Positions 1-64,000 of a stretch of 64,000 bases of DNA are shown piece by piece. Position 1 is the stretch's first letter, and every line of letters begins with the position of its first letter. The position numbers were made by a program, and so were the translations under genes. Below the pieces are notes generated by a model. It searched no databases. It was given only the letters and a program-made list of their open reading frames with translations, and was not told where the DNA came from. The stretch lies in the NCBI RefSeq assembly GCF_029227915.1, contig NC_079888.1, positions 4,103,001 through 4,167,000 on the forward strand. Direction: 5' to 3'. Source of the DNA: Hydractinia symbiolongicarpus. Taxonomy: Eukaryota; Cnidaria; Hydrozoa; Anthoathecata; Hydractiniidae.

Positions 1-60
1 AGCTTTAAGCTTAAACAACAGTAAAAATTTTAAAGCTTTAAGGCAAAAATTTTAATGCAA

Positions 61-260
61 ATTTCCCTCCAAAGAATAAGAGGCCACTGGAGAACTTCTG
101 TATTCTCCCTTTACAGGAGTGATTAAAAAGCTGATGGGTTTCAGGTGTATTCAAACAAAAATATGAATGTGGAAACATGATGTTTAGTGAAATCCACTCA
201 TTCTGGGGATCTGGTGTAGGCCCCTTGAGTAGCCCCCTGCCTCCTGCAAAACATCATCCA
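61..260 (+). repeat. Fragment related to the Harbinger element at 30705-30905
   Basis: About 200 bases match, with scattered differences, the stretch at 30705-30905 inside the Harbinger element described below. Shared landmarks are 'ccaaagaataag', 'ctggagaacttctg' and 'cccctgcctcctgca'. No continuous reading frame survives here. It is most simply a remnant of the same DNA-transposon family lying just beyond the 3' end of the retrotransposon copy at 361-2100. The outer limits of the fragment cannot be fixed because the window begins nearby. Confidence 0.6.
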
Positions 261-489
261 CATTCATTGACACTATCCGCCAAAACTAATAATTTTTGTT
301 AAACGTTGGCTTTTAAACGCAACTTTGAAATAAATTTTTATTTGCTTTTGTTTTATTTTTGACTGGGGTAATAAGTGGAGTCGTCACTCTCTAAAGACAA
401 GACTGAGTGTAGTCAAGCCTCCTTGCTGACTCATTCTGGTTAAAATAATCTTACCTCAGCTCTTCTAAAAACAAAACATATGACTTGTG

Positions 490-851
490 ACTGTTAATAA
501 GGCGGTCATCACAGAAAATTACTGCTCTATCGTTGCAATGTATCCACCTGTGAACCATTTGGTCGAAGGCTATGGTTTTGTAGTGACCATTATTTCAGCT
601 GCCGCAATGGTTGATAATAGCCCTTAATTGAAAATTTTAAATTTCACTTCTCCATCTACGGTAAAAGGTATGGAAAGGGTACCAGGGTAAGCAGTAATAC
701 GAGAGGCAATTTTTGTCACAAGGCCGTTGGCACTGGCAAAACGTTTTAGCTGTAAAATGGGATGGGAACCGCACGACACTACCTCTTTTTCAACTAGAGC
801 AGTTTGATGAGCGTTGCAAACATGACAGAAGTAGGCATTGGTGTCTGACAA
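490..851 (-). pseudogene. USP C-terminal half with His box, frame-broken
   Basis: This continues the USP domain of the preceding entry. The frame at 624-851 carries a 'CHVC' zinc-ribbon-like pair and 'GSHPILQLKRF', the conserved USP strand. After a frame break near 622, the minus strand reads 'AIINHCGS', a stop, then 'NNGHYKTIAFDQMVHRW', matching the USP His box (HxGxxxxGHY). It then reads 'SHKSYVLFLEEL', the typical end of the fold. Cys and His boxes are therefore both recognisable, but this copy has at least one frameshift and one in-frame stop and is dead. Confidence 0.7.
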
Positions 852-953
852 CTCATCGCTTTCAAAGAAATTATCTAAGGAAAATTGTAACGTAGGGTGC
901 AGAAAAAGTTGGATGCATGGTGCTGTAACTTCTGACGAGCTGGTAATATGACA

Positions 954-2126
954 TCAATTGCAAGTGGTTGATGTCTTGATAGCAGTACTAAAAAGACTTC
1001 CAAGAAATGGAAAGTCTAATGACAGACCAGTTAGGAGATATTCAAGAACCTCGGGGACGTCGTGCTGAGCAAAGATATTAAATGCACTTCCCTTCGCAGC
1101 TGAGATATGATGTTTCATAGCACGCAAAAATTGGGAGGGATCAACTGGACTTCTAGAAACAGCCAAACTTTGAAAAACACCTACAAATGCTTCGCCTAAC
1201 TGTGAGGTTGTTTTGCTGACAGAAATGGCTTCTTTAACTTTTGGAAGGTTATAAAAACATTGTAAGATTGAGTTTGCATAACATGTGTTTCCCAAGTTTT
1301 TTAGACTACTATTCCTAAAATCAGGGTTAGATGGCAATGCGACTGTTGTTTTGGAAGACCTTGTAGCAGGTTTTTCAGGTTTCTTGATTTTACAAGACTT
1401 TGTTTGACTTGCGGAAGATTGCTCAGGGGTTTTTGATTTCTTACATTCCATATTTGTAACAGAAGAAACTTCAGGAATGATTGGGTCCTTTTCAGGCTCA
1501 ACCCAAGTGGTAGAATTTCGAGACATCCAGATGTAAAAAGAAGCACTCATGGAGGTAAAAGTTAGGGATTTTAATAGGGAACGTAAAGGCTTGTTAGGGA
1601 AACAAAGGCGACGAAAACAGGTCCTTACTGATTCTGAACAGAAACCCCTTGCACCCACCTCAATGGCAAAGAAATGCACGATCCATCCATTGCTTTTCAT
1701 AGCATAACAAAGTGAAGAATATTTGTTAAGCTTTCGTTTGTGGCAATATTCTGTGTTCTCTTGACATGGACAAGTCAGTTCTACCATAATTACAGTTTTG
1801 GAAGAACTGGATATTAATAACACGTCTGGGCGTAGTTGTGTTATTGCAATGTATGGTGGAACAACTAAAACAGAATCTAAATCTGACAGTATTTTCCAAT
1901 CAGAAGCAAGGTGAAGAAGGCCTGGACACTTTGTATGCCTCTTCTTAGATGGTGATTGACCGGCCGAATTGAAGTTAATTTTGTTGCACTTTGAAACCTT
2001 AAGAGGTTCATATGATACCAAAAACTTTTTTAATAGACAATATGCAATGGCTTCCTTACGCAACGGTCGCTTTTTAGCTACTAAAGTTGGAATCTTCAAG
2101 AAAAAACAACAAAATGTTAAATACAC
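954..2126 (-). CDS. Retrotransposon polyprotein C-terminal part: RLE endonuclease and USP Cys box
   Basis: This 390-codon open frame shows a PD-(D/E)xK-type restriction-like endonuclease core, 'QLRPDVLLI' followed by 'VIMVELTCPCQEN', the arrangement found C-terminal to the reverse transcriptase in R2/NeSL-type retrotransposons. About 130 residues further on is 'LKNLGNTCYANSILQCFYNL', an excellent match to the catalytic Cys box of ubiquitin-specific proteases (GNTCYxNS). The USP fold continues to the end of the frame ('FAQHDVPEVLEYLL') and then shifts frame into the next entry. The first 10-20 residues lie in flanking DNA, so the annotated start is only the first Met and not a true start. The endonuclease would nick target DNA; the USP is inferred to remove ubiquitin. 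Confidence 0.7.
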   Translation of the reverse strand: MYLTFCCFFLKIPTLVAKKRPLRKEAIAYCLLKKFLVSYEPLKVSKCNKINFNSAGQSPSKKRHTKCPGLLHLASDWKILSDLDSVLVVPPYIAITQLRPDVLLISSSSKTVIMVELTCPCQENTEYCHKRKLNKYSSLCYAMKSNGWIVHFFAIEVGARGFCSESVRTCFRRLCFPNKPLRSLLKSLTFTSMSASFYIWMSRNSTTWVEPEKDPIIPEVSSVTNMECKKSKTPEQSSASQTKSCKIKKPEKPATRSSKTTVALPSNPDFRNSSLKNLGNTCYANSILQCFYNLPKVKEAISVSKTTSQLGEAFVGVFQSLAVSRSPVDPSQFLRAMKHHISAAKGSAFNIFAQHDVPEVLEYLLTGLSLDFPFLGSLFSTAIKTSTTCN

Positions 2127-2173
2127 TCAAAAGTTTACACACATTGTAATTCAACTTCTCTCAATTTTATTTC

Positions 2174-2493
2174 TGATGACATACCTTCCGAATGCAGAAA
2201 AAGATGTAGAGAAACACGGTTTGGATTTCGTTAAAGAAGCAACTTTTACACACGGAACGTCAGCTAAACAACGAAGATCTTCTCCCATCCTATACTACGC
2301 GAATCACACAGCAACTGTTCAACTTTTACTTTCTGGGGATGTTGAAACTAATCCTGGACCTGTCCGTAAACCTTCTTGTCAAGTATACCTTATATATGCT
2401 CGAAGTGTACTCTTTCTGTATTGCCCTTCTTTAATGCTCATGACACGAGTATGTCAGTTGTTCCAGAAGACTCCTTCACAACAGATGTCATGA
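2174..2493 (+). pseudogene. N-terminal region of the CR1-like polyprotein with 2A-like motif
   Basis: The open frame contains 'LLLSGDVETNPGP' (codons for SGDVETNPGP at 2332-2361), an exact match to the 2A consensus D-V/I-E-x-N-P-G-P that causes ribosome skipping between the final Gly and Pro. 2A-like sequences near the N-terminus of non-LTR retrotransposon proteins are known from trypanosomes and several invertebrates. The Met at 2174 is the nearest to where the element seems to start; an earlier in-frame start overlaps the neighbouring element and is less likely. The frame stops at 2493, before the endonuclease. Confidence 0.7.
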
Positions 2494-2581
2494 ACAGATT
2501 GAACCAGCACCGAAACCATTTTTCTGTAGCACACCTAAATACGCAGAGTATATAACATCAACCTTTCCACAATTTGAAGCA

Positions 2582-3509
2582 ATGTTGAAAAATCACGAGT
2601 TTGACGTGATTCCACTTTCTGAAACTTGGCTTAAAGACAACAGTGATCTTCTAAAATATGTGGAAATCCCAGGCTATCAGTTTGGTTATAGCAATCGTGA
2701 TCAACGAAAAGGTGGCGGCGTTGGTTTCTACATTAAAACGTCGATCAAGTTTAAGGAGAGGAAAGACATTATTGAACTTGACAAAACAATAGAGCATCAG
2801 TGGATTGAAATTTCTGGTAAATGCAAAAGATCTAATATCCTTCTTGGTACGTGGTATATATCAGCCAAGTAGTACACCTGCCGATAAACTATCATGGCTA
2901 GAAAAATTTGATAACTTGTTGTCTCAGATTGTTCCAACGCATGAAGGTTCAATTATTATTACAGGTGACTTCAATATAAATTTAAATAAATTGACAGTCG
3001 AAAGCCGTCTTTATCTGGACATTCTTGAAACGTATAATATGTCACAACAAGTTTCTAAGTCAACAAGAAAGGATGTTGCTATGATTGATCACATCATTTC
3101 TGACCAGTCTTTAAAAACCATTTATGAGGATATTGTTTACTGTGGTGAAATTAGTGACCATGACGCACCATTTTGCATCTTTAAGAGTAAACCTGCCAAA
3201 TACAATCCGAGGTACAAGTTTGTCCGTGATGAAAGAACCTTCTCTTCTGAAGACTTTATTGAAGACTTCAGCCGAGTTCCGTTAAGCTTAGTTTATACCA
3301 TGGAAGACATGTCTGACAAACTAAATGTGTTAAACACTTTGATCATAGAATGCATAAATAGACACGCACCTCTTAGACGGGTTAAACTTACGAGGCCACC
3401 AGCACCTTGGATGAAGGAACTTAAAATAACTGAGCTTCAACGTGAACGGAACCGTCTAAGGAAGGAAGTACGTGGGACTACTAACAACATACAATGGAAT
3501 CTGCTATGA
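2582..3509 (+). pseudogene. CR1-like endonuclease (EEP family) domain
   Basis: Two overlapping frames (2582-2872 and 2805-3509) together form an endonuclease/exonuclease/phosphatase domain. They show 'LSETWL' (catalytic Glu), 'GGGVGFYI', 'GDFNINL' (the conserved GDFN box) and 'MIDHIISD' with 'SDHDAPF' (the terminal SDH box). The catalytic boxes are intact but split by a frameshift in the 2805-2872 overlap. In active elements this domain nicks the target DNA to prime reverse transcription. Confidence 0.8.
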
Positions 3510-3879
3510 GCTATTCGTAACAAGCTTAAAAAGGAGATAAGTTTAACTAAATCAATTTTTCTGAGAAAACTCCTTAAAAATAAAAGCACAAAAGATGTGT
3601 GGAAAGTCATTAACAAAATTCTCCACCCAAATCTGAAAAATGTCAATGTAAATCCTGATGCCGTTAACAAATTCTTCAATAGTACTGCTACAAGAACAAC
3701 TGGAATAAACGAACACCTTCCAGGGACAACAACTTCTCAGATAAACAGTTTTACTGATAAACCTAACTCTTTTCAATTAACACATGCTACTTTCGAAGAT
3801 GTTATAAATGCAATTAGATCGTAATATGTTGCTGACTATATCGCCTCGCCGTTAACGCATATTATTAACTGCTGTATTG

Positions 3880-4748
3880 ATAATTCCACCTTTCCAGAGC
3901 AATGGAATCTAGCTGACTACCGTCCAATAAGTGTCCTACCAGTTCTGTCCAAAGTATTCGAGAGGATTATATTGATGCAAATCACGACCTTCATCGAAAA
4001 AAGCTCAGTCTACTGTTCAACACAATCTGGATATAGAAAAGAACACTCTACGACTACCATTTTGTTAAAACTAAAAGATGATATTTTACATGCCATGAAG
4101 AAGGGTGAAATCACGCTTTCTATATTTGCAGACTTTTCTAAAGCATTTGACACTGTTGACTACCCTACCTTGATCGGTCATCTTCACCAATTAGGTTTCT
4201 CGAAACATTTTATTAGACTAATTGATCATTATCCCAGTTTGTGCAGGTTGACGATAAGGTATCGCAGAAATTGTTGGTGAAATTTGGAGTACCTCAAGGT
4301 AGCATACTGTCCTGTTCTTTTTAATCTTTATGTTACTTTGCTAAGCAACAATGGACCAAGTACTTATCTTCAATATGCCGACGATACAACACTACAACGG
4401 CATGTTAAAGTGGACAAGATAAAAGATGGCATATTATCAATGCAACACGAAATGGAACGTATTTATGATTGGTCGTCACGCTTCAATTTACATCTTAATG
4501 TCAGTAAAACAAAACTTATGCTGTTTTCAACGAGTCAAATGTCGCAAAAGCATAATTTGTTTGATTATAATGTCACCTTGGTAAATGATGATAAATCTAT
4601 TGGTCGTGTTAATGCATTTAAAATACTTGGAGTGTATTTTAGCGAACATTTGACATGGAATTTACATGTGAACGGAATTATTAAAAGTGGTTATGCTGTT
4701 TTACGATCTTTACAGCAATTTAAACGTGCAGCCGATTTTAATCTTTAA
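3880..4748 (+). pseudogene. CR1-like reverse transcriptase domain
   Basis: Motifs follow the usual order across three frames. 'WNLADYRPISVLPVLSKVFE' lies near 3900, 'FADFSKAFDTVDY' (motif A) near 4125, 'EYLKVAYCPVLFNLYV' (remains of motif B) near 4284, and 'YLQYADDTTL' (motif C, catalytic YADD) near 4370. A deletion or frame break near 4280 damages motif B. The 3' portion to about 5238 still gives short RT-tail frames such as 'FKILGVYF'. Confidence 0.8.
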
Positions 4749-5619
4749 AAATCACTAGCACAGAGATTAATCTTGACAAAGATATATTACTGTAATACCA
4801 TCTTCAGTAATTTACCAAAATATCTTTCGAAACGATTACAAAAAGCTGCAAAGATCTTCAGCAAGTTTCGTTTGCCGTCGTCGTTGCAGTGATCATGACG
4901 TGCTAACATTACAATGGCTTCCAGTGGAAGAAAGAATATCTCTTTCTTTTGTAAAACTTGCACACAAAGCTCTGTTCAACAAAGAAAGTTGGCCAAGTTG
5001 CCTGAAACTATCTTTTTTCCCTGTAACCGAACGATCGTTACGAACGAATACTATAAGAACAAATTTAATTATACAAACAATATTGAGGGTACTTTTGCCC
5101 ACACTGCTGCCCTCCACTTCAACGACCTTCCATTTCAACTTCGGCAAGTGGAAAAACTATAACAAATTTACAAACTTAGCGAAAAAATATTTTTTTGATA
5201 GGGCAACAGCCAGACTTTTAAGTTGTTCTGATTTTTAATTTATTTATCTGTTTTATCCTAGCCTTTTCTTGATACAGATTTGTCAGTATATATAAATATA
5301 TATTTTTTTTTCTCACTCAATTGACTATGTTAACTTTTACTATACCTAATTTTTAGTTTAATTATCGGTCGTCCTTTACCTACCAAGCCTCCTTTAGCTT
5401 TGATCAATTTTAATGGTTCATTTATCCTAATGCCGTTCAATACGTTTTCACAGTTCAAGACTTTCGTATGATTATTTGACTGCTTCGTCTATGCTTTTTT
5501 TGCTCAATTTTGTTTTTATTACTGATTGAATTTATATTTACGTTTGCACATACATTTAGTATTTACACATTTCAGCATTAAGAACCATTGTAATTTATGG
5601 ATGCTTGAAATATATGTCG

Positions 5620-5621
<2 letters not shown>

Positions 5622-5681
<60 letters not shown>
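5622..5681. repeat. (TAA)n microsatellite, 3' tail of the CR1-like element
   Basis: This is an uninterrupted run of about 20 TAA units directly after the CR1-like 3' untranslated region. It most likely is the element's own 3' tail, possibly expanded. Confidence 0.85.
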
Positions 5682-5682
<1 letters not shown>

Positions 5683-5689
5683 TATATTC

Positions 5690-5845
5690 ATGGACTGTTT
5701 TGTTACATGTCGGCAGGGCTGATTTGTTACATCCGGGCGGGATTGCTACATAAATAGGTCTGTTTTGTCACATCGGGTTGTTTTGTTACGGGAGATCGGG
5801 CGGTTTTGCTACCATTCCGGCTGTTTTGTTACCGTGCATAATTTC
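5690..5845. repeat. Degenerate short tandem array of a 'CTGTTTTGTTAC' motif
   Basis: Seven or so spaced variants of 'GGCTGTTTTGTTAC' ('gactgttttgttacat', 'ctgatttgttacat', 'gattgctacat', 'ctgttttgtcacat', 'gttgttttgttac', 'cggttttgctacc', 'ctgttttgttacc') follow the (TAA)n tract at roughly 20-base spacing. The array ends at 'CAAGATGGCAGCG', which resembles a YY1 site. A similar microsatellite-plus-array layout occurs at 60283-60665. Confidence 0.6.
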
Positions 5846-7599
5846 AAGATGGCAGCGTGATTGGCAGCAGCGACACTCCAACAGTAGTTTAGCAAATCTT
5901 TTTCGTTAAGTTTGGGGCCCGTGCTGTATTGTAAACAAAACTCTCTCTACAATAAGTTGTTCAAAGTTTATGCTGGCTAGCTAACTGTGTTTTGCTTTGG
6001 TTTATATCGCCAGTTTTCATTTAGCTGACAGCAACACTCGTGTAGATAGCTAGCTAGCTAGCTATCTCAATGAAAGTATTTTATGTTTGTTTTACTATTA
6101 TTAAAAAACGTTGTGGAATAGGTGAAATAGCTAGCTATCTTACCCAGTTACAAAAGCTATAGCTAGCTCGTTAGTTGTAGAAGCTATCTAGCTAGGTTCT
6201 TGTAGCTAATTGTAGTGTTTAAAATCATCTCAGAAGACCAGAGCAGTGTTCAATTTCCCTTGGCTGGCTGGTCATATATATTGCGGCGCCAAGCCTTTAT
6301 CAGTCTTAGGGTTAAAAAAGTTTAAAAAATGTTACTGCTTTTATGACTTGTCTGAAAGTTTGTTACATGTAACTAGGATAATTAGCCATGATCCACATTC
6401 CCTTGGAGGTTCATGTGGATGGGGGGGAGCTATGGTAACTTTCAATAACCAGCATATATAATAGCCGCATTGCAAAATTGAACCGGCGTCTCCTGCACAA
6501 AGTATGTGAGTTATGTGACCTCCCAAAAATGTATCGAGTGTGTTAAAAGTAACCTTGGAAAAAGTATCTGCTATATAGCATTCTATAAGAGCTAGTTTTT
6601 TTGACTAAAATATGGACATATTGGATACAATATAATTTTTTTTTCTTTTAATTCATTTACCCGAAATACAATGTCTTTCCTGTACCACATTTACTTTATC
6701 GTCGTGAAAAAATATAATATACAAATATTTATTCCAAAAACACCAAACTAATTTGTGAAAATATTGTGTTGTGTTCACTTCTCTGTGAAGTGTCTAGCTA
6801 GCATACTGGAACAATGTGCAATATTTCATGTTTTTATATAAATAAGATAGCATAGCTTCATAAATGTACAACACAAGACATTTCATTCCTAGCCAAACAA
6901 TTATGGTAGGCATAAATGTTTTTTAAATCATGGATACTAAATATTTATTATCTTTTCATTCTTTTTATATAAAAGTGTTAATTTATATAGTTCTTTTATT
7001 GCTTGTGACAACTTCATAAGTTTGTCTGCATCAACATTTCTGATACCTAACACATTTGTTTCTGGACATTTGTAACTTTATTTATATATATTAAGCTGTG
7101 AATTTCTATATTACAACTTATATACATCATAGCTGGTCTTTGAATACCATTTGTACATTGCACAGTGAAGTTGTTTGTTTAAAGGCATTATACAATATTT
7201 TTTATATATACATCAATGACGTTCTTTATCTGTAAAAATGTCATAACTTTTGTTGACACCGGTGTGTGAATAATCATGTTAAAACACAGAAGCTTTTGAA
7301 TGCAAAAAACATCTTTATATTTATTTTTTATTACTTGGCTGATACACGGAAGAGTTATATGAAAAATGCAATGGTTTGATTTGTTTATGGCTCATAAAAC
7401 AGGGATTTTTATGCACCCATTCTTTGGTTTTTGGAGGGCAATAATATAATGATACCATAAGAACACAAGATAATATCTATAATTTTTTTTATTATTTGCA
7501 TATTCTTTAATATTTCTTTAAGAACAAATGAACAGCTGATTTGCCATAGAGAGTATATATGCGCTACTGGATGCGGTGGTAGATGCAATTATATATTAT
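5846..7599. other. No recognisable gene; TAGC-rich and AT-rich DNA
   Basis: No conserved protein frame is visible on either strand. TAGC tetranucleotide runs occur at 6047-6066 and more loosely to 6200. The short frames at 6246-6526 on opposite strands overlap and show no family features. Confidence 0.5.
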
Positions 7600-7950
7600 A
7601 TATGTAATGTACTCTTTAAATGATATAAAACTGTCTTTAAAAGCTCTGCTAAAATTCAGACAATATTGACATCGAAAAACAAATGCCAACTACCACCACT
7701 AAGTCAACCCGGCGTATACATTATCCCATGCAAATGCGGCAAAAAATATTTTGGGGAGACGAAGTTGGGAATCGCTACCCGCTTCGAACAACACAAAGAC
7801 ACCAACATTAAAGGAAAGTGGAGCGCATCAGGAGATTCATTTCACTCTAGTTCTTGTAATGCTGGTTATGATTGGGACAATGCGAAAATGCTTAACAAGA
7901 ATTTAATAAATTTGATCGTAAGGTACGACGTCGATTTGATGTCAATGTAA
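7600..7950 (+). pseudogene. Penelope-like element GIY-YIG endonuclease, 5'-truncated
   Basis: The frame reads 'QPGVYIIPCKCGKKYFGETK', in which GVY and YFG occupy the two halves of the GIY-YIG nuclease signature, followed by 'ATRFEQH', the conserved Arg helix. This is the C-terminal endonuclease of Penelope-like retroelements. The reverse transcriptase is missing, so only the 3' end of a copy remains. A hammerhead-ribozyme-like motif begins about 20-30 bases past the stop codon, as expected for this class. Confidence 0.75.
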
Positions 7951-7964
7951 TGACAACCGTTAAA

Positions 7965-8035
7965 AAAATTTTTATAGTCTGATGAAGACCTCCAATATGG
8001 AGGTCGAAATATTACCATAAAAATATATATGCTGA
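7965..8035 (+). ncRNA. Hammerhead ribozyme-like motif of the Penelope-like element
   Basis: The catalytic core is fully present: CTGATGA at 7979-7985, a perfect 7-bp stem II (GACCTCC / GGAGGTC at 7987-7993 and 7999-8005) with a 5-base loop, then GAAA at 8006-8009. After the core, AUAUU can pair with AAUAU to form a short stem III, followed by a U-A cleavage position. Stem I pairing is weak and partly mismatched, so activity is uncertain. Penelope-like elements of many eukaryotes are known to carry hammerhead motifs in their terminal repeats, which fits the position just after the GIY-YIG frame. Confidence 0.65.
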
Positions 8036-9008
8036 ACGACCATGTATATGTTTCTTTAAAGTATATGTAATGTACATTTTCTACTCAACTTAAAAAACGA
8101 TTATCTTTTTCATATTTTGGACATATATATCTTTCACAGATCCCAAGTTTTAATTTTCCTGTATTCATATGTCATATGCAATTATGAAATTCTGTGTGTA
8201 TTTGCACATTTTTAAGATTCTTAATTGCGTAAGGTATATAAATACAGTATTTTTCAAAAAATGAAATTAGAAGAACTACAAAATAACATAATTTTGTAGA
8301 TCGTTTTTCACTGAAACAGCAAAAAAAATTGTTGTCCAACACAAAATTCACAAGGGTTTCGACTTGTACTCTAGGTTCACCTGTACTTTAAGCACTCAAT
8401 CTCCCATTAAAAGTTGACCAAATAGCTAAAATTGTGTTGTTTGAAATAACGTATTATGCATAATCTCTTCATAAGTTTATTAAAAAATATAATGTTACAT
8501 ATATATATAAATCAAATTGCAAAAGTCAACACGTATTTCTGGTTTATAACTATTATATATCCAAAACCTCTAGTGTAAAGTTATATCCCGCATAAAATTT
8601 CAATGTGCTATATTCTCTTTTATTGACCTTTTCACAGTTTAAGTTGTTCACTTATTTTCTGTATTAAAAAGGGAAGTAAACGGAGTGAATTTAATAAGAC
8701 CATGGGCATTATGAATATTTTGTATTTTTAAAAAAAAATGGTTTTAAGGCATGAAAATTTAGTAAGTTATTGCCAGTAACCCTACTTAAAACATATGTGA
8801 ATGATTTGTAACTTTTCTTAATTCATAACAGTTTACTTCCATTTTTCAATTCTCAAAAAAGAGCATTGTAACAAGAGAAAGATTTATTTAAACAATAGTT
8901 AGTTAAAACTGTGAACTCTTGTATTGCCTAATTTATTTAATGTTTTTTAACATCATTTTTATTTTTTTATTATGTATATGTTTTGTGACAACTGCTATTT
9001 TATATATA
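8036..9008. other. No recognisable feature
   Basis: AT-rich DNA without a supported coding frame, RNA gene or clear repeat. Confidence 0.5.
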
Positions 9009-11017
9009 CAGTACAGTCCAGATGTAAGCGTACGCGTACGCTCAACTTGCAAAAATAATTGCTTTCATTAAAAAAAACAATAGGATAGCGAGTTCCTTTC
9101 AAATTGCGCGAAAATAATTGCTTCGTGTTAAAAACAAAAGCATAGCAAGAAACATTGTTTAAAAACAATACTCTGCGCGAGAAAAAATTAAACGCGAAGG
9201 CTATTGAATTTTAATTTTTTTTTAACAACGAAACTAATTATAGTAACGCGATTTTAATCTGATATATTTAAAAAACACAAGCTCTTTTAAAAAAACAAGA
9301 AATGCAATGATCTAAATATTTAAAAAAAAACTAATGCTACTTTTAAAACTTTTAGTAATATTTCTTTATCGTCGAAACATATTTTTTAACATGCGAAACT
9401 TTAAAGTTCTTTTTATAAAAAGCAACGTTTAGCAACGCAAACGGGAAAACCCTACGTTCGGGACTTTTCCCTTCGCGATAAGATTTCAAAAACAAATTAA
9501 ATTTTAATACCGAAGAAAGAAAAAATCTAAAAATATAACTTTTGACGTTTTATAGTATCACCTACATTTTATTGTTAAAAACATTGTCTTTGTTTTTTTT
9601 CAGCGCAACAGCTCTATCTCTTAAAAGATTTAAACAATGCATCTCGCTGTCTATTTAGTTTTCGCGCAAATCTTTTATTTTATAAAACTATCAAACAATG
9701 GATCGCCATGTCACATTGATAGAGTTGATAACATTTTAAATACTTAAAACACTATCTAACGAAGCTTTCCTATCACCGTTCTTCGTTCTGTAACTTTCTA
9801 AAAAATCATTTCTATCGCCGCTCTTCGTTATTAAACTTTTAAAATGTGATATAACGAATCTTTTCTATAGCCTTTTTTTGTTTTTAACTTTTAAAATGCG
9901 ATCTAAAAAAAACATTCTATCGCCGTTTTCCGTTTTAAAACTTTAAAAATGCGATCTAAAAAAACAATTCTATCGCCGTTTTTCGTTTTAAAACTTTTAA
10001 AATGCGATCTAAAAAAACATTTCTATCGCCGTTTTTCGTTTTTAAACTTTTAAAATGCGATCTAAAAAAAACATTTCTATCGCCGTTTTCCGTTTTTATA
10101 CTTTTAAAATGCGATCTAAAAAAACAATTCTATCGCCGTTTTTCGTTTTAAAACTTTTAAAATGCGATCTAAAAAAACATTTCTATCGCCGTTTTTCGTT
10201 TTTAAACTTTTAAAATGCGATCTAAAAAAAACATTTCTATCGCCGTTTTTCGTTTTTATACTTTTAAAATGCGATCTAAAAACATTTCTATCGCTGTTTT
10301 TAGTTTTAAAATTTAAAAATGCGATCTAAAAAAACATTTCTATCGCCGTTTTTCGTTTTTAAACTTTTAAAATGCGATCTAAAAAAAACATTTCTATCGC
10401 CGTTTTTCGTTTTTAAAATTTTAAAATGCGATCTAAAAAAACAATTCTATCGCCGTTTTTCGTTTTAAAACTTTTAAAATGCGATCTAAAAAAACATTTC
10501 TATCGCCGTTTTTCGTTTTTAAACTTTTAAAATGCGATCTAAAAAAAACATTTCTATCGCCGTTTTTCGTTTTTAAAGTTTTAAAATGCAATCTAAAAAA
10601 AACATTTCTATTAAAATTAAAGTTTCAATCTTTGTTAAAATATAATAATTTCTATCGCTTAAATCCTTTATTTCACCCGCGCAACCAACAATGCCTTCTC
10701 GCTAGTTTATTTAGTTTCCACGCAAAACAATTGTTTAATAAAACTATTAAACAATGGCTCTTCGTGTCACATTGATAGAGTTGATAACATTTGCAATTAT
10801 GCTATTGGGAATAGTTATGTTAACACTATTTAACAATAGTTACGCGCAGTTATAATAAGCTATTTTTTCTTCGATAATCTTTTGTTTTTTACGCGCAAGT
10901 TAATGACTTACAAGACTCGCAAGATAATTAATAAGAACAAAAGACAAACAACTACCGCCTCCGAGAAAAAGGTGTGAAACTTGAGCGTACGCGTACGCTT
11001 ACATCTGGACTGTACTG
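9009..11017. mobile_element. Non-autonomous DNA transposon with perfect 37-bp terminal inverted repeats
   Basis: The left end (9009-9045) begins CAGTACAGTCCAGATGTAAG and the right end (10981-11017) is its exact reverse complement over 37 bases. Both ends are flanked by TA (9007-9008 and 11018-11019), the duplication made by Tc1/mariner-type transposases, and the CAGT start also fits that superfamily. The repeats include the palindrome GCGTACGCGTACGC. No transposase frame is present; much of the interior is a minisatellite. The identity of the two ends suggests fairly recent movement. Confidence 0.85.
9785..10615. repeat. Minisatellite of about 53 bp inside the DNA transposon
   Basis: About fifteen copies of a 52-53 base unit containing 'AAAATGCGATCTAAAAAA' and 'TTCTATCGCCGTTTTTCG' run head to tail; the GCGATCT landmark recurs at 9898, 9951 and 10004 and onward. 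Units differ by A/T run length and single substitutions. The 98-codon frame at 10479-10775 is a translation of this array and not a gene. Confidence 0.85.
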
Positions 11018-11204
11018 TAAAGGTTAGCCATGTTTGATGTTTGGTGCCTTATTGTCTATCCTTATTCATAGGAATTACTTTTTCTTAGTTATAAAGATAA
11101 AGAACCAATATTGAACTAAACTGCTAAGTTGACATGAACGCTGCTAGAAAATATCCAGTGAGTGAATTCATTTTTTATGGGGAAATGGGAAAGTGATTTT
11201 CAAT

Positions 11205-11960
11205 ATAATAAACTAGTCGATAAGGCCTGTGGAGAAATCCACTTAGGCAGGAGGGACAATGTAAAAATTGGTTATTTAAGACCTTTTGCTGATGTCAGCA
11301 GTGCATATGAAAAAACAAATTGACGAAATTCATTTTATCCGTTGTCTCTATTGTGTAGAGCTCGACACGCTCATGAAGAGAATGTATGTGATCATGTGAT
11401 TTTGATGAACGGTTAATGATATATAAGGGTTTAAAAAATATGCTGACGTCAGCAAAGACCCGCGAAAACAAACAAAATTAATTTTTAGAAATTTGTATAC
11501 CTGTTGGCTTCAACGTATAGGTCTTTAAACGCTGATCAAGAAAATGTATAGGATCATGTATTGACAAACGGTTACGGAAATATGGGGGTTTAATTGATTT
11601 TTGATGACGTTATTAACCCGTCCATTCCGAAACGGATTCAGGGACCCAGGTTTCGGAAAATTACCCAAATTGGTCCTATCTGGTCCCTATTTACCCACGC
11701 GGGGAAAAATCATTGACACCACCTCGTTTCCAAGTTATTTGGCCTTAAATATTTAAGTGCACTGTAATGGCTTCATTAATTTAATATAGGATATTGACGT
11801 TAGTAGTAGTGTTATTGACGTCGCGCCGTAATGTCATAAAATTTAACATCCGAGACATAATTTTTTTTGGCGACATCAGAGAAAATTTCGGCGACATCAA
11901 AGGAAAATGACGATATCCACTATGACCGTCACATACACTTCGTATTATTATAAGAGATAG
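11205..11960. repeat. Interspersed repeat region with 'ctagtcg ... gtggaaa/tccac' type units
   Basis: The region contains 'ACTAGTCGATAAGGCCTGTGGA', resembling the start of the repeat at 53834-54075. Two similar blocks each carry 'TGCTGA(C/T)GTCAGCA', near 11290 and 11440. No coding frame is supported. It separates gene A from its expected N-terminal SET exon, which is not found upstream. Confidence 0.4.
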
Positions 11961-12128
11961 AAACGTTTTATGTAGTTATTTATATAACAAATATAGGTAT
12001 ACAAATTATTATATTGCAGCTTTTGGTAATGGTACACAAATGTTGCCCAAAAACTCTAATTCAAGATATTTTAAACTTTGTTTCTAATCCGTAAATAGTA
12101 TCTGAATAGTTTTTCTACTATATTTAAG

Positions 12129-12323
12129 CATTGATGCAACACATTCCAACTGCTTGGCGAGATTCGTGAACCATGCCCATCCCGGTGTGCCAATTGTAAA
12201 ATGGTGTTACTGGTTCGTGACAAAGTGCCGTATCTAGGCTTAAAGTCTCTAAAACTCATAAAGACTAATGAAGAGCTTAGATACGATTATGGTGATAAAT
12301 GCATGTTGTCTTTGAGAAAGCAG
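12129..12323 (+). pseudogene. Gene A SET exon (C-terminal half, KMT5A-like) with frameshift
   Basis: The exon codes '(C)IDATHSNCLARFVNHAHPG', then after a one-base frame change near 12187-12193 'NCKMVLLVRDKVPYLGL' and 'TNEELRYDYGDK'. These are the SET hallmarks: CIDAT, the RFVNH SAM-binding box, the NC pair and the ELxYDYGD catalytic Tyr box. The exon starts in the same codon phase as the homologous exon of gene B at 53054, inside the codon before IDAT/VDAT. The frame loss means this SET domain is not translated whole unless it is an assembly error. Confidence 0.75.
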
Positions 12324-15300
12324 GTAATTTATTAACTCTAAGGAACTTTACTGTTATTTTGCTTCCAAATATTTACTGCATTTTTTTCTTATAGAAGAAC
12401 TTGTGTGTGCCATTACATTTAAAAGATATAGAGAATCAGGTAGAAATCATTATTTCTTGTAGTGTACAAAAGTAAAAAGTAAAAAATTTAAAGATCCAGA
12501 GAAGCAAATATTCTCACCAGGATTCTATAATTTCAATTCAAGTTATTAATTGATGTCAAATATTCTTGCACACAAGGCAGTTGTTTGGATTTTTGTGATC
12601 ACAAATAAGAAATGTAGTGTTTGTATTCTTGAGCTGTGATTTAAAAGAAGCTTCATTGTGAATTCACGTTTTCTATATTTGCACAAACAAAGTCAATTTT
12701 TTTCTTGCCTACTGCATGTTAAACTCGCATATTATCAAGGCTCAAAAAATTAGTGTGCTCAAGGTTCTGCTTCTGTTCTTTCTTCCACTACAAGTTATAT
12801 AAAAATAAACATCATATATATATATATGATGTTTATCTTCTATTCTTAGCTAAAAAAGATCTCCCATGCAAGTATTCTGAAACTGAAGGTATGTATTACA
12901 TCACTGAATTTCATTTCCTAATAATAAACTAGTAGCAAGCGCTGTTTTTATGTTGCATATTTCCTGAGATGTTAATATATAAAACTAGCATTCTTGTTTA
13001 TTCAATTTTTGTACGATTGCTTAATTAATAACTAAAACTTTTGCTTGTTATTTCAATTTATCAATGATTTCATTGTAGGAAGGGCAAAAAACTGTAATTG
13101 AGGTAGAAGGTGAGCACACTTACAATGAGAAGTATAACCTTTCATCAATAACGTGTATTGTGACACAATTATTTTATAGTATTAAAAGAGCCTTACATGA
13201 TTATCAGAGATCGTGAAAAGTAAGTAGCTCTCTCCTTTCTTGTGTAGTTTTAACGTGTTCAGTAAATAAAAATAATAATGATTTGGCTTTATTACAACCT
13301 GAATCTCATGATTAAATTTGAATTGTTAACGTTAACGTATTGTTAATATGCCTGTTTCTTTATTATGTTTTTAGTTTGTTCAAGCCATTAATATATAAGA
13401 CGAAGATCCCTAATCTTCACTTTGAAAAGGGTTGTCTGTTTGAAATCGACAAGGAAATCACAAGACATGACTCGTGTGATACAAGGCATCTTAACAGTTC
13501 ACATCTAAATTAGTATTCTCTATGGTGCTCTTTTTTATTCCTAGGGTCACTATTTTAAAGTAAGAGTCTGTGTGTTTTAATTTTATGCTAACTACAACTT
13601 CTTAACTGTTTCTGGAAAAGCATTACTTGGTGCTTTGCAGCTAGTGGGCGGCAAAAAACTTTTTTTATGGTATGACAAATCAACAACGTAGAAAATGCCT
13701 AGATGTATTTTCTACAATTCCTGCATTACACGTTGTTTTTTGAAAGGTAACCGTATTTTGACCTGAGCCTCAATTTTCTTTGCAAAATGACTGAATATAG
13801 GCTCAAATTTTCTTATTTTATTCTTATTTTTTATTCCTCTTTGTTTTCTTTATAAATAACTACTATATTTTATCGACATTTGAAATAACATTTTTATTGA
13901 AGAAAAAAAGACCTCTTTTGTTATTTTGGGATAAAACTTTGTTAGTAATTAATTCCACTATTTTGAATACATTTTGCCTCCAGAGATCCATGAATGCTGT
14001 ATAGCTACTTTACTGAAAAAAAAGAAACTTGATTGTGTTCTTCTGAAATTACGGTGATTTTGGTAACTGTAAATCTAAATATCAAGATCTTTAAAAATTG
14101 AATCTTGACAAGCTGAAACTGGGGATTTTCCTAAAATGTTTTTACGATTTCAAGGTTTTTGAGCGTCATCTAATAATCTACACATTTGTAAAAGAAAGCG
14201 CAAAAGTATTCGTTTTATCATAACTCCAACAACGTCTCTTAAGATCCTTTCTATTAATGTTCACGTAATAAATATGTTCTTCCTAGACCTCAAGATGTTG
14301 CCGATGATGGCTTTTGTGAATGTTGCAAGATACGTTACACATCACTACAACATGTATATGTATGCTATGACCCCTTTTTTTCTTGTAGATCAAATCTGTT
14401 TCTTGGATACAAGATTTATATCGATGGAAAAATAAAGTTGATAGTTTTTTGACAGAAAGACTCATTTAGCTATTGTTATTGTTTTGATAGCCCCTCGACA
14501 GTGATCGTCATAATAGCTTCGTTACTACAAAAAATTATGATAAAGTAGACCAGTTGATAGCTAAAGAAGTTGGTTGTGGCGACTTTGTCGAAGCATGCAA
14601 GAAGAAAGCTGCTAAAAAGTATGTACTTAGAAATAATAGGAAATGTGATTTTAGAGAGGTATGTTATATTATAAGTAGTTACATGAAACTACACATTTAG
14701 TATGTTGTATTAGTTCATCAAAATGATAATAGTATGACACATTAACAGAAGTGAATGTCAGTAATTTAGAACAACTCTTACGAGGAAAAGTATTAGAAGC
14801 AGATACGTTTTATTCTTTCTCAGTCATAATATATAATAGTCTTTTTATATTAGCTATTAGGTTTTGATAAAGAAAAATAAATCTTCAGGACATTCTCCAA
14901 ATAAATAATTAGCTATCATTTTTTGCGTGCATTTCCGAATATATGTGAAAAAACGCTAATATTTTTTCATCTCACGCTAATATTTTTGCTTCATAGTTTT
15001 TGAGCGTCAGTTTTTTTACTTTGATTTCTAAGTGATATCCGTCGTTTCGTAGTTCATAAGCAAAAGCGATATGTCCCAATTAGAGTTATGATTTGTTACA
15101 TTCGCTCTTTTTGCATCAGCATTATGTCAAGTACCTATCTGTTTTTAATAAAAATTTCTGGTGCTGTGTATGAAAGAAGATTGGTCCAAACTCCAGTTAA
15201 TCTGCTAACGACAAGATGATCTCATCGTTGGACTAGCATTCACATTCGCGTGCAAATTCACTTATATCAAGTAGAGTAAAAAGAAAATCTAGGATGCTAG

Positions 15301-17718
15301 TTAGTAATAGGACGTTAACTTTTGAGTAAGCTGGTTTTAAATAGAAGCGTCTACAGTGATAAATCTAATTGTAAGTATTTTTAGTCTTTAAGTTACCTAG
15401 TTAGTAAACCAGCTACACAGTTTAAACAGTAGTTGCAATACGAATTACAACTTATTATTATTATTCAGTACAGTTTAAAGGTGTTAAAAACTCAAAGTAG
15501 TAGTATTATATGACAATATATAATGACCACATACACTTATCGGTTAAAAATTGATAATCCGTATTATAATCTACATCGATTTTAGGTGCTGGCTTAATTG
15601 CAAAGATGATTCACTAGCGAAAGTGTAGGGAGTCAGAACACTATATATGGAATAGGAACATCTGGTTCAGAGCTGCCAAAATTTATCTGTTCTTCCATCC
15701 ACGATATTTATTGAACATTTGCAACAAACATGCATCAAACATTCGCAATAAGATGAAAATAAATTTACACAAGTTATTGACTTGATCAATTTATGGCTTG
15801 AAATTCATTAAAAGTATTATAGAACATTCAATTTATTGTTAGGTTATGCTATAAATGTTTTTCTATTTACAAAACATAGCATTTTAATTGTAATTCATAT
15901 TTCTTCTTATTGGAAAAAAGATTATATTTTATTATATATTTTTGGCTCTTTACAAAGACAAGCTTGTCACGCATGTCAGAAAATTTGAGTGAGGAACAAT
16001 GATGTTTTATGATCTCGCACGTTTGTGTCTAAAATACTACCTCGTAGCCAAAACAATTTACCTAGGACTTGTGACCAATTTAGCCTGCTAGCATTTTTAC
16101 AAAGTTTAAAAACAAATTGATGGTGTAGCTATAAGCTTCCCCTTAGGGCCTCCCTTAGCAAGTATTTTGAAAAGTTGTCCTACAGAATTTACGCCTATCT
16201 TTTATAGACGTTATTTGGCGTAAAGGTGATTCCTTAGTAAATAATTTATTTAGGAAATCTACGTTTGGTGGTGTTGTTGTTGTAATAATTGTATTAGTGT
16301 ATGAAAAACTTTCCATGATTCCTAGTAGATATTGCACGAAAGGATATCGACTTTGATAGTTTGATGAAAAAAGAAGCTGAACATTTAAACTTTGAAACTA
16401 TTTTTTCAGTTTGCTTTTAGGCGGCTAGCTAATTATTTCATTGGCCAGGTTGGTCATGTCAAACTCTGTCTATTTGTCACGCTTCCTCAAGTTTACCCGC
16501 AAGCTCAGAACCCTTTCTCATTCTTTAACAAAAATAGTCAAATATGTTTTCCATCCTGGAATTTGGCATTGGAAATCTACGAGTGATGATGTGAATTAAT
16601 CCCAACATCACTCGTGAATTCTCAAGGCGTTTTTAGGTAGAAACGCACGATTAGCGATTTTTGTTACACATGATAGTACGTAGTTCATGGACAAATGGCA
16701 TATGTTCGCAACACGAATTCTTTTTCACGCACAAGTAAAAGGACAGTCTTTTATACGTGAAATTTTTAGTTTTTATAAGGTGAGGTTTTTCTTGCAAGCA
16801 ACACTTTTCCCAATGGAATGTTTCTCATTATTAAGTGATCGATAAATATAACTTAAAATTGGTAGTATTTATTAACATGGCTCTGAATTTGTAACAACCA
16901 TATTAACACTGACATTGGCCAGCATATGCGATATACTCCTGTTAAGCGACCTTTAATTGCTGTAAGTAGCGGATCTGCTTCTGTTTAAATCTGCAGTTTT
17001 TGATTCTTTTTATAAGATGCTAGTTTTTTTAAGGTTTCGTTTCCTTACTTTGACGTTAAATAATCATATCTTTTCTGAATTTAATCGCGATTCCTGATTA
17101 ATCCTGAAAATTTTGTAACTGAGAAAATATATTTTGGTAAGCTGTAAATACAACTTATGGGAGGTGTTAAAAAACGCATTTAGCACCGCTCATACATTGC
17201 ATATTGTGCTATTCACATGGAAGGCAAATAAACTTGAGAATTAGCTTTAACCTGAGATTAACTAAATGACATTTTCACATTTTTCAGGAAACTGTAAGTA
17301 CAGCAAGTAGTGTGCCACAGCAAAAATCTTTATTTAGAGTAAGTAGTAGGTTTAATTTTTTGGTACGCTCTCCAAAGATTATCAGAGGTACAATGTGTAT
17401 AATGTATTGCCGTGAATGTTCTTGGAAGAAATATCATTTAGAAATACTTATTTTTCTTTCTTTCTGTTATACTAGGGCAAGAGAAGAAGTTTATTTTGCG
17501 ATAAAGATGTTCAACTGCTACGTCAAAAGTGCTCGTATATTATTGCTAATGGTCCTTTAACGAAACAAGGTGTCACTAAGGCGTTGGAAGGGGAAGATAT
17601 ACTAAAAAATTTACTTTTGTACAAATTCGTACTCGTTTGCACTCCGAAAGAAAACAACTATGAACACATCTGTTCCATGAACTTATGCCAGTCATTAAAA
17701 CGAATAACTCTTCGTTAA
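12129..17718 (+). CDS. Gene A: chimeric SET / Dbf4-like protein, 5'-incomplete, one frameshift
   Basis: Exons read from GT-AG signals and phase: 12129-12323 (SET C-terminal half), 12395-12439, 12850-12888, 13079-13109, 13180-13219, 13375 to about 13480 (Dbf4 motif M), 14287-14353 and 14491-14658 (Dbf4-type zinc finger), possibly 16326 to about 16400, 17288-17338, and 17476-17718 with the stop. Phases agree at every junction from 12323 to 13375. The splice from the motif M exon to 14287 is unresolved. The SET exon contains a single-base frame loss near 12190. Dbf4 is the regulatory subunit of Cdc7 kinase in replication initiation; KMT5A-type SET proteins methylate histone H4 lysine 20. The fusion is inferred from exon phase; a recent pseudogene or two adjacent gene remnants cannot be excluded. 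Confidence 0.55.
13180..13515 (+). CDS. Gene A Dbf4 motif M exons
   Basis: Exon 13180-13219 joins 13375 onward in phase to give 'EPYMIIRDRENLFKPLIYKT' followed by 'KIPNLHFEKGCLFE'. The spacing of P-Y, the D, the (R/K)PL core, P-x-L-x-F and G-C-x-F matches Dbf4 motif M, the segment that binds the Cdc7 kinase. The frame reaches a stop at 13513-13515 unless a donor is used earlier; a TC/GTGTGA donor near 13480 would keep phase with the next exon but is weak. Confidence 0.6.
14287..14658 (+). CDS. Gene A Dbf4-type (motif C) zinc finger exons
   Basis: Exon 14287-14353 reads 'PQDVADDGFCECCKIRYTSL' and ends in QH. Exon 14491-14658 continues 'PLDSDRHNSFVTTKNYDKVD' and on to 'QLIAKEVGCGDFVEACKK'. Cys-x2-Cys, the later His residues, the aromatic H..F and N-Y-x-x-V/L-D all fit the Dbf4-type zinc finger, which contacts Cdc7. 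The His spacing is one residue longer than usual, which could mean the splice site is slightly misplaced. Confidence 0.65.
14659..16325. other. Gene A intron, nothing else recognised
   Basis: Non-coding AT-rich DNA between predicted exons; no conserved frame, TE or RNA gene was seen. Confidence 0.4.
17476..17718 (+). CDS. Gene A terminal exon
   Basis: An acceptor at 17471-17475 opens an 80-codon exon to a TAA stop. It reads 'GKRRSLFCDKDVQLLRQKCS' and later 'PLTKQGVTKALEGEDILKNL'. The shape (aromatic-x-x-x-x-V-x-L-L at the start and a short helix pair after it) loosely resembles the terminal exon of gene B, but the similarity is weak. The preceding exon 17288-17338 (ETVSTASSVPQQ...) joins in phase 0. 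Confidence 0.5.
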   Translation, partial: GKRRSLFCDKDVQLLRQKCSYIIANGPLTKQGVTKALEGEDILKNLLLYKFVLVCTPKENNYEHICSMNLCQSLKRITLR

Positions 17719-19329
17719 AATTATTTAACATGTTAATGTTCTGCTTTTGTTTCTTTACTAATTGTTCTTATAATTGATGTTGCATGTTATCCCAGAGGCA
17801 GCACTGCTAACACGCACGATACTGTACTTTCCTAACTTTGACGACGATTATAATACTGAGTTAATTTTTGACAACTAGTTTTAATTAATGAAACTAAGTT
17901 TTGCTAAGCTGACATTTTCTTTAAATACAACCTTGATTAGACAAAATGTGTTTTCTTGCTTAATTTCATTTTGTGTATATAACGCTTGATGCACTGCTTT
18001 CTACAGTTTATATTTTGTTTATGAGCTGTAAAGGCATTGGTCTTCTCTACTACATCCTATGTATGATTCTGTTTTAGCAAACTTAAATCTTCTTGTTATT
18101 ACACCCTCTACTTTCGTAATTTGTATAAGCACGTGTTTTACGAACTCGTTTAAAAGTTAGAATTCAATTTAAAGTTTTCAGATTGTACTTTTAACCACAC
18201 GTTTTTAAAGAAAAAATTAGCTTTAATGTAGACTGAAATATCTCTTGTTTGTATATAGTGGAAAATTTTGTGTATAATGTAAATATAAATTGAGATATGG
18301 ATCAGGGACATGTAAACTACTACCTACACTTTATTGGACTTGTCTACTACTTTTCCGACATGCATACCTGAACTATTAAACTATTTATTAAAGTAATGGT
18401 TGCTGAAAATATCGACATTGCTGTTGCTGAAAGTATCATAGGTGAAGTCATTGGTCAAGAAGCCTTTTCTTCGACGAATAAAATTTTAGCAAAAAGTATT
18501 TGTATATGATATTAGTAAATTGGTTTGGCCTTGTTCGTTTCGGTTGATATTCTTAACAGTATCGAAAATTTAAAAAGTCTGGCGCTCACCATAGGCAAAC
18601 TGGTGGTCTCTTAGGCCGTCGCTTGAGCTGTTGTGAAAAAACTTACACGTCCGCAGATAACCGAATCGGAAAAAGTTGCACCACTGGTTGAAATATAAAA
18701 ATCGCATATAAAGCAATTGCATGATAACAAAACTTACGCTAATTTAATAATCGCTAGCCATGCACTTGTGGTATGCGGACAGCCGCCTCATGTAACAAGC
18801 CGCCGCCTAAGAGACTGCTTATAAACCCGAGGTAATTTTACGAAGACTGTCCAAATCTGCTACGGAAGGTGTAGTGGCATTTTCTATACTCTTTCTCTCT
18901 CTCCTGTTACTATAGGAAGAGCTCTGATACCAAATTCGCTTTGGTTTAATGTTAAAAACGCAGGTCAAATAGTTATCAGTCTTTTCTAACTTGCAAATAA
19001 AAACTCACAGCAGAATATAATACTCTCAACCTCAAAATAAAATACTCTTGTCGCGTATGTAGGGCTTAGATTTTGTCACTTGTAACAAGCAACCAAATTT
19101 AAAATTATTGAATCCGTTACATGAAATTAGTTTGAGGCATACAATCTATGTACTCTTTGCTTTTGTGTCATCAATACGTTTTATGTGTACTTTGTGTAGG
19201 CAATTTGGTTATGCAACATCTGCATCCGATCTATCAATCCTGCTACAATAAACTAGTACAACTGATACAAAACTGTGAGCCCTGCTACAAGAAACTATTC
19301 TTGTAATGCAAACTAGTCGACTAATATAA
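17719..19329. other. No recognisable feature
   Basis: AT-rich DNA downstream of gene A. No supported coding frame on either strand. Confidence 0.45.
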
Positions 19330-20240
19330 TGTTATCCCGCCCCGTTTAAAACCGTCAATCCTATTTCGAAAAGTCAGTTTCAGTAGTAGAGACCAATGGA
19401 CTAATTTTTTCATCATTTTATCTCGTATTTACTTGTCGTAAACGATTTTGGTCAAACATGCTACAATCCCGCCCGGTTTGAAACCATCAATTCTGTTACG
19501 GAAAGTCAGTTTCAGTACCACAGACTGGTCGACTAATACAATCCCGCTATTTCTTTCATCATTTTATCTTGTATTTACTTGTCGTAAGTGATTTTGGTCA
19601 AACATGCTACAATCCCGCCCGGTTTGAAACCATCAATTCTGTTACGGAAAGTCAGTTTCAGTAGTAGAGACTGGTAGACTAATACAATCCTACTATTTTT
19701 TTCATCATTTTATCTCGTATTTACATGTCGTAAACGATTTTGGTCAAACATGTTACAATATCGCCCCCTTTATAACCGTCAATCCTATTTCGAAAAGTCA
19801 GTTTCAGTAGTACAGACTAGTGGACCAATACAGTCCTGCTATTTTTATTCATCATTTTATCTCGTATTTACTTGTCGTAAGCGATTTTGGTCATACATGT
19901 AACAACCCCGCCCGGTTTGAAACCATCAATCCTATTACGGAAGGTCAGTTTCAGTAGTAGAGACTAATGGACTAATACAGTCCTGCTATTTTTATTCATC
20001 ACTTTATCTCGTATATACTTGTCGTAAGTGATTTTGGTCAATCATGTAATAATCTCGCCCGGTTTGAAACCATCAATCCTGTTACGAAAAGTCAGTTTCT
20101 GCTGAACTAGTCGACTAATACAATCCTACTACTTCTTTCAACATTTTATCTCATATTTACTTGTCTTAAACGATTTTTGTCAATCCATGCTACAATCCCG
20201 ACCGGTGAAACACCATCAATCCTATTACAGAAAACTTGTC
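19330..20240. repeat. Tandem repeat of about 146 bp, six copies
   Basis: Landmarks 'CCCGCCCGGTTTGAAACC', 'AAAGTCAGTTTCAGTA' and 'CATTTTATCTCGTATTTACT' recur at about 146-base spacing (near 19340, 19470, 19615, 19760, 19908, 20055 and 20200). Copies are 80-95% alike by eye. No coding potential. Confidence 0.85.
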
Positions 20241-20435
20241 TCAGTGATACAAACTAGAATAATATATAATGTTAATAGTTCTTTTAACACTTTGTCTTTT
20301 ATTTACGATAAACGATATTGGTCGTGAACATGATATATAATGCTGTAAAAACAAACATGAATGCGAGTTGCCGGGGTCAGGAAATACACTATCCTGTGAA
20401 AGTGTTTTGGGCATTGTTGGTTCCCAACAGCATAA

Positions 20436-21097
20436 CAGTTTCAATATCTATGTTTTGGTTTAGTTAAATTAAGTAGTAAGTAATAAAAAAGATTCACACG
20501 ACAACGCAACCTCCATACCAGGACCTGTAGCGTTTTCTGAGATGACAATGAAACGCTACAGGCCCTAAAAAAAAATTGCTTTCTGTCTCTTGTATCATTC
20601 CCTTTGATTTTACGACTATTATGTAAAATAATATTTTCACCATCGATTCCGGGATCAATGAAACCAAACAACGCAGTTAATATTTCAATACTTGACATGC
20701 CTGCATAACGTAGTTAGTATACTGTTGGCGCTTGGTAACGAGTTCTTTCTTCTTCTTAATAAGGTCTTCTGCTCCTGTATTATTGTCCTTAGTATTACTA
20801 TCAACAATGTCAAAATCGATTTCAGAAATATTACTAGCATTGTTTTCAGGTTCAACGGACAATTTACATGCTTTTCTTGGTGATAAACGCTACATTGGAG
20901 CTTTTCGGAGCCTTTCCTATTGAATATTGTTTTCTTACGCGAGAACAAAGTTTTTGCTCCCCTTGTCTCGTTTTTATGTGATTACGTAATCTTTTTATGA
21001 AAGTATTATTTCTGCTCATGTTCGTATATTTGACAAGAGAATAACGGAGAGTCGTATGACACTCAAATCTAGTAATGACGTAAACGGCAAACCTCAT
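20436..21097 (-). pseudogene. Possible decayed coding region, unknown
   Basis: Three consecutive minus-strand frames abut or overlap with different phases: 21097-20864, 20862-20677 ('SEIDFDIVDSNTKDNNTGAE', 'LIKKKKELVTKRQQYTNYVM') and 20698-20441 ('MSSIEILTALFGFIDPGIDG'). The composition looks protein-like, with an acidic stretch and then a lysine-rich helix. Together they could be one gene broken by frameshifts. No family was recognised and it may be chance. Confidence 0.25.
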
Positions 21098-21734
21098 TAT
21101 AAAGGAACCTGGAAGAAAAGAAGAGTTGAAGTTGAAAATAAATTTCGTTCTACTTCAGTTATTTGCAAACTTTATACAAATCTCGTTTCAGGCATTATTA
21201 ATCTTGTATACAATGACCACTTTAATACTGCTGTTCCGCGGCAGACAATTAACTTGTTTTAACGGCTTGTTTAATTATGTGTCCTCTTTTATAAACAGTT
21301 ATTAAAAATTATCTTTTCTTTTAATTTTATGGACATGATATACAAAATGTACCTTAAACAGGTTTAAACAGGTTTAAAAATGCATGAAATTAGAGAAAGG
21401 TGCATTTCCCAAAGATGATATCCTGTTTCGTTAATTAAAACTACAGTGGAAAAATTTATCGAATTGATATTTTTACCAATATCATTAGCAGAGTCTGTTT
21501 CTGTACCACCCAGTTTACTTTTGTTACTCAATACAAAATAGAGTATTCCCCTCTTTCCCCAATTTCTTCATTTGCTATAAGCTAAATCAATGAAATGTTT
21601 TACTGCGAAGGTGCAAATTAATGCAAGCGTGATTTTAATCCGTAGGTGGTTCTACTAACTTAAATAAAATGATTATCTTGTTTTGAGATTTCGAGAATAC
21701 AATATAGACAACGTTTACTGTACGTGTAAGATAT

Positions 21735-21875
21735 TTTGGGAATAGTATTTTTATTTTGTCGGCAATAGTATTTTTATTTTGTCGGCAATAGTATTTTTAT
21801 TTTGTGGGCAATAGTATTTTTATTTTGTCGGCAATAGTATTTATATTTTGTCGGCAATAGTATTTTTATTTCGGT
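21735..21875. repeat. 23-bp tandem repeat, about six copies
   Basis: Unit GTCGGCAATAGTATTTTTATTTT is repeated head to tail with few substitutions. Confidence 0.9.
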
Positions 21876-21962
21876 TTAATTTTCTTTTAACTACTAGGTT
21901 TATTTTAATATTTTATGTATCATGGTTGGACTTTAGTAAATTAGTTTAGTGCCGTAACCACA

Positions 21963-22060
21963 GCCCCCCCCCCCTCAATAATTTCCTACTAAAAAAAAAG
22001 AAAGAAAGAAAGAAAGAAAAAAAGAAAGAAAGAAAGAAAAAAAGAAAAGAGAGAAAGAGA
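21963..22060. repeat. Poly-C run and (GAAA)n purine tract
   Basis: A run of eleven C residues near 21963-21974 is followed by (AAAG)n from about 21990 to 22060. The small minus-strand frame rich in F and S across this tract is an artefact of the simple repeat. Confidence 0.9.
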
Positions 22061-26561
<4,501 letters not shown>

Positions 26562-28320
26562 TTAATGCCTTAACCAAAACTATTAAAACCGAGTCATGAC
26601 GGTATGAGTATCTACCCTGCGTTAGGGAGGTCCTACAGGCACCCAATATGTGGGAGACAATTGAGGATGGTGGTTTCTTGCACAGATTGCAACTTTTGTC
26701 TTTCTCAATTCCCCATAAGATTGGTTGGAGAGGGAAGGGTGTCGTAGGTTGCCCCTATACAAAAGGAAGTTAGACATTGTGGCAGTGAAAGAATTGTTCT
26801 CCAAGATAAACCATTTTTCACATAAGAGCACCATTTTGTCCAATTGCCTTGCAAATGCAACTGTACAGCTCTGGCATGGTAAATATCTTCTTCGTTTTCT
26901 TTAATGATATTGGAAACAAGCTTTCGGTAAGCATAAGTGCCTTTTGGTGGTATATTTTTGTGGTCTAAGAGCCCTAAGCCAGTTCGACCAGTCTGATGCA
27001 AACCTAAAATCCTTTTGAAATTGAGCTGACTATCGGCCGAAAGAACTGCCTCACTAACTTTCCAATTTCCAGCTTTTAAATCTGGTACGCACTTAGACAC
27101 ACAAGGATTGACAGAATCTATTAGTAACAGATGTCCACTGATTTTGGCAGATTTGAGAACAGATGCAAGACTTTTCAGGGGAAGAGGAAAAGGCGATGTC
27201 GAGGAATATAAGGAAATGTTGGAAATTGAATGAAAACAGAAAATCTTTGTTCTAGTTTTGTGATAGTAGATAGAGAAACTTCATAAAATAATAATGGCCA
27301 ACGGATTCTGGGAATTAACAGATGGTGTAAAAACCAAACCTTATGGACCCCTTTATGAAAAGACCTGTCTATAGCCATAAGTTTGTCTTCGGCATCATTT
27401 AGAAATTCTTGTATTGCAGCAGAATCAGAGAAGGATGAGTTTATTGTTGTGCCTACAAACCTAATTGGATTAGAATGAATGGATGGAATTTTTTCGCTGC
27501 CAACTGTAAACAGTGAACTTTGGACGACTTTTCCCTTATCAATAACAATGCTGCGTGATTTGGAAGGCCTAAACGACATGCCTACCCAATCAAGAGCTGT
27601 TGTACACCTGTTTAATAAATTTTGAGTACTCGGAATTGACGTGGACATTGAGAATATATCATCCACAAAAGCTTTTATTAGGGGTTGGTCTGGGATTTTG
27701 TTTTTATTACCTTCAGTATCAATAAGGCTGGGGGTAACAAACACATATTCAATAATAACGTTTATAGCTGCAAGAAATAGTATAATGGATAGTGTACAGT
27801 CGATAAAAATTCCCCTACAGTGTTGATGCCAACTGGATGGAACAGAAGCCGAAAAAGACAAATTCATGAGTACAAAGCCAAAAAGTGCAGCACCTCACCA
27901 ATTTGCACGTGTCAGAATGTTTTGTCCCGCATAACACTAAGTCGAAGAAGAGACTTTTTATCAAGGGAGAGAAAATTTGGAACATTGCACCAAGGCACAA
28001 TGAAATACTCAACCTGTTAAGTTTTACGGTTAAATCATTTTGTTCCTCCAAGTCACTGCCAAAAAGACAGTTAAACTTCCTTTTCGCAGGATACACAATA
28101 TCAGCGACAAAAAACAAAAACACACACACACACACAAAACAAAGATTGCACAATACCAACCTTGACATCCAACGGTTTTGACCCAACGCCTCAACCAAGG
28201 GGTGGAAGGATTCCAGGCGGGGTACCTCTAATCCAAGGTCCACTAAGTGGCCATCAGGAGGCCCTGAAACTTTGATGAAAAAATCAAATGTTCTTTAAAC
28301 CGTGCAATCTATTGGCATAT
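26562..28320 (-). mobile_element. RLE-class non-LTR retrotransposon copy A (RT part), truncated both ends
   Basis: The minus strand carries reverse transcriptase and the zinc knuckle of the same family as copies BC and D. The 5' side begins within the RT near 28300, adjoining head to tail the 3' end of copy BC near 28330. The 3' side is cut by the (AAT)n array at 26561, just past the zinc knuckle, so the endonuclease and USP parts are missing. Confidence 0.7.
26622..27867 (-). pseudogene. Reverse transcriptase and zinc knuckle of copy A
   Basis: Frame 27867-27175 shows 'GIFIDCTLSIILFLAAINVI' (RT motif B position, GxxxxCTLS), 'KAFVDDIFSMS' (motif C, catalytic VDD) and 'GMSFRPSKSRSIVI' (motif D), then 'IRWPLLFYEVS' of the thumb. 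Frame 27100-26705 carries the thumb and linker ('GNWTKWCSYVKNGLSW', 'CIGATYDTLPSPTNL'). After one more frame change the strand reads 'CNLCKKPPSSIVSHILGAC', a CxxC...H...C knuckle as found before the RLE in R2/NeSL-type elements. At least three frame breaks make it non-functional. Confidence 0.75.
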
Positions 28321-28751
28321 AACAAAAGGGTTGATTGGGGTAATAAGTGGGGTCGTCACACCCAATAACAAGACTTGTAGAAACCTGTAAAGAGGGAACT
28401 AAGCGAGTCAAACCCTATTGCTAGGCAACGTTTTTATATGTATAGATATATTTTTTTAATTTTAATTTTTATTTTATTTTCTATTATTTTAAACTGCCTG
28501 GAAGAAAAAGACGTAAGACACTTTGCTGTTAAGTTCCTTCCGAACGTCACATTGTGTCAAAGCTCTGTCATAGCAGTGAAGCCACTGGTCTGTCTTTTGG
28601 GCTTGAACAATGGCTGTATAGTGCCATAAGCACTCTGATCTTAAAGTGTTTACGGCTTCTTACCTCAGGGTCGATGGTAACCGGAAGGGATACAAGAAAC
28701 TGGTGACATTTCTTTTGAGATATGACCATTTGACATGATGAGACGTTTTAA

Positions 28752-29918
28752 CTAAACTATGAGGTGGGAACCACTATTCACAATTTCCGTCTCTCGTGTT
28801 GCTGTTTGATGGGAATTACACAGAGGACCAAACCACTTATCATTCCCTGTCAAAACCAGAGACATTTCATCAGGAGAGTGTGATTGGAAACATGTGTCAC
28901 ATGTCATTGTAGTTCTAGTACAAAACTGGAACATGGTGGTAGTAAAAAGCGAGTCTGCAGCAAGTTTACTTGGCAAATAACGTAGGATCTCAGGCACATC
29001 ATGCTGTGTAAAAATATCAAAATTACTTTTTACTTTAAATATAGCATTTTTTAGGGCTGCAAGGAAAGAGGATGGATCAACTGGGACTTTCGAAGATGAC
29101 AATTGCTGGAAAACATACAAGCAAGTTGAAGCAAGAGGTGACAAGGAAAGATTTCCTGCCGAGAGGGCTAGATGGAATTGCGGTAGGGAGCTTCAACATT
29201 GCGGAATAGAATTTGCATAGCAAGTGTTACCCTTATTTTGTATTCCACTGTTTGTAAGCATTAAATATTTTGTTGACCCTGAGGATGTCATTTTCCCCTC
29301 AGTTAGGTAGACAGGTGACTTGCTTTTGGCAAATTTGAAAGGCAACTTGTTTTCAGGGAAAACTGTCTGTTGTTGTACTTGGGTGGAAAACCTAGACAAC
29401 GTAAACGCTCAGAATCTAAACAGTACCCAGGAGTGTCAACCTCAACTGCGAAGAAGTGCCCAACCATTACATTGCGTTGTCCCCAATAACAGAGAGTATT
29501 TATCAGTTTTCGTGTCATGCCATTTCTCCATATTTTTCTCACAAGAACATGTCAACTCCATAACTATCGCTGTCTTTGTCATACGAAAAAGTAACACAAT
29601 ATCAGGCCTAAGTTGAGTAACAGCTACATCGGGTGATATAATTAATGTTGTATCAAGATCACACATAACTCTCCAATCTGAAGCCGAATGGAGAATGCCT
29701 ATTTGAGGTTTTTTCTTCTTTGCTGTGGAGTAACTACCAGCAGAAAGGAAACGAATATTGCCAGGTTTGTTGGAGAGAGATGGTTGGTACGATGATAAAA
29801 AATCTTGAAGGGAGGTTACAAGGGTGCGTAACAGTGTCATGTCCATATCTAAACCTATCCTGAGTTAAGGCAACTTTGCAAGCTCCGAAAATATGGGGAA
29901 CTGTACAGATGTTCTCTG
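28752..29918 (-). pseudogene. Copy BC RLE endonuclease and USP domain, broken
   Basis: From high to low coordinates the minus strand shows 'HIFGACKVALTQDRFRYGHD' (end of the zinc knuckle and linker), 'VTQLRPDIVLLF' with 'AIVMELTCSCEKN' (RLE core) and 'VGHFFAVEVDTPGYC'. It continues with 'GIQNKGNTCYANSIPQC' (USP Cys box), 'FTQHDVPEILRYLPSKLA' and 'CNSHQTATRETEIVNSGSH'. The frame changes near 29840, 29540, 29400 and 29190. The C-terminal His box is not visible, so the USP ends early. Confidence 0.7.
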
Positions 29919-30212
29919 TAAGGCCGGCTTCCAATTAGCCCGACTGGCCTGAGCGGATGGAGCCGGCTTCCAATTAGTTGGCTGGCCTTAGCGTACGGGG
30001 CGAACTACGGCGCCATGCTCTAAATTCACGCAATCCGCTGGTGGACTTCCTTGGTCCGCCAACAAAGTTGAAATATATTTAACTTTCTTCGCGGATGTAG
30101 CGAACTCTTGCGCAATCATTTTATTTTGACATATCAGAACACACAGAAAGTTCAGTCAATCGATCAAATATATTTCATTCATGCCCCAGCAGCAGTTCAA
30201 AACAGATAAAAA

Positions 30213-31288
30213 ATGGCGAAATTTAACTCAGAGGTTTTGTATACAGATGCAAGTTAAATCAGTCAATTTAACAATACTGACTTGCCTAGCTTTGATGATG
30301 ACGAAATAGATGATGAACTTCTTGTAGAAGAAGTAAAACAAATGAGGATATTGTGGGATACATGTCGAGGTTACAAAGACTTGAACAAAAAAAATCAGGC
30401 ATGGAAGAAAATTTCTTAAAGACTTCACAAAAATGGTAAGCTCCTTATTTGTAGTCACCTCTGTTGCTCACAAAGGCATGGTTTATTAGATTTGGGCTAA
30501 TATTACATCCCTCAGCAAGCTGGCTAACCTTTAATTTCCCTTGCTAATACCCTAGCAGCTAATAGCTAGATACACACATTGGTTTAAGTTAAGCTAGCTA
30601 GCTTTTAGCTGATGCCTTATTTGAGAGAGAGAAATGGAGTAACTACATCGCAATGCAGATAAAACTAGTCTTTTAAGACGGAAAGTTTAATTAAAAAAAG
30701 GAGGTTTCTCTCCAAAGAATAAGAAGCTGCTGGAGAACTTCTGCATTCTCCCCTTTACAGGGATAATCGGAAAGTTAATGGATTTCGACTGTACTGAGAC
30801 AAACACCTGTGAATGTGGAAACACGAGGATTGGTGAAATTCACTCATGCATGGGATCTGGTGCGGGCCCTTGAGTAAGCATCCCCTGCCTCCTGCAAGAC
30901 ACCAGCCACCGAAATGTAGTAACGTATCTGCTTCAAACTCCATATCGTCCACCGAAATAGACGTCACTCCAGAAATGCAGTCAGAAATTTCGGAGGTTCA
31001 GACACCTGTACTAGCGCAAAGTACACCAATAATAAATCGAAGAGGCAATCGTTTACTGGCTGAAACCCTGTGCCCGTAAAAATTTATAAACAAAGTAAGC
31101 TTGACATGATGTTGGTGGATGCGTTATCAAAGACCTCTGAAACACAGCATGAAGAGAAAAAGAGCAGTGATGAGTTATTTTGTTTGAGCATTGTCGAAAC
31201 ACTTCAAAAACTACGACCAAAGAAAAACAGACAAGCAATAATACGTATTGAAGAAATCCTTTTGGATCTTGAATTTAGTGATGATTAA
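30213..31288 (+). pseudogene. Harbinger MADF/BESS-type DNA-binding protein, degenerate
   Basis: Near 30330 the plus strand reads 'LLVEEVKQMRILWDTCRGYK' and then 'DLNKKNQAWKKIS', matching the MADF (Myb/SANT-like) domain. A splice donor follows near 30436. The later frame 31070-31288 ends in 'LFCLSIVETLQKLRPKK' and 'AIIRIEEILLDLEF', a BESS-like C-terminal helix. Stops and a frame change near 31075 separate the parts. In Harbinger elements this second protein helps bring the transposase to the DNA ends. Confidence 0.65.
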
Positions 31289-31469
31289 ACATTCAACATA
31301 TAATTGTTGTGTTGCTGACATTTTGTGTTTCTTTTTTATATATATACTACTTTACGATATAACAGCTTTATTTCTTTTGACAATATATACAATATATTTA
31401 CCAAGTTAATGTCTGCTTATATGTGTGCTTAACATTAGGCATCAAACAAATCTTGTGTGCTACTGACCA

Positions 31470-32360
31470 TACTTAGTTGCTAAGTAACTGAACCTTCTAT
31501 TGAGTTAAAGTAGTCAAGGAAATCATCTCTAACTATTTTAGCGACTCTTGCATAATTGTTTGAGCCAGCATTAGATATATCTTGCAAACCATTACGAAAG
31601 TTATCAGTCCTCCATTCACCTGGCACAATTCTACCTTGAATCTCGTGGTCTATTAAATTTTGTGGACAGTGCAAGTTTCTTATGTCATTATTTCTATCTG
31701 CAATAAAAAAATTGTGAAGTGATGTGGCAAGCCACCACAATGATGAACTCAACCTGTTAGGTCTTTGGAAACAAGCTAGAGGTTGTACTCCTCTAGAGAA
31801 TATGCCTGTAAACACGAAATCTTGTTGTGCACTTCCGAAGGCATTTTCAACTATTCTTCGTGCCTGTGAAATACGATAATTTCAATTGATTCGGGAAGTT
31901 TTATGCAACATGGATACGGGTTAATTAAGTTAACCCGAAAAGAGGGAACACTTCGTCTCTTACAAACACATAAGAGAAGTGTTTGTCTGTTCCTTGCAGT
32001 AGTCTTGGCTGAGGGACAAATGATCTTTGCAGATTAAAAAACCTAAGTTACTGTTATGGACAACACTTCCATCACGAGTCTGCCATAATCTCCAACATCT
32101 ACCATGGTAAACTGATACATGGCATCGACTACTGCCATAAGAACAATACTGTGGAACTTTTCATAATGTAAAACATTGAACGGCATCGTGGTGTGCACTG
32201 TATTGTCACATGTTTTTCATCAATAGCACCCAAACAATTCGGAAAGTTCCAAAAGTGTTCACACTCTGTCGCTATTTTTTTCCATTCATGTTGAGTAGAA
32301 GGACATTTCATGAATCCTTCTTCTGTCAACCGTTGCCAGATTACTTTTGATGTTTCCTTG
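31470..32360 (-). pseudogene. Harbinger DDE transposase, degenerate
   Basis: Minus strand: 'HFWNFPNCLGAIDEKHVTIQ' holds the first catalytic Asp (GAIDxKH). In a shifted frame 'EKFHSIVLMAVVDAMYQF' and 'DVGDYG' carry the second. Near 31860 'RIVENAFG' carries the Glu, followed by the tail 'FSRGVQPLACFQRPNRLSSS' ending near 31480. The three DDE boxes are recognisable but lie in different frames, so this copy is inactive. Confidence 0.75.
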
Positions 32361-33109
32361 ACTATTCGGCCAACTGATACGTCACTTATTGTGTAACAAG
32401 CAGAAATTGTAGTAAAAGCATCACCCGTAACTATGTAGCGGAGTGTGACAGCTAATCTTTCTTCTGGTTGTATTGACTCACGTTAATGTTTTCACCAGGC
32501 TTGGGCCAACTAACTGTAAAAGTTCCTTAAAATTGTAAGGAGGCATTCTAAAGAATTTGAAGAATATTTCGTGGTCAAAATGATGATGAAATGACAAAAC
32601 AGCTGGCTGTTGTGATATGGCTTGTCTAATGACGGCTGGTTAGATTTTATAGAGGTTGTAAGTCTCCAAAGATTGTGCATAATAGCAAAACCCTCCCTTT
32701 TAACAAGGATTCTCTCAGGAAAAATACATTGACCACTAAACAGGACGCGTAAAACAGTTGCAAAGAAGTTTAGCTTCTGATACCAAATGATAAAATTCTC
32801 CCTTTTGTTTGCATTCTTTATATAACTGCCGCATCCAAAATCGAGGCCTTTTTTACCAAGTAATCTCCTTCTTATAATTATAATTAAAAATAATTGTCTT
32901 CGATTGAAAGCAGTCATGTTTGTTTACAAGCTTAAATTCCCAATTAAATGTATTGGACGTTGCTTTCCTGCTTGTTGCGCTGCGTTCGCTCTGTCTGCCC
33001 GGGTTAAGCGGGCTAATTTGAAGCCGGCCTTTACACAGACTAGAGCTTGCGTCTTTTTGTAATCCCAAGCGAACTACATTACTGGGTGAAGGCAGTGTGT
33101 CATATGTGA

Positions 33110-34558
<1,449 letters not shown>

Positions 34559-34568
34559 ATATCAATTT

Positions 34569-35145
34569 GGTAGTATAATTCCCCTATTAATTTTTATTTT
34601 GCAATATTTCACAATACGCTGATCGGAAGAATTATCAATGCTTGAAATCCATTTTAAAAACTAAGTTAGCCTAAATGAAGATGATTTGAAGTCAAACCAG
34701 CCCTTGAAACCCTTTTATTTTGGAATAGATTGCTATTCAAAGGGAATTATACTACCATGTTTAGATTGGGGTTTTTAAGAATTCGGGATATTATTTAAGA
34801 AAGCAAATGCGTTTTTACAAATTGTTTTAAGAACACTTTTCTTCACTCCAAAAATTTTCAGCAACTTTTAGTATTAAATTATTAAAATTTCGACTTCACC
34901 AGAACGTCGAGCTGACCTGTCCCAACTAAACTCGTCTCCGCTCGCTGACACTCATTCTAACAACAGCATGCAGAAAAAAATATTATGACTTCCCGTAAGT
35001 GAATACATTTGTGTGTATGTATACACCATCAGAAAGGAAACGAGAGCACCAGTAATTTGGGAACAAGTTTATTAATTTTTAATAATTTCTTGGAGCTTTA
35101 TAAAAGAAAAGTTTACAAAATTCTGGGAATTATACTACCCTGTTG
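34569..35145. repeat. Possible MITE with GGTAGTATAATTCCC inverted repeats
   Basis: GGTAGTATAATTCCC at about 34570 is matched by its reverse complement GGGAATTATACTACC at about 34742 and again at about 35129. The 190-bp or 575-bp interval would make a small inverted-repeat element. No coding frame inside. The same 15-mer forms a tandem array at 60283-60420. Confidence 0.5.
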
Positions 35146-38100
35146 CAAAATCTCATACACCAAGCGGGCCATTCAAGCCGAAACGGCAAGGGGCCCAAAG
35201 CTGTGTGTAGCGCTAGCTTGGTTCATACAAAGCTAAACAGACCTCGCCAGGTCGTTTGCAGGGTTGTGCATCGTAAAGCTGTTGTTTGTGGCATGTTTTT
35301 GGGTAAAACATTAATTTTTAAATCCGAAATACACTAATTATATTGTTAATTGGTCGTTTCTTTTATCTATGCTTTTATACTGGTTTAACTAGCTTGTGCA
35401 AAAGCTATGTTTGTACTAGGAGAGCTCCCAAAGCATACTGTCCCTTTGTTTTGTACTGTAGCTAATGTAGCTAACCAATTTAAAAGTGCTAGCTAAACAC
35501 CTTCCTGCACAGCATAAAACAATGTTTTACTCTGTTAAAGTGACTTCTTTTTAAAATAATTCTAGAAAATAAGTGGGAATTTCAATTTTCTGATTTGAGT
35601 TAAAGACCTTTTGGGAAAATTTAAACAAGTCATGGAAGCAGTAGCTACAGAATAGCAGTAGTATCCTGTATATGCAATACAAGGATGCTATAAGACAAAA
35701 TATTGTTTATCTGTTTATCCTTTAAGATTAATTTTTTTATTTTTGAAGATTTAGCTAGGTAGTGAAATATAATGGTCTGAAAAGGCAATGACACTTAGCT
35801 ACATAGTGAGTAATCTATATGTCACAACAAACATTTTGTGTATTAGTAAAGTGATAAACATAGAAAAAATGACAATAAATGTCCAGATAGTGTGACTATA
35901 GCGGTCAAATGTCCATAATGAAGCATCCCAGGTCCTTTTCGTGGAATTCAAAAATTCAAATATTTTGCGTAGAAAAAAGCTTATGGACTTGAAAGTTGTT
36001 ATGGAGTGCATATAGGTCAATGTAATGAAATTAGCATAAAAAATGTTTTTGCATTGGCTATATATACTTCCTGAGTTTCAGAATTTAGGCATTTCAAAGG
36101 ACACAGATGAGACTTTTTAAACAAAACAATAGATTTTGACTAAAAATCAAGCAAATAGGTACCAATATTTTTAGCAAAATGATTTGTTTAAAGTCTCTTG
36201 ATATGCTAAGAAATTTGATTAAGAAATGTTGATTAAGCTCGATTTGGCACATTTTTATATTCCACGACAAGGTATGAGTAGGTTAATACACAAAAACTCA
36301 GTTCATTTTGATACTGTTAGATACTATTTTTTTTAAGTATATACCAGTAAAATTTAACCTGAACCTCACTGTTTCTGAGCATGAAGCTGTTCTTATTTCA
36401 TCAATGACATCAGTGACGTCATGACATCATGACTCACAATTTAAAAGTATGGGTACATATATAGTTTTTAACAGTAACAGCAGCATCTCCAGTATGACAG
36501 CAAGCCTGTACTTTGATTGGAATCCTGCTTCACAACCCTATTTAAGATTATTGCAATCTGAATGCATCAGCAGCTATGGACCTCTTTTTAAAAATTTCTC
36601 GTTTTTAATATGCACTGACACATAGTTTTGCATGTTACGCTTCACCAATTTGCAGAGCGGAAATTTCCTATGTTTGTTCTCTCTGCTTGCTTAAAAAATC
36701 TGCTGATGTGAGGCAAAAAAATATCATATTTGGCTATGTTGCATTGATTTTGAATGCTCTTGTGGTAAAATATTGTAATATGGCACAAAGATAAATTTCA
36801 GTTACTAGCAGGTCAGAGAATCCTGACCATCTCTAGTTTATTTAGTTTGGCATGCAAAAACTTATCCACAACACAGTATTTTCAAATTTAATGATTCGAA
36901 CATAGTTTTGATCAATAGCAACGTAACAGATAAACATTATTTAGTGTTTTATTATTGACAACAAATTAAAAGCAGTAAAAACGAGATTATTGTAGACGTA
37001 AGCCTGCACATTAGCTTCCCAACTTCTAAACTGTAACATGACTATTTCTATCCTGAAAGGATGATAGCCAATGTTGTCCCACATATAAATCACTATTATA
37101 ATATTGCACAACTTAACATAATGCTTTGATTACTGATTAGTGTTGTCATGGCCACACAATTTTTTCTGGAAAATATTGATAGATATTACAGATCAGCCTA
37201 AAAATGTTTCTCATATTTTTCAACACTTTTTCTTCATTGGCATTGAAACAATTTCAAAACATGTATATATATACGGTTATTTTATACTGTGCATATCCTT
37301 TCATTAATTAGTGATGCACGGAAAAGGTGAAAATGTATATACTTGTACCAAATTCTTGTCTTGTTTGCACATTATTTATCTGAGCTTTTGACAAAATCAT
37401 TGCATCATTTTATCTTTAGGTTTAATTAAGAATGTTCAAGAATTTACACTAATCTGCGAGATGTGGCAGAACTAAAGTAGGTTTGTTATATTGTAAGAAT
37501 TATTTTGTGGTTTTTATGTTGTTGTGAATTGCTCAAAGATTGATGATTGCATATACACAATTCTCTGTCCTTAAGCAAGATCTATTCATTCTATTGTTCA
37601 AGAGTAATGAATCATAACATTCCTGACTATGGTACTTCTGAGAAAATTACAATTTTATCGCTGGAAAGTTAATTATATATACTTCCAAAAAAAACCCTAC
37701 CCAACCAATAAGTAATCAGATCACATAGTTTCAAGAAAACCGAATAGCAGGACTTTTAGTTTCAAACTTTTTTTACTGTTGCTTTTTACACATAAGTGTA
37801 TATATATGTAGTAGGTTGTTGTAGAAAAGCACAAATACATTTACTTGTCCTTAACAAATTTTAATTTATAAAATGCTGTAATATCATACAAATACGTATT
37901 TTTTTTACCAAGAAACCTATACGTTTGAGGTGTTGTCTGCATGTTTCTTATACTTTTTAGTTTTCCTCAAATTTGCTAAGCCTGACCCAAGAGCTCTGTC
38001 AATTATCAGTTTTTTCAATATATTTTTTCAATATTTCAGGTGTAACAGTTAAAAGTACCCATAATCTCAGCCAGATCTTGTATGAACGAAATAGTGAAAT

Positions 38101-38302
38101 AGTGAAACTCACTTTGTTTTCTTTTAGGCCACATACTCGACACCTGCTAACACAATGTAACCGTTTAATTCGAATATTTGATGAAATAGTACCCATATTT
38201 TATGGTTTATATATCAGGTTTAATTTTATTTCTTGGTGTTAGGTATCTCTAATATCAAACAAAATTATTGTGTAAGTTACTGTCTGATTTACCAATTTAT
38301 TT
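35146..38302. other. No recognisable gene
   Basis: About 3.2 kb of AT-rich DNA without a supported frame. A cluster of CRE/ATF-like sites lies near 36400-36440. Confidence 0.45.
36397..36437. promoter_or_regulatory. Cluster of CRE/ATF-like motifs
   Basis: Within 40 bases there are TGACATCA, TGACGTCA, TGACATCA and TGACTCA-type octamers. The perfect TGACGTCA is a consensus bZIP site. No gene start is visible nearby, so function is only possible and the cluster may be chance. Confidence 0.25.
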
Positions 38303-39045
38303 GGCCGCACCGTGCATTTTGTTTCCATGAATCTATTGAGATGCTTATTGTATGATTTTTTGGATGGCCGCACAGGTGCATTTTGTTTCTTGAATCTATT
38401 GAGATGCATCAAGACTGTATTTATCGATCTTGCTCAAAATGGACCATAAATTTTCAATTTGATGCATGTCTGTAGAATTCAGGTCTTATATTGTACTCGA
38501 TTGTATGATTTTATTTGGATGGCCGCACCGTGCATTTTGTTTCCATGAATCTATTGAGACACATATTGTATGATTTTATTGGATGGCCGCACAGGTGCAT
38601 TTTGTTTCTTGAATCTATTGAGATGCATCAAGACTGTATTTATCGATCTTGCTCAATATGGACCATAAATTTTCAATTTGATGCATGTCTGTAGAATTCA
38701 AGTCTTATATTGTACTAGAATGTATGATTTTATTTGGATGGCCGCACCGTGCATTTTGTTTCCATGAATCTATTGAGATGCTTATTGTATGATTTTATTG
38801 GATGGCCGCACAGGTGCATTTTGTTTCTTGAATCTATTGAGATGCATCAAGACTGTATTTATCGATCTTGCTCAAAATGGACCATAAATTTTCAATTTGA
38901 TGCATGTCTGTAGAATTCAGGTCTTATATTGTACTAGAATGTATGATTTTATTTGGACGGCCGCACCGTGCATTTTGTTTCCATGAATCTATTGAGACAC
39001 ATATTGTATGATTTTATTTGGACGGCCGCACCGTGCATTTTGTTT
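38303..39045. repeat. 219-bp tandem repeat, about 3.4 copies
   Basis: The landmark GGCCGCACCGTGCATTTTGT recurs at 38303, 38521, 38740 and 38959. A related half-unit GGCCGCACAGGTGCATTTTG lies midway in each, so the unit is itself an old duplication. A fifth partial start is at 39026. Copies are nearly identical, pointing to recent amplification. Confidence 0.9.
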
Positions 39046-39300
39046 CTCTTAGTCCAACGAGATATATTAAGACTCCATTACTTGATAAAAAATTTTTATA
39101 ATAATAATACCCGTAATCTGAGCACGAGAAAAAAAGTTGTGCTACGCACATATGAGGTAGCACATGCGATATATTTTTATCAACTTTGTTGCAAGAATTT
39201 ATAGGACGGAAAAATTCGTGGATTTTTCCACGAAATACCGATGCAGGAAATTGTACGACAGGCAAAAATTTGAGTGCCGGCGGACGAGCTAGCTAACGGC
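39046..39300 (-). repeat. Interspersed repeat ending ACTAGCCGTTA
   Basis: Read on the minus strand it starts ACTAGCCGTTAGCTAGCTCG near 39305 and holds the hairpin CGTGGAAAAATCCACG near 39222. Both are shared with the tandem pair at 53834-54075. Confidence 0.5.
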
Positions 39301-40999
39301 TAGTCTCAATTAATTGCGCACATTTAATGGACTGTGTTGTGTATGGATAATTTTTTTTCACTGTCTACTTCGCGGGGCACTTTTACTCTACTATCCAAGT
39401 CGGCTCTTATAACACGACCTGTGTGTTTTGTACTAATAAGACAAAAACTTCAGCAAAATTTTTGTTAAAAATGTAATTGACACGCTTTTGTTATGGTAAT
39501 AGGAGTTTGTTTGCCTCGTTTAATCTAAAAGCCTGCTTAAATATTGCTGCAGCCCACGTGAATTTATACTCAAGAAAGTATTTGTTGTTGTTTCAACCAC
39601 GTTGCTAAACTTTTTAACAGTAAGAAAGTAAAGTAACTACTTATGTCTTATATGAAATTATACTCAGAACGCATCCTGGCGTCGATCCAAAGGCCTATAG
39701 CTGTTTCCACGAAATCACGAATTGGGTGAATATATTTAAGAAACAAATTAGTTTTGTTTCAATCATGTCATTAGCCATCTTTAGAATAAATAAAATTGCC
39801 AAGTGAGCAATTTGAGAATTGAGATCGGGTTTTTTTCATTGGATATAAAGGGGTTCTGTGACTCTTAAATTTTCTTTTGTGTTTAACGTTATCTATTATT
39901 TTAAATCAATTATTACTATAAGTTGAGAAACATGACTCGTTGAATATAAATGTTTTCAGGTGGCCAGATTTCTCACCAATACGAATGCTATCACAGCCAG
40001 AATTAATTATGAATTAATTTAGAGCGAAGGGTAGTATAATAAGAGAAGTACTGTGGAATTTTAAAAATGATTCTAATGTTGACTTCAGGTTGTACACTAA
40101 ACAAGGTTTACAATAAATCAAACGGCAAAAAGGCATTGATTGATGCAATTTTATATATTATCATATTTTATGTATTTTCTGTTCCTTTGGGCAAAACGCT
40201 TGTCAACAATCCTCCATTAGATACATTTCTGTTCCCGTCATCATGCAATCACATAAAACACCACAATTTTTCATTTTAAATTTCTATCCCTTTCTGAATT
40301 AGTAATTCTTGCTATTAGCATTTTGGGGTGCATTTGTGGTAACTATGGCTAGTAATATCCGTATTCTGTCTGTGGGTGAAAACCAGGTCGTGCTAACCAC
40401 GCCCAAATAAGTGATCCATAAAAACACAGGCGGGAACTTACTTACTTACTTACTATACGGAAAAGATTTTTAGAATCCGTATTCTGTCTGCGCGCGTGAG
40501 AAAAAGTCATGTTACGGACAAACGAAATAGCAAATGCGATATATTTTTATCGACTATACTACGTCGGGTTTTTCCCCGCGAACCTGTGGGATTTTTGGCA
40601 CACCAAAGACTAGTATGGTCAAAATAATTATTTGCGAATGTGCACTTACACCATTTTTTTATCATTTTTATATTTGATTAAATGTTTTCACAGTACTAAG
40701 GTCTAAAAATGTATAATGTCATTAATGGTAATTAACTATTGTTTAATGAACGCAACCATTACTTTTAATATTGTGTTTTTTCATTTAAGTTACCTTGTTT
40801 TCGGCATATACTTTTGAAAGAGATCTTGTAGACCAGTTCCTTTCAATAATGTTTCTATGCAACCTTGTTCCCAGCGCCTCTTATTTCTATTTCGGCTCGC
40901 CGTCCCAGTATAATAAAAGACAACATGTGCTGGAAACGAGGTTGTTTTCAATGCCTTTTAAAAACAAATCAAGTATCAATAGCCTTGACTATTTCCTAA
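39301..40999. other. No recognisable gene; partial repeat
   Basis: The part at 40440-40620 resembles 39100-39240 ('AATCCGTATTCTGTCTG', 'GCGATATATTTTTATC'), so it is probably another copy of that interspersed family. Otherwise nothing is supported. Confidence 0.4.
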
Positions 41000-41345
41000 T
41001 AAAGTGTTTCTCCCGCATTTAAAAGGATACATTTAAACGATGTATATCGTTGTGTGTGCTGTGTCCAGCCATAAATCTAAACTGTATGTTGTTAATGTAA
41101 GCTTGGGAACGAATAAGATTTCGAACAATAGGCTTCAAAACTTTTATGTTCTGGAGCTTGGTGCCTCTGTAGTTTCCTTGATATGTTGCATTGCCGTTTC
41201 TTGCATAACAGTTTTTAATAAACGTGTCCTTCCAACGACTTTTCTTCATGGACGATTTGTTTGTCAAGTTGTATTATTGCATTACTATATCTCTGTCATC
41301 TGTCAACTGTATCGTCTTTTCCTTGCCATATCTTCTGGATAGTAA
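41000..41345 (-). pseudogene. LINE reverse transcriptase fragment
   Basis: The minus strand reads 'NYRGTKLQNIKVLKPIVRNL' and then 'INNIQFRFMAGHSTHNDI', matching the 'NYRGIKL...V..E..I...I......I...QFGFMPGxGTTDAI' segment common in LINE reverse transcriptases. Only this segment survives and it lacks the catalytic motifs. Confidence 0.6.
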
Positions 41346-41678
41346 CGGGAAGTTTTCCATGTAACAAATATAGCAGGGGCATTTAACTGCTACTCAGTTG
41401 TTCAGAGAGTTCTTATTCCAAGGAAACTCAACATTTAAAAGTCTTTGATAATGTTCCTTCTAAGCATGGAATATCGGAAACTAATGTTTTGTAACTAGAA
41501 ATAAACAAATGATCCGTACTTCTTTGAAAAGCACAAAATCCCTCTCCGTTGGCAAGAGTTTCCAATTCGAACAAATTGTCCCAACAACATTTGCAAATTG
41601 TAATATGTGCGCTCCAATAAAAGCACCTCAGCCTCTCCTAGCGAAAAGAGAGAAAGAACTCTATTCAGATCTGCTAAG

Positions 41679-41733
41679 CCACAATAAAGTCCTCGTTTCG
41701 ACAGCTACAGCTGTCATCGACGGGCAATGATCG
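41679..41733 (-). ncRNA. Degenerate hammerhead-like motif 3' of the Penelope-like element
   Basis: On the minus strand TCGATGA (consensus CTGATGA) is followed by a perfect 6-bp hairpin (GACAGC / GCTGTC) and GAAACGAGG. The position downstream of the GIY-YIG frame parallels the better motif at 7965-8035. The core has two mismatches, so it is probably inactive. Confidence 0.4.
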
Positions 41734-41916
41734 TAATCATCTTTGGCTATTTATTATTTGAGGATAATTAGAGGATCGAAATCAACCAATCAGATCACAG
41801 CGATTAAAGTAATTAACTTTTTCACGGACCCAGATGGAAGCAATGGATTGATTAAAATCTTTTCTTTTTTTCTAAAAGTTTTTGTTACGTTTGTCCCGAA
41901 CCATTTTGCACTTTTT

Positions 41917-43215
41917 CTAAATATTCGCTTTCCGAAGTGCAGGTAACCATATTTCTGGAAGTTGATAGGAAATACTATTGATGTGAGTATTTCTGTCTAT
42001 ACTATTTATGGTTTCTTTCACTTTTCTTGCTTTCCAACCAGACTCTCGGTCTATGATCTTTTTATTGTCCCAGTCAATAACATGATCATTCTTCCAGCTA
42101 TAGTCCGCAATCTCATTTTTGTCTGTATCTGCGTTGCGTACAGCTCTTTTGTGCTCTTGCACACGTTGTTTGAACATTCGTTTCGTTTCACCGACATAAA
42201 CAGCATCACAATCCTTACACGGGATTTCGTAGACAATTACATTGACTCTCTAGACATAATTTGTCTTTCGGATGCGACAGTATACTACGTAGCGTGCTTT
42301 TAGATTGAATCACTGGCTTTATGTTATAATCTTTCAATACCCGACGAAGTATGTTACTTGTCTCTGGTATATACGGCATACACACTGTAGCTACTGGTTC
42401 ATTTTCTGCATCCTCTCCGTCACTGTTCTTATCAGTTCTGTTCCTGATTTTCCTCTCAACCCTTTTAATTGTTTGTCTCAAATACCCATTTGCAAGTAAG
42501 GCGTTGTTTATATGAGATAACTCTTTCTTTCGGTCATTCTCTCCACTGACTACATTGACTGCTCTGTCCAGTAATGAAGACACCGCACTTTCTTTGCAGG
42601 ACAGTTGGTGATTGGATGTGTGGTTGAGATATTGATCAGTATGAGTTGGTTTGCGGTATACTGATACTGATAAGTTACCACCGTTTCGAGACACTAGAGT
42701 GTCTAAGAAAGGAAGCGTACCGTTCTTCTCGTGTTCAGTTGTAAATTGAATCTTCGGGTGCAAATTATTGATATGTTCATGAAATGCGTCTAGATGTGCT
42801 CTTTTAATTATTAAAAAGACGTCATCCACAAATCTTTTCCAAACTCTTGGAGCGTGATCTGCAGTTGTTAAGGCGTCTCATGAGCCTGCATATATATTTC
42901 AGCTACCACAGGAAGTTGGGCCATCCATAGCCACACCGTCAGTTTGCGTAAAGAAGTTACCGTCAAATAAATACCATGTTTTTGTAAGCACAACTTGGAC
43001 CGAGGACATTAGTTTGTCTATAGGGATGCGTGTTTTGTTCTCATACTCATCATCATTTAGCAGTAATTCCCTGATGATATATAATGTGTCCTTTATCGGT
43101 ACATTTGTGTACAGTGAAGTAACGTCAAATGATACCATACACTCGTAGCCTAGATTAAACTCGCTTGTTGATGACATGATAATATGTATATTATTCAATG
43201 ACAATGACTGAACAG
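41917..43215 (-). mobile_element. Penelope-like retroelement, 5'-truncated and frame-broken
   Basis: The minus-strand RT begins at about 43215. 'MVSFDVTSLYTNVPI' (motif A region) is followed by 'DGVAMDGPTSCGS' (remains of the GxxMGxPxS box). A frame change near 42855 leads to 'RVWKRFVDDVFLIIKRAH' (catalytic FVDD), 'TLPFLDTLVSRNG' and 'SVYRKPTHTDQYLN'. The last frame, 42177-41917, gives 'FKQRVQEHKRAVRNADTDKN' and 'HVIDWDNKKIIDRES', the GIY-YIG nuclease C-terminal half. The GIY and YIG boxes fall at a third frame break near 42200. Penelope-like elements use this RT-nuclease pair for target-primed insertion. Confidence 0.85.
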
Positions 43216-43559
43216 ATAAGTGGTAATATTTTTAAAATAAAGTCCTCGGTGGTTTTTTGTAAGAAGAAAACCTTTACTAAAAATTTAAATACCCTGTCTA
43301 AATTTTCTTATCTTTTGATATATCCTCCTAGATAATGCAAAACACTGGAACAGTAGTCACAGTAAGCACCTACTCACCCAGCACCCCTGATTGTAATGAA
43401 AGAAAATGCCAAACCATATAGTTAATGTGTGCGCAATTATCTGGAAAAAACATTCTATAAATTCTATTAGGTTATTCTTATGTCAATTGATTTCCGTCGC
43501 CGCTACGCTGGGCTGAATCTTTGAAATTGCCTGATGGAAGATAGAGATATACATATGTA

Positions 43560-43712
43560 TATGGTGGGCTCGAACCACCAACGGGGCTCGATCCTGTAGT
43601 GAGAGAAAAGGCAATTGCAAACTCGTCTCACTATCGGAACGATAGCTCAGTTGGCAGAGCAGTGGGGCGCTAACCCAATGTTCGCTGGTTCAAATTCCGC
43701 TCGGTCAGGTTT
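43560..43712. repeat. tRNA-derived sequences, possibly a SINE or pseudo-tRNA pair
   Basis: On the plus strand at 43636-43710, TAGCTCAGTTGG is a perfect A box and GGTTCAAATTCC is a near B box. The fold gives a 4-bp anticodon stem (TGGG/CCCA) with loop GCGCTAA, but the T stem and acceptor are mismatched. On the minus strand near 43563-43580 there is a perfect T arm (GGTGG/TTCGAGC/CCACC) without a D arm. A functional tRNA is unlikely. Confidence 0.45.
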
Positions 43713-44149
43713 TCACTTTCGCCGATAGAGATCACCTCCGCTTCTGAATATTGTATAATGTATATGTGCCCGGTGCTGTGTTCTACTGCTGTTGTTCTAC
43801 TACTGTTCTATAAATTGTATGATATGTAATACTACTGTTCTACTACTGTTCTATAAATTGTATAATGTATAATACTGTACCCAGAATACACACACCTTTT
43901 AATTTCTGCCAATTTAATGACCAATCTAAAGACCAATTATGTAGCTAGCAAACCAGCTAGGTACACAAAATAGTGCTTTGATTAGAGTGCCTTCTTTTTC
44001 TTAAGGAACCATAAACAAACAAACTTGATCTTGCTTTGCAATTTTTTTCCATCGTGGCTGGTAACCTAACTCATTCTTTGGGAAAAACAGGAGGCTAAAA
44101 ATAAGTTCCAAACGACACTTTGTGTGTCCATTTATAGTTTAAAGTTGCG

Positions 44150-44735
44150 GAAATAGTGCCTGTAGGTAAATAAGTGGATGTGTTTGTCATCTTTTAGCAA
44201 CACGCTTATTCCAATTTAGTGCGGAAGGTCTATCTAGGCTAAATTGTGACGGAAAACGGTACTATAGCTTGCCCCTCTAACCTATGAGTAAAGTTACACT
44301 TGCCCCATGCGCCCCTCATTCCTATAAAAAAGAATAAACACCCCTGCATTCGCATAGATGGCTTCAGTGTTGAACGGTGTCTTTTTATGTCAAATGCACC
44401 AATCTCCAGTCCAATAAGCGCATTTCTACTATGTATGGTTGTTGAAATAGTGCCTGCAGATAAATTAGTGCGTGCGGTTGTTATCTTTTAACAACACGTT
44501 TATTTAAATCAGGTCCAGAATGCATGTATAGGCTAAAATGTGACGAAAAACTGTACTATAACTTGCCCCTTTAACTTATAAGTCTAGTCACACGTGCCCC
44601 GTGCGTCCCGTCATTCCCCACAAAGGATAACGATAGGACAAACGACCCTGTATTCTGATGAACCGTGTCAGTGCTAAACAGTGTTTTTATGTCAAATGTA
44701 CCAATTTGTAGTCCGATACGCACCTTTGCCTCCCA
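44150..44735. repeat. Two tandem copies of a unit of about 294 bp
   Basis: The first copy, starting 'GAAATAGTGCCTGTAGGTAA' (about 44151), and the second, starting 'GAAATAGTGCCTGCAGATAA' (about 44445), remain alignable through 'ACTATAGCTTGCCCCTCTAA' / 'ACTATAACTTGCCCCTTTAA' and beyond. No coding potential. Confidence 0.75.
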
Positions 44736-45398
44736 ACCAACCCGTCCAGCAACTTATCGCGAGCGATTGTAATTATGGAAAAACAATAAAAAGTATAGCG
44801 TTTACATAAGTTATGAGTATAGAGTTGTATTTCGCCTCACAAGTTTGTAGCTTAGAATTCGTGGAGACGCTAAATAGTTTAGTATTTAAGGATGCGCAAC
44901 CTTGATTGCGTCCAACGAACAAAAGGTTTTCAAATTTGAGCCTCTATATTGGCTAAAACGCCCGTTAAAAGATAAAAAATGTTTGTCCTATGTAATGTGT
45001 GTAATGCCTCTTAAGTCAAAAAAGGATGATATAAACTATTATAGGCGGTACATAAATATTGGCAGTCATTTCTTCTTTTTACTTATTAATTTTTTCTTTT
45101 TATTTATTAATTTCTTCTAATAATCATTTTTATTTTTTATCTAGTCAGTTGCCCTTTCTTGAGCGTCAAGCAATAGTTAAAAGAGAATTCAAATCCTTAT
45201 CCCCTCCCCCTGTTTCCAGCTGTGATCATTCGGAAAATTGTTAGTTAATTTCTGTCGATTTAGTTCATTTAATTAGTCAAAACAAGACAGTCCCGACAAT
45301 TATCTTACTTAAAATTCAATTATTCTCATGAAAACGTGCTTTTTTCTGTATATGTCGTGACCTGTATTTGTAATTACAATTGCAGTTTAAAATAGACA
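44736..45398. other. Upstream region of gene B
   Basis: AT-rich DNA without a clear TATA or other promoter signal. A polypyrimidine-poor but valid acceptor 'ATTACAATTGCAG' ends at 45383, 15 bases before the gene B start codon. It could end a 5'-UTR intron or accept a spliced leader. Confidence 0.35.
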
Positions 45399-46127
45399 AT
45401 GGATCAATCTATTGCAAGCTTACTCTCCGTTAGAAAAGATGGTTCCCCAGGAAGAACATATTACCTTCATAGTTCGGACAAAGACTTGCTCATTGGAACC
45501 TCGTAAGTCAAAAAAGAATTTATTATTATTTAAACAACAGTCCTCATTTAACATACATGAGTAAAAAAACCGCAACCGCATTTTAATTGTAATTGTAATA
45601 AGCGTAATCTATCTACAACCCTGGACACGATATTTGTGGCCGTTTTTTGCTATTTCTCGAAATGGCACAACAGCATGCTTTGGTCAGTCCTTTGCATAAT
45701 AATCTCAGCCTCGTGTATGGTCTTACTAAAACCCTTTTAATTTCACAATGACTAAAAGCTTTTGTGTTTTTATGTTTTGTTTTGAATAATTGTTGGTACG
45801 AGTAAAAAAATTATGATTACCTTTCTTCCATAGTCCTAAAGCGAACATCCAGATAAGCGAGGCAACATATGAAAATATTGACACATACCATTGTAATTTG
45901 TCGTTAGAAGATAACGCGGTAATTTTTTCTCATTTTTATTTTCTAATTTTTATCCGTCATTTTACTATCCAATTGATGTAATTCTTCCATTTAGTATATT
46001 TTACGTATTACCACGGAAATTTTTCCAACGTTTATCAATGGAGATGAAGTCGCGTGTGCAACACCATTGAAACATGGCGATGTGATTTCAGTAGGAGATA
46101 AGAAGTTTAAATTCTTTTATAGCAGAG
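45399..46127 (+). CDS. Gene B exons 1-3: FHA domain
   Basis: The start ATG follows an acceptor by 15 bases. Residues read 'KDLLIGTSPKANIQI' (position of the FHA strand with Gly), 'YHCNLSLEDNAYILRI' (the SxxH-like strand, here TYHC), 'FPTFINGDEV' (NG turn) and 'LKHGDVISVGDKKFKFFY' (GD-I-x-G end). This is closest in style to the Ki-67/NIFK-like FHA domains with 'PTxxNG' and 'LxHGD'. The usual GR is replaced by GT, so phosphopeptide binding needs checking. Confidence 0.8.
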
Positions 46128-49100
46128 GTATACATTGCCGCTAGTATATTCAATTTAAAATGCGTGGGTTAACAGGGAAGTATCAGTTGGAGAACTGAAT
46201 TTTAAGAACCAACTGATAATTTCTTTTTTAACTCTAAATGAGCGATTTTTTACCATTTTCTTTTTCAAGCAGATGTATGCTTTGATACTAAGCCATCTAT
46301 CATGCATGCTTTTACTATTTATTACTCCCTTATCTATGAAGTATATCTACACAGTTCAAACATTAATATTTAAATTTAATAAGTAAATATTAAATAAGAA
46401 CTAAAATTAAGGATAAAAAACCTTTGGAACTAGATCCATTCGTCAGGATTGTTATAAAAAACCGTTTTCCACTGGGAGTTACTTTCAGCAAAAAAACGAA
46501 AATACGTACTTTAATCCCATACACCCCATGTGTACTACAGTATGCATCTTTGCACGACTTATGCTTTAAAATTTAATATGTGACTGTGTTCTTTAGATAA
46601 AAAATTTGATATACCTCTCGATGAATTGAAATATCTAATGGATACGTTAGAACCGGAGATACACATGATCATGTCGGGAAAGGTAAAAGTTGGAGGAACA
46701 TTTAGAGTAGCATGCTATGTTGTGCATTTGTGTAATTTGTGTCATTATTTGAAATTTTTAGACTGCGACTGATAGATATACACTGTACATAAATGGTGGC
46801 GATGATAGACGTAAGCGTTATATATAAAATTTCATGATGAAAAGTTCATTCTCCAAGATCTTGTTGATAAACATTTCTTTAATGTTAGACATTTTCGTGT
46901 TTCTGTGTAACTGTTATCTGTTCAGTTTTGCAAACCTCTATAAACCACACATCTATCGTTATACTGTTTTATGTCATGCTTTACTACATCATATAGTTTT
47001 TTATATGTTGATATAAGTCATATGAAGGCTAACTGAATCTTCTAGACTCTCTGGATACCAACAATGGTTTGAACTACTTCTCAGATGGGATGGTAGAATA
47101 TGTTACTGGCAAATTAATCACTTGGTTTTCTAGCCCCAAGGTAGTTGTTTTGTATTCCTGGTTGCGCAGTTGTTTTTGTCTCGATTGCATTTGACAATCA
47201 TACTAGTCTGCATTATCTATTTGAGACCGAAAGGTAGTTAAAAAATTCATGTGATGTGTAAAAAAAATACTTGTTTTAGTTCTTTGACGGTGTTATGAAA
47301 GTCTTGTTGCCAGACACCCTGGTTTTAGTGTTAAGCAAGATTCAAAACATCAGTTTTAAAAAGGTAATCTGTGTTACGGTATTTATAAAGCTTACAATTA
47401 ATAGTTACCTAGATAATTAATAATTTTGTTCGATGATTTTGTAGGCGTTGACCCTAACTTTAGATGGAGAAAGCTTCGCAAGTGCTTTATCTGTAGAAGA
47501 AAATGAAGATAATTCATCCCTTGGTAAGCAAACATAAGGCTATAAACATAATTATAAACAGGATTTTTTTACCAAATTTAAATTTCACATTATATTTACG
47601 TTCTGTTGTTAGTGTCACTTACTACAACTGAAAAACAGTCCATGTCAGAAACAACAAATGCAACACCGGTGGTGAGTACTTTTGTTGATTATGTGATTTT
47701 TTATAAGCATGCTCTTAAAAAAAATTGTTCAATAATGGTATTTATTACTACAGCACTGCCCAAGCTCCCCAGACGTACTAATTGGAAAAGACGGGATTGA
47801 CTTTGATTCCCCGATCGTTGTTAGTAAGGTACAATTCATTTTAATATGCATCTTATCCCTTATACGCAAACTAAAATGCAAGAAAAAGTTTGTTGACGCA
47901 GGATTTTGAACACCGCTAACCAATGTTCTTTAGTTCCTTTTTTTTCATGTACCTTGAAATTGTGAGAAGAATTTTGTCATTTGGCACAGAAAGTAAATTT
48001 TTTATATTTTCAGAGTAAGTCAATAAATGAATATACCACACGAAAAGAAAGACAATGATCCCTTTACTTACATTTTTGGAACAATATCAATACTTTTTAT
48101 TTTGTTGCAAATTTTGGGTGCACACTCCTGTCCTTTTTAAGTGTCATTGTGGTTATGCGAACTAATTTTATCATAGGGAATTGAGCCAAAGACAAATCGC
48201 ATAAAATCAAAAGACGAAGAGAGAAAAAGGAAAAAAAGAAAAGCTGAGGAGGAGATTGAGGATCTAAGAAAACGGTTGCGTAGGGCTGAAAGGGCGGCAG
48301 AGAAGGAGTTTATGGACGTAAGCAGCGAAAAAGAAATTTGTCACGAGGAAGCAGAAGGTGAGGAAAGGGTGAAGAATGACCTTAAGTATAAGGAAAAGAA
48401 ACTTAAGGAAAAAAGAAAAAGGGAAAGGTTGAGAAAAAAAGTTATAGCAAATTTAGAATTGTACTTGCCTTCACACGATACCGTCAAGCCAAGTCATGTT
48501 AAGAAGAAGAGAAAGTTTGAAATGAAATGTATTGAGTGCGGTGAGGTCATGAAAAGCGATAGTTTGGCTGGTCATTTAGTTACTATACATAAGTATAGCA
48601 GTGACACAGCTCGCATGAAAGAAAGTGAACTCAGAGTAATGTTTTTATGGGCCTCAAAAGAAAAGCATGGGAGTGAGAAGCCTTTGCCATGTGTGATCTG
48701 CAATAAATGGCATATGCGGCTAAGAAACCATTTAAGGTATAAGCACAAGGATTTGCAGAATGAAGACATCAATAAAATTGTGGAAAGTGCAAGGAAAGAG
48801 TACTGGTGCACAGCTAAACTTGCTGAAACCGCGAAGAAAGGAGGAGTAAAACATTTAGAACCTGAAAATGATGAGATCAGCAAAAGAAGCAAAGACCGAT
48901 TTCAGGCCAATTTATATAAAGGACCAGCTGCCTCTTATGCTCCGAAAAATTCTTTTATTTTGACAGAATTCGATAGGCAATTATGGAATTTAAAGGAAAA
49001 AGACTTTTTTAATTTTTATTATAAAGACCAAGCATTTCTGATGAAGGCCTTCGAAGAAGATTTAGTGGCAAATGGTAGTTCAGAACGGCAAGCAAAACAA

Positions 49101-52100
49101 CATTGCCAATATGTTGAATACATATGGGATATAGTTGACCCCAGTAGAACAATGTTCCCTCTTCATGCATTTTCTAACCCAATTTGTATTGAGGACAACT
49201 ACCATCGATTGTCTCTGGAACTTGTTGGAAAAGGAGGGGTTGAGGCAAATACATTGCGCACTAGATTTTCTTCCTTGCGGCATTTTCTGAAGTTTCTGAG
49301 ACGTCGTCATATCTATGCAGGCCTTACAAGAGAGCATTTTCGTCTTCTGGAGGAATCAATCGAAGACTGGAATATTAGATTACGCCCTCTTATAAAGCAA
49401 AGGAAGGTCAATCTGAGACGTTTGAAGACACGGCACTTGTTAACGGTTGAGCACATGATAAAGTATGGACGCTCACCATTTACGCAAGATATTGTTGCGA
49501 AGCTCAACAATTATAGTACACGTGGCAAAAGCAAGTATACCATTGGCTTTTGTTTGAAAGTACGTGACTACGTAATGACCAATATTTGTATTATGAATGG
49601 TTTAAGAGCCTCGAATCTCATAGAATTGCTAGTGAGTGATGTGAAGGAGGCCAGTCGTCACGATGATTATCCTGGACACTGGGTAATCATCAACTCTAAT
49701 TACAAGACGTCGACGATATATGGGGAGAAGGTTATTGCTATACCAGATGCGATCTTTAATCATCTGAAAATATACATGGACCATTTACGTCCTTTGTTTG
49801 AAAATGCATCATCAAAATATCTATTTTTGCCGTCATCAAATGAAGATAAAATGTCTCACGGTGTTGTTGGCAGTGCTTTAACAAGCAGCTTTAAAGATGC
49901 CGAAGTTTTTAGCGAGAAAGAATATCAACGAGTTTGTCCAACCAGAATTCGATGTGCATGCGCAACGTTTGCATGTAACCTTGAAGGCATGGACATTGGA
50001 TTCTTCGCTAAGAACTTCATGAAAAACAAAGAGGAAACAACACAGAGGCATTACAATCTGCATTCAAATGTAAAGCATGCCTTGAGTCTTGCAATGATGG
50101 TCGGCGATGGGTTTCAAGTAGGAGGTGAACGTATCACCATTAAACAAAGTGAAAGAGAAGATTTGACAAATCTACTCTTAAAAAAATCCCGACCTTCAGA
50201 ACTGCCTTCAAAAGAAAAAGTGCTAGAGTGGATAAAGTTGAGAAACTCTGACTTGACAGCAATGGAAATGAACGCCATTGACCAGATATTGGAAGAGCTG
50301 TCCGACCCATCCACAATATCTGCAGAAAAAACAGCGAGTTCGTTCTATGGCGATGTAAGTGTTTGATCATTATAGGTTTAAGTAAAAAAAATTGGAAAAT
50401 TTTGGATTATAATTTAAACTTATACTTTAGCAAACGGCTTTTTTTATTTTTGTTTTAGAATTGCATTGTTACTTGAAAAACTTACTGCTTTAATTATAGT
50501 GTCTTGAAAATGAAAATGATGGCAATGTTGAGGATGGCGGTGGAATTGGTGATGATGAAGTTAGAAAGGTAAGTGTGATCAACTTTCTTGGTTTGGTTGA
50601 GAATGGCAATCTTAAAGAAGTAAACAAACTGTAGCCTTCAAGATCTATTTACGCATACATCTTTGTTTATTAGATCGAAAATTTCTGTCCACCTACACCT
50701 AGTATAAAAAGCAGTAAATCTATATGTAGAGAAGTAAGTATTATAGCTTTAATAATTCTTTAGTATTTATGTAAATTACTAGTGCTAAAACTAGTTTTGA
50801 AAGAGACAACTATTGCTCACTAGTTACGTTATGTTTAATAATTTTTTACCGAAAAAAAAGGGAAGAAAAACAAGAAAATCTTTTTGTTTAAATTGCACTA
50901 AGACTACGTTTACATGTAGGCGGGATGAAATTTCATCCCGGGATGACTTTCGTCCCGGGATGAAAGCTTTTTTGTTTACATCTCTATTTCATCCCGGGGC
51001 GAGTTTTGAATAATTTCATCCCGGGATGAAATTATTCAAAACCATTGCGCATAAAGTTCAGAAATAAAGGTAGTTTCATCCCGGGATGAAATATTTTTTC
51101 TGTTTACATGGAGATTTGAGAATAGTTTCATCCCGGGTTGAAATTTCATCTCGGTCATTTCGACCGGGATGAACTCGCCCCGGTATGAGATTTCATCCCG
51201 CCTAAAACTTGTAAACAGTATAAAGACTTTGGCCAGAGACAGGGATGACCTCATCCCGGGACGAGTTTTATCCCGGGATGAGATTTCCCATGTAAACACC
51301 CCCTAATTTAAGTCATTTCTAGTTCTTCCACGAAGATTTATTTTCATGCAAACAAATTTTTGCAAAAATTAACTAACTTATGTAGCATTAATCCTTATTT
51401 ACCTGTCCAAACAGCTGCATTATTTACTCAATATTTTACGTATACAAATTTTCTTTACTATTTCTGGAAAATATTGACCAAGACGTGTGAAAATTATGTC
51501 AAATTATTATCTAAATTTCTGAGTCAGTAGAAATTTCTAGTTAAAATAGTATAAAAACAAGAAAAATCGGCTTCTACAAAATTTCAAAAGTAATATTTTA
51601 TATAGCGGACATTGAAAATGTGCTGAATTAGCCGAGTATACCCACTGTATAAAGTATTTATTGTGATTTAGCAAGTTAAAGTTACTGAAAGTACAATGAA
51701 AACAAGGTCGACGATAAGTATGGAGAATACAGCTTCGGTATGTGCTTTGCTTTGTAGAAATGCCATTTTTTTTAAATATAAACATTGGAATTATTATCTG
51801 GTTGTAATAAAGGGCGTTTGATGATATATGTCCTAATAACAATTCATACCGACGTAAAATTTCCATTGTACATTTGATATGAAACATGCTTGCCCCCTTA
51901 TTGTCCTGTCTTGCTAGCTTGCGAAAAAATGTTAAACTTAATTCAATTTTCCCAGAACAAAAAGTAACGTGATCACCTCTAATCATTGTCTTGTTTCCTC
52001 CCTGAATAGAATAAGCAGGATCATGCCTGTTCCAGGCCTTTATTCAGTCTATTTCGTTTTGGTATTACATTAAGTAAAAGAAAGGATTTAGCAAATTTTA

Positions 52101-55100
52101 TTCCTTATCTGCTGTTTAAAGAATACTTTTGCTTCTAAAAACCTTCATTTTAAGGGGTCGTGTATTTCAGGATTTTAGAAAGAAAGTTTTGTTTATGACA
52201 TAAGAACTAATTTTAGTGAGTCTAATCATTAGGACAACATTAAATTATTCCTTGAATATGGTGGTAGAAAAAAAGTTAGTTAAAATGCATCTTAGAGTTA
52301 ATAGCTTATGTAAATTTAGTCCGGATTTATAAGTATTGGAGAAGTTGATATGGAAGATGAACAGAAGCAAGCGAGAAGATTTGTAGAACTCGGCATTGAC
52401 CAAGACGGATTTGAAAAAGTTTTTATTAACGACGACATTGGTATGATAGTTTAGCTTGTGTCAAAGATTAGTTTAATACAGTAGAATATTATTACACGTT
52501 ACGATTATTATTTTTAGCTTTTTTTTAACTTCATACCAAGCCACTATGTGATAATTAATTTTTTTTAGGTTTTGGAATACTTTCAACCAAAAGTTTTAAG
52601 AAAGGGGAGTTCCTTCTTCAGTACAGAGGGCAGTTACTCTCCAAAGACGAAGCTGAGAAGAACGAAATGGGATACGAAGAGGATGGTTTCGGCTGTTTTC
52701 TCTACTTTTTTGATCATAAAAAGAACGAGAGAAAAGAAACACTATGGTAATCAATGATAGATTTAATTCGTTAAAGAAAAAACATTATATGCTGTACTAT
52801 ACAAAATATGCTACGCTTTACTATACATTATGTGCTTTACTTAATGCTTCTAATCAGATTTCTGTGAGACAAATTGAATTAAATGTTTTAAATTTTCACG
52901 GAAAACAAAACAAAAAAACAAACAGTATAAAAATGGCTAAGGTATAAAAACCTTTTTTTGTCCAAAACAAACAAACTGCCTCGGCATCTCAGGGATTTGA
53001 AACCAAATCGTTGCATTTGTCTCTTTGAAATATGTTATGTCTCTTTAATTTAGTGTTGACGCAACCAATACGGAATCTATTTGCAAATATGTCAATGATT
53101 CTGCGTTTCCGAACTGTGTTATGAATAAAGTCATCGTCAGAAGTTCGCCTTTTTTGTGTCTCTTTGCCGTCAAAGACATACCATCGGGTTTAGAATTGCG
53201 GTATGACTATAAGGATAGAAAAAATCTCTGGTGGAGAAAAAAGGTAACTTTAATTTGATTTATAACATTGGTTAAAACTTCTTTCAAATGAAGGATATTT
53301 TTAATAAAGGATAAATACCGGTAATAGTAACGAAACCTCCCGATATAAAGCTTAATAAGAACGATGTTGATCAAGCATCGAGCCTTGAAGAACACGCTTT
53401 GTGAATTAACTGTGGTTCTTCTTTAAAAAAAACACTTAACTTTCGGCATAAATAATGTACATATTACAATATCTTCCTTAAAGCTTTGCGTAGCTTAATT
53501 ATAAATGCCCAAAATAAAAACTTATATAACTAAAATTCAAAAATAATTTCAACTGGCCAGCTGTTGCACTAAATATGCTTTAAGATACTTATCTTTTAAA
53601 ATCTAACCTGCTTACTATGTAGATACTTGCAAAACAAAACATATAAGAGATGTAGATAATTAATGCTCATTTGATTATGAAAGTCTTTATCTAATTTTCA
53701 GTCGTGTCTGCTACAATTTTTTTAAAGAATTAAATTTTTTTTCAGGAGGAATGTAAATTTCCATTGAAAAAGACAGAGTTAGCTAATGCTCCATCCACGG
53801 TTCGTATTACTGATTTCAACAATTACTTAAATACTAGTCGGTGGCCCGTGGAAAAATCCACGGGTTCGCCCGTCCTTTTTATACCGCATTGCGTGCGTCT
53901 CGCTACTTGCGGTACCATTTTGCGTGACAGACAGACAGACGTATACGGGTATTATAATATAGACTAGCCGTTAACCCGTGGAAACATCCACGGGGTCGCC
54001 CGTCCTTTATATATCGCATTTCGTGTTTCCGCCACGGGACTCGCCTACCGCGGACAGACAGACTAAATACGGCTGTTATTAAAGAGATGTTAAATATCTT
54101 AATTCACCTACCTTCGTGTTGATGTACTATTTTGGAGCCCTCTATTTTACGCGAACTCTAGGCCAAGCCAAAATTTTAACGATAACAGAAATCTCAGGCC
54201 ATTTTTCCATTGCAACCCAGACTTAGTTCAATGCAATCGTGAACTGGTAAACAGCAATAAGCGCTCCTTAAAACTTTTCTATTTTGTACATTTTAAATTT
54301 CAGTGCATGCATGTGTGTTTTATAATATTTAATTGTTACTTGCTTAATTTTAAGGATGAGTCAAATGATGCGTACAATCCAGAGTCCCAAAATGTGAGCG
54401 AAGACCTTGACTCTGAGAACGACGAGGAGCTTGTTAAGGTGTTTTTCCCCGCACTTTTTTCTCTTCATTTTTTTCTTTTGTTTACAAAATTAAAATAGTT
54501 CGGTGGTAATTTGTAAACTTGGAGGCTGTGCATATGGAGGCGAGTTATGGATCGCGCATATGCAGGTTCGGTTGACTTGGCTAACTCGGCATCTTGCTAT
54601 TGTTCAGAAAACCTTATAAAAAACATGTGTTCAAAAGAGAAGCGAGTCAGCCCGTCTTTCCAAGAAATATTTTGAAAAATTTATAACCACCCTAAAATAA
54701 TAATTAAAAACTAACTTGAAAAAAGTTTTTGTAGAAATTTATAGATTAAAACTGTCTAACTTTATTATAATATCCATAGCCGTTACGGAAACAAAAGAAG
54801 AGAGAACGCCTGGATGACGAAGATATGGCCAAACCTGACGATTTTGTTCCGTCCAGAAGATTTGGGAGAAAAACATACTTGGCCCTAACAAATATTTTTC
54901 GTGATATCGTCGTTCGTGCTGATTACGCAAACGAGTATAATATGAAGTCGTTCGCTATTTCAGAGCTACATGACAAATTGGCAGTATCTGACCATCCGTG
55001 GCTTGACAACATAAAGAAAATGAACGTCAATGATTTGAAGTACTGTGTGCATACGCTGCGCAATAAATTTAGAAGTGCAAACGCTAAAACGTTGAGAAAA

Positions 55101-55157
55101 TGGGGAAAATGGTGCGAGGATGTTGAATCATTTTATAGGCAACAACAAACCGTTTAA
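45399..55157 (+). CDS. Gene B: FHA / zinc finger / tyrosine recombinase / SET protein, 20 exons
   Basis: Exons by GT-AG and phase: 45399-45502, 45834-45918, 45995-46127, 46597-46682, 46762-46810, 47046-47140, 47280-47363, 47445-47523, 47613-47671, 47754-47828, 48177-50354, 50500-50568, 50674-50733, 51672-51737, 52320-52440, 52569-52746, 53054-53243, 53746-53799, 54355-54438, 54780-55157. All join in frame: 4227 nt, about 1408 residues and a stop. Domains: FHA (about 20-107), basic coiled-coil-like segment (about 290-380), two C2H2-like fingers (401-475), Crypton-like tyrosine recombinase (about 700-920), SET (1115-1237), helical C-terminus (1284-1408). The FHA domain should bind phosphothreonine; the SET domain suggests lysine methylation; the recombinase core is typical of transposons. 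The only weak donor is at 53800 (ACG/GTTCGT). A host gene made from a Crypton, or a many-intron transposon, are the alternatives. Confidence 0.75.
48177..50354 (+). CDS. Gene B exon 11: zinc fingers and tyrosine recombinase
   Basis: One 2178-base exon, flanked by short-exon regions, as expected for a captured transposon frame. It opens with a lysine/glutamate-rich helix, then 'CIECGEVMKSDSLAGHLVTI' with a following H, and 'CVICNKWHMRLRNHLRYKH', two C2H2-like fingers. The recombinase core has Arg in 'NGLRASNL' (residue 760), Lys in 'NSNYKTSTIYG' (793), second Arg in 'PTRIRCACATFA' (875) and the nucleophile Tyr in 'TQRHYNLHS' (909, codon 50052-50054). The first His of the HxxR box is Thr here (872), as tolerated in Crypton-type enzymes. 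Residues R-K-R-Y are all present, so catalysis is conceivable. Confidence 0.8.
50898..51307. mobile_element. MITE built of CATCCCGGGATG palindromes, in gene B intron 13
   Basis: About 410 bases bounded by 'CGTTTACATG' on the left and 'CATGTAAACA' on the right contain ten or so CATCCCGGG/CCCGGGATG half-sites. Many form full palindromes such as TTTCATCCCGGGATGAAA, at 50931, 51026 and 51073. GC content is far above the surrounding DNA. It has no coding frame and lies between exons 13 and 14 of gene B. Confidence 0.7.
52569..53243 (+). CDS. Gene B exons 16-17: SET domain
   Basis: Exon 16 codes 'GFGILSTKSFKKGEFLLQYR' (the GxG SAM motif and following strand) and 'GCFLYFFDH'. Exon 17 continues '(C)VDATNTESICKYVNDSAF' and 'PNCVMNKVIVR', then 'FAVKDIPSGLELRYDYKDRK'. 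Order and spacing match KMT5A (SET8/PR-Set7), the H4K20 monomethylase. The catalytic Tyr box ELxYDY is kept, but the SAM-binding NH pair is ND here, while gene A keeps NH. This could weaken activity. Confidence 0.8.
53834..54075 (+). repeat. Tandem pair of a short interspersed repeat with a perfect hairpin
   Basis: Two copies of about 130 bases start ACTAGTCGGTGGCCCGTGG (53834) and ACTAGCCGTTAACCCGTGG (53965). Each carries CCCGTGGAAA(A/C)ATCCACGGG, a 9-10 bp hairpin, then CGCCCGTCCTT and GACAGACAGAC. It follows gene B exon 18 directly and lies in intron 18. Related pieces occur at 39046-39300 and near 11210. Confidence 0.7.
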
Positions 55158-56376
55158 AGGTGTATACCAATGATCTTTCGTGAAGACAATTTTTTTACGG
55201 TACCTTCCTGTTATTTTAATATTTATTTCTAGTTGTTACTTTAACGTGAGTAATTTTAAAGATAGGTTCTAGTTCTTCCTTTATTTTGCAAAGGATTTGG
55301 TGCGCAGAACGATTTGCGAAAGATAGATCTTGCAAAGTTTGATGAAATTTGAAACTTGAGTGACTCGATAAAATAGCTAATGTTTGCAAAAAAAATTGAC
55401 ATCATGGAAATGCGTTAGAATCCATATACACAAAAACCCCGGAATAATCATCATAATCAGTGCTTCTTGTTTATAGATGGGGCGGCTTACGAAAATTTGA
55501 GGAATTTACATGGCACATATTCAAAAGCGTTGGGTGCTAATTCGAATCACTAGAGCCGGCCTCCTCTTACAACCGCAATCACGGCGATCTATTGTTTTTA
55601 TTTAGCAAAAAGCGAAAGCCAGCGCGCATATTTTGTACGTCTGGAAGTGGAAGTTGTTTCAACTCTTGCGTCGAGACGCTGTCGTGACACCAATCAAAAT
55701 AAACAAAAATTCCCTAAATCTTAATTTAACATTGATCGCTGTGATCGCGCGTGTAAGTGGGGGCCGCCCTTTACTTTATTTGACGGCTGATGTTATTTTA
55801 GTGGTGTTGAATTTTCCATTTAACAGTTAATGGATAAATCAAAGTATTCTAGAAAAATGCCTTTTCTTTTTCTTCGTTGCGAGGATTATCAGAACACGTT
55901 TTAATGTCGACTTATGTCGTTGATGGCTTAATGTTTTTTCTGCAGCGGTAAAATTACAAGCGCTCACCAAAAAAGAGAATTACTTTGCAAAAAACGTGCA
56001 TGTGTGTGTGTGGCCATTTACAGTAAGATTTGGCCATTTACAGTGAGATTTGGCCATTTGTAGTGAGATTTGGCCATTTGCATGTTCAGAGTACCAACAG
56101 GAAAGGCTGGGGAAATGTTTATTGATAATCTTAGCATTTGGTTGCAACAATTCAACGCCAATACAAAACTTAATGCAATAGCGATTAAAGTGTTCATGAT
56201 ACTGCCGACGTTGTTCCAAAGCAAAAGACCATCTAGCTTGTTTAACCAGGAGATTGGAGCAATGGCAAAGTGGGAACTTTGAGGTTATAATGCGGGAAGT
56301 AAGGCAAATACAGCGAAAATTTGGTACATAAAAAAACCAGAGGACAGCGAATGACATTTCGAGAATTTTTTCGAAA
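55158..56376. other. No gene; short 18-20 bp array at 56027-56085
   Basis: Downstream of gene B there is no supported frame. At 56027-56085 'TTTGGCCATTTACAGTGAGA' and close variants repeat four times. No clear AATAAA signal was seen just after the gene B stop. Confidence 0.5.
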
Positions 56377-58743
56377 TTGGTCATGGAAGGAAAAATATCG
56401 GCAGCATTGAAATTTTTAGATAAAGAGTCTTCCTCTGGAGTTCTAAAATATACGCCTGAAATTTTGCAAGACCTCAAAACTAAGCTTCCGGATGCGGCAG
56501 AAGTTCAGGAAGACAGTCTCCTTCATGGTCCATTGCAAAACATACCGCCCTACTTCTTCGACGCAATTGACGAAACGCACATCTTTAATGTTGCACTACG
56601 AACGAAGGGATCTGCAGGTTCGAGTGGAATGGATTCTGATTCATATCGCCAAATTTTATGTTCCAGGTCCTTCGGAAGTCAGTGCAAAACACTTCATGAA
56701 GAAATTGCAAATTTCACCAGAAACGAAGCCGCACGCTCTTCCAACCCGGACTTGTTGGATAGTTATGTGTCATGTCGTTTAATAGCTCTTGATAAGAACC
56801 CTAGAGTGGGGGAAGTTTTACGGAGGATTGTTGGAAAGACAATTAATCACCATTGTAGACAGGAGATAAAGGAATCCGCGGGTCCTCTTCAAACATGTGC
56901 AGGGCATGGCGCAGAAGCAGAGGCAGCCATACATGTCATGAGACTTATCTTCCAGTAGGATGAAAGTGACGGTGTACTACTCATCGATGCTCAAAATGCG
57001 TTCAATTGTTTAAACGGAGCAGTTGGTTTACATAACATTCGAATAACTTGCCCAATTTTATCGATGTATTTGATTAACACATACTGTCAACCAGCGACCT
57101 TATTTGTTTCGGGCGGAGATATTATTTTCTCAAAAGAGGGGACGAATCAAGGAGACCCCCTTGCAATGCCGTGGTACTCCTTGAGTACAGTGACAATTAT
57201 CGATGCATTGAGACAGTGTGAACCATCCATTAAGCAAGTTTGGCTTGCAGATGACGCCAGTGCAGCTGGTAATTTACGTTCACTGCAGATGTGGTACAAA
57301 CAACTCGCGAAAATTACGGTTACTATGTTAATCAATCAAAATGCTGGCTCATTGTCAAATCTGACGACTTAGCAACAGAAGCAGCTACAATATTCGGTGA
57401 ATCAGTGAATATTACTACTCGTGGAAAAAGGCACCTTGGTTCCTGTATCGGATCAGAGGACTATCGACGAGGAGATTGTGGAGATTTGGTCGAAAGGTGG
57501 ACTAAAGACCTTTAAACATTGTGTTAAATCGCCGACACCCAACCGCAGGCTGCTTATGCAGCTTTTACGAAAGGATGCAAATCCAAATTTTCTTATTTCA
57601 TCCGGACAATCTAAGGATTTGAGCAATTCACTGAACTACTGACTCGTTGCTTAGTGACAAATTCCTACCCGCCCTGTGCGAAGTATTTAACAATCATAGA
57701 GACTTGCTCTCCTTGAATCCATCAGAAGGAGGACTCGGAATTAGCACCATTTCAAAAATAGCAACCGAACAACACCAAGCCTCCGTTAAAATTACATCAT
57801 GTCAATGCAATTTTAAGTCAGAAAAATGTAATATCTGAAACCGATGGTAACCGAAAATCGGTAAGCGAATTAAAAGCAGAAGTAAATTCAAAACGTACGA
57901 TGTCGAAAAAGATGAGGTTAATGCCATTCACGAAAAACTACCCGATAACTTAAAATCACTGATAGATCAGGCATACGACAAAGGAGCTAGTGGATGGTTG
58001 AATGCTTTACCCATTAAGGAGCAGAACCTAGACCTTAACAAAGAGGAATTTCGAGACGCCCTTCGCTTAAGGTACAATGCGCCACTCAAAAACTTACCAA
58101 CATATTGTGCGCGTGGCGAAAGATTTAATGAATGTCACGCAATGAATTGCAAGACGGATGGATTTGTAGTAAACAGATACGACAACATTAGAGATTTTTT
58201 GGCAGTGTGTTTAAATAAAGTCTGCAATGACGTAGAAACAGAACCGCGTTTAATGCCTATCACATATTAGAAATTTTCCTTGAAAACTGCCAACACCAGC
58301 GACGATGATAGGTTGGATGTTAAAGAGAAAGGTTTTTGGAGGAAGGGAGAAACTGCATTTTTCGATGTTAGAGTCACGCACGTTCATTCAGAATCCTTCA
58401 GAAACCTTGATTCCCAAAAACAATTTAGAAGACACGAAGAAGCCAATAAATGCGAGTACGTTGAACGAGTACTGGACGTTGAGCATGCCTGTTTCACGCC
58501 ACTGGTCTTTGGGACAAATGGTGGTGTTGGTGACGAATGCGGACGTTTTCTAGCTAGCTTTGCAGCAAAAATCTCTGCTAAAACTGATGACAATTACGCA
58601 GCCATAGTGACATGGTTACGTACACGACTCTTTATGGAACTAACACGTGCCTCTTTGCTTTGTTTAAAAGGGTCAAGGACTCCATTCAGATCGTACAATA
58701 CTGAGAAGACCCGTTTGGACAATGTTGTTAGTGGCTTAGGCTA
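56377..58743 (+). mobile_element. RLE-type non-LTR retrotransposon, 5'-truncated and frame-broken
   Basis: The plus strand shows 'GSAGSSGMDSDSYRQILCS', 'GVLLIDAQNAFNCLNG' (RT motif A), 'EGTNQGDPLAMPWYSL' (motif B) and 'QVWLADDASAAG' (motif C, ADD). After frame breaks near 56957, 57372 and 57515 come 'EEFRDALRLRYN', 'CARGERFNECHAMNCKTDGF' (zinc knuckle), then 'DDDRLDVKEKGFWRKGE' with 'FFDVRVTH' (RLE core). It differs from the USP-carrying family by sequence and by ending after the RLE ('LLCLKGSRTPF'). It resembles R2/HERO-type elements; the clade needs a tree. Confidence 0.8.
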
Positions 58744-58744
58744 G

Positions 58745-60269
58745 CTTTTGTACTTAAGGTGGCTAAAGATTTATTTCCCACAACCTGGTTTGTGGTTTCA
58801 AGTTTCTATACGCCACGCGATTTGTTCCCTTTCTGATAATCAAGAGTCGTGTGCTTTCACTGTTTTCTCGACTGAGTCCTTCCTGTGCTTCCCTCAGAAC
58901 ACCAAGCTTTTATTTTTATCTAGTGTTTAATCCGTGTATAATTGTGTGTGTGTGGAAAAGGATGGGGAAAGGGGGGGAGGGGATAGAAGGGGGTGTAAAT
59001 GAATAAACATATATTGAGAATACACCTCCACGCTTTTTTATTGTCATGATCAACTTGGGATCGGACCAGAATCTTGTGTTTGCTTGCTCAATTAGCCTGG
59101 TAAATTGACATTGTCGTTGTATGTAACATGAACTTTCACACAAGGAAAATCTTGGAAGCAATTGCTGTTGTTTAAATTTCTGTAATTTGTCCATTTATTT
59201 TTATTTTTTTATTTACTCACTTCGGGATCGGTGTTGGACAAGTTGCTTCGTGTTTTGAAGAATTTGACCTTATGTTGCTTACAGCTTGTTACTTACATAA
59301 AAATGCGTGTATTTCCAGAACAATAAATATAATACCTCATCGGGGAATAAAAAAGTAGGGGGTAAAGTTAATCGGTGAAAATTTCACTCACCATTACATA
59401 GAATTAATTAGTTTCCCCAGAATAAAATTGGGTCTCAATAAGGAGAAATATATCTACTTCCTTGCTATATTTTCCCGTCTGTAATCATTAAAATTCATTA
59501 GTTAGTATGAAAACTAAGTCGATTAAAACAAAATTTAAACATTTCAATACAAAATACGCCGTTAGTAAATTACTTGTAAAATTTTTAGTCGAGGATTAAG
59601 GAAATCGGGGAAAAATTAGTCACCAACCCTTAAATTTAGTCACTTTTCCCCGGTTTCTTTTCCTTGATAAGGTATATTTCCAAATGAAATATTTTAAATT
59701 TTATCCACTATTTGGTGGTCTAACGAAATTTTCTCAGCCAAAAGATTTTCTAAATATGCATAAATACACATTTTCCGAATTATTTCTTTCATATTTCGCA
59801 GTTTTTTCCAACTCTTTTAAGGAAAATGAATGTGATTTTAGAAAACCTTACCTGAAGTTTAAAAAGGACAGAAATTTTCAAAATCATGCAGCAAATAAAT
59901 AACCTGTTACGACGATTTATTTAATTTTATTACACTTGACCACTGCTTCAAACCAGACGTATTATGAGAAGTCGAAAATTTAGCAGACTTTGACCGTGAC
60001 AATTACACCACCGAAACAGTAATTCCCAAAGTCCAAATAGGCTTATTTAGCCATGCTTAGTCCAAAAACAATAACATAAAATCATAAATCTAAAGTTTCA
60101 AACATATAATTTTAAAAACGTGTAATAATTCCAGAATAAATTAAGATTGGAATAATTTAAAATCAGAATAAATTAGTGAATCCATACACACAATAAAAAA
60201 ATAGCGAAAATATGCATTTAAATATCTTAATCACGGAGAAATGACCTAAAATAGACAAAAGAGTAATTA
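58745..60269. other. No recognisable gene
   Basis: AT-rich DNA. The stretch 59340-59660 contains inverted pieces of 'GGGGAAA(A)...TTTCCCC' type that may belong to a small repeat. The 72-codon frame at 59684-59902 shows no family features. Confidence 0.4.
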
Positions 60270-60282
60270 GGAAATTATACTA

Positions 60283-60420
60283 CCATTTACGCGTCAATTG
60301 CGAAGAGGAATTATACTACCATAATTTCTATACTACCATTTCGGGAATTATACTACCATTTTCGGGAATTATACTACCACCCGGGAATTATACTACCTTT
60401 TCGGGAATTATACTACCACC
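60283..60420. repeat. Tandem array of GGGAATTATACTACC
   Basis: Six or seven copies of the 15-mer or its close variants occur at about 20-base spacing, ending directly at an (AAT)n tract. The same 15-mer forms inverted repeats at 34569-35145. Confidence 0.8.

Positions 60421-60421
<1 letters not shown>

Positions 60422-60504
<83 letters not shown>
60422..60504. repeat. (AAT)n microsatellite
   Basis: About 28 TAA units between two different short tandem arrays. Confidence 0.95.
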
Positions 60505-60505
<1 letters not shown>

Positions 60506-60522
60506 GAATATGCTTTTTCATT

Positions 60523-60665
60523 TTCGGATAGATTTGCATCACTTTTCGGATAGATTTGCATCGTTCGGATAGACTTGCATCGGTACCGGATAGATTTGCA
60601 TCGCTATCGGATAGATTTGCATCGCTATCGGATAGATTTGCATCGCTATCGGATAGATTTGCATC
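60523..60665. repeat. 21-bp tandem repeat CGGATAGATTTGCATCGCTAT
   Basis: Seven copies, the last four nearly identical, follow the (AAT)n tract. The minus-strand frame of repeated 'DANLSDS' comes from this array and is not a gene by itself. Confidence 0.9.
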
Positions 60666-60669
60666 ATTT

Positions 60670-63600
60670 CCGGCTGCCGTGTAATTTTTCACATTTCTAA
60701 AATGGCACCTTGAGTCGTACGACGAGCAAGAGCAGCTATATAAACTGCTACTGCTTATTTATTTTGGCAAGTAGTACACGAAGGTCATTAGTTGATGTGG
60801 ACTTTTATATTAATAAGCTAAGCCATACATATATTTGTTTCTGTTCACTGTCAAGTCTTTTCACCTAGCTAGCTAGAGCTAGCTCATATATATTTCTTTA
60901 ATCTCGTGGCTACCCACAAGTTTCTTTATCTCGTTGGTAAATGGAAGCAATTTATATTTATGTTATGTTATCCAGCTAGCTGAGCTGTGCCTCTGGCTTT
61001 CAGCTCTAGCTGCTGGATGAGTTTTGCTAGGAATTGGAAGTGGGTAGGCTGAATGCTTTAAGAAATATATAGCTAGCTAGCTAGCAATATGGCTAGTAAA
61101 TGATACTTCAATACTAACTAGAGCTAGCTATAGAGTTATTCTGTGGCAATATAATGATGACTGAAACATTGTTATCTGTGTATAGATTACTTTAAGCCTG
61201 CATACATTTTGTTGAGCATACAATTTTTCATAAAATGTGCTTATAATCAGTGTAACTATAGACTTATTCTTTTATGTTACCAGTAGAAACCATCATAAGT
61301 GGGTCATGTGTACACAAGTTACAGTACCGCTTAAATGTATTCTTACGTGTACGCAAAGTTTACAACCTTGCATAACAACCTCAAATCTACATAATAGAAC
61401 TTCACATAGAACCTTCACATATCTTTTGTTTACATACCAACTTAAGGATACTGTGAGGGTATAAATATAATTTTTTTACAAAAAATTTTATGTGTGAATC
61501 TCACTTTGAACATTCTACAAGTTCTAGCAATCACGGTGTGGATATTATCTAAACAAGCTAAATTATTCAGCATACTTTTTAAACTTTTTTCGTAGATTTA
61601 ATGTCGCAAGAAAACCTTTTCCTTGATCAGTTTTCTTCTAGCGTGTTCTAGAGTCATTTTTTTTTATTCTGTTTAATTTTAATTTGTTTTGAAAGTTTGT
61701 TTGTTTTTTTATACCAACCGACATTCAGCACAACAGATTTTTCTTTAACAGGGTATATAAATATATATATATATATCTATTGTAGCAAAGGTCAGGTTGC
61801 AAAAAACTCTTTTACGAGGAATTTTAGATGTTTGTTTTTCACGATGTATACATGACGTAAAATGTCAAAACTCCCCTCCACTTTGCACACGAGCTCATCG
61901 ATTCCTGCTGCAAATGACTGTCACATTTTATGTATATTTTGATTATTTAAAGAAAAAGTGAGGTTAAAACACAAAAGAGCGAGCAAAATTTCATTTTTTA
62001 ACATTTTTAAAACAGAAAAAAAAAAAAAAAGGCGCGCTTTTTCGAAAAAATGTGACAAAGTATTGTTGCTATGGTAATGCTATAGTGATTGATTAATATG
62101 ACACAGAAAAAAAATAAAACGGACAGGGAAAAAATTCAAATTTTATATTTATATATCCTATAGACAATTTAATTTGCTTTTATATTCAATAAATAACTTT
62201 GAAGAAAAAGATAATTTTTGAGAAATAATGAATATACTGAATATGTGTCTATACCCTTATAGTATCCTTAATTGTTTTCTATTGTTATCATCATGCGTAA
62301 ACCGTAACAATAAGACATGATGAAGCCTTTTGTTCTTGTAACATTTAAGCTAAAAAGCGCTAACGATCACGAAAGCTATTGAAATTTATGTTTTTTAAAA
62401 TAAACGGACAATAATTTTTTACCATGATTTAGTTTCAATTGCTATATTTTATATATATATAACACAATACAGCGATCTTAAGCTATACTTTCTTTGTGTA
62501 CCGAAAGATTACGGCACATTTCTATTTTTCTATTTCTTGGTTGTAAAAGCCAATAAAGTCTAAAAAGGTATGTTTTTTTGTGTATAATTATCTGGAGTAA
62601 TATTAATCCACTGTTAATTTTTGTTTTTGGCGGGTAACTATTATTTCACAGAGCAGAGACTGCTTTGGTAATCTAGGCTTCTAAAGGAAAGCTGATAAAA
62701 TTGAAAGAAAAAAAGCAGTACTTTTGTAAATGGAAGACTTCTCCGAAATATTGTGACGTTTATATATTTACCATGAAACACTTTATAGTGACCTCAGCCT
62801 GTTATAATCTTATTATTATCTTATATATTAATTCCCTTGCGTGACTAAAACTGTGAGTCCACGACACGGAAATCACGGGTTACTTTCTTATGACGTGGCT
62901 GTACGCTAAAATTTAACTAAAAAGATTAGGGATGTACTTTATAGAAATCGCACATAAGCTGTAAATATATAACCCGCTGCTAATAACGATATAAATATAT
63001 ATACCCTTATGCCAAAAAACTCTATGTTAGCATATATATATAGGTATCGCTACATATGAAACGGTATTAGATATTCACAAAGCATACGGACTGTTAAATG
63101 AAGTTCCTAGCATAAAACGGAAATTGTGTTTACGAAAAAGATGGCTGTTCTTTTTGAGGATTCTCTACTCTTTCATTCAAAATAAATCTTTAAAAAAACA
63201 TTTGAAGAAGAGCATGGTTTTATAAATTAATCATAGCAAGGTTCTGTAAGGTTTTTTCATGTTTTATTTTCAGTTTTGATTATATTATTGTTGCCAGACA
63301 TGTTTTATAGCTAGCATCATAAAAAGCCAACCACCACCAACAACTAGCTAGCTAGCTAGGAATATATATATATATGTGTAGCCATGTTCTTTATACCTAG
63401 CTAAGTCTCCAGTTTATATTTAAGTGACTAGCTATTAGCTGCTGTAGCTAGCTAATGCTAGCTTTAAACTAAAGATTCCCAGTATATATATTCCCACAAA
63501 ACACATCAAACGTTATTAACCCTGAAAATTTTAAACATTTTCCTGGGTTTTTTTTCGTTTGCGAAGTTCTTTTCCTCCAAATATTCTGAAAATAAAGTTC

Positions 63601-64000
63601 AGAAATTACTTATTTTTAAAATGTAAATTTAATTTGTTTCAAATTGTGGGCAAAAACCTTAATCAGCATGCTAAAAGAACTGACTTTTCTTAATTTAGAA
63701 TTACTAAACACAACCATTTTCTTACAATCAGTGTAAACTGTTGTGCGTATGGCTTATATTTAATACACCAAAAGAGCTACTTTGTTGATTTCAATTTTAT
63801 ACTCTTTGTAAGCTATTTTGTTCTTCTTTTTGACATTTCTGTTTTACCACTCAATTTTTACATTTTATAAGTTATTTGGAACAGAATGGTATGAAATAGA
63901 CCAAAATACCTGATCTTAGTTGTTTTTAATTTACAGGCTGTGTCTGTGAAACTTTAAGGGGAACATTTGGTGGAAGACAATGGCATGACATATACTGATA
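60670..64000. other. No recognisable gene; TAGC runs
   Basis: AT-rich DNA with TAGC tetranucleotide runs at about 60867-60885, 61069-61086, 63342-63359 and 63440-63460, and short TA repeats. No conserved frame on either strand. Confidence 0.45.

What the first reader, a model, noticed from the sequence alone, without database searches (positions are those of the whole stretch)
45399..55157. Intact gene fusing FHA, C2H2 fingers, a Crypton-like tyrosine recombinase and a KMT5A-like SET domain
Twenty exons chosen only from splice signals all join in phase to about 1408 codons without a stop. The order FHA, zinc fingers, recombinase (R760, K793, R875, Y909), SET and helical C-terminus is one I do not recognise as a described protein. 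A site-specific recombinase linked to a phospho-reader and a histone methylase could be a domesticated Crypton acting on chromatin. It could equally be an intron-rich transposon carrying its own chromatin writer. In a repeat-dense window its open state suggests selection or youth.
Basis: partly seen in the sequence, partly recalled or inferred. Interest (0 to 1): 0.88.

Follow-up and report, generated by a model that had tools for sequence, protein, structure and literature searches.

The report
Giant hydroid transposon encoding recombinase-methyltransferase fusion
In the genome of the hydroid Hydractinia, the gene that joins a phosphoprotein-reading domain, zinc fingers, a DNA recombinase and a histone-methylase-like domain sits inside a 26-kilobase repeated DNA unit that looks like a large mobile element living in AAT-repeat DNA, so it is more likely the engine of a jumping element than an ordinary animal gene.

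Summary
Twenty GT-AG exons give an open 1408-codon frame with FHA, two C2H2-type fingers, a tyrosine recombinase (YR), a KMT5A-like SET and a conserved C-terminal domain. Homology supports one gene: exons 4-7 and exon 20 match the two ends of a Hydra YR protein, and two Hydractinia paralogues also fuse YR and SET. No RNA was searched; the database model seen is truncated.

The new result is the context. The gene lies in a 25.9-kb unit (34558-60421) that recurs almost identically (0.14-0.29% substitutions by part) 14.7 Mb away with different flanks; a decayed third copy lies on another contig. Both twins abut (AAT)n on both sides. The right end is an iteron array (6, 5 and 5 copies) running into (AAT)n at the same point in 3 of 3 copies. 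A distant YR-SET family has the same design: iteron arrays before (AAT)n at 5 of 5 places, four of them 3' of near-equal YR copies.

Best reading: a large, intron-rich YR mobile element resident in AAT microsatellites, carrying its own chromatin writer. Activity and mechanism are inferred.

The parts
34558..60421 (+). Whole repeated unit (putative mobile element), 25,864 bp
   Evidence: Twin at C14:18825360-18852112 (26,753 bp), 0.14-0.29% substitutions by part, different flanks; third copy on C3 with the same right end
34232..34557 (+). Left flanking (AAT)n microsatellite
   Evidence: Sequence; (AAT)n also at the left of the twin
60422..60505 (+). Right flanking (AAT)n microsatellite
   Evidence: Sequence; (AAT)n also at the right of the twin and of the C3 copy
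34569..34583 (-). Inverted iteron GGTAGTATAATTCCC at the left end
   Evidence: same left end in the twin
34742..34756 (+). Forward iteron GGGAATTATACTACC near the left end
   Evidence: D2
35125..35139 (+). Forward iteron GGGAATTATACTACC near the left end
   Evidence: D2
60271..60419 (+). Six tandem iterons (GGAATTATACTACCA-like) at the right end
   Evidence: D1; with up to 1 mismatch 6 here, 5 in the twin, 5 on C3
45399..55157 (+). Gene: 20 exons, 1408 codons, FHA / exon 4-7 domain / ZnF / YR / SET / C-terminal domain
   Evidence: intact twin
45399..46127 (+). Exons 1-3: FHA domain
   Evidence: Pfam PF00498 1.3e-7; Ki-67 FHA 1.2e-5
46597..47363 (+). Exons 4-7: family domain shared with Hydra P0007/P0010 (aa 81-160); a similar stretch follows SET in the ORFs at L004 and L032
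48177..50354 (+). Exon 11: long helical stretch, two C2H2-type fingers and the whole YR
48528..48746 (+). Two C2H2-type zinc fingers
   Evidence: Invariant Cys/His columns in 10 of 10 proteins; no C2H2 model at E <= 1
49503..50057 (+). YR catalytic domain; R477, K510, R592, Y626 of exon 11 kept; T589 and N613 at the two histidine positions
52569..53243 (+). Exons 16-17: KMT5A-like SET domain
54780..55157 (+). Exon 20: C-terminal domain shared with Hydra P0007 and Hydractinia P0005 and P0006
   Evidence: helical nature judged by eye, no structure run

Best explanation
The gene is the enzyme gene of a ~26-kb DNA mobile element of Hydractinia symbiolongicarpus that sits in (AAT)n microsatellites. 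SHOWN by sequence: a discrete unit with twin copies in different flanks, the same right end in three of three copies, iterons at the ends, and a second, distant YR-SET family with the same right-end design. INFERRED: the YR (with the fingers in front of it) binds the terminal iterons, joins the ends through an excised, probably circular, DNA form, and inserts it into AAT repeats. Copies keep introns, so movement is through DNA and not through mRNA. The SET domain, brought there by the recombinase, methylates a histone (an H4K20-type mark, by resemblance to KMT5A) or a partner protein at the donor or target site, and the FHA docks on a phosphorylated chromatin or DNA-damage protein. This could help the element enter or persist in repeat chromatin.
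For: Unit boundaries: homology between the two C14 copies starts at (AAT)n|TTATATC and stops at ACCACCG|TAATAAT, with different flanks. The third copy, on C3, ends at the same base and is followed by (AAT)n and another flank. Iterons at both ends. YR family in the genome: 53 match rows (176 candidates, 62 scored, so a lower bound), including groups of near-equal copies on different contigs, e.g. four rows with almost the same score on C2, C4 and C6 (twice), each with the same companion row. Two of these four were compared at DNA level: 99.2% identical over the first 6.4 kb through exons and introns, matching the YR / C-terminal / SET protein P0005, and diverging after the (AAT)n. Iteron search: 22 matches against 2 in the backwards control, in 5 clusters, one 3' of each of these four YR copies and one without a YR match nearby; 5 of 5 clusters run into (AAT)n. 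The two families' iterons are related (GAATTATaCtACC / GAATTATcCcACC). YR fold with R, K, R and Y kept. Precedent: crustacean nimaviruses with telomere-specific YRs, typically with a C2H2 domain, insert into a telomeric microsatellite (PMC10871703; abstract and passages seen).
Against: Only two near-identical copies plus one decayed copy of this very family were found, and the left end was seen in 2 of 3 copies (the C3 left end was not at the place predicted). The predicted inverted iteron at the left end of the second family was not found with up to 1 mismatch. The HxxR histidine is Thr in 9 of 9 aligned YRs and the second histidine is Asn here, against His in 7 of 9 and Tyr in 1 of 9, so catalysis may be weak or changed; the structure model is of low confidence over that stretch. 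No empty site, target duplication, circle or transcript was seen. The unit also holds what look like decayed retroelement pieces (41920-43231 with GIY-YIG; RT-like by eye at 56332-57512). The SET-writer and FHA roles rest on resemblance alone.
Confidence: 0.72

Rival explanations
1. Segmental duplication: recombination between (AAT)n arrays copied a 26-kb host block; the YR-SET gene is an ordinary, transposon-derived host gene.
For: Same chromosome and same orientation, both ends in microsatellites; only two near-identical copies.
Against: A third copy on C3 shares the exact right end; a distant YR-SET family has the same iteron/(AAT)n right end at five places; iteron arrays exactly at the breakpoints are not expected of random exchange.
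Confidence: 0.15
2. Domesticated YR: a host chromatin regulator in which the recombinase serves as a DNA-binding module guiding FHA and SET.
For: Twenty exons; few protein-database relatives (8 hits); histidine positions changed; many Crypton-derived animal genes are transcriptional regulators (PMC3212892, abstract).
Against: R, K, R and Y are kept, whereas the DUF3504 genes all lost the tyrosine and the second arginine (PMC3212892, passage); multi-copy dispersal of relatives; exons no more conserved than introns between the twins.
Confidence: 0.08
3. The unit is mobile, but the YR-SET protein is cargo: some other enzyme moves it.
For: The gene is in the middle of the unit; another multi-copy SET ORF group ends at (AAT)n with no YR match in the 10 kb fetched at each of two places, although on C1 a YR row lies about 16 kb 5' on the same strand, a link not tested.
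Against: No other intact enzyme gene was noticed among the unit's ORFs; only five of them were run against Pfam and spliced genes could be missed. Four of five second-family end arrays lie 7-8 kb 3' of a YR gene.
Confidence: 0.12

Closest known systems
Crypton DNA transposons (CryptonA/F/S/I)
   Same: Encode a tyrosine recombinase, move as DNA, can contain introns (introns recalled)
   Different: Animal Cryptons in PMC3212892 have no C-terminal domain and no terminal repeats (section 8); here a ~26-kb unit with FHA, C2H2 and SET fusions, terminal iterons and (AAT)n flanks
YR-carrying endogenous nimaviruses of crustaceans
   Same: YR with C2H2 domain and insertion into a specific microsatellite (PMC10871703, abstract and passages)
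   Different: Those are large viral genomes in (TAACC)n; no virus gene was noticed here, and the YR here is fused to SET and FHA
Starship giant transposons of fungi (recalled, not tested)
   Same: Tens of kilobases, one YR gene per element
   Different: Fungal; the YR gene lies at one end; no SET fusion recalled
SETMAR (SET domain + mariner transposase; recalled)
   Same: Histone-methylase-like SET fused to a mobile-element recombinase
   Different: A single domesticated primate gene with a DDE/D transposase; here the fusion occurs in multi-copy YR families
KMT5A / SETD8
   Same: Closest solved SET domain, 7.6e-22; the YDY and GxG motifs are kept in that alignment
   Different: The human NHS reads NDS here; linked to YR, fingers and FHA

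Membership tests
Tyrosine recombinase superfamily | YR fold with N-terminal core-binding and catalytic domains | tested here: met
Tyrosine recombinase superfamily | Catalytic R, K, R, Y | tested here: met
   R477, K510, R592 and Y626 in 9 of 9 aligned proteins with letters there (P0010 is a gap)
Tyrosine recombinase superfamily | Histidine of HxxR and the later H/W | tested here: not met
   T589 in 9 of 9; N613 here, His in 7 of 9, Tyr in 1 of 9
Crypton | Match to a Crypton-derived family model (DUF3504) | tested here: inconclusive
   No such model among matches at E <= 1, but autonomous Crypton YRs were not compared
Crypton | YR tree placing it inside CryptonA | not tested
   No Crypton reference sequences were at hand
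Crypton | Animal type: no C-terminal domain, no terminal repeats | tested here: not met
   C-terminal SET and further domain, terminal iterons; definition from PMC3212892 section 8
DNA mobile element | Several copies with the same ends in different flanks | tested here: met
   Right end 3 of 3, left end 2 of 3 copies
DNA mobile element | Empty sites or target-site duplication | tested here: inconclusive
   Flanks are (AAT)n, which hides duplications; no empty allele available
KMT5A-type SET methyltransferase | SET domain closest to KMT5A | tested here: met
   the best 14 of 60 rows shown (114 matched) are KMT5A/SETD8 (SET8)
KMT5A-type SET methyltransferase | Monomethylates H4K20 | not testable with these tools
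   Needs an enzyme assay; NHS is NDS here and in P0005, P0006 and P0011
FHA | FHA model above the curated cut-off | tested here: met
   32.3 bits against 20.7

The most novel reading that the evidence does not exclude
A previously undescribed group of large animal mobile elements that insert into AAT microsatellites by a tyrosine recombinase covalently joined to a histone methyltransferase, so that the enzyme that cuts and joins DNA also writes the chromatin mark at the insertion site; the order of SET and C-terminal domain after the recombinase differs between families.
Probability: 0.5. Interest if true: 0.9.

Novelty: new variant of a known kind. Interest (0 to 1): 0.8.

Why it matters
Mobile elements are usually thought to be silenced by host chromatin. 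An element that carries a histone-methylase-like domain fused to its recombinase would write chromatin itself, and it would do so at a defined repeat target. The iterons, the (AAT)n target and the intact proteins make this directly testable in a laboratory animal model. It also shows that an intron-rich 'domesticated-looking' animal gene can be a young transposon gene. In the listings of my searches of the held PMC library no title or abstract start joined these features (some searches showed 12 of 19, 12 of 19 and 12 of 27 papers; subscription papers and Repbase not covered).

Tried and rejected
Domesticated low-copy gene: first favoured because the protein search found few relatives (8), dropped after the genome search showed dispersed near-equal copies.

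Profile search with alignment A2 scored only the candidates sharing most words and gave 5 hits, two of them new. A search with an FHA+SET chimera gave 2 hits, neither a Hydractinia protein holding these exons (length range about 258-822 aa). IMG/VR gave no relative from the two peptide patterns used. BFVD gave no match at E <= 0.001; the best was a phage integrase at 1.2e-3. The PDB profile search gave two weak matches, a XerC-like recombinase at 0.057 and a zinc finger at 0.44. No structure of exon 20 was run (alignment only). The codon-preference test was weak. Synonymous/nonsynonymous counts (4:4) are too few to judge selection.

Predictions that failed: the left end of the C3 copy was not at the calculated place; the inverted iteron of the second family was not found with up to 1 mismatch. 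The C14:18783 kb row of that family matched only about 0.5 kb of the downstream DNA compared, and no iteron array was found around it, only one site with 3 mismatches 16 kb away. Never answered: the genome-wide search for this family's own iteron, for its left end, its right end and the SET exon as DNA.
Full report

Is it one gene? No RNA could be searched. Three lines of homology support one chain. A Hydra vulgaris YR protein (P0007), and the shorter P0010 that stops before the YR, carry, ahead of the fingers, the domain of exons 4-7 (scores 74 and 80; best of 1000 shuffles 51 and 59). P0007 also carries, behind the YR, the domain of exon 20 (105; best shuffle 65). Less good in the same call: exons 6-8 alone score 52, reached by 1 of 1000 shuffles; exons 4-8 show nothing against P0005 (364 of 1000); the linker between YR and SET shows little against P0006 (40 of 1000). 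Two Hydractinia proteins, P0005 and P0006, join YR (by alignment; Pfam only 0.0056 and 0.046), this C-terminal domain and SET (1.5e-10 and 2.9e-12) in one model, with SET last instead of before the C-terminal domain. In the genome the P0005-type exons lie in order with introns. FHA has no counterpart in the relatives seen; its link rests on splice phase and on its position directly before exon 4. Against one gene: the database model seen (P0001, 887 aa, representative of a 7-member cluster) starts in exon 6 and stops just after exon 12.

What the gene sits in. The window is G000:C14:4103001-4167000 of a 480.9-Mb genome; P0001's contig has the same length as C14 (24,932,500) and is named Hydractinia symbiolongicarpus. 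A SET match of nearly equal score pointed to a second place on C14. Comparing 144 kb around the window with 140 kb around that place showed one long shared block, window about 34436-60510, and, among matches of at least 1,200 bp, only one other of 1.2 kb. At both places the block begins and ends at (AAT)n. Trimmed to the iteron junctions the unit is 25,864 bp here and 26,753 bp there, with substitutions of 0.19% in exons, 0.20% in introns, 0.14% left and 0.29% right of the gene. The twin's gene is also open over 1408 codons. The species' heterozygosity is reported as 1.33% (PMC11067881, passages), and the flanks differ, so I do not read the twins as two haplotypes of one place; an assembly error is not excluded.

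The ends. The left end reads (AAT)n then TTATATCAATTTGGTAGTATAATTCCCC. The right end has six copies of GAATTATACTACC (five exact, one with a mismatch) in 150 bp, the last followed by ACCG and (AAT)n; the twin and the C3 copy have five each (three exact). The left terminal copy is inverted, and two more forward copies lie within 600 bp. A third copy of the YR, 99% and 94% identical in two pieces with one in-frame stop, lies on C3. Its right end, fetched separately, stops at the same base and is followed by (AAT)51 and a different flank. Its left end was not at the predicted place.

The family. Exon 11 matches 53 rows in the genome, a lower bound (62 of 176 candidates scored). Several rows form groups with nearly equal scores on different contigs: one group of four on C2, C4 and C6 (two), and others with rows on C1 (two), C4, C9, C10, C13 and C14. 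Of the first group I compared two copies (of four): 99.2% identical over the first 6.4 kb through exons and introns, they match the P0005 protein and end in tandem copies of a GTCTGAATTATCCCACC iteron, then (AAT)n, then diverge. A genome search for this iteron gave 22 matches with at most one mismatch (2 for the backwards control), in five clusters: one 3' of each of the four YR copies and one on C3 without a YR match nearby. With up to two mismatches the four clusters hold seven copies each and the solo cluster three. All five clusters run into (AAT)n. The two families' YRs are 38% identical over the aligned part, yet their iterons share GAATTATnCnACC and their right ends share the same layout. 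A further multi-copy group (L004-L006) joins SET to a stretch like the exon 4-7 domain; two of three were compared and they also stop being alike at (AAT)n.

How it most likely works. The YR is the natural candidate for the enzyme that moves the unit. It keeps the two arginines, the lysine and the tyrosine; the HxxR histidine is threonine in 9 of 9 aligned proteins and the second histidine is asparagine here. Joining the right array to the inverted left copy would place two inverted iterons around a spacer, as at a YR crossover site; this is inference. Copies retain introns, so an RNA intermediate is unlikely. Insertion in AAT repeats parallels YR-bearing endogenous nimaviruses, which insert into host microsatellites or 28S rDNA and whose telomere-associated YRs typically carry a C2H2 domain (PMC10871703; abstract and passages). 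What SET and FHA do is open; a writer and reader acting at the donor or target site is the simplest guess.

Comparison with what is known. It is a tyrosine-recombinase element by fold, and a DNA mobile element by its copies and ends. It does not fit the published animal Cryptons in terminal repeats or C-terminal domains (PMC3212892 section 8), but no tree was built, so the relation of the YR to Cryptons is open. The DUF3504 genes derived from Cryptons lost the tyrosine and the second arginine (PMC3212892, passage); this one kept them. Literature searches for the combination listed no matching paper (listings only).

Verdict. The fusion is real at sequence level and is probably a protein of a young, large mobile element rather than a host gene. 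It is a striking variant of YR transposons: a recombinase joined to a histone-methylase-like domain, in units tied to AAT microsatellites.

Noticed in passing
window 50917-51303 (intron 13): Palindromic CCCGGGATGAAA-rich insertion with inverted arms, MITE-like.
   Followed up: partly
window 53833-54025 (intron 18): Two 63-bp copies, 86% alike, of a CCCGTGGAAAAATCCACGGG repeat; the twin has 130 bp more here.
   Followed up: partly
window 41920-43231, minus strand: Decayed Penelope-like retroelement (by eye), with GIY-YIG (PF01541), inside the unit.
   Followed up: partly
window 56332-58741: Broken ORFs, partly reverse-transcriptase-like by eye (no Pfam match for the three tested), inside the unit; the twin carries 159 bp more at 56960.
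   Followed up: partly
window 45697 (intron 1): The twin carries a 696-bp insertion here that the window copy lacks.
   Followed up: no
G000, 112 SET matches: SET domains form several near-identical multi-copy groups across contigs, suggesting that SET is common cargo of Hydractinia mobile elements; some are KMT5A-like.
   Followed up: partly
L011 8093-8485 (C14:4175156): Another SET ORF with the VNDS motif 8 kb beyond the window.
   Followed up: no
L039 (C3:10426550-10427000): A solo right end: three iterons of the second family (up to two mismatches) before (AAT)46, no YR match nearby.
   Followed up: partly
P0005 residues 1-130: N-terminus looks like an OB fold (by eye) in place of the FHA of the window protein; N-terminal modules seem to be swapped between families.
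   Followed up: no
window 957-2126 and 2793-4277: Ubiquitin-hydrolase fragment (PF00443) on the minus strand and a broken LINE with RVT_1 and a sub-threshold endonuclease match.
   Followed up: no
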